A stretch of 64,000 nt of DNA from Paenibacillus donghaensis (lineage in GTDB: Bacteria > Bacillota > Bacilli > Paenibacillales > Paenibacillaceae). The DNA lies in assembly GCF_002192415.1 (NCBI RefSeq), contig NZ_CP021780.1:4402001-4466000 (forward strand). Reading direction: 5' to 3'. Positions 1-64,000 of the stretch are shown here, piece by piece. Below the pieces are notes generated by a model, which saw only the letters and a program-made list of their open reading frames with translations, did no database searches and was not told the origin of the DNA. Position numbers and translations under genes: made by a program. Position 1 is the first letter of the stretch, and each line of letters starts with the position of its first letter.

Positions 1-463
1 GCCGGATCGCAATCAATGTGGTCGGGATCAAGGTGATGCTTGCCGTATTCAGCGCCAGCAGCGTGCACATTGCCGGGGTTGCTGTGTACTTGTCCGGATT
101 CAGCGTCTGCAGCTCCTGCATCGCCTTGATGCCCATCGGGGTAGCCGCATTACCAAGGCCCAGCAGATTGGCACTCATATTGGAAAGTATATAGCCGATC
201 GCCGGATGCCCTTTCGGCACATCAGGGAACAGAAAACCTACCAAAGGACCCAGCAGACGGGCAATTCGGCGCAGCAGGCCGGCATCCTCGGCAATCCGCA
301 TAATACCCAGCCAGAAGACGAGCACGCTGATCAGGCCAAAGCTTACAGTGACCCCGTTCTTCGCGCCGTCAAATACAGCAGCCGTAAATTCATCCATCCG
401 GCCATTGACGGCCGCGAATCCAAAACCGATCACAATCATTCCTAGCCATATGGCATTGATCAT
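1..463 (-). CDS. spmA: Spore maturation protein SpmA (3' part cut by window edge)
   Basis: This is the N-terminal part, about 154 residues, of an integral membrane protein of the nucleoside-recognition (Gate) family. It starts MINAIWLGMIVIG and includes hydrophobic segments and the conserved stretch GYILSNMSANLLGLGNAATP, typical of SpmA. SpmA works with SpmB in spore core dehydration after engulfment; that role is known from Bacillus. The ATG at 461-463 follows a strong GAGGAGG site 7 bases upstream. The gene lies just downstream of dacB, as in the dacB-spmA-spmB operon of B. subtilis, so spmB is expected beyond the left edge. The reading frame stays open to base 1. Confidence 0.9.
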   Translation of the reverse strand, partial: MINAIWLGMIVIGFGFAAVNGRMDEFTAAVFDGAKNGVTVSFGLISVLVFWLGIMRIAEDAGLLRRIARLLGPLVGFLFPDVPKGHPAIGYILSNMSANLLGLGNAATPMGIKAMQELQTLNPDKYTATPAMCTLLALNTASITLIPTTLIAIR

Positions 464-494
464 CCTTGCCCCTCCTCTATTCCATCTGCCTGGA

Positions 495-1715
495 TCAGTT
501 TCCGCCCGTTGCCTGCCCGAATAAGGCCCGGAGCACACTTCCCAGCGAATCCAGGAAATGCCGTCCCGAATACGCGGCAGCCTGGGCGCTGCTTATTTGA
601 CGGACAGAAGGCTCCGGCGGCAGCTTATCCGGGAAATACACCGGAATCCGGCCGATCTCGCGGCCGCCAAGCTGCAGTACGAGTGCTCCTTGTAGACCAA
701 AGCTGCTGTCATTTCGGGCTCGATCTCTTGCTGAGCTCTGAGCTTGCCGCCGGCTCTGCGGCGCTGTCAGTACCAGCTTGGTAACCAGCCGTGCCTGCTC
801 TCCTTCGCCAAATGGATACCGGAATGCCTTGGAGGTCACCAGATTATAGCCTTTTACCGGCTCCCCCCGTTCGATCAGGCTTGTCAGCGGATAATGGTTG
901 AAGCCGTAGTCCAGCAGCGCAGCATGATCATTCCAGTCATTCCCATCATTAATCGTTACAGCAACCAGTTGCTGCCCCTGGCGGGTAGCCGAGCTAACCA
1001 GGCAGCGCAGCGCTTTTTTGGTATATCCTGTCTTGACTCCGTTTGCGCCTTCGTAGAGGCGCAGCATCTTGTTCTTATTGCTCCATTTATAGTCCCATTT
1101 GTCATTGGGATTGTCAGCCGTCTTCTCCGGTGTCTTCACGATCTCCTTAAAGACTGGATTATGCATCGCGTACGCCGTCAGTCGGGCAAGATCATTGGCA
1201 CTGGAATAGTGGCCTTCGGCATCCAGACCGTGCGGATTGGCAAAATGGGTATGGATAAGACCCAGCTCCTCGGCCTTGGCATTCATCAGATACACAAAAC
1301 CCTCCTCCGACCCTCCCACATGCTCCGCAATGGCCGTAGCCGCATCATTGCCTGAACGAAGCATCAGCCCGTACAGCATGTTCTCCAGTGTCATCTCCTC
1401 CCCCAGCTGAAGATACAGTGAGGAGCCCTCCTTGGCAAAGGCATTTTTACCCACCTTGACCTTGGACTCGAGATCACCGTTCTCTATGGCAACCAGTGCG
1501 GTCATAATCTTGGTGAGACTGGCAATCAGCATCGGCTCGTCTCCCCGGCTGCTGTAGAGGATCCGCCCCGATTCCACGTCGATCAGCGCCGCCGCCTTTG
1601 CATGTGTGGATATGGAGCTGTTCTCCGCACGGAGAGAAGGCTGTGGCGCAAGGGTCAGCAGCAGCAAGGTGCACAAGATTAAGGTACATATGCTCTTACA
1701 GGTTATTGTCTTCAT
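495..1715 (-). CDS. dacB: D-alanyl-D-alanine carboxypeptidase, sporulation type (DacB)
   Basis: Peptidase family S11 penicillin-binding protein of about 406 residues. It trims D-alanine from peptidoglycan stem peptides outside the membrane, and in spore formers it limits cross-linking of the cortex. The sequence shows a signal peptide (TLILCTLLLLTLAP), the SxxK box in ASLTKIM, the SGN triad in LRSGNDAATA and the KTG box in GVKTGYTKK, followed by the C-terminal beta domain. An in-frame ATG at 1721 touches the GGAGG directly, so the ATG at 1715 (MKTITCK), 6 bases after it, is the better start. spmA lies 31 bases downstream, consistent with a dacB-spmA-spmB operon. A sigma-E-like promoter lies upstream. 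Confidence 0.92.
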   Translation of the reverse strand: MKTITCKSICTLILCTLLLLTLAPQPSLRAENSSISTHAKAAALIDVESGRILYSSRGDEPMLIASLTKIMTALVAIENGDLESKVKVGKNAFAKEGSSLYLQLGEEMTLENMLYGLMLRSGNDAATAIAEHVGGSEEGFVYLMNAKAEELGLIHTHFANPHGLDAEGHYSSANDLARLTAYAMHNPVFKEIVKTPEKTADNPNDKWDYKWSNKNKMLRLYEGANGVKTGYTKKALRCLVSSATRQGQQLVAVTINDGNDWNDHAALLDYGFNHYPLTSLIERGEPVKGYNLVTSKAFRYPFGEGEQARLVTKLVLTAPQSRRQAQSSARDRARNDSSFGLQGALVLQLGGREIGRIPVYFPDKLPPEPSVRQISSAQAAAYSGRHFLDSLGSVLRALFGQATGGN

Positions 1716-1788
1716 CTTCATCCTCCGGCTTCTATCATTCTCAGGACGTTCTTCACCATGGGCTTGTCATAGCTCCCTCTGTTGTACA

Positions 1789-1817
1789 AGTGTATGCGGT
1801 GAGCACGGTGGGTATGT
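1789..1817 (-). promoter_or_regulatory. Candidate sigma-E promoter of dacB-spmA
   Basis: Read on the minus strand, CATACACT (1789-1796) fits the sigma-E -10 consensus CATACANT. ACATACC (1811-1817) is a weak -35, with a 14-base spacer. The site is about 75 bases upstream of dacB, and the B. subtilis dacB operon is known to be sigma-E dependent. The -35 matches only 4 of 7 positions, so this is a prediction. Confidence 0.5.
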
Positions 1818-1846
1818 CCTTATTCACCATACGTAAGCACACCAAG

Positions 1847-1879
1847 AAGGACACTGCCGGTTGTCCGGGCAATGTCCTT
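1847..1879 (-). terminator. Hairpin after ytfJ, possible terminator
   Basis: AAGGACA-TGCC pairs with GGCA-TGTCCTT around a short loop, just downstream of the ytfJ stop. No clear T run follows on the minus strand, so it may be a weak terminator or only an RNA-stabilising hairpin. Confidence 0.35.
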
Positions 1880-1928
1880 CTGGTTGAACTGCATTTGAGC
1901 TTTGCCGAGCCATTTAATGCGCGGAAGG

Positions 1929-2384
1929 CTAATGATCGCTTGTGACAACCACAACCGGTGCTGCATCCTTTTTTTGAGGGTCCGGAGTCTGGGTCTGGGT
2001 CTGGAACATATTCTGGATCTTGTCGATGATTCCCGGCGTGGCGTCGATAATCTTCTCAAACAGATGCGTCTGGTTGTCGAGCGGCACAATATGCACACCG
2101 TCACGGCCTACCACTAGAAAAGCAATCGGGCGGATGGAGACCCCGCCCCCGCTGCCGCCCCCGAAGGGAAGCATTTTGACGCCTCCGGCTGCGGTTGGCG
2201 TATCATCCTCCACCCGGAAATCGCTGCCGCCGGCAGCGAAGCCAAAAGCCACCTTACTGATCGGCAGAATCACCGTACCGTCCGGCGTTTCCACCGGATC
2301 ACCGACAATCGTATTCACATCTACCATGCCCTTGATATTCTCCATCGCCGTCTGCATTAAACCTTGAATAGGATGGTCAGACAT
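1929..2384 (-). CDS. ytfJ: Sporulation protein YtfJ (GerW family)
   Basis: A 151-residue protein that opens with MSDHPIQGLMQTAMENIKGM and contains DVNTIVGDP and the glycine-rich GGSGGG stretch, all typical of GerW/YtfJ. The family is conserved in endospore formers; B. subtilis YtfJ is made in the forespore and is needed for normal germination. Its biochemistry is unknown. The start follows AAAGGAGG at good spacing. It lies downstream of ytfI in the same orientation, the same pair as in B. subtilis, and probably shares the forespore promoter upstream of ytfI. Confidence 0.92.
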   Translation of the reverse strand: MSDHPIQGLMQTAMENIKGMVDVNTIVGDPVETPDGTVILPISKVAFGFAAGGSDFRVEDDTPTAAGGVKMLPFGGGSGGGVSIRPIAFLVVGRDGVHIVPLDNQTHLFEKIIDATPGIIDKIQNMFQTQTQTPDPQKKDAAPVVVVTSDH

Positions 2385-2472
2385 ATTGTTGTCCTCCTTT
2401 TAATTTCTGTTTATACTCTTGCATCACAGCTATATCATTGCCACATTACGCAATTTGTATGTAAAGCCTGCT

Positions 2473-3186
2473 TCAATCGGTCGTTTTCCCGAAAGAGCGA
2501 TGACGCGCAGCAGCGATCAACTCCTTCCACTGCCTGAAACCACTCGCCGCCTTGGACACCTTCCGCAACAGCTTCAGTCCGGCATATAGTACATAAGCAA
2601 GCGACAGCTTGCCTGCACAGACCAACTCGGTGCTGAATCCGGCTTGATCCACAAATACCGGCTTCACGTACAGACGCGGAGCATGCTCCAGCCGGACCAC
2701 CCGTGAGAACCAGCCGGTCAGCATCCACTTCAAGCCCCACAAGGCTCCGGCAGCCGTAGCTGTAGCGGCAGCATCCCCCAGTGAGAAATCAGTTGACCAA
2801 TCCAGCTTGCTGATTCTGACATGGGCCAGTGTATCGAACAGCCAGCCCTTTAAATCTCTTGTAGCTTTGAGCGCCTTCTTGGCATCGTCCAGCCAATCGC
2901 TCAGCGTCTTCTTATCCACTTGGCCTTCCTTATCCGTGTCTTTCTGCACCGGAGCGATCCCGCTGGCCTCTACCTTAACCTTCACTCCCTGCAGTAGACT
3001 TTCATAGATGACTTTGGGGAGCTCATAATGAACCTTGACCAAACCATACAGCGCTTTAAGATCAAACTCCACCCGGTCGTCCTTGCCAAGCCGGAAGACT
3101 CGAAAGTGAAAATGAATTGAGGAAGCCAGGACCAGAATCAGCACCAACAGCAGCAGAGCAAGCGGTATTGCCAGCCATACACTCAC
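2473..3186 (-). CDS. ytfI: DUF2953 protein YtfI
   Basis: A 237-residue protein with one N-terminal membrane helix (about residues 4-24, LALLLLVLILVLASS) followed by a soluble domain containing FDLKALYGLVKVHYELP, characteristic of DUF2953. The function is not known; its constant neighbour is the spore protein YtfJ, so a sporulation role is likely. The start is GTG at 3186, 7 bases after GGAGG. A sigma-F/sigma-G-like promoter lies about 40 bases upstream. Confidence 0.85.
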   Translation of the reverse strand: MSVWLAIPLALLLLVLILVLASSIHFHFRVFRLGKDDRVEFDLKALYGLVKVHYELPKVIYESLLQGVKVKVEASGIAPVQKDTDKEGQVDKKTLSDWLDDAKKALKATRDLKGWLFDTLAHVRISKLDWSTDFSLGDAAATATAAGALWGLKWMLTGWFSRVVRLEHAPRLYVKPVFVDQAGFSTELVCAGKLSLAYVLYAGLKLLRKVSKAASGFRQWKELIAAARHRSFGKTTD

Positions 3187-3228
3187 GCACTAACCTCCAG
3201 GACACCATAAATAAACAGCTTGTAAGAA

Positions 3229-3258
3229 TAGTATGGCAATGATCACTGGAAAAAATTC
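3229..3258 (-). promoter_or_regulatory. Candidate forespore (sigma-F/sigma-G) promoter of ytfI-ytfJ
   Basis: The minus strand reads GAATTT, 17 bases, then CATACTA, about 43 bases upstream of the ytfI GTG. CATACTA is the preferred sigma-G/sigma-F -10 element, and GAATTT matches GAATAA at 4 of 6 positions. The same CATACTA element recurs upstream of spoVAA in this window. Confidence 0.5.
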
Positions 3259-3358
3259 GGCAATGTAAAAAAAAGCGCTTCCGGTAAGCCAGGAACGCTC
3301 TGATATGAACAGGGTGAGATTAAATGATATAATAAATACCACTGCATACTCGATCTCT

Positions 3359-3468
3359 TCTTCGATGTTAAGTAATCAAGTGGAAACGGCTACGCCGTCC
3401 TTTTGAAGGACAGGGTGTTTCAGCGAGAAATAGAAGGATAATCTATAGCGTAAAACATATAAATTCTC
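3359..3468 (+). repeat. Intergenic repeat A, copy 1 (split by group II intron)
   Basis: This copy reads AAGTGGAAACGGCT, a variable short hairpin, GTTTCAGCGAGAAA, TAGAAGGATAAT and finally CATATAAATTCT. The same order is found at 7851, 32785 and 63346. Where the other copies continue with TATATTTTA, this one is broken by the intron and resumes at 4189 (TATATTTCA). The arms GGAAACGG and CCGTTTC of the better copies can pair. Confidence 0.75.
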
Positions 3469-4188
3469 TAGAGTAAAGGACTGGCCTGACCAGCCCCTCC
3501 TCATCAAACCGTACGTGAGGTTTTCCCTCATACGGCTTTCCGATGTTCGTCATTCATGGGCATGCAGCCTATTGACTTTGGCCTCATGACCTAGTTTCCC
3601 CTTAGAGTTATTGAGCATTTTCTTGCGTGTCGTTAGCCTTTTGGCATTCACGAACTCGTACCTCTTGGTCAAACATGAACAAAGCAGGGCCCCTTCCCTC
3701 CCTAAGGTTATGTTGTCCTTAGGTTCTTCGGTACTATGAGCCCCTCGGACTCCCTTCCTGCAGACGGTTCACTTCGCCTTTTGGGCTTATAGAGCGTCTA
3801 TTTACGGTTTCTAAAAAAAAAAAAAAATAATCCCGTGCAGGGGAGGGTCTCCCCAGTTCACTGCGCTATCTTTCAACCCATGCCGTTCCCTATACGCCGG
3901 AAGGTTCTTCACTGTGGTTCCAAGTTCTATACAGTTTCCTTGGCCTTCGTCTAAATACACGAGACTCGGCTCCTTCTTTTCCCCTTTGCAGGGCCTTTTT
4001 GACGACGCGGCAGGATTCACTTGGTGTTGCGGCCTGGGTCGTTGCTCGCCCTATCTCTGACAGGTACTTTTGTCGATGCGCTTTTACACACAGATTTCGC
4101 CATGCGCAAGCATCCTAGCTACAAAGGTGGCTTGGCCCCTCCTTGGGTTGGACTTTCACCAACTAGATAACGCGTGCCTCTGGGCACG
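3469..4188 (-). mobile_element. ORF-less group II intron
   Basis: Read on the minus strand, the 5' end is near GCGTGCCCAGAGGCACGC, followed by the group II-like TTGGTGAAAGTCCAACC. Domain V is clear at 3507-3539: AAGCCGTATG, GAAA loop, ACGTACGGTT, with the catalytic AGC triad. Domain VI (GAGGAGGGGCTGGTCAGG and its partner) and the 3' end near TTTACTCTA follow. Total length is about 720 bases with no reverse-transcriptase reading frame; short open frames at 3811-4020 and 4070-4282 are accidental. A run of 15 T lies in the middle. It is inserted precisely into repeat A. Splicing or mobility would need a maturase encoded elsewhere. Exact ends are approximate. Confidence 0.8.
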
Positions 4189-4196
4189 CTATATTT

Positions 4197-4229
4197 CAAA
4201 AAAACCGCTGTCCCCAGGGGACAACGGCT
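4197..4229 (-). terminator. Rho-independent terminator after scpA-scpB
   Basis: On the minus strand, GCCGTTGTCCCC pairs with GGGGACAGCGG and is followed by seven T. It lies downstream of scpB and immediately beyond the 3' part of repeat A. Confidence 0.75.
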
Positions 4230-4242
4230 ATTCCGGAACGTT

Positions 4243-4437
4243 CAACACATTTAGATGCGAAACTGCATCTAATTCCGGCTGAAACTGATATTATCGGGCA
4301 AATAAGTGCGAATCTGCAACTATTTTCGAGAAAAACGTTTGTTTAAAGGTCCAAATCCGAAATTAGATGCGTTTTCGCACTTATTTGTTCTAAAAAGGGG
4401 AAAACCGGGAAATTAGATGCAGATTCGCAACTAAATC
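4243..4437. repeat. Four-hairpin intergenic repeat B, copy 1
   Basis: Four palindromic units of about 27 bases occur at roughly 50-70-base steps. Examples are AGATGCGAAACTGCATCT at about 4247 and TTAGATGCAGATTCGCAACTAA near the end. Units share AAATNAGNTGC, a short A-rich loop and GCANCTNATTT, so each can fold alone, and the outer ends are inverted relative to each other. Related copies occur at 11274, 32446 and 55680, with fragments near 39430 and 39890. Confidence 0.7.
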
Positions 4438-4482
4438 GGTGGACTGGACTGCAGGCCGAAACAGTAGTGTAAGATCTAATAA

Positions 4483-5088
4483 TTAAGATTGCGGTTCCTC
4501 GTCCCCAAACGTCATCTGGCTGTCCAGTTTACTGAACAGCAGCTGGGTCTCTTCTTCCAGACTGTCGGTGCTCTCAAAGCTGGTCGGCTCCGGCAGCTCC
4601 TTCAGGCTGGCCAGACCGAAGCTCTCCAGGAAAGACTTCGTCGTCCCATAAAGAATCGGACGTCCCACCGCTTCAGCCCGGCCTACCTCATGGATCAGAT
4701 CCTTGTTGCCCAGCGTATGAATCGCGCGCTCCGACTTCACCCCGCGGATCTCTTCAATCTCGACACGGGTAATCGGCTGGCGGTAAGCGACAATCGCCAA
4801 CGTCTCCAGTGCCGCCTGGGACAGGGTTGAACGCGATGGCGAATAGGCCAGCCGTTCGAAATACTGCGCATGCTCAGGAAGCGTAGCCAGCCGGTAATTT
4901 CCGGCAATCTGCACAACCTGAAGACCACGTCCCAGCGAGACGTATTCCTCTTTCAATTCCTCCAGCGCTCCGGATGCCAGCTCGGCCCGCTGCTCGGTAA
5001 TCTCGGCGATCTGGCGGATGGAAATGCCTTCGTCGCCCGAGAGAAACAGCAGCCCTTCAATAATCGATTTCAGCGCTTTGTACTCCAT
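4483..5088 (-). CDS. scpB: Segregation and condensation protein B
   Basis: A 201-residue winged-helix kleisin-interacting protein. With ScpA and SMC it forms the bacterial condensin that organises and separates chromosomes. Typical segments are [15 protein letters not shown] at the N-terminus and [20 protein letters not shown] in the second winged helix. The length is normal for the family. It overlaps the 3' end of scpA by 32 bases, implying translational coupling. The ATG at 5088 is preceded by AGGAGGAG. Confidence 0.95.
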
Positions 5089-5848
5089 GGGAGTGTTCTC
5101 CTCCTCTCCACTCCATCACAATGTCTTCAAACATCTTCTCCTGATAGCAATAGATGGCTCGCATCTTCATCAGCTCCAGAATGGCCAGGAAAGTGACCAC
5201 GATCTCATGACGGGCCATCTCGTCGTCCAGCAGGGCAGAGAACAGCAGCTTGCCGCCCTTGCCCTTGCGCTCCAGCGCTGCCGAGACGTCGCGTATCCGG
5301 TCCTTGACCGAGATCTCGTCCCTGGTAATCCGCTGATAGGAGGTCCGTCTGGCTGCCTTGCCCAGCGCCTTGCGGAAGGCGGCAATCAGATCGGCAGTGT
5401 GCAGCCCCTTCAGCGGGTTGTCCAGCTGGAGCGGCACAAACGGCCCCAGATCCTCAGGCTCCTTCGTAAAAATCAAGCTGCGCTCACTCTCCATATCCAT
5501 CAAGTGCACAGCGATGCTCTTGTATTTGCGGTATTCGATCAGGCGCTGAATCAGCTCCTCCCGCGGGTCAAGGCCGTCATCCTCATAATAATCGAAGTCT
5601 TCGATTTCGATCACCGGCGGTTTCGGCAGCAGCATCTTGCTCTTGATCGACAGCAGGCTGGCGGCCATCACCAGAAATTCACTGGTTATGTCCAGCTCCA
5701 GCTCCTGCATGCTGCGCAAATATTCCATATACTGTTCGGTAATCTCGGCGACCGGAATGTCCTGGATATCGATTTCCGCCTTATCAATGAGATGCAAGAG
5801 CAGATCCAGCGGACCTTCAAACGTCTCCAGCTTATACAATACAGTCAC
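5057..5848 (-). CDS. scpA: Segregation and condensation protein A (kleisin)
   Basis: A 263-residue kleisin that bridges SMC heads. The N-terminal signature [19 protein letters not shown] and the core [20 protein letters not shown] are diagnostic. The C-terminal winged helix contains [15 protein letters not shown]. Translation starts at GTG, 7 bases after GGAGG. It forms a two-gene unit with scpB, and its location next to the riboflavin genes resembles that in Bacillus relatives. Confidence 0.95.
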
Positions 5849-5983
5849 GAGGTTTCCTCCGCCCTACAAAAGTAAAGTGCAGCGCCGCAAAGGACGCTAC
5901 ACAAGTAGAAAGATTTCTATAGTTCATGCTTTCTTCTTATACTATAAATAAGCACGATTTAGGCGGATTCGTCAATAGCTGTC

Positions 5984-6460
5984 TTATTTGAACAGCTTGT
6001 TCAGGTTGGCCATTTCAATCGCGGAGGTAGCCGCATCCCAGCCTTTGTTGCCTGCTTTGGTTCCCGAGCGCTCAATCGCCTGCTCAATGTTCTCGGTGGT
6101 TACCACACCAAAAATCGTTGGCACACCAGTCTTCAGGTTGATCGCAGCCACACCCTTGGCCACTTCATTGCAGACATAATCATAATGGGTGGTTGAGCCG
6201 CGAATGACGGTTCCGAGCGTGACTACGGCGTCGTATTTGCCGCTTTCCGCCATTTTTTGGGCAATCAGCGGAATCTCGAACACACCCGGCACCCAGGCCA
6301 CATCCACCTCATCGTCGCCCACGCCGTGGCGCTTGAAGGCATCCAATGCGCCGGACAGCAGCTTGCTGGTAATAAATTCATTGAAACGTCCTACGACCAC
6401 ACCGTATTTCAGACCCTCGGAAACTAAATGTCCTTCAAAATAATTTGGCATATGGTTCAT
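5984..6460 (-). CDS. ribH: 6,7-dimethyl-8-ribityllumazine synthase (RibH)
   Basis: A 158-residue enzyme that condenses 5-amino-6-ribitylaminouracil with 3,4-dihydroxy-2-butanone 4-phosphate to lumazine, the penultimate riboflavin step; the family forms 60-mer or pentamer cages. Signature segments are [39 protein letters not shown] with the catalytic His, and [12 protein letters not shown]. It is the last gene of ribD-ribE-ribBA-ribH. Either ATG at 6460 or 6451 could start it; the first is about 6 bases after AAGGGT. Confidence 0.95.
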
Positions 6461-6523
6461 CTACCCTTCATGGTTGGATTATATGGGAATCGGTTCCGTT
6501 GCCCGCAACGGGCAAGCCGGCCG

Positions 6524-7777
6524 TCAACCTTTGGCGTCTTCGTTCTGTTCAATCGTGTCAAACTTCAACATATGTCCCAGCTTGGCCTGCTTGGTATGCA
6601 GATAGTTGGTATTGTCCTTATTCTCAGGCATCTGGATCGGCATCCGCTCCACAACCTCCAGGCCATAACCTTCCAGCCCTTTGATCTTGCGCGGATTATT
6701 CGTCAGTAGCTTAATCTTGCGTATACCGAGGTCCTTCAGAATCTGTGCTCCAATGCCATAATCACGCAGATCGGCGGCGAAGCCCAGCTTCAGGTTGGCA
6801 TCCACCGTATCCAGCCCTTCTTCCTGCAGCTTGTAGGCGCGCAGCTTGTTGATCAGCCCGATGCCTCTGCCTTCCTGCCGCATATAGAGCAGCACGCCGC
6901 GTCCGGCTTGCTCGATCTGGCGCAGCGCCGCCTCGAATTGTGGTCCGCAGTCGCAGCGGTGGGAGTGGAAGACATCGCCGGTCAGGCATTCGGAGTGCAC
7001 CCGTACCAGCACCGGCTCCTCGCCGGAGATATCGCCTTTAACCAAGGCAACATGCTCTTTGTCGTCCACTTCATTGGTATAGGCAATCGTCTGGAAATCG
7101 CCGAAATCGGTTGGCAGCGTCACGGACACCTCACGGCTAACCAGCTGCTCCTTCTCATTGCGGTAGTGGATCAGATCCTTGATGCTGATTAGCTTCAGAT
7201 CATGCTTACGGGCAATCTCCACCAGGTCCGGCATGCGGGCCATGGTTCCGTCTTCCTTGATGATCTCGCAGATCACACTGGCCGGATAAGCACCGCACAT
7301 GCGGGCCAGATCGACTGCGGCTTCGGTGTGGCCGGAGCGGCGCAGGACGCCGCCTTTTTTGGCGATCAGCGGGAACATATGGCCCGGTCTGCGGAAGTCG
7401 GACGGCTTGGCATTAGGGTCCATGATGGCTTTGGCAGTCATCGAACGCTCGGAAGCGGAAATGCCGGTAGTCGTATCCTTATAATCGACTGAGACGGTAA
7501 ACGCCGTGCCGTGGAAATCCGTATTCTGGGCTACCATCGGCTTCAGATCCAGCTCCTCGGCCCGTTCGGCCGTAATCGGAAGGCAGACGAGCCCGCGTCC
7601 CTCGGTAATCATAAAGTTGATCACTTCAGGCGTAGCTTTCTCGGCAAGGGCTATGAAGTCCCCTTCATTCTCGCGGTCCTCATCGTCGACGACAATAATC
7701 ACTTTGCCGCGCATAAGATCATAGATGGCATCTTCAATCGGATCAAGCACAAATTCTTTAGTATTGGGTTGGTTCAT
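6524..7777 (-). CDS. ribBA: Bifunctional DHBP synthase / GTP cyclohydrolase II
   Basis: A 417-residue fusion supplying both riboflavin precursors. Residues 1-205 form the RibB domain ([11 protein letters not shown] metal and substrate site, [14 protein letters not shown]). Residues 206-400 form RibA, with the zinc cysteines in [17 protein letters not shown] and the catalytic region [10 protein letters not shown]. The start ATG follows TGGAGG at 6-7 bases. The C-terminus carries a short acidic tail. Gene order and the upstream FMN riboswitch point to co-transcription with ribD and ribE, although repeat A separates it from ribE by about 200 bases. Confidence 0.96.
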
Positions 7778-7850
7778 ATGTGTGACCTCCAGTTTGCTTT
7801 ACAGAGCTTCATTACCGCTTACTCTGTAAGCTGAGCTTAACTTCAATGCC

Positions 7851-7988
7851 AAGTGGAAACGGCTACACCGTCCTTAAAGAAGCGTATGCTTCCGAAGCAG
7901 CGCTACTACGGACCGCTTTCAGGTATCCGTTTCAGCGAGAAACAGAAGGATAATTGATAACGTGAAACATATAAACTCTTATATTTTA
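7851..7988 (+). repeat. Intergenic repeat A, copy 2
   Basis: Full-length copy, starting AAGTGGAAACGGCT and ending CTTATATTTTA, with an internal hairpin around GCGTATGCTTCCGAAGC and ACGGACCGCTTTCAGG. It lies between ribE and ribBA inside the operon, and its last bases overlap the ribE stop codon. Confidence 0.75.
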
Positions 7989-8654
7989 TAGAAAACCGTT
8001 GGCTGCCAGAAAATCATGGCTGAGCCGGGAGCTTCCCGCCTCGGCTTTGTTCGCTGACGCCGAACCGTAATGCAGCAGATGGTCAACGTATTTGCCCAGC
8101 ACATCACATTCGATGTTGACGGTGTCGCCGGCTTTTTTGTGAGCCAGCACCGTCTCTCCCAGCGTATGCGGGATAATGGACACGCTGAAGGTTGAGCCGT
8201 CCACCTCCACCACCGTCAGGCTGATGCCGTCAATGGTAATCGAGCCTTGCGGAATAATGAACTTGAACAGGGACGGGTGCTGCGGCGCAAGCGTGAACAC
8301 CATCGCATTCCGGTCCCGCTTCACACCTTGAATGGTTGCCGTCCCGTCGACATGCCCCTGAACAATATGTCCGCCGAACCGGCCTCCGGCTGCCATCGCA
8401 CGCTCCAGGTTCATCTTGCTGCCGGGGCGCAGCTCCTTCAGATTGCTGTTGCGGTAGGTCTGCGGCATCACATCAACGGTGAACGAATGCTCGCCAAGTG
8501 TGGTAGCCGTGAGGCATACCCCATTCACCGAGACGCTGTCGCCAATCTTCAGGTCGTCCATGATTACAGAGGCCGAGATATTCAGCACCATCATCTCAGA
8601 GCCGCTGGTCACGCCGCGCAAGACGCCCACTTCTTCAATCAAACCAGTGAACAT
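7986..8654 (-). CDS. ribE: Riboflavin synthase alpha subunit
   Basis: A 222-residue protein of two homologous lumazine-binding barrels. It converts two lumazine molecules to riboflavin and a ribityl pyrimidine. The start MFTGLIEEVG and the motifs SVNGVCLT and GGHIVQGHVDGTA, then SITIDGISLTVVEV in the second barrel, are typical. An upstream in-frame start at 8681 exists, but the AGGAGG at about 8661-8666 fixes the ATG at 8654. The preceding gene is ribD, 42 bases upstream. Confidence 0.95.
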   Translation of the reverse strand: MFTGLIEEVGVLRGVTSGSEMMVLNISASVIMDDLKIGDSVSVNGVCLTATTLGEHSFTVDVMPQTYRNSNLKELRPGSKMNLERAMAAGGRFGGHIVQGHVDGTATIQGVKRDRNAMVFTLAPQHPSLFKFIIPQGSITIDGISLTVVEVDGSTFSVSIIPHTLGETVLAHKKAGDTVNIECDVLGKYVDHLLHYGSASANKAEAGSSRLSHDFLAANGFL

Positions 8655-8696
8655 GTGATCCCTCCTGAATCTTCTAATCACTTCTACTGCCTGCCG

Positions 8697-9812
8697 CTAA
8701 TTCACATCATCTTCGGGATATTTCCGGGCCGGGGTCCCGCTGATACAGACATTATCCCCGAGCACCTCCACTTCCAATCCCTCCAGCGTAATGGCATCCC
8801 TCATCCGTTCTACACCCGGGAACGTAATTGTCCCGGCAGTTCCACCTACAATCTTCGGGGCATAGAACAGGATCACGCGGTCCACGAGGCCGCTCTCCAG
8901 CATCGCGCCATTGAGCGTGCCTCCGCCTTCCAGCAGAATCGAGCTGATCTCCTGCTCGCCAAGCGCTGTCATCGCCTTGTGCAGGTCAACGCGCGGGCCT
9001 GGCCCGCATGCGATGACCTGGACTCCGGCAGCGGCCAAGGCGGACGCTTTGACCTTGTCGGCTGCCTCCGTAGTCAGCACAACCGTAGGCGCTCCCCCAT
9101 CGCTGACCACCTTGGCGTCCAGCGGGATACGCAGAGTAGAATCGACTACAATACGCAGCGGATTCAAGCCGGGCACATCCATTCTTGTGGTAAGCGTCGG
9201 ATTGTCGGCAAGCACCGTATTCACCCCGACCATAATGCCCTGATGGCGGTGCCGCAGGGTATGTACAATCTTCCGCGCCTCTGCGTTGGAGATCCACTTG
9301 CTGTCGCCGGTACGGGTCGCAATCTTGCCATCCAGTGTGCTGGCAGTCTTCAGGGTAACAAAAGGCTGCTTGGTCAAAATATACTTGATGAACCGCTCAT
9401 TCAGCCGCAGGGCACGGCTGCGCAGCAGCCCCACTTCCACCTCAATGCCCTGCTCACGCAACATCGCTACGCCCCGTCCGGCCACCTGCGGATTGGGGTC
9501 TTCACAGGCAACTACCACCCGGGTAACGCCTTCGTCGATCAGCCGCTGGCTGCACGGCGGCGTCTTGCCATAATGGCTGCACGGCTCCAGTGTTACATAA
9601 GCTGTGCTGCCCTGTGCCTGTCCTGCCGCCATATTCAGCGCATGGACCTCGGCGTGGCCGCCGCCGCGCTGCAGATGCGTGCCAAGGCCAATCATTACGC
9701 CATCCTTCACCACCACACAACCTACAACCGGATTGATCCCGGTCTGTCCTTGTGCCCGCTGCGCCATGTCCAGCGCAAGCGACATATAGAACTCATCATT
9801 CATCGTATCCAC
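8697..9812 (-). CDS. ribD: Bifunctional diaminohydroxyphosphoribosylaminopyrimidine deaminase / uracil reductase
   Basis: About 371 residues. The N-terminal zinc deaminase domain carries HAEVHALNMA and PCSHYGKTPPC. The C-terminal NADPH-dependent reductase domain begins about residue 145 (VTLKTASTLDGKIA) and includes LLEGGGTLNGAML. It performs steps two and three from the GTP cyclohydrolase product. GTG at 9812 lies 7 bases after AGGAGG; the GTG at 9818 is too close and the ATG at 9803 rather far. It is the first gene of the rib operon, after the FMN riboswitch. Confidence 0.94.
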   Translation of the reverse strand: MDTMNDEFYMSLALDMAQRAQGQTGINPVVGCVVVKDGVMIGLGTHLQRGGGHAEVHALNMAAGQAQGSTAYVTLEPCSHYGKTPPCSQRLIDEGVTRVVVACEDPNPQVAGRGVAMLREQGIEVEVGLLRSRALRLNERFIKYILTKQPFVTLKTASTLDGKIATRTGDSKWISNAEARKIVHTLRHRHQGIMVGVNTVLADNPTLTTRMDVPGLNPLRIVVDSTLRIPLDAKVVSDGGAPTVVLTTEAADKVKASALAAAGVQVIACGPGPRVDLHKAMTALGEQEISSILLEGGGTLNGAMLESGLVDRVILFYAPKIVGGTAGTITFPGVERMRDAITLEGLEVEVLGDNVCISGTPARKYPEDDVN

Positions 9813-9893
9813 AGGCACCCCTCCTATCGGCCAGCTGCACTACAAGCTGTAAGCCTCGTAAGTAAGATCCAAATCCAACAACCAACACAAACA

Positions 9894-9932
9894 AACCCAT
9901 CGCATGATCTCCGGGAGGAGTATGGATGGGTT
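9894..9932 (-). terminator. Leader terminator between FMN riboswitch and ribD
   Basis: Minus-strand AACCCATC pairs with GATGGGTT around a loop containing CTCCTCCCGGAG, followed by T-rich TTTGTTTGTGTT. Its place between the aptamer and ribD fits a riboswitch-controlled terminator, although the antiterminator pairing was not fully traced. Confidence 0.6.
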
Positions 9933-10061
9933 AAATGAGAGCTTCATGCAGTTCTAATAAAACTGTGCCGAAATAACCGTGAGGCTCACGGTATTGTGAA
10001 ATTTCGCACATGATATTTGAAAACACTGCAGTACGCCTGCAAGGCTGTAAGCTCTGCAGAA

Positions 10062-10242
10062 CGTCAATCTCTCCTTCTTCCATCCAGACTATACTGTCGG
10101 TCCCGGAATTGCACCGGGTCCACCGTGCACACAACTACTATGTGCAGCGGGTAGCGGACTAAGCTTATGCATTCGGAATAAGCCGATATGCAGCAGCATC
10201 ACCGCCGGTAGGGAATTACACCCTGCCCTGAAGGATTGATAC
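10062..10242 (-). promoter_or_regulatory. FMN riboswitch (RFN element) of rib operon
   Basis: The minus strand contains the conserved RFN blocks: AGGGCAGGGTG, CCCTACCGGCGGTGAT, AGTCCGC, GTGGACCCGGTGCAATTCCG and ACCGACAGTATAGTCTGGATG. The outer P1 stem is TCAATCCTTC with GAAGGAGAGATTGA. FMN binding would lower expression of ribD-ribE-ribBA-ribH. The distance to ribD is about 250 bases. Confidence 0.95.
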
Positions 10243-10340
10243 TATATTCAATTCAGATCAGCATTTATTGCTTACAACAAAATTATCACTTACGTGGCTA
10301 AATTGCAAGTACGGAAAGTGAATTAACTATATTTATGTAA

Positions 10341-10754
10341 CTACTCTGACTGGCCTTGCTTGCCGCTGCGCAACAGATCACGAATCTCGGTCAGCAGCAC
10401 AACCTCCGGCGCGGGTGCGGCAGGCTCCACTACCTCAACCTTGACGGTCTCCTTCTTTTTGAAGCGGCTCGCCAGCTTAACGACCAGGAAGATCGAGAAG
10501 GCAATAATGAAGAAGTCCACCACCGACTGCAGGAACATGCCGTAATTCACCACTACATCCTTGCCCAGCATGTTTTCACGGGTAAAGTTCAAATCCTGCA
10601 GATTAATGCCACCCACCAGCAGACCGACCAGCGGCATAATGATGTCATTGACCAGCGAGGACACAATTTTGCCAAAAGCCGCGCCAATCACTACCGCCAC
10701 CGCTAAATCCAGCACATTTCCTTTAAGTGCAAACTTCTTGAATTCATTCCACAT
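10341..10754 (-). CDS. mscL: Large-conductance mechanosensitive channel MscL
   Basis: A 137-residue membrane protein that opens under membrane tension to release solutes in hypo-osmotic shock. It has the typical start [31 protein letters not shown] split over the N-terminal amphipathic helix and first membrane helix ([15 protein letters not shown]), a periplasmic-side loop, a second helix ([15 protein letters not shown]) and a C-terminal helical bundle. The ATG at 10754 is 8 bases after GGGGGAG; the GTG at 10760 is too close. It appears monocistronic. Confidence 0.95.
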
Positions 10755-10854
10755 GACCACTTCTCCCCCGAACCTTTGAATTTTAAATTATTATAGCATC
10801 ACAAACGTTGTTCGCCAAAAAGAATCGTATAGCTAAAGGCGGTATAGTTAATGA

Positions 10855-11033
10855 AATTATATAAGATGAACTTAAAAAAATAATAAAAAGGGTAGAAGTG
10901 CGGAGGGGAAGTATGGAACTGTAGGAGCGGTACCCATCAAGAAATCTGCAGACAACAGCGGCCACAAGTCCAAACATTCCTCGCAGTTGCGACCAGACCC
11001 AATATGAAATCTAAAGTTCAACTTATATAGTAA
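10855..11033. repeat. Short inverted-repeat element E, copy 1
   Basis: The ends are TATATAAGATGAACTTA and, inverted, TATATAAGTTGAACTTT, about 180 bases apart. A smaller relative with the same ends occurs at 51465-51568. The short open frame across it (10783-10977) has no support. Confidence 0.5.
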
Positions 11034-11273
11034 ATGTTAGCCGGAGTCTACCGTATTCAACCCAAATTGGCCTGCTAAGATACCAAATTCGCTAATGTCG
11101 CCTAAGCCACCTGAGTCAATCTAAGTCAGACCCATGTACCTCTTACTAGCGAGTTCTTACGATCGCTGTTAAAGCCCGATTTTCTGATGGCAATCTAATT
11201 AAAGGATGAATGAGTTCGGGTTACTACTTAGGTCTTAGCGAGGATTTAGAATGTTACTCCGGAACGCTCAACC

Positions 11274-11776
11274 TAAATAGATGCGAAAGTGCAACTATTT
11301 TCAGCTGAAACCTTTGTCCGGAGGCGATTAAGTGCAATACTGCAACTAATTTCGAGTAAATCAAATATTTTTCGATCAAACGCCCGAATTAAGTGCCTTT
11401 TTGGTTACTACTTAGGTCCCCTAGCCCTCTTCGCTCGTAACCCTCGCTTCGATTTCAGACGGTTGCGGACTCAGGAGCCTCTATTTGCTGTACATAGGCC
11501 GTTTTGCAGGATTAACGGACCCAGGAGCCTCTATATCACAGAAAACCCTCGCTTTTGAGCCTGTTTTGACGACTTAGGGGCTATACGGTCCGTAAGACTT
11601 CAAAAGATCGCTGATAGGAGGAAATAGGGGCTATACGGTCCGCTAGAATGCAGGTTACCTAGTTCAAGTGCTTGGAGTGTCGCAGGGTCCTAAGTAGAAC
11701 CCTTTTTGCAACTATTTGCTCCAAAACGTAAAAATCCGGTTAATTAGATGCACTTATGCAACTAATTCAATGGCTC
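11274..11776. repeat. Repeat B copy 2, interrupted by MITE C copy 1
   Basis: The left part (11274-11403) and right part (11701-11776) together match the uninterrupted copy at 32446, including GATGCGAAAGTGCAACTA at the start and TTAGATGCACTTATGCAACTAA at the end. The interruption is exact and flanked by an 8-bp duplication. The region 11036-11273 before it holds no gene that I can support, only a lone MITE-C end (GGTTACTACTTAGG) at 11219. Confidence 0.7.
11404..11700. mobile_element. MITE C copy 1 (about 297 bp) with 8-bp target duplication
   Basis: The ends are GTTACTACTTAGGTCC and the inverted GGTCCTAAGTAG-AAC (one base lost). The direct duplication CCTTTTTG occurs at 11396-11403 and 11701-11708, and the empty site is seen in repeat B at about 32570. 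It encodes no transposase. The core carries two inward arms (CAGGAGCCTCTAT twice, GGGGCTATACGGTCCG twice) that form a nested palindrome. A near-identical copy lies at 39592-39889. The region 11777-12080 beyond repeat B shows no gene or clear structure. Confidence 0.75.
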
Positions 11777-12080
11777 GACTTAGGAAACCACTGCGAAGTT
11801 AAATCTTCCATATTCTCATTAAATGTTTCCCCGGAATCCTTCCGACCTTACGCTCTCTTCCCACTTATTGTCAACCGCTGACTTGAAGATTGTGCCCTTT
11901 TAACGGTTACAATTCCCCATAAAAGTGGCAGAGCCGCTCCCTTCCCAACCTTACATGCTGCCTAATAAACAGCATTTCGTCACACGGCAAACACCCGGTG
12001 GGAATTCCCGCCGGGTGCACTGAATCATAAGCCTATACTCGTTGCTGCAGAGGACTTAGGCTGCAAACTTTGATTACGGA

Positions 12081-15000
12081 TTACTCCGTCTTCTTGCGTC
12101 TGTAAATCCGGTTCAACGTGAAGCCGGTGAGGATTAAGCCAAAGCCGGCCACGTATAGCGGCCATGGGCTGCTCTCTCCGGTCTGCGGCAGTGTGCCGCC
12201 ATCCGTTCCAGAGCCGAGCGGGATATCGTCATTGTCCAGCTCGATATCTCCCGGCGGGGTCCCGCCATCGCCCGGCGCTCCCGGATTCACAGTTCCGGGA
12301 GCCGGTGTTGTTCCAGGAGCCGGAGTTTCACCGGCGGCTGGAGATGTCGGCTGAGGTTCAGCCGGATTTCCCGGTCCTACCGGGATTTCAGGCTCACCGA
12401 TGTCAATGTCGGGAGTCTCCGGCGTTGCCGACGGAGACGGCGTAGCTACCGTATCCGGCGTTGCCGACGGAGACGGGGTGGCTACCGTATCCGGCGTTGC
12501 CGACGGAGACGGCGTAGCTCCCGTGTCCGGCGTGGCCGACGGAGACGGGGTGGCTACCGTGTCCGGCGTTGCCGACGGAGACGGCGTAGCTACCGTATCC
12601 GGCGTTGCCGACGGAGACGGCGTAGCTACCGAATCCGGCGTTGCCGACGGAGACGGGGTGGCTACCGTATCCGGCGTTGCCGACGGAGACGGGGTGGCTA
12701 CCGTATCCGGCGTTGCCGACGGAGACGGCGTAGCTCCCGTATCCGGCGTGGCGGACGGAGACGGGGTAGCTGTTGGCATCACCTGTTTGTTGGTGATGCT
12801 AAGCTGTGCTCCTGCCGCCGATTGGATGGTCACGGGATATTCCGTGGAATCCAGCATATACCCGGCAGGGGCAGTGGTTTCGGTCAGCACGTAATTGCCG
12901 AGCCACAGGTTCGTAAAGACTGCTGAGCCCTGCTCGTCGGTCGTTTTCGTTGCCATCAGCACCTGTTCCGTTCCGGTCAGGCGATACAGGTTAAAGGTGG
13001 CCCCAGCAAGGGTCTTGAGGTTGTCGTCGGCATCAACCTTCTTGATGCGCAGCGCCCCTCTTTCCCCGCTGCCCGTTCCAGAGCCGCTGGAGACGCCCAC
13101 AATGGTTTCTTTGGTGTAGTCCTGGGAGATCAGCTGGTTGTTGTGACCGCTGAGATTAACTCTGTTGGTCACCTTGTCTCCCGTATTCGCCATGATCAGT
13201 GACTGGTACTCCAGTACATACGGTCTGCTGATATCACTGCTGAAGCTCAGTACAAAGGTTGGTTTGCCTTCACTGTTCTCCGCAAAAACCACCGTATAAT
13301 CACTGCCCTTCACCAGCTCAGGTCCACCCTTGGCAACCTTGCCGTTCGCGGCGGTTACACCAGGGTAGAGATGAAACGTGTCAGGCAGCAGCATTTGATT
13401 CAAGCTTGGCGTGTCGGTAACCACGGCATCCTTCACCGTGGACTGACTGCGGTTGATCTGGATGCTCCAATCGATCTTGTCGCCGCGCTGCAGCCCGCTT
13501 TTGGATACAAACTCTCCGCCGTGTGGAATCTTGACCGAAGCGGTCAGATCCTTGGAGACTTTGCGGCTGCCATCCCACAGATTGGCGGTATTCGGAATGG
13601 TGCTGTTAATCACCTGACCCTCAAGGCTGGTGTTGAACACCAGAACATAAGGGCTGTTGACCGGAGCGGCGAACGCCAGCTTCAGCTCCTGCTTGTCATT
13701 TACACTATAGGTGTACTCACTGTTTGCTATTTCAGCGCCTCGGGAAGGCGTGCCGTCTTTGGCAAGAGTCATGGCATATACCTTCAGCGATCCCGGAATC
13801 AGGCTCTGTCCCGCTTGCAGCAGATCAATCAATTCCGGATTATTAATACTTTTGCTGTTGTAATTGAACCCTACCGTCCAGGCAATTTCCTTGGTGGAGG
13901 CATTGTACGACCCGGACTTGAACCCGTTGTTCTTATACTCTATGCGGGGAATAAAAAGCCCCTTGGCCTCGCTCCATCGGGCCGTATCGGTAGTGTCCTT
14001 CCAGTCGATCCGGGCATTATTGATAAAATTATCCGTCGTTCCCCAAATCCAGCTGTTGTCAAACAAGGTGGAATAACTAATCGTATAAGTACCTGTAACC
14101 GGTGACTTGAAATTCACCTTGAAGCCTTTGTTGGGCTGAACCGGCGTTTCGTAGACCAGCTCATACTGATTCGAGTTGACAATAGCTCCGCTCTCGCTGC
14201 GGATTACTACTGTTTCCGGGATGAAGGCGAGTCCACCCTGTGGAAAAGTATCCGTCAGCCGCACATCCTTCATCGGATAACGGTCTCCGTTGAAAGTAAC
14301 CTTCCATTCTGCTGTATGCGTCCGGTAATCTACGCCCGACAGGGTTTTGTAGATAACCACCGGCCGAATCAGCTGTGTGGCCTGGTCACTGTATGTGCTG
14401 CCGGTAACGGTATTGGTGATCGTAGTGTCGCTGAGTACACGTCCGTTGGCTACCGTTTTGTACTCCAGGCGGTAAGGAGAGTTGATGTTATCGTTGAACT
14501 GCAGCTTGAATCCGGTGGTGCCGGTGCCGGTATCCGCCGCAGGTGCCAACGTGTACTCTACCCCTTCAGTCAACGGCGAACCTTTCACTGCATTCCCTGA
14601 AGTATCCAGTGTAACCGGAAAGACCTTCAGTGAATTCCCCACGAGGCTCTGCGAGTCGTTGAACAAATCCGTCAGCACGGCCTGCTCTTTAGGAATCGTT
14701 CGGTTGTTGTAGTTGTATTCAATAGCCCAGGAAATGGTCTGGGCGCCCCATTCATAACCGGTTGCGTATTTCTTCAGACTGCCGCCCCGCTCAATGTCGA
14801 CCGTTGCTGAAGCCAAGGCGGGAGAGATCCCCTCACCGGCAAAAGTCGCCGTATTCGTAAAGCTGTCCACGCTGTCGTTAACGATAGCGGTGGAATATTG
14901 CAGCCGGTAAGCCTGCGAAATCAGCGGATCGGTGAAACGTACAGTAAGCGTCCCGTCCGTCACGTTGGCCGTATAACGGCTGCCGTCAATCTGCGCGCCC

Positions 15001-15740
15001 TGAGTTAGCGAACCGTCCAGCTTCACCTCAAGCGCATAAACCTCTATGGCTTCTGGCGCTTCTAGGGAAAGACCTGCAGGAATCGGGTCGGTAACTACAG
15101 CATTGCTTACATTGTCCAGCGCTTTATTGACATCGACTGTCCAGCGGATGGAGCGGGCATTGAAGCCCTCAGCCACACCCGACTTGGAAATGGTGGAGCC
15201 TACATCCGGTTTAAACCTTACCGTTACCGTCTGTGTCCCTCCGTTTACCGGAAATACAATTTCCTGAACGGTGCTGCCCGCTATTTTTTGCCGGTCAAAA
15301 TGAGTCTGGATCTGCAGGGTTCCGCGCACCTGGTCGTGCGTTTCTATGTAGTTATTGAAGGTCATAACCACGCGGCCTGTAGCTTGGCTTACTGTGAAGC
15401 TCCCTACATCTCCTTCCCCTGATACCAAAGATCCGTTGATGTCGTTATACAACTTGAACTGCTCGGGAAGCTGAAAGCTGAAGGTATCTCCCTGCTTGTA
15501 CCCGTGCTCCGGGGGCAGCGACCAGGTGTAATCAAGCACAACTCTGGAATCCTGTCCGTACACAGAATCCGTAACCACCTGTCCGCCTGCACCATAAACC
15601 GTCATGGAAACACTGGTAATCAGGTCTGTTTCATTCTCAATACTTGCCGCTTTTGCCGGCATGGTGAAGCTTATGCCATAGGAATATTGTACTATCAGCA
15701 TAAGGGCCAGAATAATCAGGCTCGCTTTTTTCTTCAGCAT
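12081..15740 (-). CDS. LPXTG-anchored adhesin with SpaA/Cna-B-like domain and proline-rich stalk
   Basis: A 1219-residue surface protein. It has a signal peptide (IILALMLIVQYSYGISF), several immunoglobulin-like adhesin domains with recurring AVVTDPIPAGLSL- and VLTDLFNDSQSL-type strands (about residues 30-880), and a SpaA/Cna-B prealbumin-like domain at about 895-985 (LRIKKVDADD to ETTAPAGYML). About ten SATPDTVATPSP repeats follow, then LPQTG at about 1184, a hydrophobic helix and a basic tail. A sortase would link it to peptidoglycan; none is in the window. Such proteins bind host or environmental polymers, but the ligand is unknown. AAGGAGG lies 11 bases before the ATG. Neighbouring genes give no hint. 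Confidence 0.88.
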   Translation of the reverse strand: MLKKKASLIILALMLIVQYSYGISFTMPAKAASIENETDLITSVSMTVYGAGGQVVTDSVYGQDSRVVLDYTWSLPPEHGYKQGDTFSFQLPEQFKLYNDINGSLVSGEGDVGSFTVSQATGRVVMTFNNYIETHDQVRGTLQIQTHFDRQKIAGSTVQEIVFPVNGGTQTVTVRFKPDVGSTISKSGVAEGFNARSIRWTVDVNKALDNVSNAVVTDPIPAGLSLEAPEAIEVYALEVKLDGSLTQGAQIDGSRYTANVTDGTLTVRFTDPLISQAYRLQYSTAIVNDSVDSFTNTATFAGEGISPALASATVDIERGGSLKKYATGYEWGAQTISWAIEYNYNNRTIPKEQAVLTDLFNDSQSLVGNSLKVFPVTLDTSGNAVKGSPLTEGVEYTLAPAADTGTGTTGFKLQFNDNINSPYRLEYKTVANGRVLSDTTITNTVTGSTYSDQATQLIRPVVIYKTLSGVDYRTHTAEWKVTFNGDRYPMKDVRLTDTFPQGGLAFIPETVVIRSESGAIVNSNQYELVYETPVQPNKGFKVNFKSPVTGTYTISYSTLFDNSWIWGTTDNFINNARIDWKDTTDTARWSEAKGLFIPRIEYKNNGFKSGSYNASTKEIAWTVGFNYNSKSINNPELIDLLQAGQSLIPGSLKVYAMTLAKDGTPSRGAEIANSEYTYSVNDKQELKLAFAAPVNSPYVLVFNTSLEGQVINSTIPNTANLWDGSRKVSKDLTASVKIPHGGEFVSKSGLQRGDKIDWSIQINRSQSTVKDAVVTDTPSLNQMLLPDTFHLYPGVTAANGKVAKGGPELVKGSDYTVVFAENSEGKPTFVLSFSSDISRPYVLEYQSLIMANTGDKVTNRVNLSGHNNQLISQDYTKETIVGVSSGSGTGSGERGALRIKKVDADDNLKTLAGATFNLYRLTGTEQVLMATKTTDEQGSAVFTNLWLGNYVLTETTAPAGYMLDSTEYPVTIQSAAGAQLSITNKQVMPTATPSPSATPDTGATPSPSATPDTVATPSPSATPDTVATPSPSATPDSVATPSPSATPDTVATPSPSATPDTVATPSPSATPDTGATPSPSATPDTVATPSPSATPDTVATPSPSATPETPDIDIGEPEIPVGPGNPAEPQPTSPAAGETPAPGTTPAPGTVNPGAPGDGGTPPGDIELDNDDIPLGSGTDGGTLPQTGESSPWPLYVAGFGLILTGFTLNRIYRRKKTE
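12414..12772 (-). repeat. 36-bp tandem repeats within adhesin stalk
   Basis: About ten in-frame 36-base units encode SATPDTVATPSP with V/G/S variation. Variants at the third base and the VAT/GAT choice distinguish units, so copy number probably changes by slippage or recombination. The opposite strand is also open here, which explains a false gene on the plus strand. Confidence 0.9.
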
Positions 15741-15933
15741 TCTTTTTAATGCCTCCTTTAGGTTGAATTAGGGAATCAGAATGAGCCCATTGCTGATTTC
15801 CCTTTCATTTATCGCCCGGTTAAGACAATATATATGTATATCACCTTCTCATAGATCTTTAGAATCAGGAAGAGACTAAAATTTGGACATTAAAAATTCT
15901 TTATTCATTCTTGGTGGGAAAAGGGGAATAACT

Positions 15934-16692
15934 ATGGAAATTTCAGGTTTATTCAGCAGCAGGCGTACCGAGGATTTCGTCATGTTCTCAGCTTCCCACT
16001 GGATCGCCATTGGTCTGGTCGGCATAGTCTGCCTTATCCTTTATTATTCGCGGTTTGCCCTGCGCACCCATTCCGGTCTGCGCCAAACGGTACGCCTGCT
16101 GCTCGCCGCTATCCTGCTATGCTCCGAAGCCGGACTTCATCTGTGGTATCTGTCACAGGAGCTCTGGCGAACCCGGTCCTCGCTGCCGCTGGAACTATGC
16201 GGGATTACACTGCTGCTATCGGTCATCATGCTGCTTACCCGCAGCCGGCTGCTCTATTCCTTTCTCTTTTTCGCGGGGATTGGCGGAGCTTTTATCGCCC
16301 TGCTGACACCGAATCTGGTGTATCCGTTTCCACATTTCCGTTTTCTGCTGTTTTTTGTGGCTCATGGCTCCATTATTCTGGCTTCCCTATACATGACCTG
16401 GGTGGAGGGATATCGGCCTACATGGAAATCGCTATTCTTCACCATGCTCGGCCTGAATATGGTCGCTGCCCTGGTGTTCGCCGCCAACCGCCTGCTGGAC
16501 TCCAACTACATGTTCCTGGCCCATAAGCCAAGCACCTATTCGGTGCTGGATTATTTCGGACCTTATCCATATTACCTGCTGGTGGAGGAGGCGTTCGCGT
16601 TCCTGATCTTCCTGCTGATGTATATGATATTTTTCTGGTTGCCGGGCCGCATGAAGCCAGGGCGCCGGCGGCAGGGGCGTCGATCCTTCTGA
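15934..16692 (+). CDS. YwaF/TIGR02206-like integral membrane protein
   Basis: A 252-residue membrane protein with about six or seven hydrophobic helices. Recognisable pieces are SASHWIAIGLVGIVCLIL, LSLPLELCGITLLLS and the late VLDYFGPYPYYLLVEE, matching the TIGR02206 (YwaF) family of unknown function. ATG at 15934 follows AAGGGGA at 7 bases; an upstream TTG would add 17 residues without a ribosome site. It is alone on the plus strand and convergent with ackA; the two share a bidirectional terminator. Confidence 0.8.
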   Translation: MEISGLFSSRRTEDFVMFSASHWIAIGLVGIVCLILYYSRFALRTHSGLRQTVRLLLAAILLCSEAGLHLWYLSQELWRTRSSLPLELCGITLLLSVIMLLTRSRLLYSFLFFAGIGGAFIALLTPNLVYPFPHFRFLLFFVAHGSIILASLYMTWVEGYRPTWKSLFFTMLGLNMVAALVFAANRLLDSNYMFLAHKPSTYSVLDYFGPYPYYLLVEEAFAFLIFLLMYMIFFWLPGRMKPGRRRQGRRSF

Positions 16693-16769
16693 GCTGCTTC
16701 TGTTGCCGACTGCATCATCCGCCCTGCTCCAAGCATAAATCCAGTTGCTTTTATTGCGGAATATGATAT

Positions 16770-16790
16770 AGCGGACCGTATTGCCTCTAT
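16770..16790. repeat. Single arm of element F
   Basis: AGCGGACCGTATTGCCTCTAT matches the arms of element F seen at 46888-47018 and in the core of MITE C. A weaker partner (ACAGACCGTATGGC) follows at about 16820. Nothing else is recognised in 16693-16970. Confidence 0.4.
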
Positions 16791-16970
16791 TCGTGTTTTT
16801 ATGCTGCTGGCGGCTGGTTAACAGACCGTATGGCACTCCCTCTGGTCTATAATTTCGCTCAGAAGCAGGCAGTTTGGAGTAAATAAGAAGCAGTAGCTGC
16901 GCCCTGCGTTTGACAGAATACTCTGCGGAGTGTGAGGTTCCCGGTTTGCTTCTAGAGCCACCAACAAACA

Positions 16971-17016
16971 AAAACCCTTGTCATACCGGTAGATTACCGG
17001 TATGACAAGGGTTTTT
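16971..17016. terminator. Strong bidirectional terminator
   Basis: A perfect stem, AAAACCCTTGTCATACCGGT with its complement, around a four-to-six-base loop, has A and T runs on the two sides. It ends the microcompartment operon after ackA and the converging ywaF-like gene. Confidence 0.92.
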
Positions 17017-17035
17017 GACACTAACACTGGTTGCT

Positions 17036-18274
17036 TCACAGCGGCACAGACTGGAGGGGCACAGAAGCAGTCTGCTGCTGGACCAGCCGCTGCGTGTCAC
17101 GGGCAATCATCAGCTCCTCGTTGGTGGGAATGATATGCACGGCCACGCGGGAGCCGGGGGCACTGATCTTGCGCTCGCCGGGCGAGCGGGTCCGGTTCAG
17201 CTCCGTGTCCAGCTCCAGCCCCAGATAGGACAGGCTCTCGCAGACCTTGGCGCGGATATAGTCGGAATTCTCTCCGACCCCACCGGTAAAGATCAGTGTA
17301 TCCAGGCCATTCAGCACGGCGCAATAGGAGCCGATGTATTTGCGGATGCGCTGCACATACATGTTCAGCGCCAGCCTTGCGCCCTCATGGCCTTCATCGG
17401 CGCAGCGGATGATCTCGCGCAGATCGGAGCCCTGGCCGGAGATGCCGGCCAGCCCGCTGTGCTTGTTCAGCAGCGAATTGATCTCACCAAGACTCAGATT
17501 CTCCTTGGCCATCACAAAAGGAATGATCGCCGGGTCGATATCGCCGCAGCGGGTTCCCATCATCAGGCCTTCCAGCGGGGTCATGCCCATGCTGGTATCC
17601 ACAGACTCCCCGTCCCGGATGGCGGCAATGCTGGCCCCGTTGCCGATATGGCAGGAGATTACACGGGTTCCCTGGAGAGGTTGGCCGTTAAGTTCGCCCA
17701 GGCGTGCGCTGACATATTTATGCGAGGTTCCATGGAACCCGTATCTTCTGATTTTGTGGCGGTCATACAAGACTCTGGGCAGGGGATACATGTAGCTCTC
17801 CTGCGGCATCGTCTGGTGAAAAGCGGTATCAAACACACACACCATCGGCGTCTCCTCGCCCAGCAGCTGACGGAACGATTCGATCCCCTTCAGATTGGCC
17901 GGATTGTGCAGCGGCGCCAGCTCGATATTGCGTCTTACCGCCTGCAGTACCTCAGCATCCACCAGTGCTGAATCCGAGAAAAATTCGCCGCCATGGGCAA
18001 TCCGGTGCCCCACCGCAGCAATTTCCTGCACCGACGCGATAGACCCGCTGCCCGGATCAGTCAGTGCCGCAAGCATATGGGTGATAGCCTCCTTATGCTC
18101 CAGAATGCGCAGACCGGTCTGCACAGGCAGCGGAGGCGTACAATCCTGGCGAAGAATCGCCTGCTCCGTTCCAATCTCCTCAATAATCCCCTTCGCGATC
18201 ACCGATTCATCCTTCATATCAAACAGCTGATATTTCAAGGATGAGCTGCCGCTGTTAATGACCAGCACCTTCAT
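17036..18274 (-). CDS. ackA: Acetate/propionate kinase at the end of the GRM operon
   Basis: A 412-residue acetokinase of the ASKHA fold that converts acyl phosphate and ADP to acid and ATP. Motifs are VLVINSGSSSLKYQLF at the start, VFDTAFHQTMP, HIGNGASIAAI and IFTGGVGENS. The long upstream in-frame extension is rejected because GAGGAGG sits 8 bases before the ATG at 18274. It is the last gene of the operon, 40 bases after the activase, and most likely works on the acyl phosphate made by PduL (the role of PduW). No targeting peptide is visible, so it probably acts outside the shell. A general housekeeping acetate kinase role cannot be excluded. Confidence 0.93.
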   Translation of the reverse strand: MKVLVINSGSSSLKYQLFDMKDESVIAKGIIEEIGTEQAILRQDCTPPLPVQTGLRILEHKEAITHMLAALTDPGSGSIASVQEIAAVGHRIAHGGEFFSDSALVDAEVLQAVRRNIELAPLHNPANLKGIESFRQLLGEETPMVCVFDTAFHQTMPQESYMYPLPRVLYDRHKIRRYGFHGTSHKYVSARLGELNGQPLQGTRVISCHIGNGASIAAIRDGESVDTSMGMTPLEGLMMGTRCGDIDPAIIPFVMAKENLSLGEINSLLNKHSGLAGISGQGSDLREIIRCADEGHEGARLALNMYVQRIRKYIGSYCAVLNGLDTLIFTGGVGENSDYIRAKVCESLSYLGLELDTELNRTRSPGERKISAPGSRVAVHIIPTNEELMIARDTQRLVQQQTASVPLQSVPL

Positions 18275-18314
18275 AAACGGCTCCTCCTCTTCCATGCGTA
18301 CTACTTTTTTACAT

Positions 18315-19235
18315 TCAACCGCCGATTTGGCAGTACAGACCATAACCTTCCACGACATGGCGCAGACTCTCCATCTCCTGATTTGGCGGCGGAGTCTGAT
18401 GCTTCATGCTGTATTCGGTGTCCAAATAAGTGTATTTATTCTCACCCAGCCGGTGAAAAGGCAGCAGATGCAGCTCCCCCACACCTGGCAATTCCGCAGC
18501 AAACGAGGCGATGGCAGCAATCTCACGGATGGAGTCGTTGAAGCCTGGAACGACAGGCACGCGGATAATCACCTTCGCCCCCTGCCTGGCAATCCGCTGG
18601 GCGTTCTCCAGAATCAGTGAGTTGGACTGCTTCACGTAAGCATAGTGTTTGCTGTCCTCCATATGCTTGATGTCCAGCAGGACCGTATCGAGCAGCGGCA
18701 GCACGTTATCCAGCACAGCCGGATTGCAGAAGGCCGTGGTTTCAATCGCCGTGTTCCAGCCTTTATCCTTGCAGGCACGCAGCAGGTTCAGAGCGAAGTC
18801 GCTCTGATAGAGCGGTTCACCGCCGGAGAGGGTAATACCGCCGCCGGAACGTCGGTAATAAGCCTCATCCTTGCGCAGTATGGACACAATCTCCGAGGTG
18901 CTCATCTCTTTGCCGTTCATGGTCAGCGCCCCGCTGCCGCATTCGGCACTGCACAGTCCACAAGATACGCAGCTTAACCGGTTAACCGTCACCTTCGGCT
19001 GATAGCTGATGGCCCCCACCGGACAGACCTTGGCGCAGCGTCCACAGCTGACGCAGTTGTCCTCCTGCACCATCAGCTGGGTGCCGGGAGCCTGGGTTTC
19101 GGGGTTGCTGCACCAGGTGCAGCGCAGCGGACAGCCCTTCAGAAATACGATCGTGCGGATACCTGGACCGTCATGGAGCGAGAAGCGCTGGATATCGCTG
19201 ACCATCCCCTTGGCTTCCCAAATGACTTCATTCAT
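18315..19235 (-). CDS. Glycyl radical enzyme activase (radical SAM)
   Basis: A 306-residue radical SAM enzyme. It has the cluster motif C35-x3-C39-x2-C42 in GCPLRCTWC, then two ferredoxin-like 4Fe-4S motifs (CVSCGRCAKVCPVG and CVSCGLCSAEC), as in the activases of glycerol dehydratase and choline lyase. GGGITLSGGEPLYQ is the SAM-binding loop. It abstracts a hydrogen from the glycine of its partner to create the catalytic radical and needs anaerobic conditions. AGGAGG precedes the ATG at 19235 by about 6 bases. It lies 87 bases downstream of the dehydratase gene, matching dhaB1-dhaB2 order in Clostridium butyricum. Confidence 0.93.
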   Translation of the reverse strand: MNEVIWEAKGMVSDIQRFSLHDGPGIRTIVFLKGCPLRCTWCSNPETQAPGTQLMVQEDNCVSCGRCAKVCPVGAISYQPKVTVNRLSCVSCGLCSAECGSGALTMNGKEMSTSEIVSILRKDEAYYRRSGGGITLSGGEPLYQSDFALNLLRACKDKGWNTAIETTAFCNPAVLDNVLPLLDTVLLDIKHMEDSKHYAYVKQSNSLILENAQRIARQGAKVIIRVPVVPGFNDSIREIAAIASFAAELPGVGELHLLPFHRLGENKYTYLDTEYSMKHQTPPPNQEMESLRHVVEGYGLYCQIGG

Positions 19236-19322
19236 GGTGTGCCTCCTGATCAATGTGATGTCCTGTCCTTATGCGGAGAAGGAGGAGCCAATACTGCTCC
19301 TCTCCTCCCCTTCCTTCTATAG

Positions 19323-21896
19323 TTACATCGTCTGCTCCGTCCGGTTAATAATGTCATCCTGCAGTTTCTTGTCGAGTGTGGTGAAATGGGCGCTGTAGCC
19401 CGCCACACGGACGACGAGGTTCTTGTATTTCTCAGGATTGCGCTGAGCCTCCAGCAGCGTATCGCGGCTGATCACATTAAACTGCACGTGCATCCCCTTC
19501 TGGTCAAAATACCCTCTGACCAACGCCGCCAGCTTCGCCAGTCCCGCCGGTCCACTGAGCGCGGACGGATGGAACTTCTGGTTGAACAGCGTGCCGTTGG
19601 AGGCGATATGATGATCCAGCTTCGAGACGGAGTTGGCCGAAGCCGTAGGTCCACTGGTATCGCGGCCGGACACCGGCGACACACCATCGGCCAGCGGTTC
19701 GCCTGCCTGCCGTCCGTCTGCCGTTGCGCCGGTAGCGGCTCCCATCGGCACATTGGCCGAAGCCGGATACAGTCCCGGCTGGAAGGTTCCGCCGCGCGGA
19801 TTGACATGCTTCTGCACCTCGCGGCAGTAGACAAGCCCTACCTGGCGGGCCAATTCGTCGACCTCTTCGATGTCGTTGCCGAATTTCGGCGCGGCAATCA
19901 GCCACTCGCGCAGGCGGGTATCATTGCCTTGGCCCTGGCCCTGGCTCTGGCCGTTGCCCAGATCCACCTTCACATTCGCTGGAGCGCCCAGCTGGGCTAA
20001 CGAAATCTGGTTGCCTTCCAGGATGAACTTTTTGATCAGCTCCACAATATGCTCCTGGGTCAGCGTATCCAGCGAGACAGGGGCGGAGGCTGCAACAGCT
20101 GCCGGCTGAGCCAGGCCAAAGTTGCGTTCAAGCGCTGCCTTCAGCTCCGACAACGTTGTTTTCCGCTCTTCGAAAATCACCTTCTGGATGGCGTACATGG
20201 CATCTGCCACATTGGCAATACCTACCCCCTGCGGTCCGGTGAAGTTATAGAAGGCGCCGCCTTCCTGCAGCGATTTGCCTTTGCCGATACAGTCATACAC
20301 CATGGAGGACAGGAACGGCAGCGGTGCTCTTTCCGCATGGGCATAATCCACCGAGTTATCCGCTTGGGCCAGCAGGCTGACGAAATATTCCATCTGCTTG
20401 CGGTAGGCATCCATAATCTGATCTACAGAGGTGAAGGAGGCGAAGTCTCCAGTGGTGATCCCGGCTTTTTTGCCATTGACGGTACCGTTGCCGATGACAT
20501 ACTCCATCACCTTCGGCAGGTTGAAGAATGCGGCGTCATGCCAACCTTCGGTTTTGCCGCCTTTCTGCGGCTCCACGCAGCCGATAAGGCCGTAGTCACG
20601 CGCATCCGCCAGACTTACGGAGCGGCTGACCAGCGAGGGAATGATGACCTCATCGTTATAATAAGCCGGGAGTCCAAGACCCAGACGGCTGACCTCCGCT
20701 GCCTTCAGCAGCAGATCATCCGGTGTACGGTTCCAGACGCGGATCGAGACGGAAGGCTGCGGCAGCTTCACATGGGCAGTCGCCTCCAGGCAGGCGAACG
20801 ACAACTCGTTGGTGGCGTCCAGCCCTTCCTCATTCTGGCCGCCGACCACCAGATTCTGGAACATCGGATATCCGCCAAAAGCTTTGCTGGAGCCTTCGTC
20901 GCGGATTTTGTTAACTTCGTTTAGCTTCACCCACAGGCAGTCCAGCAGCTCCTGGGCTTCTTCATGGCGGATGGCACCGCGCTCGATATCCTGTTTGTAA
21001 TACGGGTACATGTATTGGTCAAAACGCATCGGAGACACGGAGTGCCCATTCGATTCCACCTGGATCAGCATGTGCACGAACCAGAAGCACTGCACCGCCT
21101 CGCTGAAGCTGGATGCCGGATTCGCCGGAACCTGCTCACAATTGCGGGCAATCTGCAGCAGCTCACGCTGGCGGACACCGTCGCTGCAGGCTGCAGCCTG
21201 GCTTTTGGCCAGCTCCGCGAACCGTTTGCCGAACTGGATAGCTGCTTCAGCAGAGATGATCACCGCGTTCAGAAACTGTTCTTTTTTGATATAACCCGGC
21301 AACGAACGGTCTGAGTCCGCTTTGGCCTGCTGCGCCTCCTCGATGATGCCCTTGAAGCCCTTGGACAGCACCTTTCCATAATCCACTGAAATATGGCCAA
21401 CGCCGTTATTATAATAATTACCTACCGTAAACACGTCTGCGTCCATCGCTGTCAGCGCCTCGGGAGACATGAAGGAGGTTGCCAGCTCCTGCACCGTGCG
21501 ACCGTTCCAGTATTCAAAAGAAAACTTCAGCTTGCTGACAGCATCGTCCGAGATCGTAAACACGTCACCCGTTCTGCGGGCCACCGTATCGAATTCGCTC
21601 AACAGCCAGCGGTTCGAGAACTCGGGAAAGATCTGGCAGCCTCTTGGCTTAGCCGTCAGATTGCCCACGACCAGCTCTTTGTCCCGGATCACCAGCGTCA
21701 TGTTCTGCAGAATATGCTCCAGCGCTTTGGCGCGGCGGATAATCATCGGCAGGTGCTCGGTTTGCTTAAAAGATTCCGTAATCAGGACCGCTCTTTCGGC
21801 TTCGATCTCCGGTGTGCCGGACATCAGGTTGTCGATCAGGTTGCCGATCCGGCCGGTTACTGCTGCTGATTTGGGCATATCATACACTTTTGTCAT
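19323..21896 (-). CDS. B12-independent glycerol/1,2-propanediol dehydratase (glycyl radical enzyme) with internal insert
   Basis: An 857-residue glycyl radical enzyme that removes water from a vicinal diol to give an aldehyde. The sequence follows C. butyricum DhaB1 (787 residues, from memory) closely. The residues corresponding to its active site are all present: His168, His285, Ser286, Tyr343, the thiyl Cys440, Glu442 (GCVEPQ) and Asp454. The radical glycine is Gly833 in VRVAGYSAHF. This argues against choline lyase. Residues about 594-658 have no counterpart in DhaB1; they hold an Ala/Pro linker, the amphipathic helix TQEHIVELIKKFIL and a Gly/Gln-rich linker, and may be a targeting segment. 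Glycerol and 1,2-propanediol cannot be told apart from sequence alone. AAGGGGGA precedes the ATG. Confidence 0.93.
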   Translation of the reverse strand: MTKVYDMPKSAAVTGRIGNLIDNLMSGTPEIEAERAVLITESFKQTEHLPMIIRRAKALEHILQNMTLVIRDKELVVGNLTAKPRGCQIFPEFSNRWLLSEFDTVARRTGDVFTISDDAVSKLKFSFEYWNGRTVQELATSFMSPEALTAMDADVFTVGNYYNNGVGHISVDYGKVLSKGFKGIIEEAQQAKADSDRSLPGYIKKEQFLNAVIISAEAAIQFGKRFAELAKSQAAACSDGVRQRELLQIARNCEQVPANPASSFSEAVQCFWFVHMLIQVESNGHSVSPMRFDQYMYPYYKQDIERGAIRHEEAQELLDCLWVKLNEVNKIRDEGSSKAFGGYPMFQNLVVGGQNEEGLDATNELSFACLEATAHVKLPQPSVSIRVWNRTPDDLLLKAAEVSRLGLGLPAYYNDEVIIPSLVSRSVSLADARDYGLIGCVEPQKGGKTEGWHDAAFFNLPKVMEYVIGNGTVNGKKAGITTGDFASFTSVDQIMDAYRKQMEYFVSLLAQADNSVDYAHAERAPLPFLSSMVYDCIGKGKSLQEGGAFYNFTGPQGVGIANVADAMYAIQKVIFEERKTTLSELKAALERNFGLAQPAAVAASAPVSLDTLTQEHIVELIKKFILEGNQISLAQLGAPANVKVDLGNGQSQGQGQGNDTRLREWLIAAPKFGNDIEEVDELARQVGLVYCREVQKHVNPRGGTFQPGLYPASANVPMGAATGATADGRQAGEPLADGVSPVSGRDTSGPTASANSVSKLDHHIASNGTLFNQKFHPSALSGPAGLAKLAALVRGYFDQKGMHVQFNVISRDTLLEAQRNPEKYKNLVVRVAGYSAHFTTLDKKLQDDIINRTEQTM

Positions 21897-21959
21897 CGTA
21901 AAGCTTCCCCCTTCAGTTTGCGTTCATAATGGTTGCTTAGCTGTTCATGAAACACCCGG

Positions 21960-22784
21960 TTAGGATGCCAGCTGGTCCTGATCCTTGTCTGACAGCACCA
22001 CTGCCGGCATCGCCGGATAAAAGGGTACGATCAGCTTGTGATACACCGCGCCGCCGACCAGTGCACCCGCAATCGGGCCAAATACCGGCACGATTAGCCC
22101 GTAAAGATTCGGCCCGAGGGCGTTCGTTCCCCAGCCGGAGAGCAGCAGCAGCAAGCGCGGACCCAGGTCACGCGCCGGGTTCATCGCGAAGCCGGTGAGG
22201 TGGCCGAAGCTGATCCCCAGCACGGCCACGGTCAGCCCGATGGATACGGCGGCCAGACCCACCTTGGGGGCGGCGCCATTGCGGCCGTCGGTTACGGCCA
22301 GGATCACCAGCATAAGAACGGCGGTGATGATGAGTTCGATCAGTCCGGCTTGCAGCAGGGACAGCCCGCTCTGCGGGAACGTACTGAACATTCCGGCCGT
22401 GGCCCAGCCGCCGTCCGTACTGCGGACAATGCCTGCTCCCTGCTCATGAGCAAGGATGGTATTGCGGTAGATCGCGTACACAGTCGCTGCTCCGGCAAAT
22501 GCGCCGAGGATCTGCGCCGCAATATAAGGGATCACTTTGCTGCGCTGGAATCCGCTCCAGACGGCCAGGCTGATCGTCACCGCCGGATTAAGATGTGCGC
22601 CCGAGACATGACCGGCAATAAAGACCCCTAGCATGACTGCGGACCCCCAGGTCAGCGTCAGCTCCGCCCAGGTAATGTCTGAACCTCCGGCAACCAGCGA
22701 GACTACAGCCGCGAGCCCGATAAACAGAAAGATGAAGGTTCCAATGAACTCCGCGAGGCATTCGCCGAGCAGCGTCTTTTTCAT
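21960..22784 (-). CDS. MIP-family glycerol/diol facilitator (PduF/GlpF-like)
   Basis: A 274-residue channel with six membrane helices and the two NPA boxes, HLNPAVTIS and AMNPARDLGP. The aspartate after the second NPAR is the mark of aquaglyceroporins rather than water channels. It should allow the diol substrate into the cell, which fits its position 63 bases before the dehydratase gene. GGGAGAG precedes the ATG. It follows the 56-bp direct repeats in the gap after the alcohol dehydrogenase gene. Confidence 0.9.
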   Translation of the reverse strand: MKKTLLGECLAEFIGTFIFLFIGLAAVVSLVAGGSDITWAELTLTWGSAVMLGVFIAGHVSGAHLNPAVTISLAVWSGFQRSKVIPYIAAQILGAFAGAATVYAIYRNTILAHEQGAGIVRSTDGGWATAGMFSTFPQSGLSLLQAGLIELIITAVLMLVILAVTDGRNGAAPKVGLAAVSIGLTVAVLGISFGHLTGFAMNPARDLGPRLLLLLSGWGTNALGPNLYGLIVPVFGPIAGALVGGAVYHKLIVPFYPAMPAVVLSDKDQDQLAS

Positions 22785-22800
22785 GATTCACTCTCCCACA

Positions 22801-22918
22801 AGTTTTGTTAGCGTTACTTCTTTGAATATGCTTCGGCAAAACTCTCTTCGTAAGCGTTACCTAGTTTTGTTAGCGTTACTTCTTTGAATATGCTTCGGCA
22901 AAACTCTCTTCGTAAGCG
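22801..22918. repeat. Two identical 56-bp direct repeats in the pduQ-pduF gap
   Basis: Units at 22801-22856 and 22863-22918 are identical over 56 bases with a 62-base period. Each contains AGTTTTG and its complement CAAAACT about 25 bases apart, and GTTAGCGTTAC near GTAAGCG, so hairpins are possible. They fill nearly the whole gap between the alcohol dehydrogenase stop and the facilitator gene. Confidence 0.85.
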
Positions 22919-24052
22919 CTAATACACTCTACGAAACAGCTGTTCCAGCTGCTGAACATTGACCCCGCGCGGATTGGTCGCGGTGCATTTGTCCTTCAGC
23001 GCTGCCAGGCTCATCGCGGGCAGCGCCGCTTCATAAGCCTCCCGGTCGATGCCGGCAGCTTCCAGCGACGCCGGCGTGCCGGTCAGCTTCTGCAGTGCCT
23101 GCACCGCCGAAACCAGACTGCCCACTCCCTCCGACACCGTTGCCGCCGGGAGATGCAGGTGATAAGCCAGCTTGCGGTAGCGCATCGCTGCCTGGCTCTC
23201 ACCGCCGCTCTCCAGGTCAGCGTTGTATTCGATAATGTAGGGCAGCAGCACGGCGTTCGCCCGTCCGTGCGGCAGATGGAAATGCCCGCCCAGCGTATGT
23301 GCCATGCTGTGGGTGATGCCCAACGCCGCGTTCGTAAACGCCATGCCTGCCAGACAGGAAGCATTGTGCAGGCGCTCCCGCGCCTCCAGATCGTCGCCGC
23401 TGTGGTAAGCACGCAGCAGATAATCAAAGATCAGCTCGATGGTCTTCTCGCTGAGCGCATCCGTATAATCGGAATGCTCCGTCGACACATAGGCTTCGAT
23501 GGCATGCGTCAGCGCATCGATGGCGGTATCGGCTGTAATCTGCGGCGGCACGGTTCTCAGAAAGGTGGCATCCATAATTGCCACATCCGGGATCATATCC
23601 TGGGAGACGAGCGGAATCTTCGTGTCGCCCATTGTCATGACCGAATAAGAGGTCACTTCCGATCCGGTGCCGCTTGTCGTCGGGATGGCAATGAACAGCG
23701 GCTTGCCGCCGTCATCCGCATTCCCGGCAAGCTGGCGGGCGAAGAGCAGAATGCTTTTGGCCGCGTCAATGGTGGACCCTCCGCCCAGAGCAATAATCAG
23801 ATCGGGACGGAAGGCCAGGTATTCCTTCACTCCGGCGGCCACCACCTCAACAGGCGGATCAGGCCGGATGCCGGTGAAGAGCTGGTAATCCTCCACACTG
23901 GTCTTCAGAATATGAATTAAGGTATCCGCGAACCCGGCCTGCACCATAAATGGATCGGTAATGATCAGCGCCCGGCGGTTATCGAGCAGCGTTAAATATT
24001 CAAGCGCACCTGAATCAAAATAAATCTCCGTCTTTACACAAAAGCGGTTCAT
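22919..24052 (-). CDS. Iron-containing alcohol dehydrogenase (PduQ/DhaT-like)
   Basis: A 377-residue group III alcohol dehydrogenase. It shows the NAD-binding GGGSTIDAAK (90-99), the PTTSGTGSE loop, and metal ligands at about Asp179, His183 (IDALTHAIEA), His248 and His262 (ITHSMAHTLGGHFHLPHG). It reduces the aldehyde to propanol or 1,3-propanediol and regenerates NAD+ for the aldehyde dehydrogenase, probably inside the shell. The first four bases overlap the end of the vertex-protein gene, so the two are translationally coupled. No separate targeting helix is seen. Confidence 0.92.
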   Translation of the reverse strand: MNRFCVKTEIYFDSGALEYLTLLDNRRALIITDPFMVQAGFADTLIHILKTSVEDYQLFTGIRPDPPVEVVAAGVKEYLAFRPDLIIALGGGSTIDAAKSILLFARQLAGNADDGGKPLFIAIPTTSGTGSEVTSYSVMTMGDTKIPLVSQDMIPDVAIMDATFLRTVPPQITADTAIDALTHAIEAYVSTEHSDYTDALSEKTIELIFDYLLRAYHSGDDLEARERLHNASCLAGMAFTNAALGITHSMAHTLGGHFHLPHGRANAVLLPYIIEYNADLESGGESQAAMRYRKLAYHLHLPAATVSEGVGSLVSAVQALQKLTGTPASLEAAGIDREAYEAALPAMSLAALKDKCTATNPRGVNVQQLEQLFRRVY

Positions 24053-24336
24053 TCCTCTGCCTCCGTTCCACGCCCTTCGTCGGTCTGCAAATCGTCCACA
24101 ATCCCGACAATCGACATATCTGCGGATAAGCGGATGTCCTCATACATGGAGCTGCCCCAGTCAATCAGCACCAGGTCCCCCATTCCCGCGCCAACCATAT
24201 CAATGGCAACGAACACTTCATCACCGGTAATTCTGCGCTTCTCGTCCACTGATTTGATCATAAGCAGCTTGGCGCCGATCAGCTTCTCACATTTCTGGGT
24301 AGAGACGACCTTGCCGATTACTGTAGCCAGATGCAT
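24049..24336 (-). CDS. BMC-P vertex protein (EutN/CcmL/PduN family)
   Basis: A 95-residue pentamer-forming shell protein. The family pattern is clear: MHLATVIGKVVSTQK, LIGAKLLMIKSVD, AIDMVGAGMGDLVLI and SSMYEDIRLSADMSIVGIVD. Such pentamers cap the twelve vertices of a microcompartment. The C-terminus ends in an acidic tail of about ten residues. GGGAGG precedes the ATG. Only one BMC-P gene is present. Confidence 0.94.
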   Translation of the reverse strand: MHLATVIGKVVSTQKCEKLIGAKLLMIKSVDEKRRITGDEVFVAIDMVGAGMGDLVLIDWGSSMYEDIRLSADMSIVGIVDDLQTDEGRGTEAEE

Positions 24337-24351
24337 GCTGTGATTCCTCCC

Positions 24352-25851
24352 TTATCCCATCAACTGCCGGAGCAGCTGCTGTACCATCGCTTCCAGTTCA
24401 GCCTCATTCATTGCTGCCGGTGCCGCCGCTGCTGCCGCTACTTCAGGCGTCCCCTGCTTCGCCGCACACACCGGCGCAGGCTCCCGCAAATCCTCCATCT
24501 CGCGCACACCATAAGCCAGCCGCCTGATATTCAGCAGGTTCATTGGCCCGATGTTATCCGATGTGGAGCTGCCGCCAACCGCACCGCAGCCCAGCGTCAT
24601 GGCCGGAGGAAGATTCGTGGTGGCTCCAATGCCGCCCAGCGCTGCCGGAGTATTAACAAGCAGGCGTGACACCTTCTTGTGGAGCGCAAACTCCCGGATC
24701 ACGGCTTCATTGCGTGAATGGATCGTCATGGTATGCCCTTTACCTTCCCCTTCCAGCAGCTCCATACAGCGCTCGCAGGCCGATTTCCAATCCTCCGCCT
24801 CATAAAAAGCCAGCACAGGCGTCAGCTTCTCCCGGGAATAAGGATTGCTGTGCGAAACGGTCGTCTGCTCCGAGATCAGCACCCGGCTTCCGGCCGGAAT
24901 GCTGAAGCCGGCCATTGCCGCCAGTTTCTCCGGCGCCTTGCCAACCGCCTGCGGATTAATCGTTCCATTGCCCCGCAGCAGGAAGGAGCCGAGCTGGGCC
25001 GATTGCACGCCGCTGAGGAAATAGGCGCCTTGCCGCAGCAGCTCCTGTACAACCTGCTGTCTGCTCTCCTTCTCCACCACAATCGATTGCTCGGAAGCGC
25101 AGATCACGCCGTAATCAAACGTTTTGCTGTCGATAATCTGCTTGACCGCGCGCGGGATATCCGCCGACCGCTCTATGAAGGCCGGGCCATTGCCTGGGCC
25201 GACGCCGATGGCAGGTGTGCCGGAGCTGTAAGCCGCCTTCACCATTGCTTCTCCGCCGGTGGCCAGGATAAGCGAGGTGTCGCGGTGCTTCATCAGCTCG
25301 CTGGTGCCCGGCATGCTGAGAATAGACAGGCAGCCCAGAATGCCTTCAGGCGCTCCCGCCTGCACCGCCGCAGCGGAGAGAATGGCTACCGTCTCGCTGA
25401 TGCAGCGGCGTGCGGACGGATGAGGCGAAAAGACGATAGCGTTGCCTGTCTTCAGCGCTAGCAAGCTTTTGTAAATCACCGTCGAGGTTGGATTGGTTGA
25501 AGGAATCAGCCCGGCGATTACACCGACCGGTACGGCGATATCCACGATCTGATCGGCTTCATGGCTGGCGATTACACCAACGGTCTTCATGTCCTTAATA
25601 TGCCGGTGCAGATGCCTGCTGGCGAATGTATTCTTAATCACCTTGTCTTCCCAGCGGCCGAAGCCGGTCTCCTCATGGGCCATTTGGGCCAGCTTGACGG
25701 CGGACTGCTCCGCAGCTGCGGCCACCTGCGCTACAATGTGGTCAATTTGCTGCTGGCTGTAGCTTTGCAGAATCTTCTGTGCTTCTTTGGCGGCTGCGAG
25801 AATGACGCGAACCTCCTGTATGGATTGCAGATCATGATCCAGAATCTTCAT
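24352..25851 (-). CDS. CoA-acylating aldehyde dehydrogenase (PduP/EutE-like) with C-terminal targeting peptide
   Basis: A 499-residue enzyme converting aldehyde, NAD+ and CoA to acyl-CoA. The catalytic cysteine is Cys251 in DYGVICASEQS; PSTNPTSTVIYKSL, LILATGGEAMVKAAYSSGTP and GVGPGNGPAF are typical. The body ends at about residue 455. An Ala-rich linker (VAAAAAAPAAM) then leads to the amphipathic helix NEAELEAMVQQLLRQLMG, a standard encapsulation peptide placed at the C-terminus as in GRM enzymes (PduP carries it at the N-terminus). AGGAGG precedes the ATG. Confidence 0.94.
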   Translation of the reverse strand: MKILDHDLQSIQEVRVILAAAKEAQKILQSYSQQQIDHIVAQVAAAAEQSAVKLAQMAHEETGFGRWEDKVIKNTFASRHLHRHIKDMKTVGVIASHEADQIVDIAVPVGVIAGLIPSTNPTSTVIYKSLLALKTGNAIVFSPHPSARRCISETVAILSAAAVQAGAPEGILGCLSILSMPGTSELMKHRDTSLILATGGEAMVKAAYSSGTPAIGVGPGNGPAFIERSADIPRAVKQIIDSKTFDYGVICASEQSIVVEKESRQQVVQELLRQGAYFLSGVQSAQLGSFLLRGNGTINPQAVGKAPEKLAAMAGFSIPAGSRVLISEQTTVSHSNPYSREKLTPVLAFYEAEDWKSACERCMELLEGEGKGHTMTIHSRNEAVIREFALHKKVSRLLVNTPAALGGIGATTNLPPAMTLGCGAVGGSSTSDNIGPMNLLNIRRLAYGVREMEDLREPAPVCAAKQGTPEVAAAAAAPAAMNEAELEAMVQQLLRQLMG

Positions 25852-25888
25852 TGCTGTTTCCTCCTGCTTCTTAATGCTTGTTGCTGAC

Positions 25889-26665
25889 TTATTTCTTCAG
25901 AAAACGGAGCTCTATCCTGCGCGCTTCCAGCAGCTCGCGGGCCAGCGGTGTGATGATGGCATCCTCCCGTGTGCTCAGCGTACCCCCTGGAATATGCTGC
26001 ACATCGGCCAGGGTAATGACCGAATCCGGCAGATGGATGGCGTCCGGCGGGTTCAGGGCGGCTGCCCTTTCGCTGCCTGGCGAAATGCCTGCTGCAGCGT
26101 ATCCCTCCGGCAGCAGTCCAGGCGGGCTCAGCGTTTCACGGAACTCCGCCAGTGTGACCACCTTGACGCCGAAATCCTGCAGCGTGCGCTCATAGCCCAG
26201 CAGCATCCCGTTGTACGCCGCGTTGCCGCCCATCCCGGCTGCGGCCTGCACGGCATGCAGCGGATCATAGCCATCACGGACCGCGACGATCTCCTTGCGC
26301 AGCATAATCGCTGCGGCGATGCCAGCAGTTAACGGGCTGTCGGTTATGCCAAGCGCGATCTTGCTTAATGCGCCGCGGGTGGCGAGCGGAATCAGCACCA
26401 GCTCCGCCTCCCGCAAGGCTTGCTCGATTTCGGCCAGCTCCGTTAATCTAGACGCGGACAGCTGTGACAGCAGCTTCTCATCCAGCATAGGCAAGCCGGG
26501 ACTGTCATCGATGACAAGGCTGTAGCGGTACAGCGGGTAATCCGCCAGCACCCTGGCTACACAACCTTCGTTCACTGTACCGCCGCTGAGAAACACAACG
26601 ACTCTCCTGCTCAGCGCAGGCAGCAGCGACTCCAGCATCTGGCGGATTAAGGCCTCGGCGTTCAT
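25889..26665 (-). CDS. GRM-associated flavoprotein-like protein
   Basis: A 258-residue protein resembling the flavoprotein-fold protein often found in glycyl-radical microcompartment loci. VVVFLSGGTVNEG, VLIPLATRGALSKIALGITDSPLTAG and GYDPLHAVQAAAG are suggestive. The function is unproven; a role in flavin or electron handling is only a guess. The N-terminus NAEALIRQMLESLLPAL is amphipathic and resembles a targeting peptide. ATG at 26665 overlaps the eutJ stop (TGATG) and is 6 bases after GAGGTGG. The C-terminal half (about 200-258) is not recognised. Confidence 0.7.
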   Translation of the reverse strand: MNAEALIRQMLESLLPALSRRVVVFLSGGTVNEGCVARVLADYPLYRYSLVIDDSPGLPMLDEKLLSQLSASRLTELAEIEQALREAELVLIPLATRGALSKIALGITDSPLTAGIAAAIMLRKEIVAVRDGYDPLHAVQAAAGMGGNAAYNGMLLGYERTLQDFGVKVVTLAEFRETLSPPGLLPEGYAAAGISPGSERAAALNPPDAIHLPDSVITLADVQHIPGGTLSTREDAIITPLARELLEARRIELRFLKK

Positions 26666-27513
26666 CACAGGCCACCTCTTCCCGCACTCATTGCGATCCC
26701 GATCGGAGTAACCAGCAGCGGATTATCCGGCTTCCGTACGCTGAGCGAAGTGTATTTGGCGAAGACCTCCTCGATCCCCTGCAGGCAGCAGCTGCCTCCT
26801 GCCAGATACACCGTTTCGATATCCTGCGGAATGTAGCTCATCGCAATATGGGCCATTTTCTCAATCACCGGCTGCACGACGGGGGACAGCATGCGGTGCT
26901 GCTCCGGGTCATGCTTCAGCTGCTCCGCCGCAGCGAAATCCACATCGAGGTTCCCGGAGATTACCAGCGTCATATGCACGCCGCCTGTCGGTTCATCGGC
27001 GGAAGCCGCCACCGTGCCGTCCCTGATAATGGAGATGCCGGTTGTGCCGCCGCCGATGTCCACCACCGCGCCGCTACTTACCTGCAGCACCTTCGCTGCC
27101 GCTTCAGGCTCATCAATCACATGGATCACCCGGAAGCCCGCAGCTTCAACCACATGGGTGATCACCTTCACGTTGCCGGGCGAAATCCCAGGCGGAATGG
27201 CCGTAGCCGCTTCGTATAGCACCGTGCCGAGGCGCTGCTCCAGACGTTCCTTCATCTCTTGCAGCAGCGTAACCGCACGGACGTATTCAACCACAATGCC
27301 ATCTCTGACCACATGGGCTTTCTCCAGAGCGCCGCCTACCGGCCTATCATCCTGGTCAAGCACCGTAATCACGATATTCGAGGTACCCAGATCCACGCCG
27401 ACCTTGTAGGGCAGCTTAAAGTCTTTATCCTCAAAAGGCTGTGAATCATCCATCGCCAGCTCCATTTCACGGACCAGCAGATTGACCCGCTCCATGCTGT
27501 GCTCAGCGCCCAT
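26665..27513 (-). CDS. eutJ: EutJ-like ASKHA chaperone-type protein
   Basis: About 282 residues with an actin/Hsp70-type ATPase fold. KVGVDLGTSNIVITVLD is the phosphate-1 loop, VVDIGGGTTGISII phosphate-2, and VYLAGGSCCLQGIEE the adenosine loop. EutJ-like proteins accompany ethanolamine and GRM loci, and a chaperone or assembly role is assumed. An in-frame GTG at 27522 overlaps the pduL stop, but the ATG at 27513 is better spaced from the weak AAGAG site; the choice is uncertain. Confidence 0.85.
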   Translation of the reverse strand: MGAEHSMERVNLLVREMELAMDDSQPFEDKDFKLPYKVGVDLGTSNIVITVLDQDDRPVGGALEKAHVVRDGIVVEYVRAVTLLQEMKERLEQRLGTVLYEAATAIPPGISPGNVKVITHVVEAAGFRVIHVIDEPEAAAKVLQVSSGAVVDIGGGTTGISIIRDGTVAASADEPTGGVHMTLVISGNLDVDFAAAEQLKHDPEQHRMLSPVVQPVIEKMAHIAMSYIPQDIETVYLAGGSCCLQGIEEVFAKYTSLSVRKPDNPLLVTPIGIAMSAGRGGL

Positions 27514-27518
27514 AGGCT

Positions 27519-28175
27519 TCACTCTTGCTGCACTGCAGTGATCCGAACGGTGTCTCCGTTCTTCACCTCTGCCGCATTTGCCTCATCGGTATCGATATGC
27601 ATCTCCAGCACGAAATCACGGCTGGCACGAATACGCACATCATGAAGCGTAATTTTCTTGCCGGAATCCGCCGACTCTACAGCAACCGAATCCCCATTCT
27701 TCACCCCATACCGAGCTGCATCCTCTTCGCTCATATGAATATGGCGTTTGGCGCAGATCGTCTTATTGTTCATCACCAGCATGCCTTTGGGTCCGATCAC
27801 ACACAGGCTCGCGGAGCCTGCCGTATCCCCTGAATCGCGGACGGGGGGGTTAATCCCGAGCGCAAAAGCATCACTGCGCGAAATTTCGATCTGGCTGTCA
27901 GGCCGCAGCGGCCCCAGTACGCGGACACTCGGAAAACAGCCTTTGGGTCCGGCGATACAAACAGTTTCCGCAGCGGCAAATTGACCGGGCTGCTTCAGAT
28001 TGCTTCGGACCGTCAGCTCATGGCCAGCTCCGAACAGCACCTCCATATCCTGGCGGTTCAGATGGATATGGCGGGCGGAGATTCCAACCGGAATGCTATA
28101 GCTGCGGTCCTTTACTCTAAGCGTGCTTGCGATTTCCGCCGCAAGGCTGTGAACCAGTTGATTATTTATGTCCAT
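27519..28175 (-). CDS. pduL: PduL-type phosphotransacylase with N-terminal targeting helix
   Basis: About 218 residues. Two beta-barrel repeats carry the zinc histidines in VGISARHIHLN and AKRHIHMSEEDA, and VIGPKGMLVMNN also fits PduL. It moves the acyl group from CoA to phosphate inside the shell, recycling CoA for the aldehyde dehydrogenase. The N-terminal helix NNQLVHSLAAEIASTLRV precedes the core, as expected for encapsulated PduL. The start is ATG 28175 (TGATG overlap with the upstream gene) or GTG 28178. Confidence 0.93.
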   Translation of the reverse strand: MDINNQLVHSLAAEIASTLRVKDRSYSIPVGISARHIHLNRQDMEVLFGAGHELTVRSNLKQPGQFAAAETVCIAGPKGCFPSVRVLGPLRPDSQIEISRSDAFALGINPPVRDSGDTAGSASLCVIGPKGMLVMNNKTICAKRHIHMSEEDAARYGVKNGDSVAVESADSGKKITLHDVRIRASRDFVLEMHIDTDEANAAEVKNGDTVRITAVQQE

Positions 28176-28972
28176 CACGGTTGACCATCCTTATTTGTTT
28201 TGGCGCGGCGCGGCCGGTAGTGCAGGCAGAGACTGGCCGGCTGGCCTTTGATCCGCCCGCACAGCGGATCGCCGCACAGATTGCAGCTGATCTCGGTCCG
28301 CTGCACTTGCTGCACTTGCTGCACTTGCTCCCCTTGCTGCTCTTGCTGCAGCACTTGCTGTAGCTCTTGAAGCTCCTGCCGCGGTTCATGCTGTGGCTCT
28401 TCCGGCTCTGGCTGCAGCTCCTGCTGCAACTCCTGATCCATAGCTTCGACCACTGGCGCCTGTTCCGCTTCCGTATCCGCTGCAGGTTCCCCGCCTGCAG
28501 ACTCTTCTGCATCGAGCTCTTCCACATCAGACTCATTAGCTGCCGACAGCTCAGCTTCAGCTGCCTCTTCCTCTGCAACAGGGCTGTCAGCAGCACGCTG
28601 ACCGGCAGCAGACTCTGCCGCCTTCGTCTTCCCGCCCGCAGTTTCCTCCAGCGGCTCTGCCGGCATCTGTTCCGCCCCCGGCTCGGTGAATACGGTTTCG
28701 GGGGAATGGACCAGCCGGCTGATGCCTTCCGCCGGGCGGGCAATGACGATCGCCGCTATAACCGCTCCCAGCTTGCTGGCGCTGCTCTTCGCTCCCTCTA
28801 CCGCAGCTTTGACCGCACCCACATCTCCGGTAATTTTGACCACGATCCGCCCGTCCAGCGCTTTCTCGTAGCCCAGCAGCTTGACATGGGACGATTTCAC
28901 ACAGGTATCGGCAGCCTCCAGCGCCGCCGGATAACCGACCACCTCAATCAGACCAAGGGCATTCCCATTCAC
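28175..28972 (-). CDS. BMC-H shell protein with long acidic tail and C-terminal cysteine motif (PduK-like)
   Basis: About 265 residues. Residues 1-90 are one BMC domain ([32 protein letters not shown]). Residues 95-225 form a low-complexity Glu/Ala/Gln-rich linker including QELQQELQPEPEEPQ. The C-terminus has CNLCGDPLC followed by a fourth cysteine 11 residues on, a likely Fe-S or metal site as proposed for PduK. The role of the tail is unknown; electron transfer across the shell has been suggested for such proteins. GTG at 28972 lies 8 bases after AAGGAG and gives a normal BMC start; GTG 28981 is too close. Confidence 0.88.
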   Translation of the reverse strand: MNGNALGLIEVVGYPAALEAADTCVKSSHVKLLGYEKALDGRIVVKITGDVGAVKAAVEGAKSSASKLGAVIAAIVIARPAEGISRLVHSPETVFTEPGAEQMPAEPLEETAGGKTKAAESAAGQRAADSPVAEEEAAEAELSAANESDVEELDAEESAGGEPAADTEAEQAPVVEAMDQELQQELQPEPEEPQHEPRQELQELQQVLQQEQQGEQVQQVQQVQRTEISCNLCGDPLCGRIKGQPASLCLHYRPRRAKTNKDGQP

Positions 28973-29015
28973 AGTAGCCACTCCTTCAACGTTTTACATG
29001 TATGCTTGTGCTGCT

Positions 29016-29858
29016 CTACAGATTGGACTGTGTCATCGATACCGGGTTGTGGCCCATCGATCTCAGTACGCTTACGCCTACATCGCGGGCGGAGATCACC
29101 GATTGGCGGACCGCGCCGGAATCGCCTGTAATCGTCACGATAATTTCATTCGAACGGGCTGTGCCTTTATCCGGACTGGCGTAGGTTACAATCTCCACAT
29201 TGGCTGTTTTGAGCGCGGTGTCTGCCATCAGCAGGCCAATCGCAGCCGGAGCACCAACCAGAATACCGAAGGATTTGCCCGCCGGTGCGCCAAAAGCTTT
29301 CTCCAGCGCCAGACTCGCACGTGCCGTATAATGCAGTTCTACATGTCCGGCATCGCAAGGGTAGACATCCCCGAAGGTACGCGGCAGCTCCTTGAGCACC
29401 ACTTCCACCGCCCGGCGGGAGTCGGAGACATCCTCGGAGGCAAAAATAATGATACAGCCGTGTCCAGCCCCGCCCTTGGTGTCCCGTGCCATCTCAATCG
29501 AAACCACTTCCGTGTTGGTCGCCTTCACCGCCTCGTCAGCGGCCATAATATGCGGACCTGCGCCGGTACGCGAGCTGATGATGCCGATTGAACGGTATCT
29601 CGGATCCAGGCCCATGCTCTCATGCAGATGGCGGTCCAGATTGGCGATCACCAGGCCCACGGTATCCCCCATGGCTGAGCCGACATATTCCGTTATCGCT
29701 TTGTAATCGGTTGTCACGTCTTGTTCCCTCTTTTCCGTATACTGTTGGTTGTTCAGCGGAAGGCCTGCGGCAGCATCGGCTGCCGGGGAAGAAGGCACGC
29801 CGCCGGGAATTGCCCGGACGGCCGCTTCAATCACCTGCTTCAGAATTGCTTCATCCAT
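29016..29858 (-). CDS. Tandem-domain BMC-T shell protein (PduB-like)
   Basis: A 280-residue protein with two fused BMC domains (about 60-155 and 165-270). PduB-type signatures are AMGDTVGLVIANLD, IISSRTGAGPHIMAADEA and VGAPAAIGLLMADTALKTA. Trimers of this type form gated facets. The N-terminal extension starts with the helix MDEAILKQVIEAAVRAIPGG and a linker; in PduB the N-terminal region links shell to cargo. GGGGTGA precedes the ATG. It lies second in the operon. Confidence 0.93.
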   Translation of the reverse strand: MDEAILKQVIEAAVRAIPGGVPSSPAADAAAGLPLNNQQYTEKREQDVTTDYKAITEYVGSAMGDTVGLVIANLDRHLHESMGLDPRYRSIGIISSRTGAGPHIMAADEAVKATNTEVVSIEMARDTKGGAGHGCIIIFASEDVSDSRRAVEVVLKELPRTFGDVYPCDAGHVELHYTARASLALEKAFGAPAGKSFGILVGAPAAIGLLMADTALKTANVEIVTYASPDKGTARSNEIIVTITGDSGAVRQSVISARDVGVSVLRSMGHNPVSMTQSNL

Positions 29859-29873
29859 ACTCTCACCCCGGTT

Positions 29874-30158
29874 TTATTGTTCAGGCAGCTTCGGCAGAAT
29901 CTTCTCAACGTCCATATGCGGTCTTGGAATCACATGTACCGAAATGACCTCGCCTACCCGTTTCGCGGAAGCTACTCCCGCATCCGTTGCCGCCTTGACA
30001 GCACCTACATCTCCTCTGACCATAACGGTTACCAGACCGGAGCCGATTTTTTCATAGCCGATCAAGGTCACATTCGCAGCCTTTACCATTGAATCCGCTG
30101 CTTCGATTGCGCTGACCAGCCCTTTTGTTTCAATAAGTCCGAGTGCTTCCTGCCGCAT
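29874..30158 (-). CDS. BMC-H hexameric shell protein (PduA/PduJ-like)
   Basis: A 94-residue single BMC domain: [56 protein letters not shown] and [14 protein letters not shown] are the hallmarks of the major shell hexamer. An upstream ATG at 30176 overlaps the ribosome binding site GGAGGTG, which lies 8-9 bases before the ATG at 30158, so the shorter form is correct. It is the first gene of the operon. Confidence 0.95.
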
Positions 30159-30254
30159 AATTTTGCGCACCTCCATAGATTTGAACTTGCGTTTTCATGT
30201 CCATTGTACGAAGAACCGGGCCGCAAATATTTGACTTTAACCACTCGAAACAGG

Positions 30255-30338
30255 ATTATAATGACTAGCTGCCTTGTACTTTAATGACATGTCATAAAAT
30301 TACATGTAGTTAATATGCTATAGTTGATTGCGCTTACA
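30255..30338. promoter_or_regulatory. Divergent control region of GRM operon: -10 box, palindromes, cre-like site
   Basis: Between the shell operon and the divergent kinase there is a TATAAT -10 (minus strand, 30255-30260) without a good -35, suggesting activation. The perfect palindrome ATGACATGTCAT (30284-30295) is followed by TACATGTA (30301-30308), so ACATGT repeats 15 bases apart. TGTAAGCGCAATCA on the minus strand (30325-30338) fits the catabolite-responsive element consensus TGWAARCGYTWWCA at 13 of 14 positions. The repeats may bind the AraC-type regulator and the cre CcpA; both are predictions. Confidence 0.5.
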
Positions 30339-30421
30339 AATAAGCTGTGGCATAATGCCACTATCTTGACAGCTGCCTCCTTGCCGGAGGAGCAGGGTTT
30401 CTGAAAGGAATGGCGATAACC

Positions 30422-31651
30422 ATGTCCGAAGTGATTCAACTTGCCGACATTATTGAAGTGGAAGCATTTAAGAGCATACAAGAGAAGCTGGCCAAAATCG
30501 TGGTGTTTCCCGTTATAACGATTGATGCGGAAGGCAATCCAATGGGCACGTGGAGCAATTTCTCCCCATTCTGCAAGCTGGTGCGTTCTTCCCCCGAAGG
30601 GGAGCGGAAATGCATCGGCTGTGATTATGAGGCCGGGAAGCTGGCGATGAAACACCGCAAACCACAAATCTACCGCTGTCATCTGGGTCTGCAGGACTGT
30701 GTGGCGCCAATCATTGCCGAAGGTTATTTTCTGGGGGCGGTGCTGGGAGGGCAGGTCCTGACGGATGAAGCGGACCGTGCGAAGATTGACGCCGAGCGTA
30801 TCTCAGCTGAATTCGGACTGCCGCTGCAGAAGGTGCTGGAGGCGATTGGGCAGATTCCGCTCGTCAGCCGGCAATACCTGGAGGATTCGGTCAATTTCGA
30901 TACCTTTGTTGCGAACTATATTGCCGAGATCAGTATGAAAAAAATGGTGCAGGAACAATTTCTCAAGGAAAGCCGCGAGAATCTGCTGCTGGAGCAGAAA
31001 GCCAAAACGATGGAGCTGAAGAAACTTCAGGCACAGATTAATCCCCATTTTCTGTTCAACACACTGAACACCATCGCCCGTATGGCCCTGATCGAAAATG
31101 CCCCGGAAACGGAGGAGCTGATCTATAACCTCTGCGACCTGCTGCGCTATAATCTGAAGAATGTCGAGGAATTCCCCAAGATCCGCTCGGAAATCGAGTC
31201 GATTAAGAAATATCTCTACATCCAGACTCTGCGCTACAGCGACCGGATTCAATATGAAATTGAAGTCGACCCTGAGATTATGGATTACCGCATCCCGTCG
31301 ATGGTGCTGCAGCCCTTGGTGGAGAATGCCTTCATGCACGGACTGGAGCAGAAGCGCGACGGCGGCACCGTGCGGATCAGCGGCTGCCGAACGCCGGATA
31401 ACCGGATTGTCATCACCGTTGCGGATAACGGCAGAGGTTTTAAGCCGGATATTCTGCGCGCGTTCGCCAGCTGGGATGAGGACAACGGCACACATACGGG
31501 AATCGGACTATTCAACACACATGAACGGCTGCGCGGCTATTTCGGCAAATCATACGGCCTCAGTATCCGCAGCCAGCCGGATGTCAGCACGCTGGTCCAT
31601 ATCACCCTGCCCTGCTTGAAGGAACAGCTGCAAGCCCCGAATGGAGGATGA
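30422..31651 (+). CDS. PocR-domain sensor histidine kinase for the GRM operon
   Basis: About 409 residues. The N-terminal PocR sensory domain (residues 1-170) has cysteines in ERKCIGCDYEAG and YRCHLGLQDCVAPI. A helical linker leads to a LytS/YesM-type kinase with the phosphorylated histidine in QINPHFLFNTLN, and the ATPase N box LQPLVENAFMHG and G boxes ADNGRGF and TGIGLFN. No membrane segment is seen, so it senses a cytoplasmic signal; PocR domains are linked to 1,3-propanediol-type compounds. ATG 30410 touches the ribosome site; ATG 30422 is preferred, with wide spacing. Confidence 0.9.
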   Translation: MSEVIQLADIIEVEAFKSIQEKLAKIVVFPVITIDAEGNPMGTWSNFSPFCKLVRSSPEGERKCIGCDYEAGKLAMKHRKPQIYRCHLGLQDCVAPIIAEGYFLGAVLGGQVLTDEADRAKIDAERISAEFGLPLQKVLEAIGQIPLVSRQYLEDSVNFDTFVANYIAEISMKKMVQEQFLKESRENLLLEQKAKTMELKKLQAQINPHFLFNTLNTIARMALIENAPETEELIYNLCDLLRYNLKNVEEFPKIRSEIESIKKYLYIQTLRYSDRIQYEIEVDPEIMDYRIPSMVLQPLVENAFMHGLEQKRDGGTVRISGCRTPDNRIVITVADNGRGFKPDILRAFASWDEDNGTHTGIGLFNTHERLRGYFGKSYGLSIRSQPDVSTLVHITLPCLKEQLQAPNGG

Positions 31652-31657
31652 ACATTT

Positions 31658-32410
31658 GTGATTAAACTGATGATAGTTGAGGATGAGCCGCTGGAGCGGC
31701 TGGCGCTGCGCACAATGATTCAGCGGCTGCCGCTGGATATAGAAGTGGTGGAGGATGCCCGCAACGGCGAGGAGGCGATCCGCAAGGTGCAGTTGCTGCG
31801 GCCGCAAATTCTGCTGATGGATATCCGCATGCCCGAGAAGAACGGACTGGAGGCCCAGCAGCAGATTATTCACAGCTTCCCGCAGACGAAGACGATTATT
31901 CTGACTGCCTACAGTGATTTCCAATATGCCCGCGAAGCCCTGCAGTGTGGGGTCATTGACTATCTGCTGAAGCCTGTGCCGCCCCACCAGCTCAAATCTG
32001 CGCTCGACAAGGCGATCCAGTCCTTGAATCAAGGCGAAGCTATGGACGTAGAGGCAATCCCTGCCGCTCCCAAGCCAGACAAAGATCTGATTGAGACAGC
32101 ACTGCGATATATTGAACGGCGCATTACAAGCGAGCTGACTCTGTCTGAGGTTGCCGCGTCCATTCACCTGAATCCGCAATATTTCAGCCGCCTGTTCAAA
32201 AGCCGCACCGGGGTCACCTTTACCGAATACGTCACCGTGCAGAAGATCAGCCGGGCCAAGGATATGCTGCTGCACAGCAGCCTGCCGGTCTACCGGGTGG
32301 CAATTGATCTGGGGTTCTCGGACGCAGCCTATTTCTCGCGTGTCTTCTTCAAATATGAACAGCAGACCCCGCTGCAGTTCAAGAAGCAGGCCGAGCTGGC
32401 CCTGCGGTAG
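31658..32410 (+). CDS. AraC-family response regulator of the GRM operon
   Basis: A 250-residue YesN-type regulator. The receiver domain (1-120) has IVEDEPLERL, the phosphoacceptor Asp55 in LLMDIRMPEKNG and the switch lysine in YLLKPVPP. The C-terminal double helix-turn-helix (about 150-250) shows VAASIHLNPQYFSRLFK and VAIDLGFSDAAYFSRVF. It starts at GTG 31658; its GGAGG overlaps the kinase stop, so the pair is co-translated. It is the likely activator of the divergent shell operon, like DhaA with DhaAS in C. butyricum. Confidence 0.92.
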   Translation: MIKLMIVEDEPLERLALRTMIQRLPLDIEVVEDARNGEEAIRKVQLLRPQILLMDIRMPEKNGLEAQQQIIHSFPQTKTIILTAYSDFQYAREALQCGVIDYLLKPVPPHQLKSALDKAIQSLNQGEAMDVEAIPAAPKPDKDLIETALRYIERRITSELTLSEVAASIHLNPQYFSRLFKSRTGVTFTEYVTVQKISRAKDMLLHSSLPVYRVAIDLGFSDAAYFSRVFFKYEQQTPLQFKKQAELALR

Positions 32411-32445
32411 CTCCCAGTGGGGAATTAAAAGGGAGCCTGGATCGT

Positions 32446-32650
32446 TCGGAGCAAATAGATGCGAAAGTGCAACTAATTTCAGCTGAAACCTCTGTCAGGA
32501 GGTGATTAAGTTCGATATTGCAACTAATTTCGAGTAAATCAATCCTTCAGCGCTCAGACGCCGGAATTAAGTGCCTTTTTGCAACTATTTGATCCAAAAC
32601 ACCAAAAAACCGAAAATTAGATGCACTTGCGCATCTAAATCAATCGGCCA
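32446..32650. repeat. Four-hairpin repeat B, copy 3 (uninterrupted)
   Basis: The best whole copy: it begins AAATAGATGCGAAAGTGCAA and ends ATTAGATGCACTTGCGCATC in inverted order, with two internal units (TTGCAACTAATTTCGAG and GTGCCTTTTTGCAACTATTTG). The third unit is the empty site for the MITE insertion at 11404. Confidence 0.75.
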
Positions 32651-32784
32651 AATTCATGACACCACTACCGGAGCGAAAACTTCGATGTTCTCAACATACT
32701 GAGGCATAAGCAGTAACCACTTTCCTAACTAAATCATGGGTTCGCCAACTTAACAAGCCACTACTGTGCCGAGTCTTCGATATT

Positions 32785-32923
32785 AAGTGAAACGGCTTCG
32801 TCGTCCTCTGCAAAGCGTATGCTTCCGAAGCAGCGATACTACGTATCGCTTTCAGGCATCCGTTTTCTGCGAGAAATAGAAGGATAATTGAGAGCGTGAA
32901 ACATATAAATTCTTATATTTTAA
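32785..32923 (+). repeat. Intergenic repeat A, copy 3
   Basis: Full-length copy similar to 7851-7988: AAGTGAAACGGCTTCG, GCGTATGCTTCCGAAGCAGC, CATCCGTTTTCTGCGAGAAA, TAGAAGGATAATTGAG and CATATAAATTCTTATATTTT. It lies between the AraC-type regulator and ppiB, directly before the ppiB terminator. Confidence 0.75.
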
Positions 32924-32924
32924 A

Positions 32925-32971
32925 CAAAAGGCTGTCCTCACTCGCAGAACTTCTGCTTGTGGGACAGCCTT
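32925..32971 (-). terminator. Terminator after ppiB
   Basis: Minus-strand AAGGCTGTCC pairs with GGACAGCCTT, extended by a second inner stem GCAGAA/TTCTGC, and is followed by TTTTGTTT. It lies about 20 bases after the ppiB stop. Confidence 0.85.
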
Positions 32972-32992
32972 ATTGCTACGCCATATATGATC

Positions 32993-33424
32993 TTAAGCTT
33001 CGATAATTTCTACGGATTTCATCTTGTCGCGGCCTTGGAAAGCATCGACATATTCCATGCCTTTGGCTACTTTACCGAATACGGTGTGTACTCCGTCCAG
33101 GTGAGGCTGTGGAGCGTAGGCGATGTAGAACTGGCTTCCGCCTGTGTTCTTGCCGGCATGTGCCATAGCCAGGGAACCGCGCTCGTGTTTGTTAGGGTTA
33201 ATCTCGCAGTTGATGGTGTAACCTGGCCCGCCGGAGCCTGTTCCACTAGGACATCCGCCTTGTGCTACGAAACCTGGAATGACACGGTGGAATACCAAAC
33301 CATTGTAGAAACCTTCTGTTGCCAGCTTCTCAAAGTTGGCTACTGTGTTAGGCGCATCCTGTTCGAACAAGTCGATCAGCACTTCGCCGCCGTTTTCAAG
33401 TGTAACTTTTGCTTGCTTTGCCAT
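32993..33424 (-). CDS. ppiB: Cyclophilin-type peptidyl-prolyl isomerase
   Basis: A 143-residue cytoplasmic cyclophilin that speeds cis/trans isomerisation of prolyl bonds. Motifs are [36 protein letters not shown] and [15 protein letters not shown]. No signal peptide is present. The ATG follows a GGGGT-type site. It has its own terminator and no operon partner. Confidence 0.94.
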
Positions 33425-33500
33425 ATGTAAATACCCCTTTCGAATTTACCAAATGTTGAACACTTTTTTTATTCTACTATGAAACCACGCACAAAGCAAA

Positions 33501-33522
33501 ACCGGAAGGCCATCCCTCCGGT
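33501..33522 (-). terminator. Terminator after lysA
   Basis: On the minus strand, ACCGGAGGGATGGCCTTCCGGT folds with a small internal mismatch and is followed by TTTGC. It lies 33 bases beyond the lysA stop. Confidence 0.6.
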
Positions 33523-33554
33523 CTTAGCTCTGCATCCTATAAATATGCGGACAG

Positions 33555-34886
33555 TTATTTCAATACTGCTTGCTTGGCAATCCGCTGGGGTACGATATCG
33601 TTGGCAATCAGATCATCATGGCTTTCGCGGCGCACGACCAGATCGCTCTGCCCGTTCTGCACGAAGACTACCGCCGGACGGCGAATCCGGTTATAGTTGC
33701 TCGCCATCGAATAGTTGTATGCGCCTGTGCAGGCTACCGCCAGCAGATCACCGCTCTGCGCTTCCGGAAGCTCTACGTCCCAGATCAGCATGTCGCCGCT
33801 CTCGCAGCATTTGCCGGCAATCGAAACCGTTTCGGAAGCGGCTTCTGTCGCCCGGTTGGCGAGCAGCGCTTCATATTTGGATTGATACAGCGCTGGACGC
33901 GGGTTGTCAGTCATTCCGCCATCCACCGCAATGTATTTGCGTACGCCAGGGATATCCTTCTGGGTTCCCACAGTATAGAGTGTAGTTCCCGCATCGCCGA
34001 CAATACTGCGGCCCGGCTCTACCCAGATCTGCGGCAGGGCATCATAAATTCCGGCAAAATAAGTCTTCACCGCACCTGTAATCGCGGCCACATATTCCGA
34101 GACATGCAGCGGCGTATCGCCGTCCACATAACGGATGCCGAAGCCGCCGCCCAGATTGACGACACGGAAGTCAACTGCCAAGCCTTCGCGCACGCTGCGC
34201 GCAAAGCCGGCTACCCGCTCCACCGCAAGCTCGAAGCCGTCGGTTTCGAAGATTTGGGAGCCAATGTGCGAATGAACGCCGAGCAGAACTAGATTGCTTT
34301 TGGAGGCAGCTGCTCTAACCGCTTCATAAGCTGATCCGTTCCCGATATCGAAACCAAACTTGGAGTCGGTCTGGCCGGTCGAGGTATATTCATGCGTATG
34401 CGCTTCAACCCCTGGGGTCACACGCAGCAGTACATTCACCTTCGCTTCCTTGCGGCTGGCAATCGACTGCAGGAGGCTAAGCTCCACCAGGTTGTCGACC
34501 ACGAAGCAGCCGATCCCGGAATCAATCGCCATCTCAATCTCGTCGGCTGTCTTGTTGTTGCCATGGAAATGAATCCGCTCGGCCGGGAATCCCGCCTTCA
34601 GTGCAGTAAACAGCTCTCCATCGGAAACCACGTCCAGCGACAGTCCCTCTTCATCAGCCAAACGGCACATCGCCATAACCGAAAAGGCCTTGCTCGCATA
34701 AGCGACCTGGAAACCAAGTCCTGAAGCCTTGAAGGCTTCCATATATTCACGGCAACGCTGGCGAACCAATTGCTCGTCCAATATATACAGCGGAGTTCCA
34801 TATTCCGCTTTCAGTTCAGTCACATCACATCCGCCAATTTCCAAATGCCCTGCATTGTTAATTTGGCTCGTCCCGTGTAAAAACAT
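33555..34886 (-). CDS. lysA: Diaminopimelate decarboxylase
   Basis: A 443-residue PLP enzyme of the alanine-racemase-like fold that makes lysine from meso-diaminopimelate. The PLP lysine is in FQVAYASKAFSV. HFHGNNKTADEIE, GVHSHIGSQI, VNLGGGFGIRY, EPGRSIVGDAGT and CCESGDML are typical. An in-frame start 15 bases upstream is rejected; the ATG at 34886 is 8 bases after GGAGG. It adjoins the spoVA genes, as lysA does in many Bacillus relatives. Confidence 0.95.
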   Translation of the reverse strand: MFLHGTSQINNAGHLEIGGCDVTELKAEYGTPLYILDEQLVRQRCREYMEAFKASGLGFQVAYASKAFSVMAMCRLADEEGLSLDVVSDGELFTALKAGFPAERIHFHGNNKTADEIEMAIDSGIGCFVVDNLVELSLLQSIASRKEAKVNVLLRVTPGVEAHTHEYTSTGQTDSKFGFDIGNGSAYEAVRAAASKSNLVLLGVHSHIGSQIFETDGFELAVERVAGFARSVREGLAVDFRVVNLGGGFGIRYVDGDTPLHVSEYVAAITGAVKTYFAGIYDALPQIWVEPGRSIVGDAGTTLYTVGTQKDIPGVRKYIAVDGGMTDNPRPALYQSKYEALLANRATEAASETVSIAGKCCESGDMLIWDVELPEAQSGDLLAVACTGAYNYSMASNYNRIRRPAVVFVQNGQSDLVVRRESHDDLIANDIVPQRIAKQAVLK

Positions 34887-35074
34887 TGTGCAGTCCTCCA
34901 ATTAATAGGGAATTAGCATTTCCATCCCTCTATGATATGTTCAGGCCCGCCGCAAGGTGCCACATCACGCTCCGGAAGCAGAATCTCCGGTTTTGCGGGG
35001 CTGGTTAGTGTATTCAGTATAACAGAGAGAGGGAACCCCTTGAATGGACTATTTTGCAGGAGATTTGTATTATC

Positions 35075-37513
35075 CTACGACTGGTTCTCTTGATCCTGGA
35101 CCGGCTTCATCTTCGTATTGTCTCTGGTTTTGTTGAAGGATGGCCTTGTTTTGGAGAATAGTACCGGCTGACGCAGGATTATTTCTCCCATCGCTTTTGC
35201 ATTAAAGGGTATAAACGGCCACATGTATGAGGAGTTATATGACCGGTGTGTCGTCAGCAGCACGATCAGCAGCGTCGACCCGATCATAAATCCCGGAACC
35301 TGGAAGACCGCCACCGCCACCAGCAGCCCCAGCCTGACAATCCGGTTCGCCAGCCCCAACTCATAGCTGGGAGTAGCAAACATGCCGATGGAGGCTACCG
35401 ACATATACAGCACCACTTCATTGACGAACAGGCCGGTCTGCACAGCAATATCGCCTACCAGAATAGCCGCGATCAGACCCATCGCCGAGCCAAGCGGTGT
35501 CGGGGTGTGCACGGCAGCCATCCGCAGCAGATCGACCCCCAGCTCAACGATCAGGAATTGGGCGAGCAGCGGAATTTTGGCCGTCTTCTCGGGACCGATA
35601 AAGTCCAGCATCGGTGGCTTCAGCTCGGGATGAATAACCAGCAGCATCCACAGCGGCAGCAGAAACATCGAGGAAAAAATCCCGATGAACCGCACCCAGC
35701 GCAGATATGTGCCCATAAACGGCGTCTGCCGATTCTCCTCGGCATGCTGGCAGAGATCAAAAAAGGTTGTAGGCAGCACCATCACACTGGGGGACGTATC
35801 GACAAACACAACGACCCTGCCCTCCAGCAAATGGGAAGCAACCACATCGGGACGTTCCGAATAACGTACCAGCGGGTAGGGATTCCAGCCACCGCTTACG
35901 ATCGCCTCCTCCAACTGCTTGTCCGCCAGGGGAATGCCGTCGAGGTCGACACTTTTGATTTTGTCCGTGACCGCCTTCACCTGCGTCTTGTCCACAATGT
36001 CATCAATGTAAGCTACGCAGACATCGGTTCTTGTCCGCCGGCCCACCTGATGCATCTCGAATTTCAGCCCCGGGTCGCGTATCCGTCTTCTCACCAATGC
36101 CACATTGCTCAGCAGCGTTTCGGTGAACCCGTCGCGCGCGCCGCGCACCACCCGTTCGATCGATGGTTCATCCGGGTTGCGACTCGGATAGGAGCGGGTA
36201 TCCATGATGATCGCCTGCTCCTCACCTTCAATGAAGAAGACACTCATGCCAGTCAATACCTTGTTGACGGTCTCGCTGAGCAGTTGGCCTTGCTCCACCT
36301 GGATGTGGGGAATGTATTCGCTCATAAACTGGGACAGTACATCCGTAGACAGATTCTCGGGGGTCAGATAAGTCAGGCGCTTCAGGATTTCATCGATAAT
36401 CGTATCCTTAGCGAAACCGCTAATGCATAACAAGGCGGCCTTCTGGCCTCCAAACGACATCTCGCGGAACACCACATCGAAGGAGGAGCCTAGCCCCATC
36501 ACTTCGGTCAGTGTATCCTTCGTCTGCTTCAGAGTCAGTGGAATGTTGTCATGCCCCTGCCAATAAACAACAGACTCCTCCAGGGAATCGGACATCTCCA
36601 TGTCGCGTTTGAGCTGCAGCGGGTCTTGCTTCTGCTCATCTGGTTTCAGCGCCTGCGGCCCAGCCTGCTGAGCCTGCCCTTGCTCCTCCGGCGCAGCCCC
36701 CACAGCTTGCTGGGCCTGGGTCTGTTGTTCGCCGCCTGTTCCGTCGCCGTCCTCGTCGTTCGTGTCATCCGTCTCGTCATCGAAGCCGAACAGCCGGGCA
36801 AAAAATCCCTTGCCGGACGGCTCCGGCTGCTCGCTGCCCAGCTCATCGGCGGCTTCGGCATCCTGCTGGCCGCCATTGCCGCCTGCTGCGGCAGCGGGGT
36901 CTGCGGCAGCGGGGTCTGCGGACGCCTGCGCTACGGTGCCGGGCGCCACGTCTTCCGGCGCGGCCACCTCGCCGGCAATGTCCGCTCCGACTGCGGCACC
37001 GCCAGCAGTTGGGCCGTCCTTGTCGTCACCTGCTCCGGCTGTAGCCGCCGCACCGCCAGCCTCTACGCCAGCTGTCTGTACATCAGCAGCCGCGCCACTC
37101 GTCTGACCTCCAGCCTCTACTCCGGCTGTTTCCCCTACCACTACTCCATCGGCTCCAGCATTTCCGCCAGACGTCTGCACACCAGCAGCTGCGGCTCCTT
37201 CACCTGCGCCCGCTGTCTGCACCTCAGCGCCCGCTCCAGCCGCCGCAGCACCTGCGTTATCCGCAACCTGGGGCTGAGCTTCTGCTGCGTTCCCGCTTGC
37301 TGTCTCAGCGTCAGGACCGGTTGCCGCGTTATTCTCCATCACCGCGGCACTGTCCACCCCACTCTCCGGCTGCACCTGCTGCTCGGCCAACATGCCAGGT
37401 ACGGCGGACATTTCTGTATTCTGCTGACCCGTGCTGTCACTCTGCGCTGACGGTGTCTCGCTCTGTTTATTGGCAGCTTCGACCACATCGCCGCTATGAA
37501 TATATTTTCTCAC
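35075..37513 (-). CDS. spoVAF: Stage V sporulation protein AF with long disordered N-terminal extension
   Basis: An 812-residue GerA-family protein. Residues from about 305 match SpoVAF: MEMSDSLEESVVYWQGHDNI, then MDTRSYPSRNPDEPS, the soluble domain, and four or five membrane helices (FIGIFSSMFLLPLWMLLVI onward). B. subtilis SpoVAF has about 490 residues. The first 300 residues are low-complexity Ala/Gly/Gln/Asp/Glu sequence with near repeats AGVEAGGQTSGAA and DVQTAGVEAGGAA. The GTG start at 37513 follows GGGGGG at 7 bases, and no ribosome site precedes the later Met codons, so the extension is probably real. It follows spoVAB by 15 bases. Confidence 0.92.
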   Translation of the reverse strand: MRKYIHSGDVVEAANKQSETPSAQSDSTGQQNTEMSAVPGMLAEQQVQPESGVDSAAVMENNAATGPDAETASGNAAEAQPQVADNAGAAAAGAGAEVQTAGAGEGAAAAGVQTSGGNAGADGVVVGETAGVEAGGQTSGAAADVQTAGVEAGGAAATAGAGDDKDGPTAGGAAVGADIAGEVAAPEDVAPGTVAQASADPAAADPAAAAGGNGGQQDAEAADELGSEQPEPSGKGFFARLFGFDDETDDTNDEDGDGTGGEQQTQAQQAVGAAPEEQGQAQQAGPQALKPDEQKQDPLQLKRDMEMSDSLEESVVYWQGHDNIPLTLKQTKDTLTEVMGLGSSFDVVFREMSFGGQKAALLCISGFAKDTIIDEILKRLTYLTPENLSTDVLSQFMSEYIPHIQVEQGQLLSETVNKVLTGMSVFFIEGEEQAIIMDTRSYPSRNPDEPSIERVVRGARDGFTETLLSNVALVRRRIRDPGLKFEMHQVGRRTRTDVCVAYIDDIVDKTQVKAVTDKIKSVDLDGIPLADKQLEEAIVSGGWNPYPLVRYSERPDVVASHLLEGRVVVFVDTSPSVMVLPTTFFDLCQHAEENRQTPFMGTYLRWVRFIGIFSSMFLLPLWMLLVIHPELKPPMLDFIGPEKTAKIPLLAQFLIVELGVDLLRMAAVHTPTPLGSAMGLIAAILVGDIAVQTGLFVNEVVLYMSVASIGMFATPSYELGLANRIVRLGLLVAVAVFQVPGFMIGSTLLIVLLTTHRSYNSSYMWPFIPFNAKAMGEIILRQPVLFSKTRPSFNKTRDNTKMKPVQDQENQS

Positions 37514-37528
37514 TCTATAACCCCCCGC

Positions 37529-37954
37529 CTAATATCGGTACACAAACCAGTCAAATAACGAGCCTGCCACCTTGCCGCAGACCATAGCCATCAACAGCCC
37601 AAACAGATAATGTGTCATATGCAGCCGTTTCGCCAGAATGGGCAGCACGTTCAGCACCTCCGTCAAGGCAGCCGCCAGCATGCCAATAAAAATCCCGTCC
37701 AGCAGGCCCACACCCAGCTCAACCAACGGCCCCGCCTCCAGCTGCCAGTTCCAGAAATCGCTGACCGTGCCGATCAGGGAACCGCCAACCATAGCGCCTT
37801 CATACCAGTGAACTCTATGGTAAGAAGAAGTGAGCTGCGCCAGCCGAGGTACGATATCCAGCACTACAAACAAGGCAATGACCCCGCCGCCCACAGCGAT
37901 CCCCCCGGCAATGCCAAGCAGCAGATTCAATCCAAGAGATATCGGTGCAGTCAT
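37529..37954 (-). CDS. spoVAB: Stage V sporulation protein AB
   Basis: A 141-residue protein with four hydrophobic helices (NLLLGIAGGIAVGGGVIALF, LVELGVGLLDGIFIGMLAAA, LFGLLMAMVCGKVAGSLFDW). LDIVPRLAQLT and NVLPILAKR match SpoVAB. The spoVA operon is forespore-expressed and needed for dipicolinate uptake and germination; the role of AB itself is unclear. It overlaps spoVAA by 4 bases. The usual spoVAC-AD-AE genes are absent here. Confidence 0.92.
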   Translation of the reverse strand: MTAPISLGLNLLLGIAGGIAVGGGVIALFVVLDIVPRLAQLTSSYHRVHWYEGAMVGGSLIGTVSDFWNWQLEAGPLVELGVGLLDGIFIGMLAAALTEVLNVLPILAKRLHMTHYLFGLLMAMVCGKVAGSLFDWFVYRY

Positions 37955-38613
37955 CCTTGCTCCCCCTCGTCCCCCGATTCGCCGGTCCGGTGCCGCTTGC
38001 GTTTTCTGTACTCCTCATTGACCACATACTGGTCGATATTTTTCTGATACAGAAACATTTCCACTTCCAGCGGAGTAGGCTCTTCGTTCCATTTCTTTTT
38101 GAACAGATGATTGAAAAAAATGACCATCCCCAGACCGATCCCCAGCGAATAGGCAATCTGAAACACATACGGATGCTCGTCCCGGCGTCCCGTCAGCATC
38201 TCCACAATCCGGATCTGCACCTCCTGCATGCTGACATCTGCATGGAAATTCATAATCGTCAGCGCAGAACCGAAGAATAGCAGCAGCCAGACCAGAACAA
38301 ACAGAGGCGTCGACGGCTTGCGTCCCGTTACCGGGCCTTCAATCTGCACAATGGTGCGGTGATCCCCGATTGGCTCAACCTGTGCCTGGGGAATTAATCC
38401 GCGAATCAGCGGGATCACGGTCAGCAGATCAACTAGGATCAGATTGCCGTCACTCTGCCGCGGGTCCATTAACAAGAGCGAATACAGCGGCTCCTCCCAC
38501 TGCGAATCGGTAATCAGCGAAGCGACGTCACGTAGGATAATCGGTTTGCCCTTGGGCACCGTCACCCGGTTTTTCAGTTGGATATAGATGACAGGAGCAG
38601 CATGGCGATTCAT
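37951..38613 (-). CDS. spoVAA: Stage V sporulation protein AA
   Basis: A 220-residue protein. The N-terminal soluble domain contains VIYIQLKNRVTVPKGK and LVDLLTVIPLIRG; two membrane helices follow (LFVLVWLLLFFGSALTIM and IAYSLGIGLGMVIFFNHLF), and a basic tail ends the protein. This is the SpoVAA layout. TAGGAGGAC precedes the ATG. It is the first gene of spoVAA-spoVAB-spoVAF, behind a sigma-G-like promoter. Confidence 0.92.
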   Translation of the reverse strand: MNRHAAPVIYIQLKNRVTVPKGKPIILRDVASLITDSQWEEPLYSLLLMDPRQSDGNLILVDLLTVIPLIRGLIPQAQVEPIGDHRTIVQIEGPVTGRKPSTPLFVLVWLLLFFGSALTIMNFHADVSMQEVQIRIVEMLTGRRDEHPYVFQIAYSLGIGLGMVIFFNHLFKKKWNEEPTPLEVEMFLYQKNIDQYVVNEEYRKRKRHRTGESGDEGEQG

Positions 38614-38669
38614 CCGCAGTCCTCCTAAAGCATGCCTTATAACAAATTAAGAGCAGAATTGATTAACGG

Positions 38670-38699
38670 TAGTATGGGAGAAAAGGTTTATTTTTACTC
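38670..38699 (-). promoter_or_regulatory. Candidate sigma-G promoter of spoVAA operon
   Basis: The minus strand reads GAGTAA, 17 bases, CATACTA, about 57 bases before the spoVAA start. CATACTA matches the sigma-G -10 fully and GAGTAA differs from GAATAA by one base. The B. subtilis spoVA operon is known to be sigma-G dependent. Confidence 0.65.
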
Positions 38700-38740
38700 T
38701 GCTTCATGGAATCTTTATTGGGGGCGTTCACCATCCTCAC

Positions 38741-38778
38741 AAAAAAACCTCGATGCCCGCCATGGGTCATCAAGGTTT
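38741..38778 (-). terminator. Terminator after the DUF5412-like gene
   Basis: Minus-strand AAACCTTGATG pairs with CATCGAGGTTT around a GC-rich loop, followed by seven T. It lies about 30 bases after the stop of the upstream gene. Confidence 0.8.
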
Positions 38779-38809
38779 ATCTGGTTCCTCTACTACAAAC
38801 GAAGTATTA

Positions 38810-39364
38810 TTAGTTTTGATAACAAGTTTCAAATTTATCTTTCATTATCCAGCTTTGACAAGCTAGTCCTCTATCGTGATAAATCTCTTTTTCAATGTCC
38901 AATGTAATACTTCTGTTTGAACTTGGGAAATTCGGTTCTTCATTTACAATGTATAGGGTATCTTCATCTTTCCATTCCATAGAAAAGTTACTTTTCGCAT
39001 CACTGTAATACACTGTCTTAATATTGTTATCATCATCATGATAAGTAATATCTACCCATAAATTAACTCCGCCAGCGGCACCGCCATAAGCCATATAGTA
39101 AGCATTAGCAATATATTTATTTGTTGGCGAGTTCACAGGTCCTTTATAAAATTCACCTTCAAGGTTATCGAATGTAAAGAAGTATTTATTATACGCCAGC
39201 TGTGCAGAAACAACCCCACATCCTATCAGAGTCGCGAGTAACAGTTTTTTAGGGAATGGCTTCTTTTTTATGAAGAAAGCAAATAATTTGAAACAAAAAA
39301 ACAAAAATATCAGTACGGTGATGAGAGAAATCAAGAGACCAAGTAAATTCAAATAAGTAATCAT
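38810..39364 (-). CDS. Small membrane-anchored protein, DUF5412-like
   Basis: A 184-residue protein of unknown function. A membrane helix at about residues 5-28 (LLGLLISLITVLIFLFFCF) and a second at about 40-56 precede an extracytoplasmic domain with SPTNKYIANAYYMAYGGAAG and FSMEWKDEDTLYIVNEEP, which I associate with DUF5412. The gene is AT-richer than its neighbours and stands alone between the spoVA genes and a MITE, so it may be acquired. GAGGAGG precedes the ATG at 39364, ruling out the upstream start. Confidence 0.65.
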   Translation of the reverse strand: MITYLNLLGLLISLITVLIFLFFCFKLFAFFIKKKPFPKKLLLATLIGCGVVSAQLAYNKYFFTFDNLEGEFYKGPVNSPTNKYIANAYYMAYGGAAGGVNLWVDITYHDDDNNIKTVYYSDAKSNFSMEWKDEDTLYIVNEEPNFPSSNRSITLDIEKEIYHDRGLACQSWIMKDKFETCYQN

Positions 39365-39448
39365 ATTCCCTCCTCTTTTCCAGCTCAAAACGTTGGACAC
39401 TTGTGAATGAACCGGCTGCGAACGTTCAGAGTAAATAGATGCGAAAGT

Positions 39449-39590
39449 GGTTACTACTTAGGACTCCTTTAAGGAGACGAACATTTAGTTACGAAACGGG
39501 TTGCTGCTTAGGGCTCCATAAGATAGGAGCATCCAAGATGTGATTTCTTGAACACCACCTTAGTCCAGCCACCGATTTAAGTGCGAATAC
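39449..39590. repeat. Mixed remnants of repeat B and MITE C ends
   Basis: Repeat B (GATGCGAAAGTG at about 39439) breaks off into a MITE-C end, GGTTACTACTTAGG, at 39449. A degenerate end (GGTTGCTGCTTAGG) follows at about 39500, and another repeat B piece (AAGTGCGAATAC) at 39580. This looks like the product of several insertions and recombination between copies. Confidence 0.5.
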
Positions 39591-39591
39591 G

Positions 39592-39889
39592 GTTACTACT
39601 TAGGTCCCCTAGCCCTCTTCGCTCGTAACCCTCGCTTCGATTTCAGACGGTTGCGGACTCAGGAGCCTCTATTTGCTGTACATAGGCCGTTTTGCAGGAT
39701 TAACGGACCCAGGAGCCTCTATATCACAGAAAACCCTCGCTTTTGAGCCTGTTTTGACGACTTAGGGGCTATACGGTCCGTAAGACGTCAAAAGATCGCT
39801 GATAGGAGGAAATAGGGGCTATACGGTCCGCTAGAATGCAGGTTACCTAGTTCAAGGGCTTGGAGTCTCGCGGGGGCCTAAGTAGTAAC
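39592..39889. mobile_element. MITE C copy 2
   Basis: Nearly identical to 11404-11700 over about 298 bases, with intact ends GTTACTACTTAGG and CCTAAGTAGTAAC. The two flanks come from different parts of repeat B (GCGAATAC left, CTTTTTGCATC right), and no duplication is seen, unlike copy 1. Confidence 0.8.
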
Positions 39890-39991
39890 CCTTTTTGCAT
39901 CTATTTGCTCCAAAACGGAGAAAATCAGTAAAATTGATGCACTTTTTGCATCTATTTCTTATTCGACGTTGTGTTCTAATATTCCTATAAT

Positions 39992-40032
39992 AAAAAAAGC
40001 CCGCCACTACAGATCACTCTGCGCAAGCGGAC
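39992..40032 (-). terminator. Terminator after the EamA transporter gene
   Basis: Minus-strand GTCCGCTTGCGC with GCGGGC forms the stem, followed by seven T. It lies about 60 bases beyond the stop. Confidence 0.65.
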
Positions 40033-40092
40033 TTTCTATTAAGCCTTATGCCCAGGGGCTGTCCCCTCAGGCGGCCGGAAATTCAGCTTGGG

Positions 40093-41073
40093 TCAGCTGG
40101 CCTTCAGGTTGACCGGCTCAGCGCCCGCAGGCTCAGGCTGCGACTGCCGGCTGGAGATGAAAAACAGCGCCGTCCAGATCAGGGCAAACCCAATAATCTG
40201 CGGCAGGGTAACCAGCTGTCCGAACACCAGCCAGTTAATGATCAGGGCGGTCATCGGGAAGCTAAGCTCAGCCAGTGTGGCTACGGAAGCCTTGGTTGTA
40301 CTAAGCCCCTTGTAATAGAGCAGCATGCTGAGCAGTCCGGGCAACAGCGCCTGCAGCAGCAGATTGATGGCAATGGCTGCGGAGGCGCCCATACCGCCGC
40401 TGAATTGCCATGGATCAGCCTGCACCGTCGTAATGACGAACAACAACGGCAGCGCAAGCATAAAGCGCAGGGAGGTTACTGTCTCATATTTCATCGAACC
40501 CAGCAAAAATCTGCCCATGACCGTGGATGCACCCCACAGCGCAGCGGCTCCCAGCGCCATCAGGCTGCCGGTGTCCATGAAGCTGTTGACGTGTCCGAAA
40601 GGAACCGTCCAGCCGAAGGTTAGCAGATACGTGCCGACCAGGGCTACAATAATCAGTGGTCCGAAATTTCTCGGCAGGCGCTCCTTAAGCATCACTGCTG
40701 CAAGGCCAATGGCGAACAGCGGCTGCAGCTTCTGCAGGAGCAGCACAGCGTTCAGATCTCCGCGGGTCAACGCCATCGTGAACAAAATGGTTGCCAGCGC
40801 CGATCCTCCCCAGGATACAATCAAAAGCGCGCCGCCCTGGCGGAGGCCGATGCCCTTCAGCTCGGCGCGGTGACGCCACAGCACTGGTGCAGCGGCCAGG
40901 AACAAAATGACATGCTCCAGCAGGACAATCTGTGAAGAAGTCAGTGATTTCAGCAGCAGGATGCGGAACAGCGGGTCCGCTCCCCACAGGGCTGCGCCCA
41001 TAACTACCAGCCAGAACCCGCTGCGCAGCGGGGCGGTGCGTACCCCTGTCGGTGAAGCTGTTACATTACTCAT
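40093..41073 (-). CDS. EamA/DMT-family transporter under FMN riboswitch (likely riboflavin transport)
   Basis: A 326-residue protein with ten predicted membrane helices in two EamA repeats (GFWLVVMGAALWGADPLF at the start of repeat one, MALGAAALWGASTVMGRF at the start of repeat two). EamA proteins move amino acids, sugars, nucleotides and vitamins; RibN is a riboflavin importer of this superfamily. An FMN riboswitch and terminator precede the gene, so uptake (or export) of riboflavin or a flavin precursor is the best inference. The ATG at 41073 follows AAGGAG at 8 bases. It is not a homologue of RibU. Confidence 0.85.
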   Translation of the reverse strand: MSNVTASPTGVRTAPLRSGFWLVVMGAALWGADPLFRILLLKSLTSSQIVLLEHVILFLAAAPVLWRHRAELKGIGLRQGGALLIVSWGGSALATILFTMALTRGDLNAVLLLQKLQPLFAIGLAAVMLKERLPRNFGPLIIVALVGTYLLTFGWTVPFGHVNSFMDTGSLMALGAAALWGASTVMGRFLLGSMKYETVTSLRFMLALPLLFVITTVQADPWQFSGGMGASAAIAINLLLQALLPGLLSMLLYYKGLSTTKASVATLAELSFPMTALIINWLVFGQLVTLPQIIGFALIWTALFFISSRQSQPEPAGAEPVNLKAS

Positions 41074-41114
41074 CAACCATTCTCCTTGTCGATACAAACC
41101 CTCGATAAGAGACC

Positions 41115-41153
41115 AAAAGCCCCGAATTGCCTGAAAAAGGCAGCACTCGGGGC
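41115..41153 (-). terminator. Riboswitch-controlled terminator before the EamA gene
   Basis: Minus-strand GCCCCGAGTGCTGCC pairs with GGCAATTCGGGGC, followed by TTTT. It lies between the aptamer and the ribosome binding site, as expected of a transcriptional FMN switch. Confidence 0.8.
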
Positions 41154-41199
41154 ATTCTCAATAAAGACGTACAGTATGCACTGCAGCGCCTTTACCTTA

Positions 41200-41348
41200 T
41201 GATCCTCTCCCATCCGGACTTTACCGTCGGCTCTGGATTGTCACCAGATCAGTCTCTCCCCCGCAGAATGCGGAGGCAGAGAGTCGCGGGCTTAGTTCGC
41301 TTTGAACATCACCGCCGGTCAGGAATTTCACCTTACCCCGAGAATCTT
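41200..41348 (-). promoter_or_regulatory. Second FMN riboswitch (RFN element)
   Basis: The minus strand contains GGGGTAAGGTGAAATTCCTG, ACCGGCGGTGATG, AGCCCGCGAC, CTGATCTGGTGACAATCCAG and GCCGACGGTAAAGTCCGGATG in RFN order, closed by a P1 stem. It is a complete aptamer with a long optional stem (CTCTGCCTCCGC). It controls only the EamA gene. Confidence 0.95.
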
Positions 41349-41509
41349 GTATTCCGTTATATTTTTCACAATCTTAGAATACTCCTCTATGACGCTTTCG
41401 TCCAGCCTTTTATGAAAAAAGACATATTACCTTCATAAAACACTGCAAGCATAGTTTGCTCTATGGCTCCACTTTGGGCACCGCACAGCCATGGCTAACC
41501 AGAATAAGG

Positions 41510-41515
41510 TATAAT
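41510..41515 (+). promoter_or_regulatory. Possible -10 box before the PstS-like gene
   Basis: TATAAT lies about 55 bases before the GTG start. No good -35 is seen at 17 bases, so this is weak. No other feature is recognised in 41349-41570. Confidence 0.3.
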
Positions 41516-41570
41516 GGCAAATGTTAGGCTGTCTTATTAAGTAAACGTATGAAGCAATGGAGGTTCAATT

Positions 41571-42743
41571 GTGAATAATTCATTCGGGACCAAACTACTC
41601 TCATCCATCGTAGCTGTGCTTGGCGTAATTGCAATCGGTTTTGTAGCAAGCCTTTTGACTGGACTTTTTGGAGGGCTAATCTTTTATGTTCCTTTGTTAG
41701 CAACGCTGACTGTTGGATTTGCCATTTACAGTGTCATCAGCATCTTCAGGTTCTTCAGCTTGCGCATCCGGCGTATCAGTCTGATCTCTTTCCTCGGTGT
41801 CTGCCTGCTGGCTACTGCAGGCTATGAGATTAATAAAGCGTATCACAACAGCTTCGCAACAGTCAGCGATCAGGAGGTTAACCTGCGGCAGTATGAGCCG
41901 TTTCAGACTGGCTCCAAAGTCGCCGTGCTGAGCGAAGACGCCGAATATAAGCTTAGCGGGGACATCCCCAGACTTGACGGAGCTACTGCGCTATACCCGC
42001 TTTATTCGGCTTTTGTGCAGGCGGTTTATCCTTCCGGCACCTATGAACCGTATGCTCTTGAAGAGAGTCCTGTAGTTTCCTCTACCACTCCAGAAGCCTA
42101 CAAGCGGTTGATCAACGGCGAGACCGATATTATTTTTGTAGCCTCCCCCTCGCTTGCCCAACAGAAAGAGGCCAAGCGCCAGGGCGTCGAGCTGAAGCTG
42201 ACACCGATTGGACGCGAAGCCTTTGTCTTTTTTGTAAACCGGAACAATGCAGTCCGCGCACTGACCACAGCCCAGATCAAGGATATCTACTCCGGCAAGC
42301 TGACGAACTGGCAGGACGTGGGCGGTAGAGACGATAAGATCCGTGCCTTCCAGCGCCCCGCAGACAGCGGCAGCCAGACCATGCTGGAGAAATATATGGG
42401 AGACACTCCGATTATGGAGCCGCTGAAGGATAATATTGCCGATGCGATGAGCGGAATCATTAAGCAGACGGCCAGCTACCGCAACTACAAAAATGCGCTT
42501 GGCTACAGCTTCCTGTTCTATGCCTCCGAGATGAATGCCAGTGGCGACATCAAGCTGCTCGCCATCGACGGAGCGGCTCCGAACAAGGAGAATATCCGCA
42601 ACGGCAGCTATCCGCTCACCTCCGAATTCTATGCGGTGACGGCAGGCAGCAGCAATCCGAACGTCCAGCACTTCCTGGACTTCATTCTGTCGCCGCAGGG
42701 CCAGGAGCTGATCGAGAAAACAGGCTATACCGCTCTCAAATAA
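41571..42743 (+). CDS. PstS-like phosphate-binding domain protein anchored by membrane helices
   Basis: A 390-residue protein. Residues 1-85 hold about three membrane helices (LLSSIVAVLGVIAIGFVASL, GLIFYVPLLATLTVGFAI, ISLISFLGVCLLATAGY). The rest is a PstS-type periplasmic-binding fold with RLDGATALYPLYSAFV, ALTTAQIKDIYSGKLTNW, FQRPADSGSQTMLEKYMG and a C-terminal SPQGQELIEKTGY. True PstS is a lipoprotein with pstCAB beside it; here neither exists, so phosphate sensing or binding without transport is possible. GTG start, 7 bases after GGAGG. It converges on mntD with no gap. Confidence 0.8.
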   Translation: MNNSFGTKLLSSIVAVLGVIAIGFVASLLTGLFGGLIFYVPLLATLTVGFAIYSVISIFRFFSLRIRRISLISFLGVCLLATAGYEINKAYHNSFATVSDQEVNLRQYEPFQTGSKVAVLSEDAEYKLSGDIPRLDGATALYPLYSAFVQAVYPSGTYEPYALEESPVVSSTTPEAYKRLINGETDIIFVASPSLAQQKEAKRQGVELKLTPIGREAFVFFVNRNNAVRALTTAQIKDIYSGKLTNWQDVGGRDDKIRAFQRPADSGSQTMLEKYMGDTPIMEPLKDNIADAMSGIIKQTASYRNYKNALGYSFLFYASEMNASGDIKLLAIDGAAPNKENIRNGSYPLTSEFYAVTAGSSNPNVQHFLDFILSPQGQELIEKTGYTALK

Positions 42744-43628
42744 TTATTGCTCCTGCACCGTTCTGCGTGACATCAGACGGGATGCCAGACCATGCTTCGG
42801 TGAACCCAGGAAGCTGGCCATAAACAGCAGACCTGTGGCAAAAGCCATTGAGCCTGAGATCGAGGTATCGAGCCAGGCGGCAATATAATAACCCGACACG
42901 GCCGAGACAATGCCGAACAGTCCGCTCAGCACGAACATCACGGACAGCCGGTCCGTCCAGAGATACGCCGAGGCAGCCGGTGTAATCAGCATCGCCACCA
43001 CCATGATCGCGCCGACAGCATCGAAGGCAGCCACCGTAGTCACCGACAGCAGCGACATGAAGGCGTAATGCATGATGATAACCGGAATGCCCAGGCTGGC
43101 AGCAAGAGCGGGGTCGAACGAAGTGATTTTCCACTCCTTGTAGAAGGCAATGATCACAGTCAGCACCACCAGCAGCACAATCGACAGAATCAGCGTCGCC
43201 TCGGGAATCTCCCCAATCCAGGGCAGGGAAACTGTAGTCCACGGAATGAAGGTAATCTCGCCCATCAGCGCATGCTTCACATCAAGATGGGCGTTGCCTA
43301 CCTTGGTAGCAATCAGAATCACGCCCACGGCAAACAGTGTGGTAAACACCACTCCGATCGAAGCTTCTCCCTGAACACCGCGCGACTGCAGCCACTGAAT
43401 CATGATCGAGGTCAGCAGTCCGGCAATTACCGCTCCCACAAGCATATGATAGCCACTCAGCTGTCGCGTCAGCAGAAAAGCAACCACGATGCCGAGCAGC
43501 ACCGTATGGCTGATCGCATCGGCCATCATCGCCATTCTGCGCAGAATCAGCAGTACGCCGACAATGCCGCAGGAGAGTCCAACCAGACCTGCCGTGATTA
43601 ATACCCAGCCTGTATAACTCATCCCCAT
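42744..43628 (-). CDS. mntD: Manganese/zinc ABC transporter permease (MntD-like)
   Basis: A 294-residue ABC-3 family permease with about eight membrane helices. MADAISHTVLLGIVVAFLL near the N-terminus, FDPALAASLGIPV, and DAVGAIMVVAMLITPAASAYL are typical of Mn/Zn/Fe2+ permeases. It overlaps mntC by 10 bases and is the last gene of the four-gene operon. Two permease genes in a row, as in B. subtilis mntABCD, support manganese. Confidence 0.9.
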   Translation of the reverse strand: MGMSYTGWVLITAGLVGLSCGIVGVLLILRRMAMMADAISHTVLLGIVVAFLLTRQLSGYHMLVGAVIAGLLTSIMIQWLQSRGVQGEASIGVVFTTLFAVGVILIATKVGNAHLDVKHALMGEITFIPWTTVSLPWIGEIPEATLILSIVLLVVLTVIIAFYKEWKITSFDPALAASLGIPVIIMHYAFMSLLSVTTVAAFDAVGAIMVVAMLITPAASAYLWTDRLSVMFVLSGLFGIVSAVSGYYIAAWLDTSISGSMAFATGLLFMASFLGSPKHGLASRLMSRRTVQEQ

Positions 43629-44548
43629 TCCCCCTCTCTTAGTGGTTTCTCTCTCTCGAGTGCTGCTCTCCGCAGGCTGCTGCTCTTCTCACTACGCTGT
43701 TGGATCGCGGTAATAACCAGCCCCTTGCGAGCACCGAACAATAATGAAACCGTAAACACGGCTGCCGAGCACACTACGATAAACGGTCCGGTAGGCCAGC
43801 CTTTGCCCATCGTGCTGATGAGTGTCCCGGCAACGCCGGAGCCTCCTCCAACTACCGCCGCCCAGATCAGCATCCAGCCGAAGGAATGTGTCCAGTAACG
43901 CGCACTGACCGACGGAATAATCAGCAGCGCCGACATCAGGATGACTCCAACCGCCTGAATGCCGATTACAATAACGAGCACCAGAACGGCCGTATAGAGA
44001 ACATTCATCGTCCGGTTCCACAGCCCAAGGCCCTTGGCAAACTGTGGGTCGAACAGGAACAGCTTCCATTCCTTGAAGGCAATCCCGACCAGAGCTATAA
44101 CCAGCAGCCCCAGCCCGCTCATCGTATAGACATCGCTGCGCACCATGGAGGCCGCCTGTCCGAAGATGAAGCCGTCCAGTCCGCTGACATTGCCGCCGCC
44201 CGTGCGGTTGACCATAGTAAGCAGCATGATCCCCAGTCCAAAAAACACAGACAGCACAATGCCCATCGCCGAGTCCTCCTTGATCCGGCTGTAGGCCACG
44301 ACCCACTGTACCAGAAGTGCGCCAAGCAGGGCGCTGACCGCAGCTCCGAAGATCAGCACGGGCAGGCTTTTGACTCCGGTCAGAGCAAAAGCGATCACCA
44401 CCCCCGGCAATGCGGCATGCGACAGGGCGTCGCTCATCAGGCTCTGCCGTTTCCAATAGGCCAGGCAGCCGATCATGCCTGAGGCAATGCCGAGAATCAG
44501 CATGCTGAGCAGCACCCACCAGGTATTCGGAGACACCAGCAGGCTCAT
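43619..44548 (-). CDS. mntC: Manganese/zinc ABC transporter permease (MntC-like)
   Basis: A 309-residue ABC-3 permease with about eight helices. LMSDALSHAALPGVVIAFAL, FDPQFAKGLGLWNRTMNVL and QAVGVILMSALLIIPSVSAR are conserved. The tail after residue 285 is basic and hydrophilic. It overlaps mntB by 4 bases and mntD by 10, so translation is coupled. Confidence 0.9.
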   Translation of the reverse strand: MSLLVSPNTWWVLLSMLILGIASGMIGCLAYWKRQSLMSDALSHAALPGVVIAFALTGVKSLPVLIFGAAVSALLGALLVQWVVAYSRIKEDSAMGIVLSVFFGLGIMLLTMVNRTGGGNVSGLDGFIFGQAASMVRSDVYTMSGLGLLVIALVGIAFKEWKLFLFDPQFAKGLGLWNRTMNVLYTAVLVLVIVIGIQAVGVILMSALLIIPSVSARYWTHSFGWMLIWAAVVGGGSGVAGTLISTMGKGWPTGPFIVVCSAAVFTVSLLFGARKGLVITAIQQRSEKSSSLRRAALEREKPLREGEWG

Positions 44549-45291
44549 GAGGGCACCTCATTCCGCCAGCGCAATCCGCCGCCATAAGTCCGGTATACAT
44601 TGTCCTTCGTAAAAATATCGGCGGTAGGCCCGTAATTCGTTACCGTGCGGTTCAGCAGCAGCACATGGTCAAAATAATCCTCTACCGTCTGCAGATCGTG
44701 GTGGACGACCAGCACCGTCTTGCCTCTTCCCTTCAGCTCGCGGAGCGTGGACATGATTGCCTGCTCTGTAGCGGCGTCCACTCCGGCCAGCGGTTCATCC
44801 ATGAAATAAATCTCCGCGTCCTGCACCAGGGCGCGGGCCAGGAACACACGCTGCTGCTGGCCGCCGGACAGTTGGCTGATCTGGCGGTCTGCGAAGTCTG
44901 TCATTCCCATCTGCATCAATGCCTTAAGCGCCAGTTCGCGATGGCTGGCCTTCGGACGCTTCAGCCAGCCGACGGCTCCGTACAAGCCCATCATCACCAC
45001 ATCCAGCGCATCGGTGGGAAAATCCCAGTCTACTGATCCGCGCTGTGGAACATACCCGATTTTTCTGCGCATATTGGAAAGGGGCTCACCAGCGAACGTC
45101 ACCGTGCCGCTCAGCTTCGGATGAAGCTCCAGCATTGTCTTAAGCAGGGTTGATTTGCCGGCACCATTTGGTCCGACAATCCCGGTCAGCGAACCTTTCG
45201 GCAGCTCGAAGTTCACTTGCTCCAGCACGGTGCTTTTGCGGTAGGCTGCAGACAGCCCTTTCACTTGTAGTCCAGTTGCCAATTCTGACAT
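44545..45291 (-). CDS. mntB: Manganese/zinc ABC transporter ATP-binding protein (MntB-like)
   Basis: A 248-residue ABC ATPase: Walker A GPNGAGKST, Q loop VPQRGSVDWDFP, signature LSGGQQQRVFLARAL, Walker B EIYFMDEPLAGVD and switch His in VVHHDLQTVEDYFD. It drives metal import through MntC and MntD. The ATG follows the mntA stop directly, with GGAGGAGGG overlapping the mntA end. Confidence 0.93.
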   Translation of the reverse strand: MSELATGLQVKGLSAAYRKSTVLEQVNFELPKGSLTGIVGPNGAGKSTLLKTMLELHPKLSGTVTFAGEPLSNMRRKIGYVPQRGSVDWDFPTDALDVVMMGLYGAVGWLKRPKASHRELALKALMQMGMTDFADRQISQLSGGQQQRVFLARALVQDAEIYFMDEPLAGVDAATEQAIMSTLRELKGRGKTVLVVHHDLQTVEDYFDHVLLLNRTVTNYGPTADIFTKDNVYRTYGGGLRWRNEVPS

Positions 45292-45292
45292 G

Positions 45293-46267
45293 CTAGTTCC
45301 CTCCTCCGCCCAAAGCCTTGGCTATGGTGTTTACATTATGGCGGTACATCCCGATATAGGTCCCTTCTTCGGTTCCTTCATTCCCCATTGCATCCGAGAA
45401 CAGCTCTCCGCCCAGCTTAACCTCCAGCCCCCGGCTGGCCGCGCCTTCAATCACTGCGTTGATCGAATTCTGGTTCACACTGCTCTCCACGAATACGGCC
45501 GGCACCTGATGCTCCAGCAGCAGACTGATCGTATCATCCACATCCGTGATACCGATCTCATCCTCTGTGCTCAGTCCCTGCAGGCCAACCACATCCAGGT
45601 CGAACATCCGTCCGAAGTAACCAAAAGCATCATGTGCCGTTACCAGCACCCGCTGGTTCTCCGGGATGGAGCTCATCAGCGAATCCGCTTCCGCCTTCAG
45701 CTCATCCAGCTTGGCGAAATAAGCGGTTTTGTTCTCTTCAAACAGCGCGGCATCGTCCGGGTATTCAGTCTTCAGCTCCTCGGCGGCTGAATCCAGCGCC
45801 AGCTTCCAGATCTCAATGTCAAACCAGACATGCGGATCGATGTCCCCCTTCTCATCCTTCAGCCGTTTCTCTGGCGGGATGGCCTCTGCCACAGCAAGTA
45901 CCGGCTTGCTTTTGCCGATCTGTTCAAACACCTCAGTCAGGTTACCCTCCAGGTGCAGACCACTGTAGAATACGATGTCCGCTGAGCTCATCTTGGCGAT
46001 ATCGCCTTGGGTGGCATTGTACAGATGCGGATCAACCCCTGGTCCCATCAAGCTGGTAACGCTGACCCGGTCACCACCTATAACCGCAAGCGGCTCAGCA
46101 ATTTGAGCGATGGTGGTTACAATGGAGATTTTCCCGTCCTTGGCGCCACTCGCCACATCTCCTGAACCAGACGAGCATGCCGACAGCAGCAGTATGAATA
46201 CCATCATCAGCAGCATCCCTAATTTTGTCACACGCCTCGATAACATTTGATTACTATTCCATTTCAT
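45293..46267 (-). CDS. mntA: Manganese-binding lipoprotein of ABC transporter (MntA-like)
   Basis: A 324-residue cluster A-I metal-binding protein. The lipobox LLLSACSSG places the acylated cysteine at about residue 31. Ligand regions are GPGVDPHLYNATQGD, DPHVWFDIEIWKLA, VTAHDAFGYFGRMF and FVESSVNQNS. There is no long His-rich loop, which argues against ZnuA and for manganese. It is the first gene of the operon, with GGGAGG before the ATG and an MntR-like box about 80 bases upstream. Confidence 0.92.
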   Translation of the reverse strand: MKWNSNQMLSRRVTKLGMLLMMVFILLLSACSSGSGDVASGAKDGKISIVTTIAQIAEPLAVIGGDRVSVTSLMGPGVDPHLYNATQGDIAKMSSADIVFYSGLHLEGNLTEVFEQIGKSKPVLAVAEAIPPEKRLKDEKGDIDPHVWFDIEIWKLALDSAAEELKTEYPDDAALFEENKTAYFAKLDELKAEADSLMSSIPENQRVLVTAHDAFGYFGRMFDLDVVGLQGLSTEDEIGITDVDDTISLLLEHQVPAVFVESSVNQNSINAVIEGAASRGLEVKLGGELFSDAMGNEGTEEGTYIGMYRHNVNTIAKALGGGGN

Positions 46268-46347
46268 GTTTGTTCCTCCCTCAGCCTCTGATATCCACGT
46301 TGATTATTTCTTTCTACTACGACACAATAATGGCTTGGCTTAAATTT

Positions 46348-46365
46348 GTTTCCCTAAGGCAAAAC
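46348..46365 (-). promoter_or_regulatory. MntR-type operator of mntABCD
   Basis: The minus strand reads GTTTTGCCTTAGGGAAAC, an interrupted palindrome matching the known MntR box pattern TTTGCCTNAGGNAAA. Its place upstream of mntA predicts manganese-dependent repression by MntR. mntR itself is not in the window. Confidence 0.8.
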
Positions 46366-46579
46366 TTATTCCTATAAACAAAATAAGTGCTTCCGCCTAA
46401 GATGTCAAGAAAAACCTTAATCAAATGTTCAATATTGGGACGGAAATCGTTCGTTATCCGGTTGCAAAAGCGTCCCTACTTCCGGTGCAGACTCTCTATT
46501 CGAGTTTTTTAGAATCTGAGTAAATGGCGGGCGGGGATGGTGAGAACACCCTTTGGGAGAAGGATGGAGAAAGTGATAT

Positions 46580-46825
46580 TGGGCGCTGAGTAATGGTTGT
46601 CAGTGGACGGTGGCGGGGTGAGTTACGGGGGCGACTGGGTGGATTGGGCGTTGGCGGGATGAGTTACGGGAGAGGCGACTTGGTTAGCGGTTACGTGGTG
46701 AGTTACGTCGGAGATTCTTGGTGGCTGGGCGGCGGACTCGGTGAGTAACATTGGTACTTGAATGGCTGGCGGCAGGCTCGGTGAGTGACGTTGGCTTCTT
46801 GGATGGTGGGTGACGGACTCGGTAA
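46580..46825. repeat. G-rich degenerate repeats
   Basis: A strongly G-biased strand carries repeated GTGAGTTACG and GTGAGTNACNTTGG words about every 45-60 bases, with GGCGGG and GGTGGC between. No coding frame is supported. The stretch 46366-46579 before it holds nothing I recognise. Confidence 0.5.
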
Positions 46826-46887
46826 GCGTCAGAAAATGCGGACTGCATAGCCCTCCCTCTGGGCTATATCGGCCGATTCGCCTGGCT

Positions 46888-47018
46888 AACGGACTCAGTT
46901 GCCTCTATTTGCTGCAAACGGCTCTCTTTGTAGCAGAATAATGCTACATAAGGGCCATAGGGTCCGCAACACTCGTCACAGGTGGAAAATACGCAAAATA
47001 GAGGCTATACGGTCCGTT
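46888..47018. repeat. Inverted-repeat element F
   Basis: It starts AACGGACTCAGTTGCCTCTA and ends, inverted, AACGGACCGTATAGCCTCTA, 131 bases in all, with no coding capacity. The same arms make up the core of MITE C copies 1 and 2, and one arm lies at 16770. Confidence 0.6.
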
Positions 47019-47034
47019 GATAGCCTATATATAC

Positions 47035-47078
47035 AAAAAAACGCCCGTCTGCACAGCAGGCGCTGCGTAAACGGGTGT
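47035..47078 (-). terminator. Terminator after esterase-DinB gene
   Basis: Minus-strand ACACCCGT pairs with ACGGGCGT around an inner GCAGCGCCTGCTGTGC hairpin and is followed by seven T. Confidence 0.75.
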
Positions 47079-47105
47079 GTACACTCCTTCTAACTTATAC
47101 TCCTG

Positions 47106-49073
47106 CTAATCTTCCAGCCTTGCATAGTTAATAAAATCCGTGTTCACCGGCTCTTGGCCCTCCAGGCGCAAATAAGTCGAAATCTGGCCGCGGTGGTAAC
47201 TGCCGTGAAGAGCAACATGGCTAAGAATATCCGCTACGGAGCTGCTATAGGCTATCCCTTTGCTGTTCTGGTAGCTCACGATATCCGGCAGCCGGGAATC
47301 GCTGAGAGCACTTAAATACTGCTGATACCCGGCGTAATTCGCCTTCAGCAGCGCTTCGCACTCTGCCAGTGAAGAGACCGGCCAGATAGCAATCGCAGAG
47401 CTGTCCCTGTGGTTAAGGCGCTCCAGCCAGACGCGTTCCGCGCTCAGCAGATGGCCAAACAAGGTGGTCAGCTTGGCAGAAGTCCCTCCAGTACCCTGCA
47501 GCGCCCTTAGAATCTCCGTATTTGCCCAGTGCGCATGAGCGGCAAGCCGCAGCTGATAGTCACACAGCGGCTGCTGCGGCTGACCCGCTTCGTCAGCAGG
47601 ACCGTCCGACCAGCCGCTCAGCCGTTTGCGTTTCTCCGTATCCGGATCAAACACCACGCGCAACTGCTCATCGAAGACCAGCGTAGCCCGATGCCGATGG
47701 TCGTATGCCGGCCAGGGCTGGCCTGCCGTGGCCGGATCACTGCGCCGGGCGAAGCTGATCCAGGCCGCCTGCATCGCTTCCGCTACCCGAGTCATGGCCG
47801 GAGTAACGGTTATTCCCAGCAGCGGGAGCAGCGCCAGATTGTTAAAGACATAGACGATTTCGGCACCATGCACCGCCTTGCTAAGCAGCGGATGCCCGGG
47901 CACCGCCATATCGAAACGGTACATCCAGACCGGAGCATACGCCTGCTGGCTCTCGGCCAGAGCTACCGAGCTGTTCCAGAAGTACAGATCGGTCAGGATC
48001 TCCGCCTGCCCTTCCCATGAGGCCGGGTAATGGCGGGCAATCTCCGCCAGGCTGCCGGTGCCCATCAGCATTTCCAGCGCCTTCAGCGACTGCTCGAAAT
48101 CTGCAGCCGTGGTGCCCTCGCGGAAGAACAGATTGCCCTCATGGCGGTTTGTTCCGATCAGCAGCGGAATACCGCGCGCAGCCCCGTTTCTTACCGCCTC
48201 TGCCGGTTCCACCGGCAGCGTGTCCGGATCAATCACCGGCTGGAAGAACATGCTGAGCGAATCTCCCGAGAGCTTATAGACCATCCGCTCGGCAGCGTCA
48301 ATAATCTGCTCCGCTGTCAGCTTCGGCAATTCGGCGGCTGCTGTATCCGCTTGTAAACCCAGCTCCTCCAGCAAGGCTCCTGCTACCTCCGCCCCTTGCT
48401 TGGCGGGCAGGGTCTGCGCCGCTCCGCTCTGCATGATTGCTCCCGAGAACAAGCCTTTGGCCGCAGGCATGGCCAGCAGGGCAGCGATGCTCATGCTGCC
48501 TGCCGATTCGCCGAACACCGTCACACGCTGCGGATCACCGCCGAAGGCGGCAATATTGCCCTGCACCCATTCGAGGGCAGCGATCTGGTCCAGCAAGCCC
48601 TGGTTGGAGCACAACCCTTCGCCCAGCGGCGACAAATGCAGGAATCCAAACGGTCCCAGCCGGTAATTAATCGTAACTACAATGACATCTCCGCGAACAG
48701 CGAGGCTTGAGCCGTCAAACATCGGCTGGCTGCCTGCACCGGTTACGAAGGTTCCTCCGTGAATCCACACCATGACCGGCCGATCCGCTGCACCTTCCGC
48801 TGCCGCCCACACATTCAGATACAGACAGTCTTCGGAATGCAGCGGTTTCGCCCCTCCAAACCGGGTACCTCTGCTGTCGGCAGGCTGATGGCTGACCGGG
48901 CCGAAGTCATAGGCATCGCGGACACCGCTCCATGATTCAGGCGGTCTGGGCGCATGGAACCGCAAACTACCTACAGGTGCTGCGGCAAAAGGGATGCCGC
49001 GCCACACATTCACCCCACTCTCCTGCCGGCCTTGAAGCTTGCCATAAGCGGTTGCTGCTATTATTCCTGGCAT
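47106..49073 (-). CDS. Carboxylesterase type B fused to DinB-like domain
   Basis: A 655-residue protein. Residues 1-495 form a type B carboxylesterase: EDCLYLNVW, oxyanion loop WIHGGTFVTGAG, catalytic serine 190 in FGESAGSMS and a late His in VHGAEIVYVF. Residues about 504-655 form a DinB-type four-helix bundle with three histidines in FGHLLSAERVW and SHVALHGSYHRGQI. Ordinary enzymes stop near 490-500 residues, so this is a true two-domain reading frame. It probably hydrolyses carboxylic esters; the DinB half may be a metal-dependent thiol or hydrolase module. GGAGGAATT precedes the ATG. It is 23 bases after the AI-2E permease gene. Confidence 0.88.
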   Translation of the reverse strand: MPGIIAATAYGKLQGRQESGVNVWRGIPFAAAPVGSLRFHAPRPPESWSGVRDAYDFGPVSHQPADSRGTRFGGAKPLHSEDCLYLNVWAAAEGAADRPVMVWIHGGTFVTGAGSQPMFDGSSLAVRGDVIVVTINYRLGPFGFLHLSPLGEGLCSNQGLLDQIAALEWVQGNIAAFGGDPQRVTVFGESAGSMSIAALLAMPAAKGLFSGAIMQSGAAQTLPAKQGAEVAGALLEELGLQADTAAAELPKLTAEQIIDAAERMVYKLSGDSLSMFFQPVIDPDTLPVEPAEAVRNGAARGIPLLIGTNRHEGNLFFREGTTAADFEQSLKALEMLMGTGSLAEIARHYPASWEGQAEILTDLYFWNSSVALAESQQAYAPVWMYRFDMAVPGHPLLSKAVHGAEIVYVFNNLALLPLLGITVTPAMTRVAEAMQAAWISFARRSDPATAGQPWPAYDHRHRATLVFDEQLRVVFDPDTEKRKRLSGWSDGPADEAGQPQQPLCDYQLRLAAHAHWANTEILRALQGTGGTSAKLTTLFGHLLSAERVWLERLNHRDSSAIAIWPVSSLAECEALLKANYAGYQQYLSALSDSRLPDIVSYQNSKGIAYSSSVADILSHVALHGSYHRGQISTYLRLEGQEPVNTDFINYARLED

Positions 49074-49096
49074 TTGCTAATTCCTCCGTCCTATTC

Positions 49097-50260
49097 CTAA
49101 TCCTGAATGTCCTTGCTCACTTCCAGCTCTTTATACAATCCCGAGCGGAACCGGAACCACTGGAACACATGTGTACAGACCACTTTGAATACCGCGTATC
49201 CAGGCACAGCGAGAATGATTCCGAGCAAACCGAACATTTTGCCGGCAAATATAATCACAAAAATAATCGTTATCGGATGAATCTTGAGCGACTTGCCCAT
49301 GATCTGCGGGGAGATAAACTTCCCTTCCACCAACTGGACGGCGGTCCAGACAATAATCATCTTGAGCAGCATAAACGGTGAGGTCACCATGGCCACAATC
49401 AGCGCAGGTGTGATAGCTATCGCCGGTCCGAGATAAGGAACCACCGCGGTACATGCTGCCGCAATCGCCAGAATAAGCGAATATTCCAGGCCGATAATCA
49501 GATAACCTATGTAGAGCAGCGCACCAATACAGCAGCTGACAATGATCTGGCCACGGATGTAGGAAGCCACCTGGCTGTTCATCTCCGACATGACCATCCG
49601 GGTCTGCGGCTGCAGCGCGGTAGGGATGAATCTCATAATGAAATCAGGCAGTCTTTTGCCGTCACGCAGCAGATAGAATAGAATGAACGGCGTAGTCACG
49701 ACGGCCAGTACAATCTCTGTCAGCGCTCCGACTAAGCTTCCGACTCCATTCAAGGCATTGTTCAGAAATGAGGTTCCCCAGGTTGTCACCTTGCTGGTAA
49801 TCTCGCTGAAATCACTACCAATACTCTGCTGAAATTGACCAAACAGTTCGCTTCCAGTCAGATTCATGAACTCTTCTTGGATCTGTTCACTGTATTTCGG
49901 GAAATTTCCGATCAACTCCGACAGCTGGGTGCGGATAATCGGAATGACCGTCAGCAGAATCAGCGTGATGATGCCCGCGATCAGCAAATATAGAATAACG
50001 ATGCCATAAGCACGCTTCACCTTGCTGCGCCGTTCCAGCCGGTCTACCAGCGGATTCAGCAGATAATAAGCAATCCCCGATAACAGCAGCGGTGCCGCCA
50101 CCGTATGCAGCAGCACTGAGAGCGGCTTGAACAAAAACGGCAATCTGGAGAACACCAGCACATTGATACCAATCAATAATAGAATCAGCAAACTTACCAC
50201 AAACTTATTATTCAGAAAAAATTTCCTGAATTTCTCCGGCCATACCTGCAGCCTCTCCAT
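49097..50260 (-). CDS. AI-2E family transporter
   Basis: A 387-residue membrane protein of the AI-2E (PerM/YtvI) family with about eight helices. FLFKPLSVLLHTVAAPLLLSG at the N-terminus, RLERRSKVKRAYGIVILYLL, and PYLGPAIAITPALIVAM with GKSLKIHPITIIFVIIFAG near the end are typical. Substrates are diverse (autoinducer export, Na+/H+ exchange) and cannot be assigned. It starts a possible two-gene unit with the esterase-DinB gene. Confidence 0.88.
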   Translation of the reverse strand: MERLQVWPEKFRKFFLNNKFVVSLLILLLIGINVLVFSRLPFLFKPLSVLLHTVAAPLLLSGIAYYLLNPLVDRLERRSKVKRAYGIVILYLLIAGIITLILLTVIPIIRTQLSELIGNFPKYSEQIQEEFMNLTGSELFGQFQQSIGSDFSEITSKVTTWGTSFLNNALNGVGSLVGALTEIVLAVVTTPFILFYLLRDGKRLPDFIMRFIPTALQPQTRMVMSEMNSQVASYIRGQIIVSCCIGALLYIGYLIIGLEYSLILAIAAACTAVVPYLGPAIAITPALIVAMVTSPFMLLKMIIVWTAVQLVEGKFISPQIMGKSLKIHPITIIFVIIFAGKMFGLLGIILAVPGYAVFKVVCTHVFQWFRFRSGLYKELEVSKDIQD

Positions 50261-50407
50261 TCAACCAACCCCTTGCCTGTATAGCATATTTTGGAAGGTA
50301 ATGCTCACTTCCCTTTTGTAATAGCATAGTCAACCCGAGGGCAGCAAGTCAAATTCGACGCCACCACCGCCCAGAGGCTGTGTGTAGCATGCAGTTATAT
50401 ACCGTTT

Positions 50408-50614
50408 CTAGCGCAAATAACAGCCGTTATTGATGTCAAAAGTAGCACCTGTATACGCCTTGGATTTGGCGCTTAGCAGAAATATCACCGTATCGGCAAT
50501 ATCCTCCGGCAAAAGAGGCTCCTTAATCAGCTGATGCTGTTGATATTCCTGCTGCCTCCACTGCGGAATATGGCTCATCATGGGTGTGCTTGCCATCGTG
50601 GGTGCCACTGCCAT
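50408..50614 (-). pseudogene. C-terminal remnant of a short-chain dehydrogenase
   Basis: About 65 residues match only the last part of an SDR enzyme: LLPEDIADTVIFLLSAKSKAYTG and ATFDINNGCY before the stop. The Rossmann fold and catalytic Tyr-x3-Lys are missing, and 5 bases upstream the GNAT gene ends. This looks like the leftover of a deletion. Confidence 0.6.
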
Positions 50615-50619
50615 CTTAA

Positions 50620-51429
50620 TTAGTTAAATTTGATATCCGCAATTGTTCCGGCCTCCAGGAAGCCCAGCGACTGATACACTTGGTTGGAATCGGGATTCTT
50701 GGCATCCGCATACAGCATAGGAATGAGCCCCTCGCGGTGCAGCTTGGCACATACTCCAGCCACAACTGCGCTGGCATAACCCTGCTTGCGGCAATCCCGC
50801 GAGGTAAAAACTTCATTGATGCGCCCATATCTGGCGGAACGGTGGCCGATCTGGGCCATGGCGACTGGGGTCTCATGCACCAGCCATAGGTACATCCGCC
50901 CGGCACTGGCAGTTGCCTTGGCCAAGGACAGCATGCTCTCCGGCTCACAAGACTGTCCAAATGCATCTTGAATAAAATGGGCCATAAACCCGGCAATAGT
51001 ATCCGCGTCTTCTGCACCCGCAAGCCTCAGATTCCCCTCAACATGTACCGGCTGCCGGAGCACGGGACATTGGTAGGCGTGCATGGTCATGTGGGTATGA
51101 TAGCTGATGTTTCTGATCCCGCCCCAAGTCTCCGCGAACAGTCTGGCCGCTTCAGGTTCGGCAGTTATGCCGGGAAGAAAGGTTTCCTGAAGCTGGCTTG
51201 CCAGCTGCTGCACCAGTTGCACCCGCTGTGCCGCGCCAAGGGAAGGCGCGATCCACAGCCAGGGATTATAGCCTTTGGTATGGGCATAGATCAGGTTGTC
51301 TGCTGCCGTCTTAAGCTTCATAGCACCTGCAGACCCATTGATTTGATGAATCAGGTTATACTGCACCTCATCCTTCCTGAATTCTATCCCCTCAAGCACG
51401 GTATCGCCTGTTTCGAACTCTTTAAACAT
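50620..51429 (-). CDS. GNAT-family N-acetyltransferase
   Basis: A 269-residue protein. The C-terminal half (about 140-265) is a GNAT domain with RINEVFTSRDCRKQGYASAV, the acetyl-CoA loop, and NQVYQSLGFLEAGTIADI. The N-terminal half is a degenerate GNAT-like region. The substrate is unknown. GGGGGGAG precedes the ATG at 51429; the upstream start is rejected. Confidence 0.85.
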   Translation of the reverse strand: MFKEFETGDTVLEGIEFRKDEVQYNLIHQINGSAGAMKLKTAADNLIYAHTKGYNPWLWIAPSLGAAQRVQLVQQLASQLQETFLPGITAEPEAARLFAETWGGIRNISYHTHMTMHAYQCPVLRQPVHVEGNLRLAGAEDADTIAGFMAHFIQDAFGQSCEPESMLSLAKATASAGRMYLWLVHETPVAMAQIGHRSARYGRINEVFTSRDCRKQGYASAVVAGVCAKLHREGLIPMLYADAKNPDSNQVYQSLGFLEAGTIADIKFN

Positions 51430-51464
51430 CCGACTCCCCCCTAAATATGGCAAAAGCTTGAGCT

Positions 51465-51568
51465 GTATAAGATGAACTTAAGAATGGAGTAGTGGAGTTG
51501 CCAGAAAGCCTGATGCATAGGGCTTCCTGGCAGCTCCGTATGTAACATTCTTAAGTTCACGTTCTATA
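51465..51568. repeat. Inverted-repeat element E, copy 2
   Basis: The outer arms TAAGATGAACTTAAGAATG and CATTCTTAAGTTCACGTTCTA match each other, and an inner stem pairs AGTTGCCAGAAAGCC with GGGCTTCCTGGCAGCT. It could form one long cruciform hairpin of about 104 bases. The ends match element E at 10855, and a lone arm occurs at about 55583. Confidence 0.6.
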
Positions 51569-51605
51569 TCTGTTCATTGTAATCCTCCTAGTGCAGAAAG
51601 AAAAT

Positions 51606-51633
51606 AGCCGCGCCCTAATCATTGGGCGCGGCT
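51606..51633 (-). terminator. Terminator after DUF2264 gene
   Basis: A perfect AGCCGCGCCC stem with its complement and an 8-base loop, followed on the minus strand by ATTTTCTTTC. Confidence 0.85.
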
Positions 51634-51674
51634 GGAGGGCCAGCGTAACTGGTTGATGTCTGCTTCTTGGTGAT

Positions 51675-53558
51675 CTAGTCGATTGGGATAACGATCTCTT
51701 GTCCCCCGGAAGTGCTTACGGTGATCTGATGCTCCGTAATTATCACACCGAGCTGCTCGGCCGGATTCACCTGCGGGTCGCCTGCAGCAGCGTCTTCAGC
51801 TGTCCCGGGCTGTCCGCAGACCGCAGAGATCAGCCAATGTGTTCCCGGCAGCAGCGTGGCAAGCAAGGTCGGAATCACCGTGCGCGGCTGCAGCACATTG
51901 GTGTTGGTATGCGGGCGCACCAGCACTGCTTGCCCGTAGCCGTGCAGGCCGCGCACTTCGCTGCGGCCCTGCGGACAGCTGGCTGCTGCTGTGAGCTGCC
52001 CTGCCGGAGCAAGCTCCAGCGTGTCCGCAGCCAGCGACAGTGCGAAGCCTCCTTCGGCGGCTTCAAGAGCTCTTGCCGTCTCCACCCGGTGGATGCGGAT
52101 ATGCCAGGGCAGACCAGCTGCGATCCAGGTCTGCACCTCAACATCAGACCAGGGCTTCCATCTGGCGAAGAGAACATTTTCCCGGGTCCAGCTGTCTTCG
52201 CTTGTTCTTTTGACACGGTACAGATTGTCTCCGGCTTCGCTGAGCGCCAGCATGGAATCAAACGCGCCCTGGCCCAGGCCCCATTCTGAGCGGGGCACAC
52301 TGAAACCAAAAGCGGTGGAATATACAAACTTCTCATATTTAGCTGAAGTATGGGTGTGCTCATTCGTCTGCGGATGGCCGCTGTTGAACGCCGCTACATG
52401 GCCGGTCTCAGGCTGGCGGCAGATGACCAGATGTGCAGGCTTCTGCTCGAAACATGCCGGAAGATCAGGCAGCGGAAGCTCCTCCGCCTGCCAGAACGGA
52501 TGGGTCTCCGGCAGTGCCAGCGGCAGAAATGCCTTAAAGGACCAGTAGGGTGAACCCGGAGAATTGTAATTCTCCGCCATCACCAGATTGGGATAGGCAT
52601 AACCAATAGTCAGCAAACCTTCCCCATCCAGGATACCTTGGCGGAACCACCATCGCAGATTGCGGAGCACCAGCCCTTTAAGCACACCGGCAGGCAGTGC
52701 CTCAACTTCCGCATAGGCAAGTGCACCCCAGAAGGCGCATTGGGCGAACCGGTAGGCCAGACTTCGGCCATAAGGCAGCGCAGAGCCATCCGGCGCGAAC
52801 CAATGGATGAAGCTGCTGGCGAATGTAACCGCTCGTTCCCTGTAGAGCTTGGCGCGGTCCGGGTCCTCTCCCCCCATCAGCTTGGCATAGAGCAGACCAT
52901 AATAATGGAAGGCAAAAGGCACGTAATAGTCCATATGTCCGCCCACACCATCGCTGTACCAGCCGTCCGACACGTAGAAATCATCCAATCGCTGCAGATT
53001 GCGCTCCAACTGCCCCGCGTCATAGTCAAGCCCCGACTTGCGAAACCCCATATTAACCAGCACATTAAAAAACAGCCAGTTGCAGTCGTAGCAAGGGTGG
53101 CTATTCATCTGGTTTAACCATTGGTACAGGTTGTCCTGTTCCCGCGTCGATAGCGGTCCCCAGATCCGCTCCGGGATCAACGACAGGGCGAAGCCAAAAG
53201 CAGCCATCTCTACCAGCCGCTGGTCGTAATCGGCAACCTTGCCCCAATATTCGGGATGCTGCGGATCAGTCCCGTTGCGGATGCCGCTGAGGCATATTTC
53301 CCACAGCTCATCATCCGCTCCGCCTCCCGCGAGCAGAGGCACCATTCCCCACAGTACCCGGGAGAATCCCTCCATCTCGGCGGTTTCGGAACCGTAATGC
53401 ACCCCGGTGATACCCAGCTTGAGCCGGGCGCCTCCGGGGCTGTAATGCCGTTTCAGCGGACCACTCAGCTGCCGAAACGCTTGCTGCAGATCCGCTCTGG
53501 TCTGCAGCGGATTGGTTGCAAGCGATGAACCCGCCTGCACTACTCTAGTATCACTCAT
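51675..53558 (-). CDS. DUF2264 protein of the polysaccharide locus
   Basis: A 627-residue protein with no signal peptide. The N-terminal alpha-toroid part carries MEGFSRVLWGMVPLLAGG, NQMNSHPCYDCNWLFFNVL and YSDGVGGHMDYYVPFAFHYY, typical of DUF2264. The second half, from about 370, is a beta domain. Members occur near pectin and glycosaminoglycan enzymes and are thought to be lyases or hydrolases; activity here is inferred from context. ATG 53558 is chosen over an upstream start by position after GGGAG. It is the last gene of the locus. Confidence 0.8.
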   Translation of the reverse strand: MSDTRVVQAGSSLATNPLQTRADLQQAFRQLSGPLKRHYSPGGARLKLGITGVHYGSETAEMEGFSRVLWGMVPLLAGGGADDELWEICLSGIRNGTDPQHPEYWGKVADYDQRLVEMAAFGFALSLIPERIWGPLSTREQDNLYQWLNQMNSHPCYDCNWLFFNVLVNMGFRKSGLDYDAGQLERNLQRLDDFYVSDGWYSDGVGGHMDYYVPFAFHYYGLLYAKLMGGEDPDRAKLYRERAVTFASSFIHWFAPDGSALPYGRSLAYRFAQCAFWGALAYAEVEALPAGVLKGLVLRNLRWWFRQGILDGEGLLTIGYAYPNLVMAENYNSPGSPYWSFKAFLPLALPETHPFWQAEELPLPDLPACFEQKPAHLVICRQPETGHVAAFNSGHPQTNEHTHTSAKYEKFVYSTAFGFSVPRSEWGLGQGAFDSMLALSEAGDNLYRVKRTSEDSWTRENVLFARWKPWSDVEVQTWIAAGLPWHIRIHRVETARALEAAEGGFALSLAADTLELAPAGQLTAAASCPQGRSEVRGLHGYGQAVLVRPHTNTNVLQPRTVIPTLLATLLPGTHWLISAVCGQPGTAEDAAAGDPQVNPAEQLGVIITEHQITVSTSGGQEIVIPID

Positions 53559-53712
53559 CTGTACCACTCCCACTTACATAGAATAGGTTACATATGCATC
53601 CAGAAAAAAGTTACATACTCATCCTGTAATAAGTCACATACTCATCTGCGCCCTGCGTGTTGTGCGATTACCTGCACTGTTTCAACATCCGACGGACAGG
53701 ACGTGTTTAGGA

Positions 53713-54290
53713 AATAGGGGATAATTGCTGTATTTCTCAGATGCTCCAGCTTCCCTGAGCGAATTTAGCGGATATATCCGTTTCCAGCTGCGCCGGACTA
53801 ATGTATGGGATATTCCCCTTATTTTTCAGCGATCATAGCTTCTACGGACGATTTTATGGGATATATCCCTCATTTTTCAGCGATCGTAGCTTCTGCGGAC
53901 GATTTATGGGATTTATCCCTTATTTTTCAGCGATCGCAGCTTCTGCAGACGATTTTATGGGATATATCCCTCATTTTTCAGCAATCATAGCTTCTACGGA
54001 CGATTTTATGGGATATTTCCCTTATTTTTCAGCGATCGTAGCTTCTACGGACGATTTTATGGGATTTATCCCTTATTTTTCAGCGATCATAGCTTCTGCA
54101 GACGATTTTATGGGATATATCCCTCATTTTTCAGCGATCGTAGCTTCTGCGGACGATTTTATGGGATATATCCCTTATTTTTCAGCGTTTCCAAACTCGC
54201 CAGGCGAATTTAGGGGATATTTCCCTTTATTTCTCGACTTTCCCAGCTTTGCCGCGCGAAATTAGCGGATATTTCCTTTATTTTCGGCCG
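53713..54290. repeat. Tandem 51-bp palindrome-bearing repeat array
   Basis: About seven well-conserved 51-base units (53802-54200) with more diverged units on both sides. Each opens with ATGGGATATATCCC, a near-perfect palindrome, followed by CATTTTTCAGCGATC, TAGCTTCTGCGGACGATTTT. The third base pair of the palindrome varies (ATATAT, ATTTAT, ATATTT). An open frame results only because 51 is divisible by three, and it breaks at one 50-base unit. It fills the gap between DUF2264 and the GH88 gene. The stretch 53559-53712 holds nothing else recognised. Confidence 0.85.
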
Positions 54291-54309
54291 CCGGATCAAG
54301 CCCCGACCC

Positions 54310-55446
54310 TTACTCCCAGTAGAACGGACCCTGCCCTTTAAGCCGGGCCAACCCTTCCACATAAAAGAAGTCGCCATAAATCAACGGCACGTCGATATTC
54401 GTGCCCGCCGGGTAGTTGCTGGTGCCGTGAAGAATCAGGCCTTCCTCGGCCGGGTTGTCCCAGCTGCCGTAATTGCGGTACAGCGATTCCAGCATCCGCT
54501 CTGCCGGCTCGCGATAGACAGAGGCCTCCACCTCCGCGACCTGATCCGCCAGCAGCAGCAAGCCGCTGGCCGCGCACGCGCCAGCCGAAGAGTCGCGCAG
54601 CTCCCGCGACTCACCGGTAGCGCGGAAATCCCAGTGCGGCACATGATCCTCAGGCAGACGCGCGAGGAAGAAATGAGCTACCTTCTGGGCCGCATGCAGG
54701 TATTCGGTTTTGCCGGTATGATGATAAGCCAAGGTAAGCCCGTAGATCGCCCACGCTGTTCCGCGCGACCAGGCCGATTCTGCGGCGAACCCTTGGCCGC
54801 CGATCCCTTCGACAAATGCACCAGTGTCCGGGTCGAAGCGGACAATATGGTAGACCGAGCCGTCCGGACGGATAAAATGCTTCACCACCGTGTCCATATG
54901 TGCTTCCGCGATATGGCGGTAGCGCGGATCGCCGGTGACCTCTGAAGCCCAGAACAGCAGCGGCGTATTCATCGCGCAGTCGATAATCGCATACCCGCGG
55001 TTATCCTCCCCTTCATACCAGGGATTCCAGGCGCGAATGAAGCTGCCCTTCAGATTAAAACGGGCAGCAAGGAAGTTTGCCGCCTTCAGCGCCCGAATCT
55101 TGGAAGCTTCATTACCCTGCAGCTTGTAGGAGGCGACACTGGTCAAGGTCCACATGAAGCCGAGATCATGATCCAGCCGCACATACTCGTTCAGCACCGC
55201 GTCCAGCTGTTCCTCACATTGCTCAGCGAGCGTCTTGAGAGTTTCCTCTCCGCTGCCGTTATACAGCAGCCAGAGCTGTCCCGGCCAGAACCCTGCCGTC
55301 CACCAGAACGGCTGCTCCAGTACATACCTGCCGCCTTGACTGGCATGCGGGAACCCCGCTCCAACCCTCAGGCTGTTCTGTAACGTTTTGTCCAGTGCCT
55401 TGACCCATGCTTCCTCTACCCACTCCAGCTTTGTCTCTATACTCAT
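54310..55446 (-). CDS. Glycoside hydrolase family 88 (unsaturated uronyl hydrolase)
   Basis: A 378-residue intracellular enzyme with an alpha6/alpha6 barrel. It removes the unsaturated uronic acid that lyases leave on glycosaminoglycan or rhamnogalacturonan fragments. EQPFWWTAGFWPGQLWLLYN, DHDLGFMWTLTS (catalytic Asp region), YAIIDCAMNTPLLFWAS, AAESAWSRGTAWAIYG and DSSAGACAASGLLLLA are conserved. There is no signal peptide, so it acts on imported oligosaccharides. ATG 55446 follows GGGGTGG; the upstream start is rejected. Confidence 0.92.
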   Translation of the reverse strand: MSIETKLEWVEEAWVKALDKTLQNSLRVGAGFPHASQGGRYVLEQPFWWTAGFWPGQLWLLYNGSGEETLKTLAEQCEEQLDAVLNEYVRLDHDLGFMWTLTSVASYKLQGNEASKIRALKAANFLAARFNLKGSFIRAWNPWYEGEDNRGYAIIDCAMNTPLLFWASEVTGDPRYRHIAEAHMDTVVKHFIRPDGSVYHIVRFDPDTGAFVEGIGGQGFAAESAWSRGTAWAIYGLTLAYHHTGKTEYLHAAQKVAHFFLARLPEDHVPHWDFRATGESRELRDSSAGACAASGLLLLADQVAEVEASVYREPAERMLESLYRNYGSWDNPAEEGLILHGTSNYPAGTNIDVPLIYGDFFYVEGLARLKGQGPFYWE

Positions 55447-55679
55447 CTGTAGCCACCCCAATCCGGTTAGTTGTTAAAGCTCCCGTTGATACGTAGTCTC
55501 GAACAATAAGATACCTGATCTTATGATATCTAGAACTCAACTTGCGGCACATTTTCAGATAATCGAACAAAACACTTAAAGAACGTGAACTAAAGAATGT
55601 TACTTTACTAACTGAGAGAGCTGATATGCCGGACTTCTCTGCCATTTCGCATCATCATTCTCGAATCTGCATCTTATTT

Positions 55680-55854
55680 AGTTGCGAAAATGCATCTAAA
55701 TTTCGGATTTTTTCCATTTTGGAGCGAATAACTGCAAAAAGGCATCTAATTTAGCCTTCTGAGCGAAATAGGTTTGATTTACTCGAAATTAGTTGCACAA
55801 TTGTACTTATTCACCCGCTTACGGGAGTTTCAGCTGAATTTAGTTTGCATTTAC
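55680..55854. repeat. Repeat B copy (inverted), broken by MITE C copy 3
   Basis: Units TTAGTTGCGAAAATGCATCTAA, TAACTGCAAAAAGGCATCTAA and TCGAAATTAGTTGCAC are in the opposite order to 32446. The copy continues at 57689 (CACATCTATTTGCTCC) after the inserted material. Between 55447 and 55679 only a lone element E arm is seen. Confidence 0.6.
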
Positions 55855-56061
55855 GGTTACTACTTAGGACCCGGGTTTTTCCCATATAGATTTGAGCGTT
55901 CTAAGTCCAAACACAAAGGAGGCTATGGGGAAAATCTACCGTTAACTCCCAGCTAGTGTTTGATTTCCATGACATATAGGGAAAAGTTACCACTAAATTG
56001 TCTTTCAAGGGCATTATGAGCGGATAGCACGTAATTAGCGGTAGAAACTCCCTATAACCCC

Positions 56062-57606
56062 CAGTAATTTTGCAAAGAACCTGACATCAAAGCAGTCAGG
56101 GAATATTTACAAAAAAAAGAGACTCCATTATCGTAGAAGTATACACACACCCACGAAAGGAGATCTCTTGGTTAATAAAGTAGCTGAAAAGGTGTTGTTA
56201 TGTCAAGTCACCCAATGGTTAGATCGCAATGCTTCCTTGCTGCTCGGCGACCGTTATGCCAAAAAACTTCACTGGGGCAACACGGTGTTTCTCTTTTTAG
56301 AGGCCATATTTAGAGGACGAAAAGGGACTCAAGAGATTGCAGATCATGTAGAGAGTTCTACGTGGATGCAAGAATGCACCGGAATTCAATCCATTCACCA
56401 GTCGTCCTTGAACCGCAAGCTCGGCGAACTGCCCCCGGAGGTGCTCCGTGAGCTATACCTCTCTCGCCTGGAGCATCTGTTGGAACAGGAAGGACCGTCC
56501 CTGCCTAAAAAACTGAAAAAGTTGGGCCCCCTCGCAGCAGTCGATTCCACCAGCCTGACGCTGGGGCGGGTTCGCGGCCAATGGGCCTACCAGCAAACTG
56601 GAAAAAACGCCGTCAAGATGCATACCTGCTTGCACCTGACGGGCGAGCACTCGGCGATTCCCATGGCTCCGGTGCTTTCTACCGCGACGGTGGCCGATAT
56701 GGACACTGATGTGCTAGCGGCATTGGTTTGGCAAACAGGGATTACGTATTTGTTCGACCGGGGGTATATTCACTACACTCAATATCTACAATGGCTCCAG
56801 GCAGGTATTCTGTTCGTCGCTCGCCTCAAGCAAAATAGCAAAGTGAAGGTGCTTAAAACGCGGAAGGTGAAGGCAGCGGGACTGGTGCTGGATGCGGATG
56901 TGGAGCTGACGTGTCCGAAGACGGGGAAAACCGGTGTATTTCGGCTCGTGGAGTACAAGTATACGGACAAGAAAAAGAAGGCTCACCTGGTTCGTGTTCT
57001 CACCAATCGCTGGGATATCACGGCTCTCGAAGTCGCACAGCTGTACCGCTACCGCTGGAAAGTAGAACTCTTTTTTAAATGTATGAAATCCAACTTACAC
57101 CTGAAAAAAATCTATAGCAGCCGGAACCCGGAAGCCGTATGGAACCTGATCTACCTCTACCTGATTGCGTATGTGCTCTGCGAAGAGCTCCGTCTGTGTT
57201 ATGCACCGAAGCAGCGAATCGGCCGGGTGCTAGCCGTGTTCCGCTTGTATATAAAAGGAACGTTGGCGGATTTCCTGAAGCATCTAAACCGACCGAAAGA
57301 GCGAACGAGCAAAGGGCGAAGGAACAAGGGAGGCAGACCAGCGACTCGGCCGAAAGTGTTGAAGCCTAAGCCTATCCAATTTTAGGTAAGTTACAAGTGA
57401 TGAACAACTGAAGCTAGACCAATCCAAAAAAATGAGGTGTGTGTAGGCTTAAGTGGAGGTGGCTTTTTTTTGCTTTTTTTGAGTAGACCCCAGACGCGTT
57501 CGCCTGGGGCCAGGGAAAGTGTACAAAATACGCCCCTCCCAAAACGTAACTTACAGTAAATAAGCCTACCACGCCTCCTCGTGTGATGTTCTTTGCAAAA
57601 TTACTG
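56062..57606 (+). mobile_element. IS4-family insertion sequence, 1545 bp, with 9-bp target duplication
   Basis: The ends CAGTAATTTTGCAAAGAAC (56062-56080) and GTTCTTTGCAAAATTACTG (57588-57606) are perfect 19-base inverted repeats. TATAACCCC is duplicated at 56053-56061 and 57607-57615. One transposase gene fills the element. Intact ends, intact gene and an exact duplication imply recent transposition. Confidence 0.93.
56168..57385 (+). CDS. IS4-family DDE transposase
   Basis: A 405-residue transposase. Catalytic Asp residues lie in LAAVDSTSLTLG and TYLFDRGYIHY. The YREK motif of the IS4 family, Y(2)R(3)E(6)K, is exact in YRYRWKVELFFKCMK. The C-terminus is strongly basic. TTG start at 56168, 5 bases after AAGGAG. 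The frame is intact. Confidence 0.94.
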   Translation: MVNKVAEKVLLCQVTQWLDRNASLLLGDRYAKKLHWGNTVFLFLEAIFRGRKGTQEIADHVESSTWMQECTGIQSIHQSSLNRKLGELPPEVLRELYLSRLEHLLEQEGPSLPKKLKKLGPLAAVDSTSLTLGRVRGQWAYQQTGKNAVKMHTCLHLTGEHSAIPMAPVLSTATVADMDTDVLAALVWQTGITYLFDRGYIHYTQYLQWLQAGILFVARLKQNSKVKVLKTRKVKAAGLVLDADVELTCPKTGKTGVFRLVEYKYTDKKKKAHLVRVLTNRWDITALEVAQLYRYRWKVELFFKCMKSNLHLKKIYSSRNPEAVWNLIYLYLIAYVLCEELRLCYAPKQRIGRVLAVFRLYIKGTLADFLKHLNRPKERTSKGRRNKGGRPATRPKVLKPKPIQF

Positions 57607-57868
57607 TATAACCCCATCGAATCCCCATTCTGAGACCAATTAGCGGTAGATTTTCCCTATAATTCTTCGTTGGACCTAAGTAGTAACCATTTTCACATCT
57701 ATTTGCTCCGAAAGGTCCGGACAACCTTCTAACTCCCTGCTGGCCTCATGGACTAAGCAGTAAGCTACATCGCTCTAAGTCTATTGAAGGCTCAGATAAA
57801 TTCTCCAAACTCCCACTGCGCCTAATCCGCAGTAATCTCCTGTCTATAAATCTCCCGGCTAAAGCTGC

Positions 57869-59884
57869 TTAGACAAACTGAAACGCAAATACATACTGCT
57901 CCTGCGTCCCCGGCTGATCCGCCTCATAATCAATGCTGTACCAGATCTGCTCCACGCCAAAATGGTCACGGTAAGTGTGCGCCGTAAACACAGGCGGCCG
58001 CAGGTTCCCCTCGCAAGTGATCCTTACTCCCTGCTCCTGCGAGCCCGGCGCAGCAAGCAGCACGCTGCCCTCCTGCCAAACCGGAGGACAAAAGCTGACG
58101 AACCGTTCGACCAGCTTGCCGGGCGCAGCATGGAATTCATAATCGTCAGTGACCTTCAGCGCAATGGCAGATTCGGGCTGCCACCGGAAAGAACGTTTCA
58201 GGCTGTGCAGCCCCTCTACCTGATACGCCCGGCTCAACTCTACTGCCAGCACAGCTTCGGGCCCGCCGGCAGCAGCTTCAAGCACCTCAGCCTCAGCCTG
58301 CGGCCCTGCCGACTGATGGCGGCCGTCAATGATCGGCACAGCATGTCCCTGGGAGCCGTTGCAATCATACGTATAGCGTTCTGCCCCGAAGTAACCTGCC
58401 GTATATTCCCCGCTGCCCAGATCAGCGATGTAGACCACTCCATCCCTCGCCAGAATGAACTGGCCCAGATCGTTATGGTTATGCGGCTCGCCGTTGCTGC
58501 CGCCCTTGGCCGCGAAGCCGCAAACTCCGCCGTCCTCGGCAATATGACGGGACAGCAGCCACTGCGCATCCGGTAGATAGCTGCTGGAACTGCCCCACTC
58601 CGCAGGGTTCAGCTGCGGATTCCGCCACAGCAGGCTGCGCAGGGCAGGTGCCCAGCGGCTGCAGTGATCCTCGCGGTAGGCGGCGCCCAAGCCGGATGGC
58701 GGCGCTTCCACTTGCGGGAATTCTGCCGCGAGATAATGGCTCAGCCCTAGATGTACACTGCCCTGAGGCTGAGAGTCGGAGAAATTGGCCACCAGATCCC
58801 CGCCGAGGAAACATTTCTGCTGAAACTGAGCGATGCTTCTAACCTTCTCATGCTTGAACCAGTCCAGCTCCCCGCCGCTCAGCTTGCGGAGCAGATCGGC
58901 GTAATAGACGAAATAACCAAAACCATAATTCCAGTAGCCCAGCCCCTCCAGACAGGCTCCGTCCTCCCCATAACCCTGCAGAAAAAATTCCATGGTCCCC
59001 TGCACTTTATGAATAATCTGTTCCAGCCTCTCCGCATCCTCCATCAGCAGCATTGCTGCCGAGCCGATAGAACCGGCACAGACAGCCGCCCAGTTATGGG
59101 TAACAGTCTCCCAGAAATGCGGTCCGTTATGTAAGTAGGGAGCAAACAGCCGGTTGTTCACTTCCGCTCTGACCCGCGATTGCAGCCGCCGCGGTAGCCG
59201 TTCTCCCAGCAGAAGCGTTATCTCGCTTAAGGTGAACCCCGTTTCCGCCGAGAACAAGTCGATCACCTTGGAGATCCCGGCATCCTCACCGCCCACATGG
59301 GCGGGCAGGCACCACGTATATTCATCGCATACCGACCAGATGATCTCTGTCAGCTGCGAGAGATGCTCCGAATTCTCCGGTTCCAGCAGCGCCAGCAATG
59401 CGAACGTATTCAACCGCCGCCGCCGCTCGAAATATACCCGCTCATATTCCAGCCGGGAGCCGGTTGTAGCATAGAGCGCAAATAACGAATAGGTCAGCTG
59501 TGGAATAGGTAGCGTTTTCAGACGTTGCCCTTCAGCGACAATCTCGGCAACGTCAGCTTGATATGCCGGTGACTCCCTCACCTCCTGCCAGAAACAGCCC
59601 GGGTCGCCGTCCGGGTAATAGAGCTGCAGACCCGCTGGTTGCAGACGCCGGCTCGACCAACTGACCGCACCTGCGAGTTCCTGCTTCCCCATGTTCTCAG
59701 CACTCAGCAGATGCTTCTCCGCCTCTACCTCAACACTCAGTTCACGCTTCCCCGCATCCCCACTACTCAACTCACGCTTCTCGGCCTGCTCTCCAGCATT
59801 ACGTCCCTGCTTCCCCGCTACCGCCCCAGCACTCAACTCACGCTTGCCTGCATTTTTCAAACCTGTCTGCTCTTCTTTTTTCAT
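57869..59884 (-). CDS. Heparinase II/III-family protein
   Basis: About 671 residues. After a variable N-terminus, residues from about 70 form the alpha-toroid (YYPDGDPGCFWQEVRESP, THNWAAVCAGSIGSAAML, CLEGLGYWNYGFGYFVYYAD). From about 460 the heparinase II/III domain follows, with GEPHNHNDLGQFILARDG containing the catalytic His. No signal peptide is seen, so the substrate is probably an imported oligosaccharide. The first 70 residues hold four imperfect KRELS-type repeats absent from the family. ATG 59884 lies 9 bases after GAGG; ATG 59890 is possible. Confidence 0.88.
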   Translation of the reverse strand: MKKEEQTGLKNAGKRELSAGAVAGKQGRNAGEQAEKRELSSGDAGKRELSVEVEAEKHLLSAENMGKQELAGAVSWSSRRLQPAGLQLYYPDGDPGCFWQEVRESPAYQADVAEIVAEGQRLKTLPIPQLTYSLFALYATTGSRLEYERVYFERRRRLNTFALLALLEPENSEHLSQLTEIIWSVCDEYTWCLPAHVGGEDAGISKVIDLFSAETGFTLSEITLLLGERLPRRLQSRVRAEVNNRLFAPYLHNGPHFWETVTHNWAAVCAGSIGSAAMLLMEDAERLEQIIHKVQGTMEFFLQGYGEDGACLEGLGYWNYGFGYFVYYADLLRKLSGGELDWFKHEKVRSIAQFQQKCFLGGDLVANFSDSQPQGSVHLGLSHYLAAEFPQVEAPPSGLGAAYREDHCSRWAPALRSLLWRNPQLNPAEWGSSSSYLPDAQWLLSRHIAEDGGVCGFAAKGGSNGEPHNHNDLGQFILARDGVVYIADLGSGEYTAGYFGAERYTYDCNGSQGHAVPIIDGRHQSAGPQAEAEVLEAAAGGPEAVLAVELSRAYQVEGLHSLKRSFRWQPESAIALKVTDDYEFHAAPGKLVERFVSFCPPVWQEGSVLLAAPGSQEQGVRITCEGNLRPPVFTAHTYRDHFGVEQIWYSIDYEADQPGTQEQYVFAFQFV

Positions 59885-59915
59885 ATCCATCCGCCTCTTT
59901 TCACAATCACCTTCG

Positions 59916-61523
59916 TTAACCGCGGTATTCAACCGGAGTCGCTCCAGTATGCAGTTTGAAGGTTTTGATAAAATAGCTCTGGTTGTCATAGCCTAGCTGC
60001 TCGCAAATTTCGCCCACGGTGGAATGGGTCGCATCGAGCAGCTCCTTGGCTCTTTCCATTTTCAGTCTTGTAATATATTCGATAAAGGTCACACCCATCT
60101 CCTTCTTGAACAGTCTGCTAAAATAGCTTGCATTCAGATGCAGATGGTCTGCGACCTCATCCAGCGTAATTCTGGACCCCAGACGCAGCGACACATATTG
60201 GCAGGCTTCCGTGACCTCCACCCGTTTGCAGGCCCCCGCCCCGGCTCCTTTGGCGGCCACAATTGATTCCAGATGGTTGTTCATCCACTCTTGCAGCGCA
60301 GGCAGGGAATCGATATCAACGATCTCCTTATGCAAGGTGTCGGCCGAGTAGGCCGGCCGGGCCGACTGTAGCGAATGCAGCTTCAGCTTCAGATCCAGCA
60401 GCAGCTTCAGCATCCAGTCCTTGACCGTCTCGGACAGATATTGCTGCTCGCGGATCAAGGAGATCCATTTCGCTGACACCGCACCAGCCAGCTCCGGCTG
60501 CCGTCCGAGCAGCACTTCCCGCAGTTCAATGCTCGCCTGGTCATAATAGCTGAACAGATTCTGGCGGATGCCTTCGGGAGCGGGCGGTTTGCACTTCGCG
60601 ATGGCTCCATGCTCCAGATAGAAGCGCTGCTCCTCCCCGGTAAGCAGCTGGTTCAAGCGCTGCTTCAGACCTTCAGGCGTCTCGCAGCCCTCGCCCGTGA
60701 TGAAGGACAGATGGATCTTCAGCACCCTGAACACGGTGGACTGGATCGTCTTCAGCAGAGCCGCCGCCTCGGCATGGATATTGCCCTGCAGCCCCGGTTT
60801 GTAGGAGAACAGCAGGAACGAGGACTTTACATTATATCCCACGTAGAGGCCACTTGGCTTCATCCCCTCCAGCACCTCATTCATTACATTGCTGAGCGCG
60901 AAATGCAGCGTCTGCTCGGAGGTGAAGCGGTATTTCACATGACGGTAATCCTCCAGATAAGCGATGACGGGGAAGCAGGACTCCCCATGGGCGAACAGAC
61001 CGAATTCTGCCGCCTCTGCCCGCCACTTCTCGGGGGACAGCAGCGGCTGCTGGATAAAGTTCTTGATGCTCTGCTCTATGCGCAGCTCCCGGGTCCCGCT
61101 GAAGAGATGCTTCAGGCGGGAATTCTCCCAACCCGCCTTATTCTCCTCATCCATAGAGAGCTTGAAGCGGCGCAGCAGCTGTACCAGATCCTCCGGGTCG
61201 AGCGCATCCTTCAGCAGATAATCCTGCACATGGAGCCGCATCGCCGCCTGGGCATACTGGAATTCATTATGGCAGGAGAGGATGGCGATGCGCACCTCCG
61301 GCTTCAGCTCCTTGATCCTTGCGGACAGCTCCAGCCCGTTCATCTGCGGCATGCCGATATCCGTAATCAGAATATCCGGCATTTCACGCTGCGCATGCTC
61401 CCAGGCGATCTGGCCATTCTCATGGGCACCCATCAGGCGGAAGCCCAGCTCCTCCCAGCAGATGGTCTCGGACAACAGCTCGATAACGGGATAATCATCG
61501 TCCACCAGCATCACATTATACAT
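59916..61523 (-). CDS. YesN-type AraC-family response regulator
   Basis: A 535-residue regulator. The receiver domain (1-120) has MLVDDDYPVIELL, phosphoacceptor Asp in ILITDIGMPQMNG and DYLLKDALDP. The middle region is the usual YesN spacer. The C-terminal AraC helix-turn-helix pair (about 435-535) shows VADHLHLNASYFSRLFKKEMG and ICEQLGYDNQSYFIKTFK. It starts 8 bases inside the end of the kinase gene and should control the neighbouring degradation and transport genes. Confidence 0.93.
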   Translation of the reverse strand: MYNVMLVDDDYPVIELLSETICWEELGFRLMGAHENGQIAWEHAQREMPDILITDIGMPQMNGLELSARIKELKPEVRIAILSCHNEFQYAQAAMRLHVQDYLLKDALDPEDLVQLLRRFKLSMDEENKAGWENSRLKHLFSGTRELRIEQSIKNFIQQPLLSPEKWRAEAAEFGLFAHGESCFPVIAYLEDYRHVKYRFTSEQTLHFALSNVMNEVLEGMKPSGLYVGYNVKSSFLLFSYKPGLQGNIHAEAAALLKTIQSTVFRVLKIHLSFITGEGCETPEGLKQRLNQLLTGEEQRFYLEHGAIAKCKPPAPEGIRQNLFSYYDQASIELREVLLGRQPELAGAVSAKWISLIREQQYLSETVKDWMLKLLLDLKLKLHSLQSARPAYSADTLHKEIVDIDSLPALQEWMNNHLESIVAAKGAGAGACKRVEVTEACQYVSLRLGSRITLDEVADHLHLNASYFSRLFKKEMGVTFIEYITRLKMERAKELLDATHSTVGEICEQLGYDNQSYFIKTFKLHTGATPVEYRG

Positions 61524-63327
61524 CGCGGTTCTCCTCCTTAAGCGGTATGTGCATCTCGATGACGGTACCTGAGCCGGGCTGACTGTTCACCTTGATCTCA
61601 AAAAACTCCCCAAACGTCATTCTCATCCGTTCCACCGTATTATGCAGCCCCATGCCCGAGAAAGAGCTTCTGCCCTCCTCCGGCGCCGAAGCCAGGCTCT
61701 CCGTGGATTCGATCTTGCGGCCAATCCGCTTCAGCCCCTCCTCATCCATGCCTTGCCCATTGTCTTCAACGGTCAGCAGCAGATAATGCTCCTGCAGCAC
61801 CGCAGTAATGCTGATCTGCCCCTGATGCTGGCTGAGGCCGTGGATCAGCGCGTTCTCCACCAGCGGCTGGAGGAAAAAACGCGGGACTCTGATCAGAAAA
61901 GCATCCGGTTCGATGTCCAGCAGCAGCCTGGCTTCTTCCTTCTGCCGCAGATTCATCAGCCCAACATAATGCGAGACCAGATCGATCTCCTCATGCAGGA
62001 AGATCTCATCCTCCTCACGGCTGATTGTCATGCGCAGCAGCATCGACAACGACCCAATCATCTTCGCACTCTCCGGGTCGCCGCGTTTCATCACCTTCAT
62101 GCGGATCGAATTAAGCACATTGAACAGAAAATGCGGATTGATCTGGGCCTGCAGCATCTTCAGCTCGGCTTTGCGTTTGCGGGCCTGCGTGTCCGACACC
62201 TCGGCCAGCATCTCCTTCACCCGGTCCAGCATCTGGTCGAACAGGAAGCCGAGCCGCCCGATCTCATCATTGCCCCGCACCCCTGACCGCACATGCAGAT
62301 TGCCCCGCTGGACAGCGCTCGTAACCTTGCCCAGACGCACCAGCGGTTTCGTAAACGTACGGACAAGCGTGATCAACAGCGCCAGGAACACTACAAAAGA
62401 GATCAGCTGGATTGTAAACACACGGTTGAAAATCGAGCTGATGTTCACAATGCTCTGCTTATAGGGCTGCATCAGCACGAGCCGCCAGCCGCTGAACCCG
62501 ATCTGCTGCTGGGCCACCAGATACTTGTCTCCGTCTATCGAGACCGTCGTTGTGCTCTTCAGCTTGTTCGTAACATCTGCGTAAGGAAAAGGTTTCCCGA
62601 CGCTGGCCGGATCGCCCCCGGAGACGATCGTATCGAACTGGTCCAGCAGAACTACCTTTTGCCCAGCCGACAGATTGCTGAAGATATTATGCAGCTGGTC
62701 CTCCATAATCGTCATCACTACATACCCGTAGATCTCCGCATCATCCCGGCGCAGCGTGCGGGCAATCGTCACTTGATAGGGATGATCGAACTTGTCATAG
62801 GCGAAATCCGTTTCTTCCACGCCGATCCAGTAGGATTCCAGGCCAGTCAACTCTGTCAGCTTCCCGAACCACGGTTTCTTCTTCAGATCGAGCGGATTGT
62901 AGTCGCTGACTGAATAGTTCATGAAATAGGTGTCATTGGTCAGCAGAATGGTCACATAGCTGGTCTCGCCCACTACTGTCAGACTGTCAAGCTGATCCAG
63001 CACCCGGCTGGAATCCATAAACCGCTGGTACTTGTCCCCGACCTCATTGCCGGAAGCCACCAGCTTGAAGTATGCCTTCAGGCTGGGGTTGACCTGTACG
63101 AAATTGGCAATCGTCAGCATGCCTTTCAGCCGGTTGGCCACGGAGCCGCCCACGAGTGTCAGCGAATCTTCGGCGTTGGCAACCGCCTGCTGCTTCACAG
63201 CCTCCTGGGTAAGCGAATTATAGATGAACAGGGTCAGCACCGCAGGCACCAGAATACAGGTGATGGAAGCAATAATCAGCTTGTGGCGGATCGATTTGGG
63301 GGCCAGCTCCCGGATTTTCTTCAACAT
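61516..63327 (-). CDS. YesM-type sensor histidine kinase
   Basis: A 603-residue membrane kinase. The first helix is at about 18-40 (LIIASITCILVPAVLTLFIY), an extracellular dCache-like domain at 41-290 and the second helix at about 300 (LISFVVFLALLITLV). HAMP, then His_kinase with AQINPHFLFNVLNSIRM and ATPase boxes LQPLVENALIHGL and DNGQGMDEEG follow. It senses an extracellular sugar signal and pairs with the overlapping regulator gene. ATG 63327 follows GGGGGGA. Confidence 0.93.
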   Translation of the reverse strand: MLKKIRELAPKSIRHKLIIASITCILVPAVLTLFIYNSLTQEAVKQQAVANAEDSLTLVGGSVANRLKGMLTIANFVQVNPSLKAYFKLVASGNEVGDKYQRFMDSSRVLDQLDSLTVVGETSYVTILLTNDTYFMNYSVSDYNPLDLKKKPWFGKLTELTGLESYWIGVEETDFAYDKFDHPYQVTIARTLRRDDAEIYGYVVMTIMEDQLHNIFSNLSAGQKVVLLDQFDTIVSGGDPASVGKPFPYADVTNKLKSTTTVSIDGDKYLVAQQQIGFSGWRLVLMQPYKQSIVNISSIFNRVFTIQLISFVVFLALLITLVRTFTKPLVRLGKVTSAVQRGNLHVRSGVRGNDEIGRLGFLFDQMLDRVKEMLAEVSDTQARKRKAELKMLQAQINPHFLFNVLNSIRMKVMKRGDPESAKMIGSLSMLLRMTISREEDEIFLHEEIDLVSHYVGLMNLRQKEEARLLLDIEPDAFLIRVPRFFLQPLVENALIHGLSQHQGQISITAVLQEHYLLLTVEDNGQGMDEEGLKRIGRKIESTESLASAPEEGRSSFSGMGLHNTVERMRMTFGEFFEIKVNSQPGSGTVIEMHIPLKEENRDV

Positions 63328-63345
63328 GATGTGATCCCCCCTAAA

Positions 63346-63433
63346 CAAGTAGAAACGGCTTCGCCGTCCTCTGTAAGAGGCGGCATCCGTTTCTGCGAGA
63401 AATAGAAGGATAAAGGATAAGGTGAAATTTATA
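63346..63433 (+). repeat. Intergenic repeat A, copy 4 (short)
   Basis: AAGTAGAAACGGCTTCGCCG, CGGCATCCGTTTCTGCGAGAA, ATAGAAGGATAA and AAATTTATACTTTAT, with a shorter central hairpin than the copies at 7851 and 32785. It lies between the solute-binding protein terminator and the kinase start. Confidence 0.7.
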
Positions 63434-63451
63434 CTTTATCCTTATTTTTTT

Positions 63452-63480
63452 AAAAAAAGGGGGACGAGGAATCCGCCCCC
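63452..63480 (-). terminator. Terminator after the solute-binding protein gene
   Basis: Minus-strand GGGGGCGGATTCC pairs with the following CGTCCCCC and is followed by seven T, about 70 bases after the stop. Confidence 0.75.
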
Positions 63481-63551
63481 AAAATGGGTCTGCGACATAA
63501 TGCAGTGGACTGGCATTTTTTGTCGAAAGCTGTGTCTATTATAGCAAATTT

Positions 63552-64000
63552 TTATTTTTTGTTGGCGTCGATAATTTTATTCACCCGGTCCTGGGAGTTT
63601 TTAACGGTCGTGTCGACATCCTGGTTGCCGAGAATCATTTTTTCATACTCTTCGTTAATCGCTTTGTATACTTCGGATTGGTAGGTTGCCGGTGGAATGA
63701 TCGCCGAGGCTTTAGAAGCCACCAGCGTATCTACCAGGGTCTTTTTGTCTACTTTCTCCGGGTTCTTGGTGCCGGACAGAATGGTATCGATGATGCCTTC
63801 GACCTGGTCACTGGTTACCTTGCTCCAGGCTGGAATGTTCTTGCCTTGCACCAGCTGTCCTTCGGTAGTGTACCAGCGGACAAATTTATAGGCGGCTTCC
63901 TTGTTCTTCGATTTGGCGGCCACAGCCACGTAGTCGGTCGTAACCGGAGTCAGCCCTTTCTCATCGCCTGCATTGTTCTTTGGAAATGGAGCAACGGCCA
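63552..64000 (-). CDS. Extracellular solute-binding protein (C-terminal part, cut by window edge)
   Basis: The last ~149 residues of a family 1 sugar-binding lipoprotein. VTTDYVAVAAKSKNKEAAYKF is the family's late conserved region and the C-terminus has DVDTTVKNSQDRVNKIIDAN. The frame is open to base 64000. It should deliver oligosaccharides to an ABC permease encoded beyond the window and fits with the adjacent YesM/YesN pair. Confidence 0.88.
   Translation of the reverse strand, partial: AVAPFPKNNAGDEKGLTPVTTDYVAVAAKSKNKEAAYKFVRWYTTEGQLVQGKNIPAWSKVTSDQVEGIIDTILSGTKNPEKVDKKTLVDTLVASKASAIIPPATYQSEVYKAINEEYEKMILGNQDVDTTVKNSQDRVNKIIDANKK

Follow-up and report, generated by a model that had tools for sequence, protein, structure and literature searches.

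The question raised by this locus is how a glycyl radical enzyme (GRE) with an extra stretch in the middle of its chain may be loaded into a microcompartment, and whether that stretch is an internal encapsulation peptide. The window analysed is a 64,000-nucleotide stretch of the Paenibacillus donghaensis genome, which is 8.54 Mb in a single contig.

A diol dehydratase in a shell-protein locus

The GRE gene sits in a shell-protein locus; two BMC-H genes, one BMC-T gene and one BMC-P gene adjoin it. The features are given below by window position. From the second line onwards they stand in the order of the minus strand, from BMC-H to the kinase-like gene.

30410..32410, plus strand: divergent PocR-domain histidine kinase (PF10114, PF06580) and a response regulator named by reading; both seen as open reading frames
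29874..30176, minus strand: BMC-H shell protein (PF00936)
29016..29858, minus strand: PduB-type BMC-T shell protein (TIGR04501 over cut-off)
28175..28981, minus strand: BMC-H shell protein (PF00936) with a C-terminal four-cysteine (PduK-like) tail, seen by reading and by a motif scan in relatives
27519..28178, minus strand: PduL phosphate propanoyltransferase (NF011652 over cut-off; PF06130)
26665..27522, minus strand: EutJ-like protein (TIGR02529 over cut-off)
25889..26668, minus strand: protein with a weak PDU_like resemblance (PF15953, below cut-off)
24352..25851, minus strand: acylating aldehyde dehydrogenase (TIGR02518 over cut-off) with a helix-like C-terminal tail, the tail by reading
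24049..24336, minus strand: BMC-P pentameric shell vertex protein (PF03319)
22919..24052, minus strand: iron-type alcohol dehydrogenase (NCBIfam matches, none over cut-off)
21960..22784, minus strand: MIP/aquaporin-type diffusion facilitator (PF00230)
19323..21896, minus strand: GRE of the 1,2-propanediol (diol) dehydratase type, 857 residues (PF02901, PF01228)
18315..19253, minus strand: glycyl-radical enzyme activating protein (TIGR02494 over cut-off)
17036..18358, minus strand: acetate/propionate kinase-like gene (open reading frame, named by reading of the sequence)

The likeness of the four-cysteine tail to PduK is drawn in part from a description in PMC6325248.

The GRE has a PFL-like domain (PF02901) and a glycine radical domain (PF01228). 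Its top solved relatives are a glycerol dehydratase (1r8w) and a diol dehydratase (5i2a); the top Foldseek matches to its model are 5i2a, 5i2g, 1r8w and 9rco. Against the choline_CutC profile it reaches 571 bits, with a cut-off of 1050; this and the solved relatives place it on the diol/glycerol dehydratase branch and not with the choline lyases. Cys440 and Gly833 are conserved in 124/124 sequences examined; this set holds 96 insert-bearing sequences (the window and three duplicates included) and 28 insert-less ones (one duplicate), with L143 and L173-L175 outside it. Among the loci fetched, the nearest GRE is that of Paenibacillus oralis (L001), at 95% identity. Only 15 residues precede Arg16 in the window GRE, where its relatives have a median of 13, measured from the nearest Met; there is no N-terminal encapsulation peptide on this enzyme.

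Position and predicted order of the insert

When the GRE is aligned with C. butyricum DhaB1 (1r8w) by phmmer, residues 13-594 pair with 9-587 and residues 661-857 with 591-787. The insert lies between, at residues 595-660: 66 residues against 3 in DhaB1, a net 63 extra. DhaB1 has the same core fold and no insert. From the conserved NF column to the conserved APKFGND column the window GRE has 75 residues (hereafter residues at the site); by this measure, 8/8 outgroup GREs have 12-15.

A sequence-only reading had placed about 65 extra residues relative to DhaB1 at 594-658, and the alignment bears this out. The DNA span it gave, 19923..20117, is corrected to 19917-20114. It had the enzyme resume at AAPKFGND; the region is right, and the alignment restarts a few residues earlier, at RLREWLIAAPKFGND. 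The layout it described is also present, namely an Ala/Pro-rich stretch, TQEHIVELIKKFIL and a Gly/Gln-rich stretch. The insert is not an assembly error, as P. oralis shares it in a form that is two residues shorter.

19917..20114, minus strand: insert, 66 residues where DhaB1 has 3; predicted region of an internal encapsulation peptide
20019..20057, minus strand: predicted helix, residues 614-626 (QEHIVELIKKFIL), candidate docking helix (AlphaFold2, low pLDDT)

The AlphaFold2 model of the GRE, built on a 55-sequence alignment, has a mean pLDDT of 85.9 and is mostly confident outside the insert. Residues 597-609 and 627-655 fall below 50; the helix at 614-626 lies in blocks with mean pLDDT of 58 and 52, and a helical turn at 633-637 is of low confidence. 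With low pLDDT as a proxy for flexibility, 597-609 and 627-655 are predicted to be flexible linkers flanking the helix. Structure prediction had been proposed as a check on whether the insert leaves the barrel; in the model both linkers have low pLDDT and the helix between them is of low confidence, and the reading of the insert as a confident core element is rejected at this level of prediction. Its placement (595-660 of 857) is internal, and it therefore lacks the terminal position of a classical encapsulation peptide.

Comparison with described systems

The sequence-only reading regarded an internal tag as an unusual route for loading the enzyme. In the available parts of PMC5311937 and PMC6325248 it is instead the described rule for GRM3/4/5 dehydratases. 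The idea has thus already been published for this enzyme group, and the window insert joins that group. In the accessible text the internal tag has the standing of a prediction, for which effects on solubility, rather than a loading assay, are the evidence. PMC5311937 (Zarzycki 2017), as excerpted, describes an 'intramolecular encapsulation peptide' in the Rhodopseudomonas palustris GRE which is absent from the C. butyricum glycerol dehydratase; the R. palustris enzyme precipitates when the insert is present, and without the two helices it is more soluble and still active. According to the excerpt of PMC6325248 (Ferlez 2019), all GRM3/4/5 1,2-propanediol dehydratase GREs carry an insertion of about 60 residues, predicted to be an encapsulation peptide, and such peptides may serve both shell docking and core oligomerisation. 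The accessible part of PMC6971018 adds that they may sit within flexible surface loops. Whether other GRM dehydratases have the insert, which the sequence-only reading left as a question, can be answered in the affirmative: all 1,2-propanediol dehydratase GREs of GRM3/4/5 loci do according to the PMC6325248 excerpt, and 93/123 relatives do here.

The GRM3 GRE of R. palustris BisB18, as described in the PMC5311937 excerpt, shares with the window GRE the enzyme family, linkers around a helix, a shell locus and absence of the insert from DhaB1. The two differ in host genus and in that two helices of about 15 residues are predicted in R. palustris and one 13-residue helix with a 5-residue helical turn in the window, compared by description. 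The GRM3/4/5 insertion of about 60 residues (PMC6325248, in part) belongs to the same enzyme class and is similar in length to the 66 residues found here.

The Roseburia inulinivorans diol dehydratase (5i2a/5i2g) is like the window GRE in fold (TM 0.91) and has its insert at the same place. Its insert is not recognisably like that of the window in sequence, and for this GRM5 enzyme it is reported to be part of the oligomer interface (PMC5311937, excerpt). Of its 843 residues, 836-837 are resolved in 5i2a and 796 in 5i2g; we infer that the roughly 40 residues ordered in only one crystal are the insert. The 816-residue diol dehydratase 9rco has 8 residues at the insert site and is possibly a truncated construct.

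The GRM3 enzyme GRE3 of C. ljungdahlii (L007) has 72 residues at the site and 65% overall identity to the window GRE. L007 is strain ERI-2 and is taken as the locus of PMC12016505, where, in the part available, the locus is induced by 1,2-propanediol and polyhedra are reported. Its gene content in the table of that paper (aquaporin, EutJ, PduB) resembles that of the window, whereas its gene order does not. C. butyricum DhaB1 has no microcompartment association according to the excerpt of PMC5311937.

Insert and shell genes among relatives

The loci surveyed are the best 80 of 368 candidates in genome contigs, so the sample leans to close relatives, together with two plasmid loci, 42 GREs of a single clostridial family (36 of 206 genomes), and three others (L173-L175). 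Of 124 loci first tallied, four duplicates (L151, L157, L160, L162) were removed and L173-L175 added, giving 123. A Clostridia sample gave 55 matches in 52 of 391 genomes; 46 of these matches lie outside the tally. Shell genes were called with profiles made from the window BMC proteins and their matches (E <= 1e-4). Flanks are uneven: 8-10 kb to either side of the gene for many loci, and no more than a few kb for some (L011, L029, L045, L079).

The insert is present in 93/123 distinct relatives, with 53-87 residues at the site. Shell genes adjoin 74 of these 93 GREs; the other 19 have none on the stretch examined, and a PF00936 search found shell genes elsewhere in 18/19 of their genomes (G009 with a single match). 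The exception is L002, on a 7.8-kb contig of a fragmentary metagenome-assembled genome (MAG), with no shell gene on the stretch or in the genome; a near-copy, L003, sits in a shell locus. The insert is missing from 29/123 GREs (12-32 residues at the site). One of these (L174) adjoins shell genes and 28/29 have none on the stretch examined. One GRE (L143) is intermediate, with 47 residues.

Shell genes occur elsewhere in 18/24 of the insert-less GRE genomes searched, and the insert is therefore linked to the locus and not to the genome. Both forms of the GRE are found in three genomes. L171, the copy of G044 with the insert, belongs to a shell locus and L135, its copy without, lies outside; in G050 and G076 neither copy adjoins shell genes on the stretch examined. 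The sequence-only reading held that shell-free homologues with the same insert would refute targeting. As a rule such homologues were not found, as 28/29 insert-less GREs lack adjoining shell genes and L002 is the only shell-free case among the 93; the proposition that shell-free relatives carry the insert too is rejected for this sample.

Tree and direction of change

Trees of 81, 99, 90 and 51 rows were made, the last three thinned by hand. The 51-GRE tree leaves out the insert columns, is rooted on three GREs without insert and scores L143 as insert-bearing. It has six changes of insert state, at least four of them forced by well-supported branches; its outgroup forms long branches, for which the program gave a warning. 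Trees with a single change make up 0/200 bootstrap replicates. On a parsimonious reading of these sequences, the insert was acquired a single time, in the ancestor of the diol dehydratases, and was lost about five times. Several gains at the same position are possible, because inserts of distant branches are not recognisably alike.

In independent, well-supported pairs, loss of the insert and lack of shell genes coincide in 3.6 of 4 on average, and the opposite is seen in 0.1. The sign test gives p 0.25 (3 pairs, 99-row tree) and p 0.125 (4 pairs); it falls short of 0.05 because there are too few independent insert changes.

Selection and amphipathicity

Between the window and P. oralis, dN/dS is 0.17 for the insert and 0.08 for the remaining GRE, which indicates purifying selection on the insert. 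The value for the insert is below 1 in 14/14 pairs; the insert evolves faster than the remaining GRE in 13/14, some of these pairs having very few changes. A helix-like pattern is preserved, by reading, across the closest relatives of the window.

The amphipathicity of the helix is ordinary. Its hydrophobic moment is 0.46, a value equalled or exceeded by 10% of all 14-mers in the GRE. Among 26 other loci the moment of the insert beats shuffled sequences at p<0.05 in 12; in 14 it does not.

A profile of ten insert helices from the window clade, run against the aldehyde dehydrogenase, PduL, alcohol dehydrogenase, activating enzyme, EutJ and PDU_like proteins of 11 loci, picked out no aldehyde dehydrogenase or PduL tail. 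In 61 scans there were two values of p <0.05, no more than chance: an internal site in the aldehyde dehydrogenase of L026 (p 0.015) and position 24 of PduL in L015 (p 0.04). In L004 the top aldehyde dehydrogenase site is the C-terminal tail (p 0.34). The inserts of L009 and L010 score 4.8, so that even these are unrecognised by the profile. An earlier pattern, which caught only four aldehyde dehydrogenase tails (p 0.045-0.139), aligned Ala/Pro linkers in the window and L001. The negative result fits the lack of sequence conservation among encapsulation peptides reported in the PMC6325248 excerpt, yet leaves identity as an encapsulation peptide unproven by similarity.

Explanation of the insert

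The insert is best explained as a predicted internal encapsulation peptide which docks the GRE while the propanediol microcompartment assembles (probability about 0.85). Two flexible linkers within residues 595-660 would keep a short amphipathic helix clear of the barrel; the helix would dock the GRE to shell proteins, to other cargo or to both during assembly. The activating enzyme may piggy-back, bound to the GRE; such a complex has been reported for the R. palustris proteins in vitro. Targeting, as the sequence-only reading proposed it, gains support from the position and low predicted order of the insert, from the shell locus and from purifying selection, and because the insert is repeatedly absent where the GRE lies outside a shell locus; the docking itself is likely.

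The insert might instead be mainly an oligomerisation element which glues GREs together during core assembly. The interface position in R. inulinivorans and the greater solubility of the R. palustris GRE without its insert (PMC5311937, excerpt) point this way, as do the 40 or so residues ordered in 5i2a but not in 5i2g, if these are the insert. Oligomerisation alone leaves the absence of the insert at shell-less loci unexplained, however, and it overlaps with the encapsulation peptide reading, since such peptides may do both jobs (PMC6325248, excerpt); as the main role it is unlikely. It is very unlikely that the insert follows the choice between 1,2-propanediol and glycerol or some other diol as substrate and adjusts catalysis, with only an indirect link to shells. 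Residue 286 is Ser in 96/96 insert-bearing sequences, the window included, and Ala in 17/28 insert-less ones, as a substrate effect would have it. But the 17 Ala286 sequences are one clade, the group with 23-24 residues at the site, and Ser286 is retained in the insert-less Thermincola group, in L144/L145/L149/L150/L155, in L147/L152/L153 and in L174/L175. Moreover, the insert is predicted to be disordered (AlphaFold2), and the truncated R. palustris enzyme retains its activity (PMC5311937, excerpt).

Still less probable is a neutral disordered linker retained by inertia. Low pLDDT, low sequence conservation, changes in length and the faster evolution of the insert would all suit such a linker. 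They have to be set against dN/dS below 1 in every pair and a helix-like pattern preserved in the closest relatives; in addition, the insert is missing several times, but within a shell locus only in L174.

A shortened insert and an N-terminal extension

The sister of L143 is L161, a GRE that has the insert and lies in a shell locus. Around L143 itself the stretch examined is free of shell genes, and a PF00936 search of the 4.5-Mb genome gave no match. L143 retains GETIMCDIEKLKLDDKKILVEDL; by reading, the first linker is missing and charged residues have come into the helix. The highest hydrophobic moment in L143 is 0.29 (shuffle p 0.94), the lowest such value of 26 loci, over a shorter stretch. 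The matching 14-mer of the insert-bearing L156 has a moment of 0.31, hardly above this; decay of the L143 helix is therefore suggested by its sequence and not demonstrated.

L174 has no insert, and its neighbours are two BMC-H genes, one BMC-T gene, an aldehyde dehydrogenase and an activating enzyme. It would be an exception to the statement in the PMC6325248 excerpt that all 1,2-propanediol dehydratases of GRM3/4/5 loci have the insertion: it is shell-associated and on the same enzyme branch, and has an N-terminal extension in place of the insertion. There are 38 residues ahead of the conserved Arg, compared with a median of 13 from the nearest Met. The N-terminal MAIDERLIEDTIKEVLRKIQ extension (in full MAIDERLIEDTIKEVLRKIQKNSSS) has a helix moment of 0.71, and the start ATG lies 8 bases behind AAGGAGGG. 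Counted from the nearest Met, this N-terminus is the longest; counted from the first Met, 3/124 other loci rival it (L040 with 83, L073 with 39 and L050 with 37), all of which have nearer Mets. The extension resembles N-terminal encapsulation peptides of the classical type and is a candidate for one. L175, the sister of L174, lacks the insert, and its 19.5-kb stretch is free of shell genes. A search of 25 further genomes of the same class, three of them of the same order, gave no other enzyme like that of L174 (E <= 1e-250). The simplest story for this lineage, drawn from one genome, is that the internal tag was lost and an N-terminal tag gained later.

Tentatively, the tag may have been gained once and then discarded whenever the enzyme left the shell, with L143 caught with a shortened tag and L174 re-shelled with a new N-terminal one; this history is possible rather than probable. 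If true, encapsulation peptides would be interchangeable modules, free in their position in the protein, and the insert-less relatives found in nature could serve directly as controls for them. No mention of repeated loss, of a shortened intermediate or of a move to the N-terminus was found in the open-licence PMC listings and passages searched. The repeated absence outside shell loci, the L143 intermediate, the apparent L174 swap and the three two-form genomes give independent support for a tag, and the same cases supply matched enzymes for a comparison of loading. For engineering, they suggest that a loop in the middle of a chain can carry a tag, at a site which tolerates 12 to 87 residues in nature.

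A long N-terminus is also found in an outgroup GRE, L099, from a Vallitalea MAG. It lies among shell genes, and would fit a choline-lyase type enzyme with an N-terminal tag.

Exceptions to the internal insertion

According to PMC6325248, an internal insertion is present in every 1,2-propanediol dehydratase among the glycyl radical enzymes (GREs) of GRM3, GRM4 and GRM5 loci. The shell-associated GRE of diol dehydratase type at locus L174 (6836-9325; genome G582) runs against this statement, as it has no internal insert; its N-terminal extension resembles an encapsulation peptide (EP) and is preceded by a strong ribosome-binding site. Insert length also varies between loci. The L143 GRE (8442-10904; genome G091) has a shortened insert, with 47 residues at the site between the conserved NF and APKFGND columns; a search of G091 for the shell protein family PF00936 gave no matches. 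The L173 GRE (8403-11027) has the longest insert among the loci examined (87 residues at the site), including an additional segment that contains CC.

L016, L017, L020, L062, L070, L163, L165, L167 and others are satellite GRE loci: an insert-bearing GRE and its activating enzyme are found distant from shell genes, and the shells are encoded elsewhere in the same genomes. A second, distant GRE (L099; G005:C18:15552-17321; 33-36% identity) is located among the shell genes of a Vallitalea MAG; it has a long N-terminus and no insert.

Probable origin of the window locus, and relatives on plasmids

The window locus was probably acquired horizontally, since the window's own genome is the only one of the 398 genomes searched in its class with a GRE match at E<=1e-190, and near relatives of the enzyme on trees are mostly Clostridia. 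Full-length GREs with 54-59% identity to the window GRE are carried on eight plasmid records (H1-H8; locus L129 is NZ_CP029037.1). Surroundings were examined for two of these, and both GREs lie inside microcompartment loci; one of the two, with transposase genes to either side, is carried by an IncHI2A plasmid from Salmonella Senftenberg that is conjugative.

Other proteins of the window

28175-28981, minus strand: BMC-H shell protein whose C-terminus carries a PduK-like CNLCGDPLCGRIKGQP...C tail
12081-15740, minus strand: surface protein of 1219 residues with a (VATPSPSATPD)n spacer

The BMC-H tail is a possible metal site. A pattern scan of 124 loci found tails of this type in 16 (with L006 and L157 identical), mostly close relatives; in contrast, PMC6325248 describes PduK as rare in GRM loci. 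The surface protein has an LPQTG cell-wall anchor, as read from its sequence.
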